Source: an uncultured beta proteobacterium
GTDB lineage: Bacteria > Pseudomonadota > Gammaproteobacteria > Burkholderiales > Burkholderiaceae_C
DNA: 38,444 nucleotides
NCBI GenBank assembly: GCA_903914615.1
Contig: CAIWPS010000465.1
Coordinates: 1-38,444 of the forward strand
Reading direction: 5' to 3'
Shown: positions 1 to 38,444 of the stretch, piece by piece
Layout: every line of letters begins with the position of its first letter
Position numbering within the stretch: position 1 is the stretch's first letter
Notes under the pieces: generated by a model
What the model was told of the DNA's origin: nothing
The model's database searches: none
Seen by the model: the letters and a program-made list of their open reading frames with translations, nothing else
Made by a program: the position numbers and the translations under genes

Positions 1-2022
1 GCCGTGACGCAGCAGTTCGACCAGTACGTCAAGCTCAACAAGAAGATCCCGCCCGAGATCCTGACCAGCATCGCCGGCATCGACGACCCGGGTCGCCTGG
101 CCGACACCATTGCCGCGCACCTGCCGCTCAAGCTCGAGGCCAAGCAGGCCGTGCTCGACCTCTTCAGCGTGCCCAAGCGGCTCGAGAAGCTGCTCGAACT
201 GCTGGAGCACGAGGTCGACATCCTGCAGGTGGAAAAGCGCATCCGCGGCCGCGTCAAGCGGCAGATGGAGAAGAGCCAGCGCGAGTACTACCTGAACGAG
301 CAGGTCAAGGCGATCCAGAAGGAACTGGGCGACGGCGAGGAAGGTGCCGACCTGGAAGAGCTGGAGAAGAAGATCAAGGCCGCGCGTATGACCAAGGAAG
401 CGCGCAAGAAGGCCGAGGGTGAGCTGAAGAAGTTGAAGCTGATGTCGCCGATGTCGGCCGAAGCCACCGTGGTGCGCAACTTCATCGACACCCTGGTCGG
501 CCTGCCCTGGGCGAAGAAGACCAAGATCAAGCACGACCTGGCGCATGCCGAGGAGGTGCTGAACGAGGACCACTTCGGCCTCGAGAAGGTCAAGGACCGC
601 ATCCTCGAATACCTCGCGGTGCAACAGCGTGTCGACAAGGTGAAGGCGCCCATCCTGTGCCTGGTGGGGCCCCCGGGCGTGGGCAAGACCTCGCTGGGCC
701 AGAGCGTGGCCCGTGCCACCGGCCGCAAGTTCGTCCGCATGGCGCTCGGCGGCATGCGCGACGAGGCCGAGATCCGCGGTCACCGCCGCACCTACATCGG
801 CAGCATGCCGGGCAAGGTGCTGCAGAGCCTGTCCAAGGTCGGTGTGCGCAACCCGCTGTTCCTGCTCGACGAGATCGACAAGCTGGGCATGGACTTCCGC
901 GGCGACCCTTCTTCGGCGCTGCTGGAAGTGCTGGACCCGGAGCAGAACCACACCTTCAGCGACCATTACGTCGAGGTCGACTTCGACCTGTCCGACGTCA
1001 TGTTCGTGGCCACCAGCAACAGCATGAACATCCCGCCGGCGCTGCTGGACCGGATGGAAGTCATCCGCCTTGCGGGCTACACCGAGGACGAGAAGCTCAA
1101 CATCGCCCAGCGCTACCTGGTGCCCAAGCAGCGCAAGAACAACGGTGTGAAGGACCACGAGGTCGACATCACCGAAAGCGGCCTGCGCGGCATCATCCGC
1201 TACTACACGCGGGAAGCCGGCGTGCGCAGCCTGGAGCGCGAGATCAGCAAGATCTGCCGCAAGGTCGTGAAGGGCCACCAGTTGAAGCAGTACGAAGGCC
1301 AGGTCGTCGTCACCGAAGACAACCTCAACGACTTCCTGGGCGTGCGCAAGTTCGACTTCGGCCGCACCGAGAAGAAGAACCAGGTTGGCCAGGTGGTCGG
1401 TCTGGCCTGGACCGAGGTCGGCGGCGACCTGCTGACGATCGAGGCCACGGTGATGCCCGGCAAGGGCAACATCATCCGCACCGGCTCGCTGGGCGACGTG
1501 ATGAAGGAGTCGGTCGAGGCTGCGCGCACGGTGGTGCGCTCGCGCGCCGCACGCCTGGGCCTGAAGGACGAGATCTTCGAGAAGCGCGACATCCACATCC
1601 ACGTGCCCGACGGCGCCACGCCCAAGGACGGGCCGAGTGCAGGCGCGGCGATGACGACGGCGCTGGTCTCGGCGCTGTGCGGCATCCCCGTGCGCGCCGA
1701 CGTGGCGATGACGGGCGAGATCACGCTGCGCGGCGAGGTCACGGCCATCGGCGGGCTGAAGGAAAAGCTGCTGGCGGCACACCGGGGCGGCGTCAAGACC
1801 GTCCTGATCCCTGAAGAGAACGTCAAGGACCTGCAGGACATTCCGGAGAACGCCAAGAACCACCTCGAGATCGTGCCCGTGCGCTGGATCGATCAGGTGC
1901 TGGAGATTGCCCTGGAAAGGGCGCCGCAGCCGCTGGTCGAGGAAGAGGCCGTGGCGGCCGTTCCTGACGCGACCGCGGAGGTCGTTGCGCCGGTGGCTGC
2001 AGGCGATGGGCTGCCGCACTGA
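1..2022 (+). CDS. lon: ATP-dependent protease Lon, C-terminal part (5' end outside window)
   Basis: Lon is the cytosolic AAA+ serine protease that degrades misfolded and regulatory proteins. The reading frame is open from base 1, and about 673 codons are visible against roughly 780-810 for the family, so the N-terminal substrate-binding domain is cut by the window edge; the GTG at position 4 is not a real start. Visible in order: the coiled coil with the REYYLNEQ motif, Walker A GPPGVGKT at 667-690, Walker B with DEID at 868-879, and the protease domain with the catalytic serine in KDGPSAG (codon 1636) and the partner lysine in GGLKEK (second Lys, codon 1765). The spacing of Ser and Lys (43 residues) matches E. 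coli S679/K722. The C-terminus carries an Ala/Val/Glu-rich tail of about 35 residues beyond the conserved domain. Identity is certain. Confidence 0.98.
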
Positions 2023-2027
2023 CGCCG

Positions 2028-2057
2028 TTGCCAAGAGCGCTGAAATGAACCTATAAT
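2028..2057 (+). promoter_or_regulatory. Sigma-70 promoter of tRNA-Gly
   Basis: TTGCCA at 2028-2033 and a perfect TATAAT at 2052-2057 are separated by 18 bp. The -35 box begins just after the lon stop codon, and transcription would start near 2064, about 40 nt before the tRNA. It is the clearest consensus promoter in the window. Confidence 0.85.
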
Positions 2058-2069
2058 GCGAGGCTAAAC

Positions 2070-2090
2070 GCACTGCTGAAGAAGCAGTGC
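2070..2090 (+). other. Hairpin in the 5' leader of pre-tRNA-Gly
   Basis: GCACTGCT (2070-2077) and AGCAGTGC (2083-2090) form a perfect 8-bp stem with a 5-nt loop. It lies between the predicted start of transcription and the mature tRNA 5' end at 2105, so it would be part of the leader removed by RNase P. No role is known to me. Confidence 0.6.
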
Positions 2091-2104
2091 AACGAAGTCA
2101 CAGC

Positions 2105-2180
2105 GCGGGAATAGCTCAGTTGGTAGAGCGCAACCTTGCCAAGGTTGAGGTCGGGAGTTCGAGCCTCCTTTCCCGCTCCA
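2105..2180 (+). tRNA. tRNA-Gly (GCC)
   Basis: A full cloverleaf of 76 nt with encoded CCA. The acceptor GCGGGAA pairs with TTCCCGC and is followed by discriminator T and CCA at 2178-2180. The D-arm has AGCTCAGTTGGTAGAGC. The anticodon stem CAACC/GGTTG encloses loop TTGCCAA with anticodon GCC at 2138-2140. The T-arm has GGTTCGAG-type sequence (GGGAGTTCGAGCCTCC). It reads the glycine codons GGC/GGT, the most used in this GC-rich genome. Confidence 0.98.
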
Positions 2181-2192
2181 GATCGCTCGACG

Positions 2193-2219
2193 AAAAGGGA
2201 AGCTTCGGCTTCCCTTTTT
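2193..2219 (+). terminator. Rho-independent terminator after tRNA-Gly
   Basis: AAAAGGGAAGC and GCTTCCCTTTT form an 11-bp perfect stem closed by a UUCG tetraloop, and the 3' arm ends in five T. It sits 12 nt downstream of tRNA-Gly and upstream of tRNA-Cys, so it should limit or prevent co-transcription of the two tRNAs. Confidence 0.92.
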
Positions 2220-2256
2220 GCTAGCATCTGCAGGGTTATCGGCGATTGAGGGCCAT

Positions 2257-2330
2257 GGCGCGATAGCAAAGCGGTTATGCAACGGATTGCAAATCCGTCC
2301 AGTCCGGTTCGACTCCGGATCGCGCCTCCA
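2257..2330 (+). tRNA. tRNA-Cys (GCA)
   Basis: A full cloverleaf of 74 nt with encoded CCA. The acceptor GGCGCGA pairs with TCGCGCC, then discriminator T and CCA at 2328-2330. The anticodon stem ACGGA/TCCGT encloses loop TTGCAAA with anticodon GCA at 2289-2291. The T-arm contains GGTTCGACTCC. It lies 37 nt after the tRNA-Gly terminator. I see no convincing separate promoter, so expression may depend on read-through or on a weak start in that short gap. Confidence 0.98.
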
Positions 2331-2505
2331 CCGTTTCCCGGGCCGCATGCGCTCGGAGCCCTGTCCGTTGGCAGCCCTCGGCTGCCGTTCGCCGCGACCT
2401 GATGTCGTTTCGTCGCCGGCCTGGGCTTCTTGCCGGCGGCTCGCGTTACGCTCGCGGCTTTACGTTTCTTCGCCGGTCGCGCCAGCGCCGCCGACACCCG
2501 CCTCC
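2331..2505. other. Non-coding gap before the efflux operon
   Basis: The gap holds no convincing gene. It contains a perfect 7-bp GC-rich hairpin (GGCAGCC at 2370-2376 with GGCTGCC at 2380-2386) without a following T-run. I see no clear -35/-10 pair for the efflux genes. Confidence 0.5.
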
Positions 2506-3663
2506 ATGCGACCAGCACTGCTCGTCGCGGCCATCGCCGCGCTCCTCCTGTCCGCCTGCAACCAGGCCGCCGCGCCCCCTGCCACGGCGCCATCCGCCGC
2601 AGCGAAGTCCGCGGCGCCGACGCTGCTGCTGGCGGCTGTCGACCTGCGCACGCTGCAGCCCAGCACCCTTTCCAGCGGCCCCGTCGTCACCGGCTCGGTA
2701 CAGCCCGAGCGCCGCGCCGATCTGCGTGCCGAGGTCGCCGCGGTGGTGTTGCAGGTGTTGAAGGACAACGGCGAAGCCGTGCGCGCGGGCGACCTGCTGG
2801 TGCGCCTGGACGACACCGCCATCCGCGACAGCCTGACTTCGGCCGAGGAGGCCGTGCGCGCGTCGTCGCAGGCCTTCGAGCAGTCCGAGCGCCAGGTGCA
2901 ACGGCTGAAGACGCTGCAGCAGCAGGGCATGACCTCGCTGCAGGCGCTGGAAGACGCCGAGGTGCGCCGCAACAACGCACAGAGCGACCTCGTCGCGGCC
3001 AAGTCGCGCGTCGTCTCGGCGCGCCAGCAGCTGCAGCGCACGGGCGTGCGTGCGCCCTTCGATGGCATCGTCAGCGAGCGCAAGGCCTCGGCCGGCGACA
3101 CCGTGCAGGTGGGCAAGGAACTGCTGAAGGTCATCGACCCGCGCAGCATGCGCTTCGAAGGCCTGGTCTCGGCGGACCGCAGCCAGGAACTCAAGGTCGG
3201 CCAGAACGTCAGCTTCCGCGTCAACGGCTACACCCAAGGCGACTTCAGCGGCCGCCTGCGCCGCATCGACGCCGCGGCCAATGCGACGACGCGGCAGGTG
3301 GCCGTGATCGTCGATTTCGTCGACGCCGCGAAGGCGCCGCGCGTGGCCGGGCTGTTCGCGGAAGGGCGTGTCGAGACCGGCAGCACCCAGGCGCTGATGG
3401 TGGCCGAATCGGCGCTGGTGCGCGCGGGCGATGCGGCTTCGGTCTGGCGCGTCGAAGGCGCGACGGTCAGGAAGGTCGCCGTGCGCCTGGGCGACCGCGA
3501 CGCCCGCAGCGGCGAGGTGCCGGTGCTGGCAGGCCTGGCCGTCGGCGACCGCATCCTGCGCAACCCGGGCAGCGCGCTCGTCGATGGCCAGAAGGTCGAG
3601 TTCGCGGCAGCGACGGCGGCCGATGCGGCTTCGGCGCCGCCCGCCTTCGCGGCTTCGAAGTAA
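2506..3663 (+). CDS. RND efflux periplasmic adaptor (membrane fusion lipoprotein)
   Basis: Periplasmic adaptor of a tripartite RND efflux pump (HlyD/AcrA family), bridging the inner-membrane pump to an outer-membrane channel. The start at 2506 is chosen because it gives a lipoprotein signal: a hydrophobic stretch ending in LLSAC with the lipidation Cys at residue 18. The frame is open upstream to 2218 but that part overlaps tRNA-Cys. After a Pro/Ala-rich linker come the lipoyl/barrel-sandwich half-motif (about 57-105, with VLKDNGEAVRAGDLLVRLD), a coiled-coil alpha-hairpin (about 105-175), the second half-motif (TGVRAPFDGIVSERKASAGD), and beta-barrel and membrane-proximal domains. At 385 residues it has normal length. 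Its stop overlaps the ribosome-binding site of the pump gene, so the two are one operon. The substrate cannot be told from sequence. Confidence 0.92.
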   Translation: MRPALLVAAIAALLLSACNQAAAPPATAPSAAAKSAAPTLLLAAVDLRTLQPSTLSSGPVVTGSVQPERRADLRAEVAAVVLQVLKDNGEAVRAGDLLVRLDDTAIRDSLTSAEEAVRASSQAFEQSERQVQRLKTLQQQGMTSLQALEDAEVRRNNAQSDLVAAKSRVVSARQQLQRTGVRAPFDGIVSERKASAGDTVQVGKELLKVIDPRSMRFEGLVSADRSQELKVGQNVSFRVNGYTQGDFSGRLRRIDAAANATTRQVAVIVDFVDAAKAPRVAGLFAEGRVETGSTQALMVAESALVRAGDAASVWRVEGATVRKVAVRLGDRDARSGEVPVLAGLAVGDRILRNPGSALVDGQKVEFAAATAADAASAPPAFAASK

Positions 3664-3668
3664 GGAGG
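3662..3668 (+). promoter_or_regulatory. Ribosome-binding site of the RND pump gene
   Basis: A perfect AAGGAGG lies 4 nt before the ATG at 3673 and overlaps the TAA stop of the adaptor. This suggests translational coupling of adaptor and pump. Confidence 0.85.
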
Positions 3669-3672
3669 CGAC

Positions 3673-6600
3673 ATGTTCCTCTCCGAATTCAGCGTCAAGC
3701 GCCCGATCGCGATGGTGGTCATCATCATCGCGCTGATGGCGCTGGGCCTGCTCGCGCTGTCCAAGCTGCGCGTCAACCAGTTTCCCGACGTCGAGCAGCC
3801 CGTGCTCAACGTCAACATCCCTTATCCCGGCGCCAGCCCCGACACGGTGGAGCGCGAGGTCATCAACCGCGTCGAGAAGGCGATGCAGGGCATCGCCGGC
3901 GTCACCGACATCCGGTCCACCGCCAGCGAGGGCAACGCGCGGCTGACGCTGATCTTCAACTTCGACAAGAACCTGATCGAGGCCGCGGACGAGGTGCGCA
4001 ATGCCATCGGTTCGGTGCGCTACAAGCTGCCGACCGAGATCCGCGAGCCGGTGCTGCAGCGCTTCGACCCCTCTTCGCAGCCCATCATGCAGCTGGCGCT
4101 GTCATCTTCGACGCAGAGTTTTGCCGCCATTTCGCGCCTGGCCGAGGACCAGCTGGCCGACCGCTTCCGCGCGCTCAATGGCGTGGCGGTGGTAACGGTG
4201 AACGGCTCCCTCAAGCGCGAACTGAGCGTGCTGCTGCGCGCCGAGAAGCTGCGCGAATACGAGGTCAGCGTGACCGAGGTGGTGGCGGCGCTGCGGGCGC
4301 AGAATGCCACCGCGCCGGTGGGCAAGGTGCGTGGCGCGCTCGAAGACCAGAGCATCCGCCTCGTCGGCCGCATCGAGTCGCCAGCCGCCTTCGGCCAGAT
4401 CGTCATCAAGCGCCGCGGCAACGAGCTCGTGCGCCTGGCCCAGGTGGCCGAGGTGCAGGACGGCTTCGCCGAGATCGGCGGCTTCTCGGTGCGCAGCGGC
4501 CACCCCAACGTCGGCATCTCGGTGACGCGGACACGCGAGGCCAGCACCGTCAGCGTCGCCAAGGCGGTGCGCGAGACCGTGGCCGACATCGGCAAGACGC
4601 TGCCCGAAGGCACGAAGTTGGAAGTGACGCAGGACGGTGGCGAACAGGCGCAGAGCAGCCTGAACAACGTCGTCGACGCGCTGGCCTTCGGCGCCGGGCT
4701 GACGATCTTCGTCGTCTACGTCTTCCTGAACTCTTGGCGCTCGACGCTGATCACGGCGCTGTCGCTGCCGACCTCGGTCATCGCCGCCTTCATCGCCGTC
4801 TGGCTGTGCGGCTTCACGCTCAACTTCATGAGCCTGCTGGGCCTGAGCCTGGCCATCGGCGTACTCATCGACGACGCCATCGTGGTGCGCGAGAACATCG
4901 TGCGCCACATGGAGCTGGGCGAGGACCGCCGCACCGCGGCACTCAACGGCACCGCCGAGATCGGGCTGGCGGTGGCGGCCACCACCTTTTCCATCGTCGC
5001 CGTGTTCATCCCGGTGGCCTTCATGCCCGGCGTCTCGGGCGAATGGTTCCGGCCCTTCGGCCTGACCGTGGTGGCCAGCGTGCTGGTGAGCCTGTTCATC
5101 AGCTTCACGCTCGACCCCATGCTCTCGGCCTACTGGGGCGACCCGCCAGGGCACCATGCCGCGCCCAAGAAGGGCATCAGCAGGCTGCTGGCGCGCTTCA
5201 ACGACTGGTTCGACCACCAGGCCGACCGCTACGGCCGCGTCATCGCCTGGGCGCTGCACCACCGGCGCTGGATGGCGCTGTTCGCGGTTGCCAGCCTGGT
5301 CGGTGCGCTGGCCCTGCACTACCGCTTCGGCGGCTCCAGCTTCCTGCCCTCGGCCGACGCCGGCATCATCGCGGTGGACGTGCGCACGCCCTCCAGCAGC
5401 AGCCTGGAATACGCGCGGCTGAAGGTCGAGGCCGTGGCAGCCCTGGCGCGGTCGATGCCCGAGACGGCGGCCACCAACAGCTACGTCAACCCGGGCGGCG
5501 GCCGCGTCTATGTCGACATCGGCAAGAGCACGAAGCGCCAGCGCTCGGCGATCGAGATCGGCAACGAGCTGCGCACGCTGGCGGCGCGCCTGGTCGGTGC
5601 CGAGTACGTGGTGCTGGACGACCTCAACAACGGCGCCCAGAAGCCGGTGCAGATCCGCTTCACCGGCACCGACACGCGGCGGCTGCTCGAGATCACCAAC
5701 CGCTTCATGGACAAGCTGCGCCAGGTGCCGGGCGCGGTCGACGTGGGCCTGTCGGAGCAGGACCCGCAGGCCGAGATGAAGATCGAGCTCGACCGTGGCC
5801 TGGCCAACACCCTGGGCATCTCGGCCAACGACGCGGCCCAGGCCCTGCGCGTGGCCTTCGCCGGCGTCGAGGCCGGCGACTGGGTGGACCCGACCGGCGA
5901 GACACGCGACGTCTCGATCCGCCTGCACCCCGACGACCGCGTCGACGCCGGCAACATCGAACGCCTGCCGATCGCCGTCAGCGGCAGCAACCTGATGGTG
6001 CCGCTGGAGCAGATCGCGCGCGTCACCATGGGCAAGGGGCCGTCGCAAATCCAGCATGCCGGCGGCAAGCGCACCATCAGCGTCGCCGCCAACGCGCAGG
6101 GCCGCGCGGCAGGCGAAGTCACGGCCGAGGCGATGAAGATCGCCCGCGCCATGGACTACCCGCCGGGCTTCGGCCTGGAACTGGCCGGCGCATCGAAGGA
6201 CCAGCAGGAGCTGTTCCGCGAGATGTTCATCGCCCTCGTCATGGGCATCGCGCTGATGTACCTGATCCTGGTGATGCAGTTCGGCTCCTTCACGGCGCCG
6301 CTGGCGGTGATGCTGTCGCTGCCGCTGAGCCTGATCGGCGTCGTCATCGCGCTGCTGCTCACCGGTGGCACGCTGAACCTGATGAGCTTCATCGGCGTCA
6401 TCATGCTGATGGGCCTGGTGGCCAAGAACGCCATCCTGCTGCTCGACGCCGCGCGCGTGCGCGAGCACGAGGGCATGGTCCGCGAAGAGGCGCTGATGGC
6501 TGCCGGCCGCAAGCGCCTGCGGCCCATCCTGATGACGACCTTCGCCCTCATCGCCGGCATGCTGCCGGTGGCCATCGGGGTGGGCGAGGGCGGCGAGTTC

Positions 6601-6879
6601 TACCGCCCGATGGCGGTGGCCATCATCGGCGGCACCATCACCAGCACCTTCCTGACGCTGCTCGTTATCCCGAGCTTCTACGACAGCATCGAGACCTCGC
6701 GCGACCGCGCCTTCGCCAAGTTCCGCCGCCGCAACGCGCGCTGGAACACGGTGCTGGCCTTCGTCGTCACGCTGGGCGAAGCCGTGCTCACCTTGCTCGG
6801 CCTGCGGCTGCTGTGGCGCAGCATGCTGCGCCTGGCGGGCTGGCTGGGCGGCCTGCTGCGGCGCCGCCAGCCGGTCTGA
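3673..6879 (+). CDS. RND efflux pump, inner-membrane permease (HAE1/AcrB family)
   Basis: Proton-driven exporter of hydrophobic compounds, working as a trimer in the inner membrane. The 1,068 residues have the usual AcrB-type length and start (MFLSEFSVKRPI). The first membrane helix is followed by the periplasmic porter region, with the family motif FPDVEQPVLNVNIPYPGAS. The proton-relay pair is in GVLIDDAIV (Asp400 and Asp401), and the partner Lys is in GLVAKNAILL (Lys918), matching AcrB D407/D408/K940. About twelve membrane segments in two homologous halves can be seen. The gene starts 9 nt after the adaptor stop, and no outer-membrane factor follows, so the pump probably borrows a TolC/OprM-type channel encoded elsewhere. 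No regulator gene is adjacent. The gene ends 3 nt from the convergent cyclase gene. The substrate is unknown. Confidence 0.95.
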   Translation: MFLSEFSVKRPIAMVVIIIALMALGLLALSKLRVNQFPDVEQPVLNVNIPYPGASPDTVEREVINRVEKAMQGIAGVTDIRSTASEGNARLTLIFNFDKNLIEAADEVRNAIGSVRYKLPTEIREPVLQRFDPSSQPIMQLALSSSTQSFAAISRLAEDQLADRFRALNGVAVVTVNGSLKRELSVLLRAEKLREYEVSVTEVVAALRAQNATAPVGKVRGALEDQSIRLVGRIESPAAFGQIVIKRRGNELVRLAQVAEVQDGFAEIGGFSVRSGHPNVGISVTRTREASTVSVAKAVRETVADIGKTLPEGTKLEVTQDGGEQAQSSLNNVVDALAFGAGLTIFVVYVFLNSWRSTLITALSLPTSVIAAFIAVWLCGFTLNFMSLLGLSLAIGVLIDDAIVVRENIVRHMELGEDRRTAALNGTAEIGLAVAATTFSIVAVFIPVAFMPGVSGEWFRPFGLTVVASVLVSLFISFTLDPMLSAYWGDPPGHHAAPKKGISRLLARFNDWFDHQADRYGRVIAWALHHRRWMALFAVASLVGALALHYRFGGSSFLPSADAGIIAVDVRTPSSSSLEYARLKVEAVAALARSMPETAATNSYVNPGGGRVYVDIGKSTKRQRSAIEIGNELRTLAARLVGAEYVVLDDLNNGAQKPVQIRFTGTDTRRLLEITNRFMDKLRQVPGAVDVGLSEQDPQAEMKIELDRGLANTLGISANDAAQALRVAFAGVEAGDWVDPTGETRDVSIRLHPDDRVDAGNIERLPIAVSGSNLMVPLEQIARVTMGKGPSQIQHAGGKRTISVAANAQGRAAGEVTAEAMKIARAMDYPPGFGLELAGASKDQQELFREMFIALVMGIALMYLILVMQFGSFTAPLAVMLSLPLSLIGVVIALLLTGGTLNLMSFIGVIMLMGLVAKNAILLLDAARVREHEGMVREEALMAAGRKRLRPILMTTFALIAGMLPVAIGVGEGGEFYRPMAVAIIGGTITSTFLTLLVIPSFYDSIETSRDRAFAKFRRRNARWNTVLAFVVTLGEAVLTLLGLRLLWRSMLRLAGWLGGLLRRRQPV

Positions 6880-6882
6880 GCC

Positions 6883-7914
6883 TCAGGGGCCGATGGCGAA
6901 GACGTCCACGGCGTTGGCCTTGCCGCGCAACGCCGCTGCGCCCAGCGGCGTGACGGCCACGCCGTCGGCCAGGGCCGCGCGCGTGGCGCCGTCGATGAGG
7001 ATGGCCCGCTGCGCCACCTTGGTGTGGGTCTCCAGCCGTGCCGCCAGGTTCACGGTATCGCCGATGCAGGTGTAGGTGGCGCGCTGCTGCGTGCCGGTGT
7101 AGCCGGCCACGACCTCGCCGGTGGCGATGCCGATGCCGATGGCGATCGGCGACTGGCCAGCGGCCACGCGGTCCTGGTTCAGCTGGCCGACGAGCTCGAT
7201 CATCTCCTGCGCCGCGCGCACCGCCGCGCCGCCATGGTCGGCCAGCGGCAGCGGCGCGCCGAAGAGCGCCATCAGGCCGTCGCCCACCATCTGGTTGACG
7301 ACGCCGCCCTGGGCGCTGATGGCGTCGAACATCAGCGTGTAGTAGGTGTTCAGCAGCTCGATGGTGTCCTCGGGGCTCTGCCTTTCCACCAGCGCCGTGA
7401 AGCCGCGGATGTCGCTGAACATCACCGTGGCCAGCACGCGCTTGCCGCCCAGCGCGAAGCCGCTCTGCTGCAGGTCCTGCGCCACCTCGGCGGTGGCGAA
7501 GCGGCGCACCAGGTCGCGCTGCAGGTCGCGCAGCCGCTTCTTCTCCAGGCTGGCGTTCAGCCGCGCCTTCAGCAGCACCGGGTTGACGGGCTTGGCGAGG
7601 TAGTCCTCGGCGCCGAGCTCGATGCAGCGCACGACGTTGTTCAAGCCTTCCAGCGCCGAGGTGACGAGCACCGGCAGGTCGCGCAATGCCGGGTCGGCGA
7701 ACATCTGCGTCAGCACCTCGAAGCCGTCCATCTCGGGCATCGCGATGTCCAGCAGCACGAGGTCGAATGCCTGCTCGCGCATCAGCGCCAGCGCGACGCG
7801 GCCGTTCTCTGCGCTGGTGACGCGGTGGCCCAGCAGCTGCACGCTGCGCGCCAGCAGCAGGCGGTTGACCTTGTTGTCCTCGACCAGCAGGACGCGCGCG
7901 CCGGCCTCAGCCAT
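6883..7914 (-). CDS. Response regulator with class III nucleotide cyclase output
   Basis: The product has an N-terminal receiver domain (about 5-120, VLLVEDNKVNR, phospho-acceptor Asp56 in LLDIAMPEMDG, Lys in YLAKPVNP), a short coiled linker, and a class III adenylate/guanylate cyclase catalytic domain (about 160-343). Both metal-binding Asp are present (Asp168 in FSDIRGF, Asp212 in VGDGLMALFG), as is the transition-state pair Asn289/Arg293 in TVNLAARLE. The base-selecting position that is Lys in adenylate cyclases is Gln208 (VVNQMVGDG), and the second is Thr282, as in many bacterial class IIIb enzymes. Activity is therefore likely, but ATP versus GTP preference is open. The ATG at 7914 lies in ATGGCTGA, overlapping the Hpt gene stop by 8 nt, so translation is coupled. 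It is the likely end point of the phosphorelay encoded upstream. Confidence 0.9.
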   Translation of the reverse strand: MAEAGARVLLVEDNKVNRLLLARSVQLLGHRVTSAENGRVALALMREQAFDLVLLDIAMPEMDGFEVLTQMFADPALRDLPVLVTSALEGLNNVVRCIELGAEDYLAKPVNPVLLKARLNASLEKKRLRDLQRDLVRRFATAEVAQDLQQSGFALGGKRVLATVMFSDIRGFTALVERQSPEDTIELLNTYYTLMFDAISAQGGVVNQMVGDGLMALFGAPLPLADHGGAAVRAAQEMIELVGQLNQDRVAAGQSPIAIGIGIATGEVVAGYTGTQQRATYTCIGDTVNLAARLETHTKVAQRAILIDGATRAALADGVAVTPLGAAALRGKANAVDVFAIGP

Positions 7915-8242
7915 GGCGCAGCCGCTCCAGTTCGGCCGCGGCCTGTGCGTAGGCGGCTTCCAGCGCTTCCAGCGCGCCCGCTGGGGCGGGCAGCGCGCCC
8001 AGCTCCAGCGCACGCGCCTGCTCGCCCAGGGCCAGGGCGCCGAAGGTCTGGGCGTTGGTCTTCAGCGAATGCGCGGCGCGGCGGAAGCGCTGGGCGTCGC
8101 CTCCAGCCTGGGCGTCGCGCAATTCGGCCAGCAGCGTCGGCGCTTCCTCGAAGAAGGTGCCCACGAGTTCGTCGACGAACTCGGCGCCGGCGGCGGCCTG
8201 CAGTTCCTCGAAGGTGTTCAGGTCGATGATGGAGCGGCTCAT
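7907..8242 (-). CDS. Stand-alone histidine phosphotransfer (Hpt) protein
   Basis: A 111-residue all-helical Hpt protein, the usual size for one domain. The phospho-acceptor is His58 in AAHSLKTNAQTFGA, the standard Hpt signature (H-S-L-K). It would carry phosphate between a receiver domain of the upstream hybrid kinase and the receiver of the downstream cyclase protein. Its ATG lies 1 nt after the kinase stop and its own stop overlaps the cyclase start by 8 nt, so the three proteins are made from one message in a coupled way. Confidence 0.92.
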   Translation of the reverse strand: MSRSIIDLNTFEELQAAAGAEFVDELVGTFFEEAPTLLAELRDAQAGGDAQRFRRAAHSLKTNAQTFGALALGEQARALELGALPAPAGALEALEAAYAQAAAELERLRHG

Positions 8243-8243
8243 C

Positions 8244-12962
<4,719 letters not shown>

Positions 12963-12967
12963 CTTCT

Positions 12968-12972
12968 TCCTT
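12968..12972 (-). promoter_or_regulatory. Ribosome-binding site deciding the kinase start
   Basis: AAGGA on the minus strand lies 5 nt before the ATG at 12962. The alternative in-frame GTG at 12980 has no such sequence before it. Confidence 0.65.
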
Positions 12973-13037
12973 GCTTTCACGTCGCTGGGGGTGGGGGCCG
13001 GGATGTGCGCAGTCTATCGGGCCAGACCGGCAAGGCA

Positions 13038-13093
13038 CGGCGGCCCGCACGCAAGGCGGCCCGCAACGGCCGTCATGCCGGTGCGGGCCGCCG
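13038..13093 (-). repeat. 13-bp inverted repeat with a competing second arm, between two genes
   Basis: CGGCGGCCCGCAC (13038-13050) and GTGCGGGCCGCCG (13081-13093) are perfect inverted copies 30 nt apart. A third, same-orientation copy, GGCGGCCCGC at 13055-13064, can pair with the same right arm, so two mutually exclusive hairpins are possible. The element follows the stop of the small secreted protein gene and precedes the kinase operon. It has no T-run; it could be a weak terminator or an attenuator. Confidence 0.6.
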
Positions 13094-13116
13094 GGGGGCG
13101 AGCCGAAGGAGCGAGC

Positions 13117-13518
13117 TCAGTGGTCCGAGCGGCGGGCGGAAGCCAGCTGCTGCGCCGGGGCCGGGGCGCGTTCCAGCGTCAGCCTGATGCGGTCGGCGTA
13201 GCCGTCGCTGCCGGTCTCGAAGACCAGGCCCATGCTGCCGTCCGTGGCGCGCAGTTCGCCGTTGCGGGCCACCCGCAGCATTGTCACGGGTTCGCCGTCC
13301 AGCCTCGCCGCGAGGCTGGCGCCACGCGGCGACAGCACAAGCAGGCGGCCGTCGGACATGCGGTACTGGCCCACCAGTGCATGGGCCTCGTTGCCGAAGA
13401 GGCCGCGCATCGGCGTGGCGGTGATGGAGACCGTCTCGACGTTGCCGCCGGCATGGGCGGCGCCCATCGCGGCAACGAAGGCCGTGGTGGCGAGGATGCG
13501 GAGGAAGGGCTTGGACAT
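13117..13518 (-). CDS. Small secreted protein of unknown function
   Basis: A 133-residue protein with a clear signal peptide: positive start MSKPFLR, hydrophobic core, and AHA cleavage site near residue 23. The mature part is about 110 residues with alternating beta-like segments (ETVSITATP, GRLLVLSPRG, LRATDGSMGLVFETG) and a Gln/Ala/Arg-rich end. I recognise no family. The start at 13518 is supported by AGGGAGT 7 nt upstream. It is likely periplasmic or exported. It lies upstream of the kinase operon on the same strand, separated by 154 bp containing a strong inverted repeat, so it may or may not be co-transcribed. Confidence 0.75.
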   Translation of the reverse strand: MSKPFLRILATTAFVAAMGAAHAGGNVETVSITATPMRGLFGNEAHALVGQYRMSDGRLLVLSPRGASLAARLDGEPVTMLRVARNGELRATDGSMGLVFETGSDGYADRIRLTLERAPAPAQQLASARRSDH

Positions 13519-13830
13519 GGTGATGACTCCCTGAACGTTGAAGGCGCTGTAACCGCTGGGTGCACGCCGCTGCGCCATGCAGCGTGCCGGACCGCAGTCC
13601 GCTGGCGGGTCGCTCGCCCGGTGTGCACGGCAGCGGTGGGGCCGCTGCCTGAGATCCGGTTCGCGCGATCTGCCATGGGCCCACTGTGGCCGCAACGGGC
13701 GGACCTGACAGTGCGGTTTGGCTGTCAGGATGGGTGAGGTTTCACCTCCAGGGAGCCTGCTTCGACGACCCTGCAGCGGCGTTGAGGTCCATGCCGATGC
13801 GGCTGCCCTGTGCTGGACTAGCATCCGGCG
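13519..13830. other. Intergenic region between divergent genes, with two hairpins
   Basis: About 312 bp separate the divergent secreted-protein gene and cysQ, so both promoters should lie here. Visible are AGGGAGT at 13526-13532 (minus strand, ribosome-binding site of the secreted protein); a perfect 8-bp stem GGCAGCGG/CCGCTGCC at 13629-13649; and a perfect inverted repeat CCTGACAG/CTGTCAGG at 13704-13711 and 13722-13729 with a 10-nt centre, which resembles a dimeric-regulator operator. TAGCAT at 13819-13824 lies just before the cysQ ATG. I see no open reading frame I would defend. Confidence 0.5.
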
Positions 13831-14628
13831 ATGACCGGGCCTGCCGACGCCACACTTGCCAGCGCTGCGCTCTGCGATGCCGTGCAGCTGCACGCGCGGC
13901 GTGCCGGGGCCGAGATCATGGCGGTCTACGCCGAGGCGTTCCAGACGCGCAGCAAGGCCGATGGCTCGCCTGTGACCTGGGCCGACGAGCGCGCAGAGCA
14001 GCTCATCGTGCCGGCGCTCCAGGCGTTGACGCCCGGGCTGGCGGTGATTGCCGAAGAAGCTGCTTCGCGCCACGTGCCCGAGGTTCCGGCGGGCGCATTC
14101 TGGCTCGTCGACCCGCTGGACGGCACGCGAGAGTTCGTCGCCCGCAACGGCGAGTTCACCGTGAACATCGCGCTCATCGAAGCAGGTGTCCCGGCGCTGG
14201 GCGTCGTCTTCGTGCCGGCCCAGGACATCCTCTATGCCGGCGTGCTGGGGCAGGGCGCCTGGGTGGAAGCAGGCGCGACGCGGCGGACCATCGCCTGCCG
14301 GCGGCCGCCGGCCGAAGGCCTGACGCTGGCCTGCAGCCGCTCGCATGGCGACGAGGCCGCGATGGCGGCCTGGCTGCAGGCCCAGCCCGGCCCACCGGCC
14401 ATCGCCGCGCGCATCAGCGCCGGCTCGTCGCTGAAGTTCGGGCTCATCGCCGCCGGCCAGGCCGACATCTACCCGCGGCTGGGCCCGACGATGGAGTGGG
14501 ACACCGCCGCCGGCCACGCCGTGCTGGCCGCGGCCGGCGGCCAGGTCAGCGACCTGCAGGGCCGGCCGCTGCGCTATGGCAAGCCGGGCTGGCGCAACCC
14601 GCATTTCGTGGCCCGCGGTGCGGGCTGA
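13831..14628 (+). CDS. cysQ: 3'(2'),5'-bisphosphate nucleotidase CysQ
   Basis: A Mg-dependent, Li-sensitive phosphatase of the inositol monophosphatase superfamily that hydrolyses 3'-phosphoadenosine 5'-phosphate, the by-product of sulfate assimilation. The 265 residues carry the metal-site signatures in order: Glu75/Glu76 in VIAEEAAS, DPLDGT at 94-99 (Asp94, Asp97), and EWDTAAGHAVL with Asp224. The substrate-type motif DGTREFVARNGEFTVNIAL favours CysQ over inositol monophosphatase. Length and motif spacing are normal. It stands alone, 80 bp before phaR. It might be functionally tied to the metC-like gene further downstream through sulfur metabolism, but this is only proximity. Confidence 0.9.
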   Translation: MTGPADATLASAALCDAVQLHARRAGAEIMAVYAEAFQTRSKADGSPVTWADERAEQLIVPALQALTPGLAVIAEEAASRHVPEVPAGAFWLVDPLDGTREFVARNGEFTVNIALIEAGVPALGVVFVPAQDILYAGVLGQGAWVEAGATRRTIACRRPPAEGLTLACSRSHGDEAAMAAWLQAQPGPPAIAARISAGSSLKFGLIAAGQADIYPRLGPTMEWDTAAGHAVLAAAGGQVSDLQGRPLRYGKPGWRNPHFVARGAG

Positions 14629-14650
14629 CCGATGCTGGGAAACCCCCCTG

Positions 14651-14668
14651 CCGGTCGCCACGGACCGG
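14651..14668 (+). other. 6-bp hairpin between cysQ and phaR
   Basis: CCGGTC (14651-14656) and GACCGG (14663-14668) form a perfect stem with a 6-nt loop, 22 bp after the cysQ stop. There is no T-run. It could help end cysQ transcription, or it could be an operator, since it lies where the -35 region of phaR would be. Confidence 0.4.
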
Positions 14669-14672
14669 CTCC

Positions 14673-14678
14673 TAGAAT
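14673..14678 (+). promoter_or_regulatory. Candidate -10 box of phaR
   Basis: TAGAAT lies 30 bp before the phaR ATG, with GAAGGA in between as the ribosome-binding site. I see no good -35 at the right distance, so this is tentative. The hairpin at 14651-14668 overlaps the expected -35 position. Confidence 0.35.
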
Positions 14679-14708
14679 CGCGCTCGATCTCCCTGAAGGA
14701 CAGCCCGC

Positions 14709-15290
14709 ATGCCCACCTCTCGCCGCGCCCCGGCCCCAGCGACACCGGCCGACGACACGGGCAGCGCCGGCGGCCCGGTGCGTACGCTGAAGAAGTACCC
14801 CAACCGGCGCCTGTACGACACCCGCACCAGCAGCTACATCACCCTGGCCGACGTCAAGCAGATGGTGCTGGGCGGCGAGGACTTCGAGGTGCGCGACGCC
14901 AAGACCGGCGACGACCTCACGCGCAGCATCCTGCTGCAGATCATCCTGGAAGAAGAGTCGGGCGGCGTGCCCATGTTCAGCACCACCACGCTGAGTCAGA
15001 TCATCCGCTTCTACGGCCACGCCATGCAGGGCGTGATGGGCACCCTGCTCGAGAAGAACATGGCCGCCTTCGCCGAGCTGCAGGCGCAGTTCCTGAACCA
15101 GGGCAAGGGCCTGTACGACCCCAAGCACCTCGCCCCCGAGGTCTGGACGCAGTTCATGACCGGCCAGGCGCCCGCGCTGAAGGGCATCATGGACAGCTAC
15201 CTCGAACAGAGCCGCAGCGTGTTCGAGAAGATGCAGCAGGCGGGCTCGCTCTTCCCCGGCATCCCGGGCTTCCCGCCGGCCAAGAAGTGA
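14709..15290 (+). CDS. phaR: Polyhydroxyalkanoate synthesis regulator PhaR
   Basis: A DNA-binding repressor that senses polyhydroxyalkanoate and controls phasin and storage-polymer genes. It has 193 residues. The diagnostic N-terminal PHB/PHA accumulation regulator domain is at about 26-90 (KKYPNRRLYDT, then SSYITLADVKQMV). The second accumulation-regulator segments follow (PMFSTTTLSQIIRFYGHAMQ and the C-terminal FLNQG, VWTQFM, MDSYLEQSR helices). A Pro/Ala-rich N-terminal tail of about 25 residues is disordered-looking. The PHA synthase and phasin genes are not in the window. rimO follows on the same strand within about 40 nt. Confidence 0.93.
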   Translation: MPTSRRAPAPATPADDTGSAGGPVRTLKKYPNRRLYDTRTSSYITLADVKQMVLGGEDFEVRDAKTGDDLTRSILLQIILEEESGGVPMFSTTTLSQIIRFYGHAMQGVMGTLLEKNMAAFAELQAQFLNQGKGLYDPKHLAPEVWTQFMTGQAPALKGIMDSYLEQSRSVFEKMQQAGSLFPGIPGFPPAKK

Positions 15291-15332
15291 GGCCTTGAAG
15301 GGCCGCCGGGCGCGATGCCTGAAAATCGCGCC

Positions 15333-16718
15333 ATGACCCCCATCCCCACCGTCGGCTTCGTCTCGCTCGGCTGCCCCAAGGCGCTGACCGATTCCGAGCT
15401 CATCCTCACGCAGTTGCGCGCCGAAGGCTACGAGACCTCTCGCACCTTTGCCGGCGCCGACCTCGTCATCGTCAACACCTGCGGCTTCATCGACGATGCG
15501 GTGAAGGAAAGCCTGGACACCATCGGCGAGGCGCTGGCGGCCAACGGCAAGGTCATCGTCACGGGCTGCCTCGGCGCCAAGAGCGGCGACGACGGCGGCA
15601 ACCTGGTCCGCCAGATGCACCCCAGCGTGCTGGCCGTGACCGGGCCGCACGCGACGCAGGAGGTGATGGACGCCGTGCACCTGCACGTGCCCAAGCCGCA
15701 CGACCCCTTCGTCGACCTGGTGCCGGCGGCACGCGCGGAATTCCGGGGCATTGCGGGCATCAAACTCACGCCGCGCCACTACGCCTACCTGAAGATCAGC
15801 GAGGGCTGCAACCACCGCTGCACCTTCTGCATCATCCCCAGCATGCGCGGCGACCTGGCGTCGCGACCGGTGGGCGACGTGCTGGCCGAGGCGCGCGCGC
15901 TGTTCGAGTCGGGCGTGAAGGAGCTGCTGGTGGTCAGCCAGGACACCAGCGCCTACGGTGTCGACGTGAAGTACCGCACCGGCTTCTTCGACGGCCAGCC
16001 GGTGAAGACCAGGCTGCTGGAGCTGTGCACCCGGCTGGCCGAGCTGGCCGAGCCGCACGGCGCGTGGGTGCGGCTGCACTACGTCTACCCCTACCCCAGC
16101 GTCGACGAGGTGCTGCCGCTGATGGCATCGGGCCGCGTGCTGCCCTACCTGGACGTGCCCTTCCAGCACGCCCACCCCGATGTGCTGCGGCGCATGAAGC
16201 GGCCGGCCAGCGGCGAGCGCAACCTCGAACGCCTGCAGGCCTGGCGCGCGCTGTGCCCCGAGATCGTCGTGCGCTCGACCTTCATCGCCGGCTTCCCCGG
16301 CGAGACCGAGGCCGAGTTCGAAACCCTGCTGGACTTCGTGCGCGAGGCGCAGATCGACCGCGCCGGTTGCTTCGCCTACTCGCCGGTGCAGGGTGCCGCG
16401 GCCAACCAGCTGCCGGGCATGCTGCCGGCCGAAGTGCGCGAGGAACGCCGCGCCCGCTTCATGGCCGTGGCCGAGGAGGTCTCGGCGGCGAAGCTGCGCC
16501 GCCGCGTCGGCGCCACGATGCAGGTGCTGGTGGACCACGCTCCGGCGCTGGGCCGCCGCGGCGGCGTCGGCCGCAGCTACGCCGACGCGCCCGAGATCGA
16601 CGGCCTGGTGCGGCTGCTGCCGCCCGAGAAGGCATCCAAGACGCTGAAGGTGGGCGAGTTCACGCGCGCCCGTGTCGTCGCCACCGAAGGCCACGACCTC
16701 GTCGCCCTGCCCATCTGA
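15333..16718 (+). CDS. rimO: Ribosomal protein uS12 methylthiotransferase RimO
   Basis: A radical-SAM enzyme that methylthiolates the conserved Asp of ribosomal protein S12. The N-terminal UPF0004 domain has its three cluster cysteines at Cys14 ([12 protein letters not shown], the RimO-specific form), Cys50 (VNTCGF) and Cys79 (VTGCLG). The radical-SAM domain has CNHRCTFC (Cys159, Cys163, Cys166) and the C-terminus has a TRAM domain (about 390-461). I prefer the ATG at 15333 because the family starts shortly before VGFVSLGC; an in-frame ATG at 15315 would add six residues. TGAAAAT just upstream could be a -10 box giving a very short leader. The stop overlaps the ribosome-binding site of the next gene. 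Confidence 0.96.
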
Positions 16719-16732
16719 GGAGAGCCCGCAAC

Positions 16733-17914
16733 ATGCCCCGCGACCTGGCCACCGAACTCGTCCACCACGACTACCGGCCGCCCGCCGGCTTCGAGGCCCC
16801 GCAGCCCGGTGTCTTCAAGGCCTCGACCGTGATCTTCCCCAGCGTCGCCGCGGTGCGCCACCGCGACTGGCGGCACAAGACCGGCTACACCTACGGGCTG
16901 CACGGCACGCCCACCACCTTCCTGCTCGAGGAGCGGATTGCGGCGCTGGAAGGGGGCCGGTTCTGCTGCCTCGTGCCCAGCGGTCTGGCCGCGGTGACGC
17001 TGGTGGGCCAGGCGCTGCTGTCGCAGGGCGACGAGGTGCTGCTGCCCGACAACGTCTACGGCCCGAGCCGCGAGTTCGCGCGCAATGAGCTTGCACGCTG
17101 GGGCATCGCGCACCGGCTCTACGACCCCATGGACCCGGGCGCGCTGGCCGCCCTCATCGGGCCGAACACCCGGCTGGTGTGGCTGGAAGCCCCGGGCTCG
17201 GTGACGATGGAGTTCCCCGACCTGCCGGCGCTGGTGGAGGCGGCGCGCGCGCGCGGCGTGACGACGGCGCTGGACAACACCTGGGGCGCCGGCGTGGCGC
17301 TGCGCGGCTTCGAGCATGGCATCGACATCGTCATGCAGGCGCTGACCAAGTACCCCAGCGGCGGCGGTGATGTGCTGATGGGCAGCGTGGTGACGCGGGA
17401 CGAGGCGCTGCACCACCGCATCAAGTTCACCCACATGCGGCTGGGCCTGGGCGTGGCCGGCAACGACGCCGAGCTGGTGCTGCGCTCGCTGTCCTCGCTG
17501 CCCCTGCGCTACGCCGCGCAGGACGCCGCGGCGCGCGAGCTCGCGGCCTGGCTGGGCACGCGGCCCGAGGTCGCGCAGGTGCTGCACCCGGCACTCGAAG
17601 GTTCGCCCGGCCACGCCCACTGGCGCGCCAGCTGCCAGGCCGCGGCGGGGCTGTTCTCGGTGATGTTCGACGAGCGCTACACGCAAGCGCAGGTCGACGC
17701 CTTCGTCGACGCGCTGCGGCTGTTCCGCATCGGCTATTCGTGGGCCGGACCGGTGAGCCTGGTGGTGCCCTACCTGCTGGAGACGATGCGGCCCGAGCCG
17801 CGGCCGGCGCACCTGCGCGGCCGGCTCGTGCGCTTCTCGATCGGGCTCGAAGCGGCGGCCGACCTGCGCGCCGACCTGGCGCAGGCGCTGACGACGCTGG
17901 GGGCGCCGGCCTGA
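16733..17914 (+). CDS. metC: Cystathionine beta-lyase-type PLP enzyme
   Basis: A Cys/Met-metabolism PLP-dependent enzyme of fold type I; cystathionine beta-lyase would make homocysteine for methionine synthesis. It has 393 residues, normal for the family. It shows TGYTYGLHGTPT near the N-terminus, the aspartate that holds PLP in TALDNTWGAG, and the Schiff-base Lys206 in QALTKYPSGGGDVLMGSV. The form with YGLHGTPT and TKYPSGG matches the bacterial MetC branch better than gamma-synthases. The start at 16733 has GAGGAGA (16717-16723) 9 nt upstream, overlapping the rimO stop, so rimO and this gene are probably co-transcribed. It ends 13 bp from the convergent exoprotein operon. Beta-lyase versus related lyase activity is not proven by sequence. 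Confidence 0.87.
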   Translation: MPRDLATELVHHDYRPPAGFEAPQPGVFKASTVIFPSVAAVRHRDWRHKTGYTYGLHGTPTTFLLEERIAALEGGRFCCLVPSGLAAVTLVGQALLSQGDEVLLPDNVYGPSREFARNELARWGIAHRLYDPMDPGALAALIGPNTRLVWLEAPGSVTMEFPDLPALVEAARARGVTTALDNTWGAGVALRGFEHGIDIVMQALTKYPSGGGDVLMGSVVTRDEALHHRIKFTHMRLGLGVAGNDAELVLRSLSSLPLRYAAQDAAARELAAWLGTRPEVAQVLHPALEGSPGHAHWRASCQAAAGLFSVMFDERYTQAQVDAFVDALRLFRIGYSWAGPVSLVVPYLLETMRPEPRPAHLRGRLVRFSIGLEAAADLRADLAQALTTLGAPA

Positions 17915-17927
17915 TCGGACTCTCGCT

Positions 17928-19274
17928 TCAGGGCCTGCCGAAGAGGTGCACGCCCGAGACCTGGCCCGCGCCCGTGAGCAGGATGGTCGAGAAGATGAGC
18001 CCGCTGGCGTTGTTGCCGACGAAGTTGCCGCCGAAGACGCTGAGCGTCGGCAGGAAGCCCGGGCACAGGTTGCAGACGCCGCTGCTGTAGTAGCCGTTGA
18101 ACTTGCCCGAAGCCGTGTTGGCGTCGTAGGTGGCACTGCCGTTCAAGGCCGTGAAGCTCAGGCCGCCGATGTCGAAGCCCAGGTTGTTGAGCTGCACGCC
18201 GCGGTTGACGAAGTCGACGGCGATGGTGCCGGCGACGTTGCTCATCGGCCCGCCCAGCGGCGTGAAGGTGGCCGTGCCGATGGTGGGCATCTGGCGCGTG
18301 GCGTCGGCCATCACGTAGTCGACGTTGCCCAGCGCCGGCGCGACGACGGCCGCGCCGCCCACCGTCACCGAGGCGCTGGCGTTGGCGCCGGACAGCCACG
18401 TGCCCCAGTAGGCCGTGGTGGCGCCGTCGGAGAGCAGCGCCCTGCCGGTGGCCGCGGTGCTGGCGCCCAGGCGCTGGGCGTAGAAGTCGCTGCTGGTGCC
18501 CACGCTGTTGAGCTGGCCGGCGCTGGCGCCGCTGCCGGCGCTGTACTTGTCGGCCCGCCATTCGTTGGTGCTGGCGATGCTGAGCGTGCCCGCGACGGGG
18601 TCGGTGAAGCTGTAGGACAGGCCGACCGCCAGGTTGGGCAGGAAGGTCGAGCCCGGCTGGTTGACGCTGTAGCCGTTGACGGCGCTCAGCGCCGACACGT
18701 CGGGCGCCGGCGTGCTGATGGCCACCACCGACTGGCCGGCGGCGATGGCCGCCAGCGCGCGGTTGACGTCGATGGCGAAGCTGGCCTTGCCGCGGTCCAG
18801 CGCATTGCCGGCGGCGGCCGCGATGACGGCGCGCACCGTGACGCCGCTGCCCAGGTTGGCATCGGGCATGGCCTGGCGTTCGGCGGCAGCCAGGGCGAAG
18901 CCGGGGTCGAGCTCGGCGGCACGGCGGAACTGCTCCTTGGCCTCGACGAAGCGGCCCTGGTCCTTGAGGTCCAGGCCCTGCGAGTAGGCGCGGAAGGCCT
19001 CGACGTTGGTGGTCTGGAAGCGCTCGATGCGCGCGCGCACGTCGGGCGGCAGCTGGTCCAGCGAGATGCCGGCCGAGCGCAGGATGCCGAAGGTCACGGC
19101 CTTCTGGGCGCGGAAGAGGGCGCTGATGTCGCCGCGTTCGCTGACCACACCCAGGCTCTGCGCGCTGCGGCTGTCGACGATGGCGCCTTCGAGGGCGAAG
19201 CCCTGGGCCTGCGAAGGCGCCGCGGCCACGGCCGCGAGCAAGGCGACGAGGGGAGGAAGGGCGCGCTTGATCAT
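17928..19274 (-). CDS. Secreted protein: CsgG-like C-terminal half, TPR, TbpB-like beta domain
   Basis: It has 448 residues and no recognised name. A signal peptide ends PSQA (residue 23), with no lipidation Cys. The mature start QGFALEGAIVDSRS, the following LFRAQKAVTFGIL helix and TTNVEAFRAYSQGLD to about residue 110 read like the second half of CsgG/FlgO-type domains, which the preceding gene lacks. One TPR-like unit (DQGRFVEAKEQFRRAAELDP) follows. From about 250 to the end is a beta-rich domain with TAYWGTWLSG, GTATFTPLGG, VAGTIAVDF and a final GGNFVGNNASGL...VHLFGR, resembling the TbpB-like/transferrin-binding beta domain. A CxxC pair (Cys401, Cys404) lies in GVCNLCPGF. The start overlaps the upstream stop by 1 nt (TGATG). 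It is the last gene of the operon. Probably periplasmic or surface exposed. Confidence 0.8.
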   Translation of the reverse strand: MIKRALPPLVALLAAVAAAPSQAQGFALEGAIVDSRSAQSLGVVSERGDISALFRAQKAVTFGILRSAGISLDQLPPDVRARIERFQTTNVEAFRAYSQGLDLKDQGRFVEAKEQFRRAAELDPGFALAAAERQAMPDANLGSGVTVRAVIAAAAGNALDRGKASFAIDVNRALAAIAAGQSVVAISTPAPDVSALSAVNGYSVNQPGSTFLPNLAVGLSYSFTDPVAGTLSIASTNEWRADKYSAGSGASAGQLNSVGTSSDFYAQRLGASTAATGRALLSDGATTAYWGTWLSGANASASVTVGGAAVVAPALGNVDYVMADATRQMPTIGTATFTPLGGPMSNVAGTIAVDFVNRGVQLNNLGFDIGGLSFTALNGSATYDANTASGKFNGYYSSGVCNLCPGFLPTLSVFGGNFVGNNASGLIFSTILLTGAGQVSGVHLFGRP

Positions 19275-20434
19275 CACTGCACCTCGAAGTTGCCGACCAC
19301 GACCTTCTCGGCCCGCATCAGCCTGCCCGAGCGCACCGCCGAGGCGGTGTCGGCCAGGCCGCTGTCGCCGAGCTTGGCCTCGTTGACCAGCAGCTGCACC
19401 TTCTCGCGTTCCAGCACCTTCAGGCCCGGCACCTTGCTGAGGTCGGCGATGATCATCGCCGCCAGCCCCTTGGCCATGGCGCGGTAGGCGTCGCTGCCCT
19501 GGTTGACGAAGGCCTGCACGGCGATGCTGCCGGGCTCGGGCGGGCTGGCGCTGACCTGGCTCTCGCGCTGCACGGCGACCGCCACCTCCTGGCGCAGCTG
19601 TGCCGACGACAGCAGCGTCAGCAGCTTGGGCACCTCGCGCGCGGCCGCACCCTTGGGGTCCTGGCGGGCGTACTGCTGCAGCAGCTGCAGCGCGCCGGCG
19701 TTGTCCTCGCGGCGCAGCGCGATCAGGCCCAGGTAGTAGGGCACCAGGGTCTCGCCCGGCGCGCGCTCGGCGACGAGGTTCAGGGCCTGGGTGGCGGTGG
19801 CGTCGTCGCCGGCGCCGAAGGCCTCGATGCCGGCCTTCAGCTGGGCGCCGATGTCGTTGCGCACGCGCGCCGCGTCGGCCTGGTTGCCGGCGTCGTCGAG
19901 CAGGGCCGGCGTGCGCGCCAGCGTCTCGGGGCGGGCGGCGGCGGCGGTCCAGCGGAAGGCGCGGCCCTTGAGCACGGCGCGGCCGCCCTGGTATTCCAGC
20001 ACCGCCTCGCCTTCGCCGATGCGGCCGTACAGGCCCGCGGGCTGGTCGCAGCCGGCGCCGCAGTCGTGCAGCTTCAGGTAGCCGTTGGTGCGGATGCTGC
20101 GGCCCGGAAGGTCGACGGCCCACTCGGCGCCGCCGGCATTCAGGCGCAAGCCGCCGGCCTGCCAGCCGAGTCGGTGCGCGGCGCCGAATTCCAGGCGGCT
20201 GGAAGGCGGCAGGTCGACCAGCGCCCCGTCGGCCGTCCGCACCTGCAGATGGCCGTCGGCGCCCGTGCGCAGCGCCTGTGCTGCCAGCGTGCTGCCGGGG
20301 CGCGCCGGCGCGCCGTCGATCTGCGCCTCGCCCTGCGCCTGCAGCACGCGCACGGCAACGGGGTCGGCCTGCGCCGCGGCCGCGGCCAGCGACAGGGCGG
20401 CCCAGGCCGCCAGCTTCGAATGCGTGTGGAGCAT
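19274..20434 (-). CDS. Periplasmic FecR-domain protein with truncated CsgG-like domain
   Basis: It has 386 residues. A signal peptide ends AAQA (residue 23), with no lipobox, unlike CsgG itself. A FecR-type beta domain (about 25-150) shows GEAQIDG, LRTGADGHLQVRTADGALVDL and, near its end, LHDCGAGCD (Cys125, Cys129). A helical, TPR-like segment (about 185-290) follows, then a CsgG/FlgO-like alpha/beta region (about 302-386) with AVQAFVNQGSD, GLAAMIIADLSKVPGLKVLE and RLMRAEKVVVGNFEVQ. The protein ends there, where the family normally continues with more beta strands; that continuation is at the start of the next gene. ATG at 20434 has GAGGA 8 nt upstream, overlapping the stop of the gene before. 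Probably a periplasmic assembly or scaffold factor for the adhesin; the role is inferred only. Confidence 0.8.
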   Translation of the reverse strand: MLHTHSKLAAWAALSLAAAAAQADPVAVRVLQAQGEAQIDGAPARPGSTLAAQALRTGADGHLQVRTADGALVDLPPSSRLEFGAAHRLGWQAGGLRLNAGGAEWAVDLPGRSIRTNGYLKLHDCGAGCDQPAGLYGRIGEGEAVLEYQGGRAVLKGRAFRWTAAAARPETLARTPALLDDAGNQADAARVRNDIGAQLKAGIEAFGAGDDATATQALNLVAERAPGETLVPYYLGLIALRREDNAGALQLLQQYARQDPKGAAAREVPKLLTLLSSAQLRQEVAVAVQRESQVSASPPEPGSIAVQAFVNQGSDAYRAMAKGLAAMIIADLSKVPGLKVLEREKVQLLVNEAKLGDSGLADTASAVRSGRLMRAEKVVVGNFEVQ

Positions 20435-20442
20435 GGGGCGGG

Positions 20443-20447
20443 TCCTC
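20443..20447 (-). promoter_or_regulatory. Ribosome-binding site of the FecR-CsgG gene
   Basis: GAGGA on the minus strand, 8 nt before the ATG at 20434, overlaps the TGA stop (20448-20446) of the outer-membrane protein gene. It fixes the start and indicates coupled translation. Confidence 0.7.
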
Positions 20448-21816
20448 AGTACTGGTAGCGGAGCTTGAGCTGCGCGCTGCTGCGCCGGGTCTCGAACAGC
20501 TGCTGGTTGGAGTGCGTGTTCGACCACAGCAGGTCGCCGCGCAGCGACCAGCGTGCGTCCAGGGCGTAGTTGGCGACGATGTCGGCGCCCACCGAGTGGT
20601 CGTGCCGCACGGTGCCCAGCACGATGTCAGGGCCGCCGAAGACCCGTTGGTAGAACGTGACGCCGAAGGTGATGCGCAGGCGCTCCAGCGGGCTGAAGGC
20701 GCCGAACAGGCGCAGCAGCGAGAGCTGGTGGCCGAGGTCGTCGCGCAGGCGCAGGTTCTGTTCCTGCGTGTAGCTCAGGCGCACGCCGCTGCTGGGCGCG
20801 CCGGCGAGTTCGGCGTCGGTGTAGGTGAGCACGGCACCTGCCGTGCTGGTGCGTGCGTCGAGCACCTCGTTGGCGGCGTTGTAGCGCATCTCGCCGTACT
20901 GGGCGAAGGCCTGCAGTGCCAGCGCCGGGCCGAAGCTGAAGTTGGCTTCGCCCTGGGCCTGGGCGGTGTCGCGGTAGCGGTTGCCGCCGACCTGCAGTTC
21001 GTTGCCGCCCAGCGTCAGGCGCCACAGCGCGCCGGCGCCGAGCTGGGTCAGGCCGATGTAGCCGCCGGCGGTGCCGAGATCGTAGGGGTGCTGGACGAAG
21101 TTGCTGCGCTGGTCGAGGTCGGCGCCGGCGAACACCGACAGCCGGTTGCTCACCCGCATCACCTGCTGACCGCCGACGGCGAGTTCGCCATAGCCGTCGC
21201 CGACCTGGCGCGACGACGCATCGAGCGGAAAGGCGTTGCCCGCGAGGTCGATGTTGTCGTGGAAGGTGCCGCCGTTGACGTTGCTGTCGTGGCCGAAGCC
21301 GGCTTCCGCATACAGCCGGGCCACGGCGCGCCCGCCCGCGTCCTCGCGCACCTGCATGGCCTGCAGGAAGCCGGCGATGCTGGCGCGAACGCCGGCCGGC
21401 GGGTTGTAGCGCAGCACGAACTCGAATTCGGCGCGGGCGCGGGTGAACTCGCCGAGCAGGAAGTAACCGCGCGCCAGTTCCAGCCGCGCGCGGTCGTTGG
21501 CGGGCACGGCGGCGAGATGGCGTTCCAGCGCCAGCAGGCCTTCGGCGACATGGCCGGTGTTGATCGCCGCCACGCCGTAGGGGAAGTCGAAATGGACGTC
21601 GCCGATGAGCTGCGGGTTGGCCTGCGCGGTGGCCCAGGCGGCGTCGAACTGGCTGGCCTCGACCTGGCGGCGGATGTCGTCCAGCGGCGCTGCCGACGCC
21701 GTGCCAGGCAGCCCGGCCAGCTGCAGGGCCAGCGCCGCGGCGGCGGCCAGGCCGGCAAGGCGGCCGCGCTGCGCGGCCGGGCGACGCGGCGCCTGGCGGG
21801 GAGGGGGGTGGGTCAT
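20446..21816 (-). CDS. TPR plus outer-membrane beta-barrel protein, Slam/DUF560-like
   Basis: It has 456 residues. A long signal peptide (about 42 residues, positively charged start, ends GTASA) is followed by two or three TPR helices (about 45-160, with DRARLELARGYFLLGEFTRA and FEFVLRYNPPAGVRASI). A beta-barrel of about 290 residues begins with AGFGHDSNVN and ends in the aromatic LKLRYQY typical of BAM substrates. TPR followed by GxDSNVN and a 14-strand-size barrel is the plan of surface lipoprotein assembly modulators (Slam), which move TbpB-like proteins across the outer membrane; other TPR-porins share it. It lies 31 nt after the giant adhesin gene and 11 nt before the FecR-CsgG gene. It is not a TpsB transporter: I see no POTRA domain. 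Start at 21816 is chosen for the signal peptide; there is no strong ribosome-binding site. Confidence 0.8.
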   Translation of the reverse strand: MTHPPPRQAPRRPAAQRGRLAGLAAAAALALQLAGLPGTASAAPLDDIRRQVEASQFDAAWATAQANPQLIGDVHFDFPYGVAAINTGHVAEGLLALERHLAAVPANDRARLELARGYFLLGEFTRARAEFEFVLRYNPPAGVRASIAGFLQAMQVREDAGGRAVARLYAEAGFGHDSNVNGGTFHDNIDLAGNAFPLDASSRQVGDGYGELAVGGQQVMRVSNRLSVFAGADLDQRSNFVQHPYDLGTAGGYIGLTQLGAGALWRLTLGGNELQVGGNRYRDTAQAQGEANFSFGPALALQAFAQYGEMRYNAANEVLDARTSTAGAVLTYTDAELAGAPSSGVRLSYTQEQNLRLRDDLGHQLSLLRLFGAFSPLERLRITFGVTFYQRVFGGPDIVLGTVRHDHSVGADIVANYALDARWSLRGDLLWSNTHSNQQLFETRRSSAQLKLRYQY

Positions 21817-21847
21817 CGGTGGGCGTGGTTGAAGGACGGGGCGCGGT

Positions 21848-24800
21848 TCAGGGGGCGGCAGTGCCGTTGCGCGCCGGCTCGTTGCCCTGGATGAGCCGCC
21901 TGAGCTGCGGGTCCAGGGTGATGAGCGGCAGGCGCTGCAATGCCGGCAGCGTGATGCGGCTGCTGTCGGCCGAGAGGGCGGCCGCGATCTCGGCGGCCAG
22001 GCCGTCGATGCCGCGTGGCGCCGGGGACGGCGCATCGGCGCTGGCCAGGCGCGGCGGCGCCTGTGCCAGCGTGGCGCCGACGCTGTTCAGTTCGTCCTGC
22101 GCCCGCTGCTTTTCTGCCGGGTCGACCTGGACCACGAAGCTGACGTTGCCGCCACCCGTGCCGACGCCGGTGTCGGTGTCGGTCAGGCGCGCCGGCTTGG
22201 GCAGCACGATGAGCAGGCCGGCCACGTAGTGAAGGTCGTAGTTGGCGGCGCTGCCGGTCGAGAACACCGCCCCGGTGGGCAGCAGCTGGTAGATCGAGCC
22301 GCCCGGCGCGTTGGCGCTGCCCGCCGGCACCGCCTGGATCACCGAGGCGATGTTGTCGCCGTTGACCAGACCGCCGCCGGAGATCGAGAAATCGAAGCTG
22401 GTCGGGTTGGGCGCGTCGCTGTAGCGCACAACGGTGTTGGAGGCCACGGTCAGCGGCCGCGGCGTGACGGTCAGCGTGCCGGCGGCGTAGCTGATGCTGT
22501 AGTTGGCTGGGCTGAAGGTGCCGCCGCTGGCACTGCCGGCGGTGATGGCATAGGGCGAGCCGGCGACACCGGCGGCCGCGGCGGCGCCGGTGCTGGACAG
22601 CGCGACCTGGCCCAGCGTGTCTCCGGTCACCAGGCCATTCGCGGTGAACTCGCTGCCGCTGAAGGTGACGACGTCGCCGTAGACCTTGGTCTGCGCGTTG
22701 GCGCTGATCTGCAGGGGCTTGGGCAGGATGGTGGCGGTCGTCGAGGCGGTGTTGGCGGCCAGCGTGTAGTCGGCGGCGTCGGCACCCGACAAGGTGAGGC
22801 CCGTGACATTCACGGTCTTGCCCGCGCCGGCATTCTTGTCGGCGAAGGCCGCGTTGCCGCCGAGCGTGAGGGCGTCGCCGGCGATGCGGTTGTCGCTGTA
22901 GCTGACGCTGGCCGCGGTGCTGCCGTCGTAGACCCTGTCGGCCGCCACCGCCGTGGCCAGCAGCGGCCGTGGCGCGATGTTCACGCTGAGGCTGCTGCCA
23001 CTGGTCAGCGTGTAGTTGGCGGCGTCGGCGCCCGCCAGGCCAAGGCCGGAGAGCGTCACCGGCTTTGCGTTGCCGACCTGCTTGTCGGCCATCGTGCCGG
23101 TCAGGCCGCTGGTGGGCACGCTGACGGCGTCGCCGGCGATGGTGCCGCTGAGCGTGCTGGCCTGGCTGTTGATGGCGACCTGCGTGGTGCCGTCGTAGAC
23201 GCGGTCGACGGTGCCCAGCCCCAGCAGCACCACCGGGCGCGGCGCGATGTTGACGCTGACGCCGACGGTGCCGGTGATGACGTAGTTGGCGGCATCGGCG
23301 CCGGTCAGCGTCAGGCCGGCCAGGGCCACGGGCTTGTTGCTGCCGGCGTTCTTGTCGACCATCACGCCGGCGCCGATGCCGGTGGCGGGCAACTGCAGGG
23401 TGACGTCGTCGCCGGCCAGCTTGTTGTCCAGGCCCACCGTGCCCAGCGGGCCGCTGGCCTGCAGGCTGACCGCCGTGGTGCCGTCGTAGACGCGGTCGAC
23501 GGCGCTGATGCCGGTGACGCCGGTGACGTTCAGCGGCCGCGGCGTGATGCTGGCCGTGGTGCTGGCGGTGGTGGCGGTGAGGGTGTAGTTGGCGGCGTCG
23601 CTGCCCGACAAGGTGATGCCGCTGACGAGCACCGGCTTGGCGTTGCCGACGTTGCGGCTGTCGCCGAACTGCGCCGTCTGCGAGAAGCTCACGTTGTCGC
23701 TGCCCAGGACGCCGCCGGTGGCGGCGGTGACGGGTGCGGTCAGGGTGCCGTCGTAGACCTTGCTGCCGCCGACGTAGCTGGCCGTCAGCGGCCGTGGCGT
23801 GATGCTGGCGGTGGCGCTGCCGGTGGGGTCGAGCAGCGTGTAGTTGGCGGCGTCGCTGCCGGTGAGGGCCCCGGCCGTGACGGCGATGGCCTTGCCGGAG
23901 CCGACGTTCTTGGCGCCGCTGCCGGTGAAGACGCCCGCGCCGCCGAGCGTGACGCTGTCGGAGCCGATGATGTCGGCCGAGGTGGCCGTGACGGTGGCGC
24001 TGGCGCTGCCGTCGTAGACCTTGTCGACGCCGGTGTAGACGGCGGTGACGGGCCGCGGCGCGATGCTGACGGTGACGCCGGCAGTGCCGGTGATCTGGTA
24101 GTTGGCAGCGTCGGCGCCGCTCAGCGCCAGGCCGGTCAGGGCCACGGCCTTGTTGCTGCCGACGTTCTTGTCGGTCATGACGCCCGAGGTGAAGCCGCTG
24201 CCGGGCAACTGCACGCTGACGTCGTCGCCCGGCACCTGGTTGGTCAGCGTGGCCGTGCCGCCGATGCCGCTGGCGACCACGGTGACGGCCAGCGTGCCGT
24301 CGTAGACGCGGTTGACGGCGGCCAGGCCGGTGAGGCCGGCCACGCTCAGCGGCCGCGGCGTGATGCTGCCGTAGGTGGTGGCGGTATCGGCGAGCAGGGC
24401 GTAGTTGGCGGCATCGCTGCCGCCCAGGGTGATGCCGCTGACCTGCACCGGCTTGAGGCTGCCGACGTTCTTGCCGTCGCTGAAGCTGGCGGTCTGCGAG
24501 AAGGTGACGACGTCGCCGCCGAGCACGCCGCCCAGCGTGGCGGTGACGGGCGCGGTGGTGCTGCCGTCGTAGACCTTGCTGCCGCCGTTGTAGCTGGGCG
24601 TGAGCGGCCGTGGCGTGATGCTGGCCGTGGTGCTGCCGGTGGGGTCGAGCAGGGTGTAGTTCGCGGCATCGCTGCCGGCGAGCGTGCCGCCGCTGACGGC
24701 CACGGCCTTGGCGTTGCCGACGTTCTTGGCGCCGCTGCCGGTGTAGCTGCCGGCGGCGCTGATGCTGACGCTGTCGCCGGCGATGAAGTCGCCCGTGCTC

Positions 24801-27800
24801 GCCGTCACGCTGGCGGCCGTGGTGGCGTCGTAGACCTTGTCGACGCCGGTGTAGACCGCGGTGACGGGCTTGGGCGCGATGTTGACGGTGACGCCGGTGG
24901 CCGCCGCGACGACGTAGTTGGCGGCATCGGCACCGGCGAGCGTGAGCCCGGCCACGACCACCGGCTTGGCGCTGCCGACGTTCTTGTCGGCCATGGTGCC
25001 GGTGGTGGTGCCCGAGGTGGTCTGCGCGACGGTGACGACGTCGCCGGCGACGAGGTCGGCGGCGTTGGGGCTGATGGTGCCGCTGGCCGTGACGTTCACC
25101 GCCACCGTCGTGCTGCCGTCGTAGACGCGGTCGACGGCGCTGACGCCGGTGAGGCCGTTGATGCGCAGCGGCTTGGGCGTGATGGTGCCGCTGGTGCTGG
25201 CGCTGTTGGCGACCAGCGCGTAATTGGGCGCGTCGCTGCCGCCCAGCGTGATGCCGGTGACGGCGATGAGCTTGGCCGTGCCGACGTTCTTGCCGTCGGT
25301 GAAGACGGCGGTGTCGGACAGGGTGAGCTGGTCGCCGCTGACCATGCCGACCACGCTGCCGCTGACGGGCGCCGCGGCCAGGCCGTCGTAGACCTTGCTG
25401 CCGCCGCTGAAGCTGGCGGTGACCGACCTGGGCGTGATGCTGGCGCTGGCCGTTCCTGTGGGGTTGACGAGGCTGTAGTTGGCGGCGTCGCTGCCGGACA
25501 GCGCGGCGCCCTGGACCGCGATGGCCAGGCCCGTGCCGACGTTCTTGCCGGCGCTGAAGACGCCGGACCCGGCGATGCCGACGTTGTCGAAGGCGTAGAA
25601 GCCGGCCGAGGTGCCGATGACGGTGGCAGCGGCGGTGCCGTCGTAGACCTTGTCGACGCCGGTGTAGCTGGCGGTGACGGCCTTGGGCGTGATGTTGACG
25701 GTGACGCCGCTGGTCGCGGCGATGGTGTAGTTCGCGGCCGACGCGCCCGACAGGCCGAGGCCGGCCACGGCCACCGGCTTGGCGGCGCCGACGTTCTTGT
25801 TCGCCACCGTGCCCGTGGTGGTGCCGGCGGCGGGCACGCTGACCTGCACGTCGTCGCCGGCAATGATGTCGCCCGGCGCGGGCGCCACCGGCCCGCTGGC
25901 CGTGACATTCACGGCCACCGTGGTGCTGCCGTCGTAGACACGGTCGATCGCGGTCACGCCCGTGAGCCCGACCAGGGTGATGGGTCGCGGCGAGATGGTG
26001 CCGGTGGTGCTGACCGCGTTCACCAGCAGCGCATAGTTCGCGGCGTCGCTGCCCGACAGCGTGATGCCGCTGACGCTGATGGTCTTGCCCGTGCCGGCGT
26101 TCTTGTCGGCGTAGGTTGCGGTCTGGCTGAAGGTGACGACGTCGCCGCCGACGATGCCGGCGCCGGTGGCCGTGACGCTGGCCGCGGTGGTGCCGTCGTA
26201 GACCCGGCTGCCGCCGGTGTAGCCGGGCGTGATGAGCTTGGGCAGGACGATGCCGGTGGCGCTGCCTCCGGTGCCGTTGACGAGGGCGTAGTTGGCCGCG
26301 TCGCTGCCGCTCAGGGTGGCGTTGACGTCGCCGATGGCCTTGCCGCTGCCGGCGTTCTTGGCGCCGGCGCCGGTGAAGACGCCGCTGCCGCCGATGCTCA
26401 CCACGTCACCTGCCAGGATGTCGGCCGAGCTGCCGACGACGGCCACGTTGGTGGTGCCGTCGTAGCTGCGGGTGACGCCGCTGTAGGCGGCGGTGACGGG
26501 TTTCTGCGTGATGTTGACGGTGATGCCGGCCGAGCCCGCCACCTGGTAGTTGGCGGCGTCGGCACCGCTGAGCGTGAGCCCGGTGACGGCCACCGCCTTG
26601 CCGTTGCCGGCGTTCTTGTTGGCCATCGTGCCGGTGGTCTGGCCGGCGGCGGGCACGCCGATGCTGACCTGGTCGCCGGCGATGATGTCGGCGCTGTTCG
26701 GGGTGAGCGTGACGCCGCTCGGGATGTTCACGACCACGGTGGTCGTACCGTCGTAGACGCGGTCGGCCACCGTCACCCCGGCCAGGCCGGCGACCGTGAT
26801 GGGCCGCGGCGTGATACCGCCGCTGGTGCTGGCGGTACTGGCCGTGAGCTGGTAGTTGGCCGCGTCGGCGCCGGTGAGGGTGATGTTGCTGACCGTGATG
26901 GCCTTGCCGCTGCCGACGTTCTTGCCCCCGGCGTCGGTGAAGGCCGCCGTCTGCATGAAGCCGACGACGTCGTTGGCAACGATGCCGGCGGTCTGCGCAC
27001 TGACCAGCGCGCTGGTCGTGCCGTCGTAGACCTTGCTCAGGCCGACGTAGCTGGGCGCGATGAGCTTGGGCGTGATGCCGGCGGTGACGCTGGCGGTGGT
27101 GTTGACGAGGGCGTAGTTGTTGCGCGCCGCGCCGGTGAGGAAGCCGCCGCTGACGGCCACCGTCTTGCCGCTGCCGACGTTCTTGTCGCCGAACACGCCG
27201 GTGGCGCTGATGCCGACGGCGCCGGTGTCGATGGCCAGGATGTCGCTGCTTGTGGCCGTGATGGTGGCTGCGGTGAGGCCGTCGTAGACCTTGCCCGCGG
27301 CGGCATAGCTGGCGCTGAGCGAGCGCGGCGTGATGTTGACTGTCAGGCCCGTGGCGCCGACCAGCGTGTAGTTGGCTGCCGAGCTGCCGCTGATGCCCAG
27401 GCCCGTCACCTGCACGTCCTTGCCGGTGCCGACGTCGCGGGTGAGCATGGTGCCGCTGCTGATGCCGTTGGGCGGCAGGGTGACCGAGATGCTGTCGCCC
27501 GCGATCACGGCGCTGGCGTCGATGGCGGCGTTGGCGACGTTCAGGGCCACCGCGGTGGTGCCGTCGTAGACGCGGTTCTGCGCCACGATGCCGGTGACGC
27601 CGATGGGCCGTGGCGAGATGGTGCCGGTGGTGGTGGCGGTGGTGGCCGTGAGCGCGTAGTTGGCCGCGGCCGGGCCGGCCAGGGCGATGTTGCTGATGGC
27701 GATGGCCTTGCCGGTGCCGGCTGCGCCGTCGACGCTGTAGACCGCGGTCTGGGTCAGCGTCACCACGTCGCCGGCGACCCAGTCGGGCGAGCTCGGCAGC

Positions 27801-30800
27801 ACCTGCGCCGCGAGGTCGCCCACGCCGTCGTAGACGCGGGTGACGCCGCTCCAGCTGATGTTGACCGGCTTGGCGGTGATGCTGGCCGTGGTGCCTGCCG
27901 TCGTGTTGACGAGGCTGTAGTTCGCCTGGTCGGCGCCGCCGAGCGCGATGTTGGTGACGCTGACCGGCTTGTTGCTGCCGACGTTGCGCCCGTTCAGGCC
28001 CGTGAAGATGGCGCTTTGCGTGAAGCTGACGTTGTCGCCGGCGATGATGTCGGCCGAGCTGCCCGCGACCTGCGCCGTGATGCCGCCGTTGTAGGCGCGG
28101 TCGACGCCGGTGTAGGTGGCGGTGAGCGGCCGCGGCGTGATGTTGACGGTGATGCCGCTGCCGGCCGCGTCGATGCTGTAGTTGGCGGCGTCGCTGCCCG
28201 TCAGGGTCAGGCCCGTCACGGTCACGACCTTGTTCGTGCCGACGTTCTTGTCGGCGACGGTGCCGGCGGTGAGACCGCCGCCCGGTTGCGCGACAGCGAC
28301 GTTGTCGCCGGCCACGAAGCCGGTGGAGGTCACCGCGCTGGCGTTGACGGCCACCGCGGTGGTGCCGTCGTAGACGCGGTCGACGCCGGCGATGCCGCTG
28401 AAAGTGACGGGCTTGGGCGTGATGTTGGCGCTGGTCGTCGACGTGGTGGAGGCCAGCGTGTAGTTGCCGGCGTCGGCACCGGCCAGCGCGACGTTGCTGA
28501 CGGTGATGGTGGTGCCGTTGTTGACGTTCTTGCCGGTGGCGCCGGTGAAGCTGGCGCTTTGCGTCGAGGTGATGGCGTCGCCGCCGACGATGCCCGATGC
28601 GTAGGCATTCAGCGTCACGCTGGCGCTGGTGGTGCCGTCGTAGACCTTGTTGACGCCGGTGTAGGCAAGGCTCGCAAGGGGCTTGGGCGTGATGCTGGCG
28701 GTCGTGGTGCCGGTGCCGACGCCGACCAGGGTGTAGTTGCCGGCGTAGGTGCCGTACAGCGCGTCGTAGTTGACGGTGACCGGCTTGTTGCTGCCGACGT
28801 TCTTGGCGCCGCTGCCGGTGAAGGTGGCGTAGCCGTAGTAGCCGTAGTAGCCGCCGTAGAGGTTGCTGTAGAAATAGACGCCGTTGTTGGCCAGGTCCAC
28901 CGCCAGCAGGTCGGTCGATGATGCCGAGACCTGGGCGTAGGTGCTGCCGTCGTAGACCTTGTCGATGCCGGTGTAGGTGGCGGTGACGGGCTTGGGCGTG
29001 ATGTTGACAGTGACGCCGTTGGTTCCGGCGAAGGTGTAGTTGCCGGCGTCGGCGCCGCTGAGCGTGAGGCCGGGCACCGAGACGGCCTTGCCGGTGCCGA
29101 CGTTGCGGTCGACCATGGTGCCGGCGACGGTGCCGTTGGTGCCGCTGGGCACGTTGACGCTGACGATGTCGCCGGCGATCAGGCCCGAAGTGTCGACGCT
29201 GGCATTGGCGACGTTGACCGACACCGTGGTGGTGCCGTCGTAGACGCGGTTGACGGCGGCGATGCCCGACACCGGCACCGGCTTGGGCGAGATCGTGCCG
29301 TAGGTGCTGGCGCCGTAGTAGGTGGTGTTGAGCGTGTAGTTGGCGGCGTCGGTGCCCGAGATCTGGGCGCCGGTGACGCTGATGGTCTTGGTCGTCGGGT
29401 TGCCCGATGCGTCGTAGGCGACGTTCTTGTCGCTGTAGGTGGGCGCGTTGTAGCTCAGCAGGAGGTTGTCGCCGCTGTACTTGCCAGACAGCGACACGGT
29501 CGCGTTGGCCGCGGTGGTGCCGTCGTAGACCTTGTCGGTGCCGCTGGCGCCGCCGATGCGGCTGACGTACATGTAGACGGTGGCCGGCGTGATGTTGACC
29601 GACACCGGCCCCGCCGCGGCCGCGTAGTTGGCGGCGTCCGGGCCCAGCAGCACGACGCCCGAGACGCTGACCGGCTTGTTGCTGCCGACGTTCTTGTCGG
29701 CCATGGTGCCGGTCAGCGTGGTGTTCTGCACCGTCACCAGGTCGCCGGCCACCAGGCCCGAGATCACGCCCGATGCCGTGCCCACCTGCACCGAGGTGCT
29801 GGCGTTGTAGGTCTGGTCGGGCGCAGTCAGCGAGTTCACGACCACGGTCTTGGGCGTGATGTTGACGGTGACGCCGTTGATGCCCACGACCTGGTAGTTG
29901 CCGGCGTCGGCACCGGTGAGTGCGACGCCGCTCACCGTCACCGGCTTGGCCGTGCCGACGTTCTTGCTGGCGACGGTGCCGCTGCCCACGCCCGACAGGT
30001 CCACCGCGACCTGGTCGTTGCCGATGATGCCGGTGACGCTGCTGTTGGCGGTGGCCGTCACCGCGACCACGGTGGTGCCGTCGTAGGCGCGGTCGGTGGC
30101 GGCGAAGCCGCCGGCCGTCAGCGGCGCCGGCGTGATGCTGGCGGTGGTGTTCGTGCCGGCACCCAGGCTGTAGTTGGAGGCCTTGCCGTGGACGCCGTCG
30201 CCGAGGGTGTAGCCGGTGACGGTGACGGTCTTGTTGGTGCCGACGTTCTTGGTGTCGAAGGTGGCGGTGACGTTGCCGATGTCGACGCTGAGGTCCTCGC
30301 CCGCCACCAGGCCCGTGGGCTGCGCGTTGCCGATGACGGTGGCCGTGGTGGTGCCGTCGTAGACCTTGTTGGCGATCACGCCGGCCAGGGTCAGCGGCCG
30401 CGGCGTCACCGTGAGGGTGGCGCTGCCGGTCACCGTGAGGTCGTAGCCGTTCTGCACCGAGTAGATGCCCGCGGCATTGACGGCGTAGCTGCCGACGTCG
30501 GGCGAAAGCGCCGCTGTGAAGATGCGGCTGGGGTAGGCGATGGGGCCGCTGGCGCCGGCGATCTGCGCGTTGCCGAAGGACGTGGTGCCGTCGTAGGTCT
30601 TGCTGGCGTCGGCCAAGGTCAGCGTCAGCGGCGTCAGGAAGGTCGACAGCAGCGGATCGGTGTAGCCCTGGTAGATGCGCCAGGTGGTGCCACCGCCGCC
30701 GGCGCTGGCCAGGCTCCAGTTCGCGAAGCTGGAGGCCTGCTGCATCTGCGCCGGGGTCAGGCCGCTGCCGCCGGCGCTGCTGGCCTGGCCGGTGGCGGTG

Positions 30801-33800
30801 AGGTCCCAGAAGCTGTCCGCGACGGTCAGGCTCGCGCCGTTGTTGCGCTGCGCCACCAGGCCACCGGCAAAGAGGGCGCTGCCGCCGGTCACGGTGACGG
30901 CGCCGGTGGCGTAGGTGCGCGCGATGCTGGCGTTGGCGTAACCCACCAGCCCGCCGGCCCGCAGCTGGCCCCTGGCGTTGGACAGGGTGACGCTGCCGCT
31001 GGCGTAGGCGTCGGACAGGGCCACGCTCGCCAGGCTGTTGCCGCTGCCGGAATTCAGGTAGCCGACGAGGCCCCCGGCATAGACGTTGGTGTTGGTGGAC
31101 AGGGCGACGGCAGCGGTCTGGCTGACCGTGCCGGTGGCATAGCTCTGCGCCAGCGCGTTGCCGCTGGCCGCCGAATAGCGGTTGTAGTAACCGACCAGCC
31201 CGCCGAGGTAGGTGGTGGCGTTGATGCCCAGCCCGGTCACGGCACCGGTGGCGTAACTGGCGCCGATGCCGGTGATGCCGTTGAAGTTGCCCGCCAGCCC
31301 GCCCACGTACTGGGTGCCGCTGACGGCGCCGGTGGCGTAGCTGTTGTTGATGTCCGGCGAACTGGCGTAGCCGCTGTAGTACTGGCCGACGAGACCGCCG
31401 GCATAGGTGCTGCCGCTGACCTGCCCGCTGGCGCGGCTGTTGACGATGCCGCCGTAGTAGCCACCGGAGCCGGTGCTGTAGTTGCCCACCAGGCCGCCGG
31501 TGCTGCTGCCGCCGCTGACGTCGCCGGTGGCGCCGCTGTCGTTGATGGCGGCGCCGGCGGCGGCGTTGAGCGTGGGCAGCGCCGTGCCGACCAGACCACC
31601 GACATTGCCGCTGTTGGCACCTGCCGTGACCTTGCCGCTGGCGAAGCCGCCGGTGATGCCGGCACCGGTGAGCGAGCCCACCAGGCCACCCACGGCCGAC
31701 GCGTTCGCCCCGGCGGTGACGTTGCCGCTGGCCGAGACATTGCTGAGCGCCGAGGTCGCGTAGGCATAGCCCACCAGGCCGCCGACGGTGTTGGTGCCGC
31801 TGACGGCGCCGCTGGCGCTGCTGCCGCTGATGCCGCCGTAGTAGAAGTAGGCCACCAGGCCGCCGGCGTAGTAGCGCCCCGACACCGTGCCGCTGGCCGT
31901 GCTGTTGCTGATGACGGGGTTGTTGGACCCGGAATTGCCGTAGAAGTAGCCGACCAGGCCGCCGGTGTAGTGGCTGCCGCCGTTGGCATTGCTGCTGTCC
32001 AGCCCGGTGACGTTGCCGGTGGCCGTGCTGCCGCTGATGCTGCCGTAGTAGTTCAGTCCGACGAGGCCGCCGACGTAGGCGTTGGGCGCGTCCGCGACCA
32101 CGGTGCCGCTGGCCTGGCTGCCCTGGATGAACTGGCTCGTGTAGTTGTAGCCGACGCGGCCGATGAGGCCGCCCACGTTGACGTAGTTGCCGGTGGCCGT
32201 GACGTTGCCGCTGGCGCTGGCGCCGGTGTAGCCGTAGCCGTCGCTCCAGCCCGTCAGGCCGCCGACGTAGCTGGTACCGCCCACCGCGCCGCTGGCGGAG
32301 CTGTTGCTCACCGTGCCGACCCCATAGGCGTAGCCGATGAGGCCGCCGTCGTAGGTGCCGCCGCCTACCTTGGCGGCGGTGCTGCTGTTGGCCACGTTGC
32401 CGTAGTAGGCGTAGCCCACCAGCCCGCCGACCTGGTTGCTGCCCGAGACGGTGGCCCCGGTGTAGGTGCCGGTGTCCAGCGTGCCGCCATTGGGCGTGAA
32501 GGTGCCGGCCAGGCCGCCGGTGCTGCTGCCGCCGCTGACCGCGCCCGCGGCGCTCACGCGCAGCATGCCGCCGTACTGCGAGAAGGATCCGACGAGCCCG
32601 CCCACGCTGCCGCTCGTGGTGGTGCCGGTGACGATGCCGGTGGCCGCGCTGTCGCGCAGCTGGCCGCTGCCGTTGCTGCTGCCGATGAGGCCGCCGACGG
32701 TCGACGCGCCCGAGGCCGAGCCGCTGGCGCTGGCGTTGGCGATGTCGCCGTTGCTGGTGTAGTAGCCCACCAGTCCGCCGACCGAGCTGCCCCCGGCCAC
32801 CGTGCCGCTGGCCGTGGCGCGCAACAGGCCGCCGCTGGACTGGTAGCCCACGAGCCCGCCGGTGTAGCTGCTGCTGCCGGCGGTGACGCTGCCGGTGGCG
32901 CTGACATCGGTCAGCGTCGCCGATCCTGCCGCCTGCCCGATGAGGCCACCGGCGTAGCTGTTGGCGCCGCCGGTGACGCTGCCGCTGGCGCTGAGGTTGC
33001 TGAGCGTGCCGGTGCCGCCGGCCAGGCCGATGAGGCCGCCGACGTAGCTGTTGCCGCCGCTGACGGTGCCGCTGGCGCTGCTGTTGCTGACGGTGCCGTT
33101 GGTGTAGCCCGCCAGGCCACCGGCGGCGGCACCGGAGCTGACGTTGGCGCTGGCCGCGATGCCCACGATGCCGGCCGTGCCGCCCATGTAGCCGACCACG
33201 CCGCCGGCGTAGTTGATCCCCGACACCGAACCGGCCTTGACGGTGATGGCCTTGCCGGACGAGGCATCGGTGACGAGGTCGGCGTTGGACAGGTAGTAGC
33301 CGACCAGGCCGCCCGACCAGTAGCCGCCGCTGACGTTGCCATCGGACTCGCTGTTGACAATGCCGCCGCCGAGGCGGAAGTCCCCGGCCAGGCCGCCGGC
33401 GTAATTGCTGCCGGAGGCGGTCGTGGTGGTGACGTTGCCGGTGGCCAGGCTGTCGCTCACCTTGCCGCTGCCCACGGCATAGCCGACCAGGCCGCCGGCG
33501 TCGCCGGCGGCGTTGACATTGCCGCGTGCCGTGCTGAAGGTGATGTTGCCGTTGCTGTTGAAGTAGCCGACGAGGCCCCCGGTCTCGCTGCCGCCGGAGA
33601 CGCTGCCGGTGGCGCTGCTGGTGGTGATGCTGCCGCCGGTGGCATAGCCGACCAGCCCGCCGACGTAGCCCGACGTGGCGTTGCCGGTGACGGCACCGCT
33701 GGCCGTGCTGCCGGTGACGCTGCCCCCGGCCTGTGCAATGAGCCCGCCGACGCTGCTGCCGCCCGTGACCGTGCCGCTCGCGCTGCTGCCGGTGACGTTG

Positions 33801-36800
33801 CCGGCGATGTAGCCGGCCAGGCCGCCGGCACTGCCCGTGGCCGACACCGTGGTGGCGACCGACACGCCGGTGATGGCCGACGCGCCGGCGCTGTAGCCGA
33901 CGACGCCGCCGGCCCAGCTGCCGCCACTGACCGTGCTGCCCTTGACGGTGATGGCCTGGCCGCTGGAGGCATCGGTGACCAGCGCCGTGGCCGAGCTGTA
34001 GTAGCCGACCAGGCCGCCGGTGTTGCTGCCGCCGCTGACGCTGCCGTCGGCCTCGCTGTTGACGATGCCGCCGGCGAGGCGGAAGTCGCCTGCCAGGCCG
34101 CCGACCGAATAGCTGTAGTTGGTGGCCGTGACGGTGCCCGTGGCCTTGCTGTTGGTCAGCACCCCGGAACCCGTGGCGTAGCCAACCAGGCCGCCGGCAT
34201 CCCCCGCGCTCGTGACGGCGCCCGTGGCCAGGCTGTTGGTGAGCTTGACCCCGCTGTTGAAATAGCCGACCAGGCCGCCGGTCTCGCTGCCGCCGCTGAC
34301 CGCCCCCGAGGCGACCCCGGTGTCGATGCTCGTGCCGCTGGCATAGCCGACGAGCCCGCCGACGTAACCGCTGTTGGTGCTGTTGCCGACGCTGCCGCTG
34401 GCGCTGCTGTTGAGCACCGTGCCGCTGCCGGCCGCCTCGCCGATGAGGCCGCCGACGTTGTTCTTGCCGCTGACCTTGCCGCTGGCGCTGCTGCCGGTGA
34501 CGTTGCCGCCGGTGCGCCCGGCCAGGCCGCCCGCGGTGCCGGTGGCCGTGACGTCGACGGCGACGCTGATGCCGGTGATGCCGGCGGTGCCGCTGCTGTA
34601 GCCCACCAGACCGCCGACATAGCCGCCGCCCGAAACGCTGGCCGACTTGACCTGGCTGGTCGTGATGTCGCCGTTGCCGCCGTAGTAGCCGACCAGGCCG
34701 CCGACATAGCCGCCGCCGCTGACCAGGCCGTCGGCCTCGCTGCCGCTGATGCCGCCGCCGTGCGAGGCATAGCCGATCAGGCCGCCGGTCGACCCGTTCG
34801 TGCTGCTGTTGCTGACGCTGCCGCCGGCCAGGCTGGTGCCGACGACGGCGGTGTTGCCGGCGGTCTGCCCGACCAGGCCGCCCACATAGCCTGCGCCCGA
34901 GACGGCACCGCTGGCACTGCTGCCCGTGACGTTGCCGCCGGTGTAGCCGGCCAGGCCGCCGGCATTGCCGGTGGCCGTCACCGTGCTGGCGACCGACACG
35001 CCGGTGATCGCCGACGTGCCGTTGCTGTAGCCGACGACGCCGCCGACCCAGCTGCCGCCCGTGACCGTGCTGGCCTTGACCGTGATGGCCTTGCCGCTGG
35101 CCGCGTCGGTCACCAGCGCCGTGGCCGAACTGTAGTAGCCGACGAGGCCGCCGGTGTTGCTGCCGCCGCTGACGTTGCCGTCGGCCTCGCTGTTGACGAT
35201 GCCGCCGGTGAGCTGGAGGTTGCCGGCCAGGCCGCCAGCGGCGTAGTTGCTGCCGGCCGCGATGGTGCCCGTGGCCTTGCTGTTGGAGAGCACCCCGCCG
35301 CCGGTGGCATAGCCGACGAGGCCGCCGACGTCGCCGGTGGCGGTGACGTTGCCCGTGGCAGTGCTGTTGGTGAGCTTGGTGCCGCCGTTGAAGTAGCCGA
35401 CCAGGCCGCCGGTCTCGCTGCCGCCGCTGACCGCTCCCGTGGCGTTGCCGGTGTCGATGCTGGCGCCGTTGGCATAGCCGACCAGGCCGCCGACATAGCC
35501 GTTCGTCGTCGTGTTGCTGACGGCGCCGCTGGCGCTGCTGTTGAGGACCGTGCTGCTGCCATTGACGTAGCCGACCAGGCCGCCGACGTTGCCGGTACCG
35601 GTGACCGTGCCGCTGGCGCTGCTGCCGGTGACGTTGCCCACGGTGTAGCCGGCCAGGCCGCCGACGCTGCCGGTGCCGCTGACGTTCGCCGCCACGCTCA
35701 GGCCGGTCAGCGCCGCAGTGCCCACGCTCTGGCCGACGATGCCGCCGACATAGCTGCCGCCGCTGACGCTGGCGCCGGTATAGGTGATGGCGAGGTTGCT
35801 GCCGGCGTTGGTGACGAGGTCGACCGGCGAGGTGTAGTAGCCGACGACGCCGCCGGTGTAGTTGCCGCCGCTGACCGTGCCGCTGGCACTGCCGTTGGAG
35901 AGGCCGCCGCCGAGCCGGAATTCGCCGACCAGGCCGCCGACGCTGTCGGCATTGGCCGCCGCGGTGACGTTGCCGGTGGCCGAGGCGTTGGAGAGAGAAC
36001 CCGAACCCGTGGCGTAGCCGATGAGCCCGGCGACGTCGTTGTTGCCGGTCGAGGACACGTTGCCGCTGGCGCTGACGTTGCTGATGCTGCCCGTGCCGCC
36101 GCTGTAGTAGCCGATGAGGCCGCCGGTCTCGTTGCCGCCCGTGACGTTGCCGGAGGCACTGGAATTGCCGATGCTGATCGTGCCGTTGACGGCCCCGATG
36201 AGACCGCCGACATTGCCCGTGACGGCACTGTCCGTGACCGCGCCCGCGGCCGTGCTGCCGTTCACGCCGCCGTTGCCAGCCACCGACCCGGCCAGGCCCC
36301 CGACCGTGCCGCCGGCGCTGCTGACGCTGCCGCCTGCCGTGGCGCTGCTGATGCCGCTCCCGTTGTAGGCGCCCACGAGCCCGCCGACGTAGAAGTTGCC
36401 GGTGCTTCCGTTGGCACGCACCGTGGCCGAGACGGTGCCGATGGCCGAGACGCTGCCGAGCGCAGCCCCTGCCTGCAGCCCCACCAGGCCACCGACGTAG
36501 GCCGTGCTGGTATTGGTGTCGCCCGAGACGTTGCCGGTAGCGCTGCTGTTCGCGATGCCCAGGCTGCCCGCGGCGCCTGCGAAATAGCCGGCGACGCCGC
36601 CGGCATAGACGCCACCCGAACTGGCATCCACCGCCGCGACCGCGGCGCCGCTCTTCACGTTGCTGAGCGTCGTGCTGCCGTCGGCATAGCCGACGACCCC
36701 GCCGGCATAGCGCCCGCCCGTCACCGACGAAGTCGCGTCCAGCGTCAGGTTGGCAACGGTGGCGTTCTTCGTCACCGCGAAGAGGCCACTCTGGAACGAG

Positions 36801-38444
36801 GTTGCCGGGTTGACGACGATGCCGGAGAGGGTGTGGCCCAGGCCGTCGAAGCGGCCGCTGTAGGCCTGCGTGGAACTGCTGCCGCTGTTGTACGCCGTGG
36901 CTTCGTTGCCGATGGGGTTGAAGCTGCCGCTGCCCGTGATGTCGGCGCCCAGTGCGTAGTTCGCGGCCAGCGCCGCGGCGTTGCCGTCGATGGCCTGCAG
37001 GCCGGCCAGGGTGGTGACGACGGTGTAGTTGGTGACGGCGCCGTCGGAACCGAGCTTGGTTGTCAGGCTGGCGCCTGCAGGCAGCGTCACCGGTGCCTTC
37101 ACGAGGTCGGTGGCGGCGTTGCCGGCGTTCACGGCGCCCTGGCCGAACTCCAAAGCCAGCGTGGCCGTGCCGGTGCCGGTGAGGGCGGCGTTGATGTTGA
37201 CGTTGCCGTAAGCGCTGAGCGTGAGCTTGTTCTGCGACCAGCTGATGATGTCGTTGACGTTGACGTTGCCCGCCGTGCCGCCGGCACCGGCGCTGCTCTG
37301 GATGAGCACGTTGCCATTGGTGGCCAGGTTGCTGCTGACGGCGGCCCCGGTGGTGTCGCCGCCGCTGGGCGCGATGGTGAAGTCCTTGGGGTCGATGAGC
37401 CAGGTGCCGCTGCCGCCCTCTGGCGCTGCCGTGGTGATCTGCGCGCCATCGGCCACCTTGACCGTCGCCGCCGAGGTCTCGACGAAGCCGCCCAGCCCCG
37501 CCTTGGCGCTGGCATCCAGCGTGCCGCCGACCTGCACGGCGCCGCCGTTCATGTCGCCCAGCACGCTGATGCGCCCGGCGTTGCCGCCCACCGGGGCGGC
37601 GGCGCTGATCGTGCCGCTGTTGCTGACGTTGTCGCCGGTGATCCAGATCTCGCCGGCCTTCTCGACCAGCGTGTTCGCACGCACGATGCCGGTGTTGTTG
37701 ACCAGCGAGGCCGCGATGTCCTGTGCCGACCGCGCCGTCAGCGTGACAGTGCCGCCGTCGGCTGCGATGCTGCCGCTGTTGAGCACGCTGCCTTGCGCGC
37801 CCGGCGTGACGACAGCCGAGATGAGGCCGCTGCCGCTGATGCTGACGGTGGCGGCGCGGCCCGAGGCCAGCACGACGGAACCGGCATCAACGGCGATGCT
37901 GCCGCTGTTGCTGACCTGGTTGCCGAAGAGCGCCAGGTAACCGCCGGCGCTGGCGCGCAGGCTGCCCTGGTTGACGACGCTGCCCCCGCTGGCCGTGGCG
38001 CTGAAGTTGTAGCGGCCGGCCGCGAAGTCCTGCTGCGACAGGTCGAGCGTGGACGCGACCATGCCGCCGACATCGACCTGCGCGCCGGGGGCGAAGAGCA
38101 CGCCGTTGGGGTTGCTCAGGAAGACCTGGCCGTTGGCCTTGAGCTGGCCGTAGATCTCGCTGCCGCTGTTGCCCAGGACGCGGTTCAGCGCAACGGAACT
38201 GGCGCCGGGCTGGCGGAATTCGACCGTGGCGCCGCTGCCGATGTTGAAGCTCTGCCAGTCCAGGCCCAGCCGGGCGCTGTTCTGCTGCACCACCAGCAGG
38301 TTGGGGCTGAGCTGCAGCTGGCCGCTGCCCACCACGACCTGGCCGCCCGAGGGCAGGGCGCCAGGGGCAGGCTGGGCCTGCGCCGGCGCGAAGGCGGCGC
38401 TGCCGAGCAGCGCCGAGAGCAGCCAGCACAGCAGCCGCGACAGC
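21848..38444 (-). CDS. Giant TpsA-type filamentous haemagglutinin-like adhesin (start outside window)
   Basis: At least 5,531 residues, counting from the first visible codon at 38443. The frame stays open to the right edge and reads through a signal-peptide core (LLCWLLSALLG) to APAQA (about residue 23), so the start codon is just beyond 38444; the GTG at 38335 is internal. The TPS/haemagglutination activity domain (about 30-330) has NSARLGLDWQSFNIG, SNPNGVLFAPGAQVDVGG. Then come a linker with WLIDPKDFTI, the pre-GLUG motif GRFDGLGHTLSG, a GLUG region (about 520-2,550), about 29 YDG repeats (2,600-5,240), MBG-type modules with KVYGDVVTFSG and RYSDAPNPTSF, and a charged tail of about 120 residues. 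I noticed no Cys after the signal peptide. It should be exported by Sec and a TpsB partner not seen here. Likely role: surface adhesion or biofilm. Confidence 0.93.
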   Translation of the reverse strand, partial: LSRLLCWLLSALLGSAAFAPAQAQPAPGALPSGGQVVVGSGQLQLSPNLLVVQQNSARLGLDWQSFNIGSGATVEFRQPGASSVALNRVLGNSGSEIYGQLKANGQVFLSNPNGVLFAPGAQVDVGGMVASTLDLSQQDFAAGRYNFSATASGGSVVNQGSLRASAGGYLALFGNQVSNSGSIAVDAGSVVLASGRAATVSISGSGLISAVVTPGAQGSVLNSGSIAADGGTVTLTARSAQDIAASLVNNTGIVRANTLVEKAGEIWITGDNVSNSGTISAAAPVGGNAGRISVLGDMNGGAVQVGGTLDASAKAGLGGFVETSAATVKVADGAQITTAAPEGGSGTWLIDPKDFTIAPSGGDTTGAAVSSNLATNGNVLIQSSAGAGGTAGNVNVNDIISWSQNKLTLSAYGNVNINAALTGTGTATLALEFGQGAVNAGNAATDLVKAPVTLPAGASLTTKLGSDGAVTNYTVVTTLAGLQAIDGNAAALAANYALGADITGSGSFNPIGNEATAYNSGSSSTQAYSGRFDGLGHTLSGIVVNPATSFQSGLFAVTKNATVANLTLDATSSVTGGRYAGGVVGYADGSTTLSNVKSGAAVAAVDASSGGVYAGGVAGYFAGAAGSLGIANSSATGNVSGDTNTSTAYVGGLVGLQAGAALGSVSAIGTVSATVRANGSTGNFYVGGLVGAYNGSGISSATAGGSVSSAGGTVGGLAGSVAGNGGVNGSTAAGAVTDSAVTGNVGGLIGAVNGTISIGNSSASGNVTGGNETGGLIGYYSGGTGSISNVSASGNVSSTGNNDVAGLIGYATGSGSLSNASATGNVTAAANADSVGGLVGEFRLGGGLSNGSASGTVSGGNYTGGVVGYYTSPVDLVTNAGSNLAITYTGASVSGGSYVGGIVGQSVGTAALTGLSVAANVSGTGSVGGLAGYTVGNVTGSSASGTVTGTGNVGGLVGYVNGSSTVLNSSASGAVSNTTTNGYVGGLVGYANGASIDTGNATGAVSGGSETGGLVGYFNGGTKLTNSTATGNVTATGDVGGLVGYATGGGVLSNSKATGTIAAGSNYAAGGLAGNLQLTGGIVNSEADGNVSGGSNTGGLVGYYSSATALVTDAASGKAITVKASTVTGGSWVGGVVGYSNGTSAITGVSVASTVTATGNAGGLAGYTGGNVTGSSASGAVSGAGYVGGLVGQTAGNTAVVGTSLAGGSVSNSSTNGSTGGLIGYASHGGGISGSEADGLVSGGGYVGGLVGYYGGNGDITTSQVKSASVSGGGYVGGLVGYSSGTAGITGISVAVDVTATGTAGGLAGRTGGNVTGSSASGKVSGKNNVGGLIGEAAGSGTVLNSSASGSVGNSTNSGYVGGLVGYASGTSIDTGVASGAVSGGSETGGLVGYFNSGVKLTNSLATGAVTSAGDAGGLVGYATGSGVLTNSKATGTVTATNYSYSVGGLAGDFRLAGGIVNSEADGSVSGGSNTGGLVGYYSSATALVTDASSGQAITVKGSTVSGGSWAGGVVGYSAGASAITGVSVATTVSATGSAGGLAGYIAGNVTGSSASGTVTGGSSVGGLIAQAGGSVTGSTASGAVTGNATSGYVGGLVGYATGGSITTSSATGSVSGGSETGGLVGYFNSNGNITFSTARGNVNAAGDAGGLVGYAVGSGKVSDSLATGNVTTTTASGSNYAGGLAGDFRLGGGIVNSESDGNVSGGYWSGGLVGYYLSNADLVTDASSGKAITVKAGSVSGINYAGGVVGYMGGTAGIVGIAASANVSSGAAAGGLAGYTNGTVSNSSASGTVSGGNSYVGGLIGLAGGTGTLSNLSASGSVTGGANSYAGGLIGQAAGSATLTDVSATGSVTAGSSSYTGGLVGYQSSGGLLRATASGTVAGGSSVGGLVGYYTSNGDIANASASGSASGASTVGGLIGSSNGSGQLRDSAATGIVTGTTTSGSVGGLVGSFSQYGGMLRVSAAGAVSGGSSTGGLAGTFTPNGGTLDTGTYTGATVSGSNQVGGLVGYAYYGNVANSSTAAKVGGGTYDGGLIGYAYGVGTVSNSSASGAVGGTSYVGGLTGWSDGYGYTGASASGNVTATGNYVNVGGLIGRVGYNYTSQFIQGSQASGTVVADAPNAYVGGLVGLNYYGSISGSTATGNVTGLDSSNANGGSHYTGGLVGYFYGNSGSNNPVISNSTASGTVSGRYYAGGLVAYFYYGGISGSSASGAVSGTNTVGGLVGYAYATSALSNVSASGNVTAGANASAVGGLVGSLTGAGITGGFASGKVTAGANSGNVGGLVGTALPTLNAAAGAAINDSGATGDVSGGSSTGGLVGNYSTGSGGYYGGIVNSRASGQVSGSTYAGGLVGQYYSGYASSPDINNSYATGAVSGTQYVGGLAGNFNGITGIGASYATGAVTGLGINATTYLGGLVGYYNRYSAASGNALAQSYATGTVSQTAAVALSTNTNVYAGGLVGYLNSGSGNSLASVALSDAYASGSVTLSNARGQLRAGGLVGYANASIARTYATGAVTVTGGSALFAGGLVAQRNNGASLTVADSFWDLTATGQASSAGGSGLTPAQMQQASSFANWSLASAGGGGTTWRIYQGYTDPLLSTFLTPLTLTLADASKTYDGTTSFGNAQIAGASGPIAYPSRIFTAALSPDVGSYAVNAAGIYSVQNGYDLTVTGSATLTVTPRPLTLAGVIANKVYDGTTTATVIGNAQPTGLVAGEDLSVDIGNVTATFDTKNVGTNKTVTVTGYTLGDGVHGKASNYSLGAGTNTTASITPAPLTAGGFAATDRAYDGTTVVAVTATANSSVTGIIGNDQVAVDLSGVGSGTVASKNVGTAKPVTVSGVALTGADAGNYQVVGINGVTVNITPKTVVVNSLTAPDQTYNASTSVQVGTASGVISGLVAGDLVTVQNTTLTGTMADKNVGSNKPVSVSGVVLLGPDAANYAAAAGPVSVNITPATVYMYVSRIGGASGTDKVYDGTTAANATVSLSGKYSGDNLLLSYNAPTYSDKNVAYDASGNPTTKTISVTGAQISGTDAANYTLNTTYYGASTYGTISPKPVPVSGIAAVNRVYDGTTTVSVNVANASVDTSGLIAGDIVSVNVPSGTNGTVAGTMVDRNVGTGKAVSVPGLTLSGADAGNYTFAGTNGVTVNITPKPVTATYTGIDKVYDGSTYAQVSASSTDLLAVDLANNGVYFYSNLYGGYYGYYGYATFTGSGAKNVGSNKPVTVNYDALYGTYAGNYTLVGVGTGTTTASITPKPLASLAYTGVNKVYDGTTSASVTLNAYASGIVGGDAITSTQSASFTGATGKNVNNGTTITVSNVALAGADAGNYTLASTTSTTSANITPKPVTFSGIAGVDRVYDGTTAVAVNASAVTSTGFVAGDNVAVAQPGGGLTAGTVADKNVGTNKVVTVTGLTLTGSDAANYSIDAAGSGITVNITPRPLTATYTGVDRAYNGGITAQVAGSSADIIAGDNVSFTQSAIFTGLNGRNVGSNKPVSVTNIALGGADQANYSLVNTTAGTTASITAKPVNISWSGVTRVYDGVGDLAAQVLPSSPDWVAGDVVTLTQTAVYSVDGAAGTGKAIAISNIALAGPAAANYALTATTATTTGTISPRPIGVTGIVAQNRVYDGTTAVALNVANAAIDASAVIAGDSISVTLPPNGISSGTMLTRDVGTGKDVQVTGLGISGSSAANYTLVGATGLTVNITPRSLSASYAAAGKVYDGLTAATITATSSDILAIDTGAVGISATGVFGDKNVGSGKTVAVSGGFLTGAARNNYALVNTTASVTAGITPKLIAPSYVGLSKVYDGTTSALVSAQTAGIVANDVVGFMQTAAFTDAGGKNVGSGKAITVSNITLTGADAANYQLTASTASTSGGITPRPITVAGLAGVTVADRVYDGTTTVVVNIPSGVTLTPNSADIIAGDQVSIGVPAAGQTTGTMANKNAGNGKAVAVTGLTLSGADAANYQVAGSAGITVNITQKPVTAAYSGVTRSYDGTTNVAVVGSSADILAGDVVSIGGSGVFTGAGAKNAGSGKAIGDVNATLSGSDAANYALVNGTGGSATGIVLPKLITPGYTGGSRVYDGTTAASVTATGAGIVGGDVVTFSQTATYADKNAGTGKTISVSGITLSGSDAANYALLVNAVSTTGTISPRPITLVGLTGVTAIDRVYDGSTTVAVNVTASGPVAPAPGDIIAGDDVQVSVPAAGTTTGTVANKNVGAAKPVAVAGLGLSGASAANYTIAATSGVTVNITPKAVTASYTGVDKVYDGTAAATVIGTSAGFYAFDNVGIAGSGVFSAGKNVGTGLAIAVQGAALSGSDAANYSLVNPTGTASASITPRSVTASFSGGSKVYDGLAAAPVSGSVVGMVSGDQLTLSDTAVFTDGKNVGTAKLIAVTGITLGGSDAPNYALVANSASTSGTITPKPLRINGLTGVSAVDRVYDGSTTVAVNVTASGTISPNAADLVAGDVVTVAQTTSGTTTGTMADKNVGSAKPVVVAGLTLAGADAANYVVAAATGVTVNIAPKPVTAVYTGVDKVYDATTAASVTASTGDFIAGDSVSISAAGSYTGSGAKNVGNAKAVAVSGGTLAGSDAANYTLLDPTGSTTASITPRPLTPSYNGGSKVYDGSTTAPVTATLGGVLGGDVVTFSQTASFSDGKNVGSLKPVQVSGITLGGSDAANYALLADTATTYGSITPRPLSVAGLTGLAAVNRVYDGTLAVTVVASGIGGTATLTNQVPGDDVSVQLPGSGFTSGVMTDKNVGSNKAVALTGLALSGADAANYQITGTAGVTVSIAPRPVTAVYTGVDKVYDGSASATVTATSADIIGSDSVTLGGAGVFTGSGAKNVGSGKAIAVTAGALTGSDAANYTLLDPTGSATASITPRPLTASYVGGSKVYDGTLTAPVTAATGGVLGSDNVSFSQTAQFGDSRNVGNAKPVLVSGITLSGSDAANYTLTATTASTTASITPRPLNVTGVTGISAVDRVYDGTTAVSLQASGPLGTVGLDNKLAGDDVTLQLPATGIGAGVMVDKNAGSNKPVALAGLTLTGADAANYVITGTVGVSVNIAPRPVVLLGLGTVDRVYDGTTQVAINSQASTLSGTIAGDAVSVPTSGLTGTMADKQVGNAKPVTLSGLGLAGADAANYTLTSGSSLSVNIAPRPLLATAVAADRVYDGSTAASVSYSDNRIAGDALTLGGNAAFADKNAGAGKTVNVTGLTLSGADAADYTLAANTASTTATILPKPLQISANAQTKVYGDVVTFSGSEFTANGLVTGDTLGQVALSSTGAAAAAGVAGSPYAITAGSASGGTFSPANYSISYAAGTLTVTPRPLTVASNTVVRYSDAPNPTSFDFSISGGGLVNGDNIASVIQAVPAGSANAPGGSIYQLLPTGAVFSTGSAANYDLHYVAGLLIVLPKPARLTDTDTGVGTGGGNVSFVVQVDPAEKQRAQDELNSVGATLAQAPPRLASADAPSPAPRGIDGLAAEIAAALSADSSRITLPALQRLPLITLDPQLRRLIQGNEPARNGTAAP
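22730..30640 (-). repeat. YDG domain array with three-unit higher-order repeat
   Basis: About 29 copies of an 85-95 residue unit, each opening with (K/R)VYDGTT or close variants and ending with SDAANYxL...ITPRP. The first copy in protein order is near 30590 and the last near 22930. In units 4 to 26 three subtypes alternate strictly. A has GSKVYDG with a TFSQTA core. B has a GLTGVxAVDRVYDG entry and GVTVNITP end. C has YTGVDKVYDG with a GVFTGSGAKNVG core. B-type openings lie near 23482, 24298, 25118, 25932, 26752, 27566, 28365 and 29237, i.e. about 800-870 bp apart. Confidence 0.88.
30790..36880 (-). repeat. GLUG repeat region with longer period
   Basis: Dozens of short units of 23-30 residues built around GGLVGY, GGLAGY or GGLIGY followed by a serine/alanine-rich strand (SSASGxVSG). 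A longer pattern of about 700 bp is superimposed. The marker LVTDASSGKAITVK (or degenerate forms) recurs near 35815, 35100, 33970 and 33265, with a shorter degenerate copy near 34650. After it the order GGVVGYS, ITGVSVA, GGLAGYxxGNVTGSSASG is repeated. The region nearest the YDG array (30790-32900) is more irregular and richer in tyrosine. Confidence 0.85.

Follow-up and report, generated by a model that had tools for sequence, protein, structure and literature searches.

Two halves of a CsgG/TolB-N-like domain on neighbouring genes with predicted signal peptides in at least two classes of Pseudomonadota

Can one protein domain be divided between two proteins that are exported separately? Two adjacent genes, A and B, raise this question in a 38,444-nucleotide stretch of DNA from an uncultured beta proteobacterium (the window, meaning the whole stretch analysed). 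They close a gene row on the minus strand, to which all window coordinates below refer: a giant TPS-type exoprotein, a TPR-plus-barrel protein, A and then B. Gene A (19274..20434) encodes 386 residues with a signal peptide, a FecR-like beta domain (residues 26-172), a TPR region (residues 184-294) and the N-terminal half of a CsgG-like domain (residues 297-386). This half, the first part of a CsgG/TolB-N-like domain, is encoded at 19277..19546, and its last strand is EKVVVGNFEVQ. The gene starts with ATG at 20434, and the protein ends in RLMRAEKVVVGNFEVQ before the TGA at 19276..19274. Gene B (17928..19274) encodes 448 residues comprising a leader (residues 1-24, 19203..19274) that is a signal peptide by inspection, a strand-strand-helix segment continuing the domain (residues 26-70, 19065..19199), a TPR unit (residues 91-130, 18885..19004), a middle part and a C-terminal barrel (residues 330-448, 17931..18287). 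It starts with ATG at 19274..19272, and the protein begins with MIKRALPPLVALLAAVAAAPSQA, the end of which is the leader/mature boundary, followed by QGFALEGAIVDSRS; the segments LFRAQKAVTFGIL and TTNVEAFRAYSQGLD, quoted in the first-pass annotation, are present in B. The coordinates agree with the 1-nt overlap described there, as the stop codon of A and the start codon of B have one base in common in the TGATG junction (19272..19276). A Shine-Dalgarno-like GAGGTG for B lies at 19280..19285, where it doubles as the codons for the last E-V of A.

The window sequence and profile searches confirmed the division of the domain across this junction. The end of A matched positions 4-96 of 210 of the Pfam CsgG profile PF03783 (E 6.9e-8; 32.5 bits against a cut-off of 20.8), so that the earlier statement that A ends inside a CsgG-type domain holds. 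B alone had no match to PF03783 up to E 10 in the Pfam profile search. Its start matched positions 337-435 of NCBIfam TIGR04510 (E 5.4e-8), which is only a local resemblance because the 31.8 bits compare with a cut-off of 400. The best PF03783 stretch also stopped at positions 97-99 in all six intact single-chain relatives compared, two of which had a second stretch; the Pfam break in A alone is therefore no proof of a split. We built a single-chain profile of 311 positions from seven relatives (L044, L045, L074, L075, L076, L027 and L028). In 12/12 pairs, the A proteins covered positions 16-24 to 176-179 of this profile (E 2e-29 to 1e-25, with Z set to 1000) and the B proteins positions 173-190 to 287-308 (E 3e-19 to 3e-10, same Z). 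Such complementary and nearly abutting ranges in every pair indicate a likeness to single-chain relatives beyond chance, and they bear out the proposal that mature B opens with the missing strands, the helix and the TPR.

Homologues in which the two halves are fused do exist, and the halves are contiguous in L044, L045, L074, L075, L076, L172 and L174. In profile-profile comparison with five fused lipoproteins, the end of A aligned with fused columns 55-217 (99.6%, E 6.3e-25) and the start of B with columns 231-336 (98.8%, E 8.9e-17). Around the split point, fused relatives touch the LpoB, FlgO and TolB models. The profile comparisons thus indicate that A and B carry two halves of one domain, and the break lies in the beta-hairpin between the last strand of A and the first strand of mature B, GFALEGAIVDS. 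When the half profiles were extended to their ends, the joint between the halves was estimated at about 9-11 residues for seven close fused lipoproteins; the loop of five more distant single-chain proteins was measured poorly, with estimates of 2, 1, -8, -6 and none. From the 9-11-residue joint, it follows that the stop codon, start codon and signal peptide of the split pairs occupy the loop position of the close fused forms. A is full length for the split family, but against the fused relatives it holds only half of the domain.

No CsgG chain was listed among the solved structures matched in profile searches, one of which gave the best 60 of 81 matches. A possible link between the break and the first membrane hairpin of CsgG was dropped; the passages found in two CsgG papers do not address it.

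The split recurs at one point across at least two classes of Pseudomonadota. We collected 22 A/B pairs, including that of the window, ranging from the genus of the window to other classes of the phylum, and all 22 had the same break, with A stopping there and B carrying the remainder. This number excludes near-copies, namely L055-L057, whose junctions repeat those of L049, L048 and L052, as well as the second B of G813 and L117/L175 (G1099), where the preceding ORF had a very weak A-half match (E 0.016). L175 (minus-strand coordinates 8544-10428 in G1099) has its B-half match 52 residues into the ORF; it may represent a remote split or one that arose independently. Scanning named genomes gave nine loci, seven of them full relatives (Rubrivivax species, strains AAP51 and AAP65, and metagenome bins) and two matching only a short TPR stretch (residues 97-143). 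In all seven, A ended directly after VVVGNFEV or a closely similar sequence, and B with a diverged leader started immediately. Whole-genome searches added a further split pair in the genus of the window (G719), three pairs in a second family within the same order (G434, G462 and G813), and ten pairs outside the order in six genomes, four of which lie outside the class. A ended 0-4 residues past its half in 21 of the 22 pairs and 17 residues past it in L164. The A-half profile was made from 12 of the 22 A proteins, so for these the agreement of the ends is in part built in, and the remaining 10 provide an independent check. In every pair, the B half was preceded by a leader of 23-48 residues, and B started between 14 nt before and 30 nt after the end of the stop codon of A, with start codons chosen by us.

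A/B pairs are patchily distributed. Strong B matches were found in 2/150 and 6/399 genomes of the family and 3/399 of the order, and split pairs in 3/369 genomes of the class and 5/398 of the phylum, each count including the window's own. The class and phylum scans yielded 12 B-half matches outside the window at E <= 1e-16, comprising 10 split pairs, two fused forms and no orphans. Among 58 loci examined, eight were split, 38 had both halves in one ORF (many A halves being weak and partial), 11 had a B-half match deep in a long ORF with no detectable A half, and one (L117) was ambiguous. A tree of the 22 split and 12 fused forms did not establish a single origin of the split but was compatible with one (p-AU 0.53), and the unconstrained tree required two changes.

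B carries a start codon and a ribosome-binding site of its own. A Shine-Dalgarno match of at least 4 nt preceded B in 20 of 22 pairs, compared to 21% of 3530 control ATGs, and GAGGTG lay within 20 nt upstream of the B start in 8/9 close pairs. Signal peptides were judged by eye and with a simple hydropathy and A-x-A scan. All 22 B leaders have a hydrophobic stretch, and 21 have K or R in the first 12 residues, L035 being the exception. On this inspection, each chain likely has its own signal peptide and hence is exported separately. In L047 (5863-6006), the B leader carries a tandem repeat of about five residues (ALRTS), giving a signal region of 48 residues.

The two halves are also strongly conserved. 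Among nine close pairs, the mean pairwise identity in A was 0.84 for the half domain, its best conserved part, against 0.53 for the FecR-like domain and 0.61 for the TPR region. In B, the N-terminal module (half domain 0.72, linker 0.79 and TPR 0.80) was conserved above the middle part (0.49) and the barrel (0.59). Leader identity was 0.26 and 0.29.

We modelled the window chains with AF2, each from an alignment of eight rows, looking for separate confident closed folds, and neither half was confident alone. The FecR-like and TPR parts of A mostly reached pLDDT 77-93, compared to only 31-51 for residues 291-386. In B, residues 21-70 had pLDDT 26-37, the barrel 66-92, and the middle part was poorly predicted; the predicted elements were strands at 26-33 and 40-48 and a helix at 50-67, followed by the TPR helices. 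The low pLDDT of the lone halves fits a mutual need, and the shallow alignments may give the same result. Foldseek searches with the A model returned FecR/PupR-like and TPR structures, and CsgG was not among the 50 matches listed. The B barrel had no Pfam barrel match; in Foldseek it matched fHbp, HphA/hemophilin and LbpB at E <= 0.001 (fHbp/HphA at 3.5e-5) and TbpB at 1.2e-3.

We consider it quite probable that, in A and B, evolution has fixed a natural split of one CsgG/TolB-N-like alpha/beta domain, and that this domain is reassembled as a joint between exported proteins. The fused forms and the common break support the first-pass reading of one fold divided over two chains that would be separately exported and translationally coupled. 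Since the same division point occurs in very different proteobacteria, the two proteins probably click together outside the cytoplasm. Both chains would pass through Sec, signal peptidase would free the first strand of B, and the halves would come together in the periplasm as a single domain, which would link A, with its FecR-like and TPR parts, to B with no covalent bond. Translational coupling may provide matching amounts of A and B. The most likely role would be that of a plug-and-socket joint between separately exported proteins.

Several other readings have to be weighed against the reassembled joint. The halves might not pair with each other, each chain instead closing its own fold by self-association or strand swapping, so that two new stand-alone domains had arisen. 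The AF2 models, which show no confident closed fold, were made for single chains and leave such partners outside their reach, and the A half has most helices of the domain and might tolerate the loss of an edge. This reading is nevertheless unlikely, given that A and B are adjacent in all pairs, that no orphans occurred among the strong B-half matches and that conservation stays high in both halves right up to the break. It is more improbable still that the B half docks on another complete CsgG-like protein, or that both chains join a CsgG-like ring, with the A half having a separate partner. Some genomes do have complete single-chain relatives as well (L044 in G434, L045 in G462 and L172 in G1248), and CsgG itself is described as a nonameric channel (PMC7304575). 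The strict pairing of the A and B genes and the coupling of close relatives by overlapping codons and a ribosome-binding site speak against such other partners, and no membrane-spanning hairpins were recognised adjoining the break.

Decay of the half domains after gene fission, leaving remnants with no structural role, has very little probability. Fission did occur, as the single-chain relatives attest, but no other part of A is as well conserved as its half domain, and at least two classes have the break at one and the same point. The least credible account is that one real gene is split by a programmed frameshift or by an error of sequencing or assembly. In its favour, the assembly that holds the window is a draft of 866 contigs. 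The break recurs at the same point in 22/22 independent loci, although the length of the overlap or gap varies and the leader that separates the halves has diverged, which rules out a frameshift or an assembly error. The first-pass annotation had argued against a simple frameshift from the signal peptide.

The neighbourhood of the pair points to a possible cargo role for B. The TPR-plus-barrel protein upstream of A (about 20446..21816) is a Slam-like protein with a TPR and an outer-membrane barrel. PF04575 did not match it or two close relatives at E <= 1, whereas hhalign aligned its TPR and barrel with SlipAM-matching proteins of G462 and G813 (98.7%, E 1.7e-16). In these two genomes, the gene adjoining the pair follows B and scores above the cut-off for SlipAM (PF04575; E 4.9e-19 and 4.1e-12), and the B proteins of G813 and G462 are above the cut-off for TbpB_B_D. 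Relatives of the window Slam-like protein precede A in all seven named loci. Published accounts of type 11 secretion cargo describe C-terminal barrels and varied N-termini (PMC12282271, PMC8406197). The fHbp-like barrel and the Slam-like gene before A suggest such cargo; here and in the close kin of the window, the Slam-like outer-membrane protein probably has B as its cargo. In the window and close kin, the rebuilt domain would then hold B at A before, during or after barrel transfer. Further upstream, the giant TPS-type exoprotein (21848..38335; TPS domain at E 4.2e-34, many YDG/MBG repeats) has at least 5495 residues; its TPS domain is matched from profile position 26, and its N-terminus lies near the contig end and may be incomplete.

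Two further types of locus carry CsgG-linked genes. On contig C460 of the window's own genome (L102, 1081-5838), a caspase-like (Peptidase_C14)/TPR/FlgT_C/FlgO/CsgG protein is the first of a row, followed by a small complete CsgG-TPR protein and then by what looks to the eye like a TpsB-type transporter; this may be a second export locus linked to CsgG. Near or on the contigs of the G462 and G434 split pairs (L098, 9071-16836; L100, 3428-12548), genes that are FHA-like, PP2C-like and kinase-like by eye adjoin a long protein, which the A profile touches, and a small CsgG-TPR protein that is complete.

The distant pairs revealed a second architecture. In five of the ten (L164, L166, L169, L171 and L173), a Slam-like gene directly precedes A. 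No Slam-like neighbour was in view in L163, L165, L167, L168 and L170, three of which lie on contigs of 3.6-5.4 kb and two of which have 15.6 and 19.0 kb in view. A profile of the window-type barrel had no match at E <= 0.01 in any distant B protein, all ten included. The five pairs with no Slam-like neighbour in view combine a short A (ORF of 229-290 aa) with a B of 286-397 aa ending in a likely helical stretch with a second-to-last cysteine in 5/5. A is cut by the contig end in L163, and its start resembles a lipoprotein in L165. Both architectures are present in each of G1085, G1384 and G1248. As the second architecture shows no Slam neighbour and no distant B matched the barrel profile, the Slam link is not general, and the split domain, not the barrel, is the constant feature. 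We somewhat favour the broader view that the pairs form an old cross-class Pseudomonadota family of periplasmic split-domain joints, in which a signal peptide at the hairpin creates a plug and a socket linking varied exported modules. With the same leaning, the sockets would be FecR-like or short (one of them lipoprotein-like), and the plugs would be barrel-bearing cargo or short helical proteins with a penultimate cysteine. The two to three paralogous pairs per genome in G1085, G1384 and G1248 would, on this slightly preferred view, have to discriminate between partners, and the G813 socket may serve two plugs. In G813 (L101, 1839-6688), one A indeed lies between two B genes, which share 177 identical codons and 180/180 identical residues over the 180 codons of the half domain and TPR; elsewhere, the leaders agree in 2/21 residues and the following stretch in 5/30, and the C-terminal parts differ as well. 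One socket for two plugs would explain this pattern, as may a recent duplication with recombination or an assembly effect.

The pair shares features with several known systems. Like the CsgG/FlgO/LpoB/TolB-N-like periplasmic domains (PF03783, PF17680, PF13036; TIGR02800), it carries an A end that reaches the PF03783 cut-off, but the domain is spread over two exported chains, whereas the known members we encountered are single chains. With type 11 secretion (Slam/DUF560) cargo, it appears to share the Slam-like neighbour, the fHbp/hemophilin-like C-terminal barrel and a diverse N-terminus (PMC8406197, PMC12282271). In A/B, however, the N-terminus is a split-domain half plus TPR with a FecR-like partner, and neither FecR nor CsgG occurs in the main texts of these two papers.

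In chaperone-usher pili, donor-strand complementation supplies an incomplete exported fold with the piece that it lacks, which comes from a second exported chain. A/B would resemble this principle, but the fold is another one, two strands, a helix and a TPR come from one fixed neighbour gene, and there are single-chain ancestors or relatives. We found no published description of such a split in the literature searched, in which subscription journals were thinly covered. If the halves assemble, the pair would be a split domain that arose by natural evolution, is compatible with export and has been retained in more than one bacterial class. Such a case would illustrate how the fission of a gene, together with the gain of a signal peptide, can turn a loop into a subunit interface, and it would offer a testable model for the periplasmic holding of type 11 cargo and possibly orthogonal split pairs usable in the periplasm.
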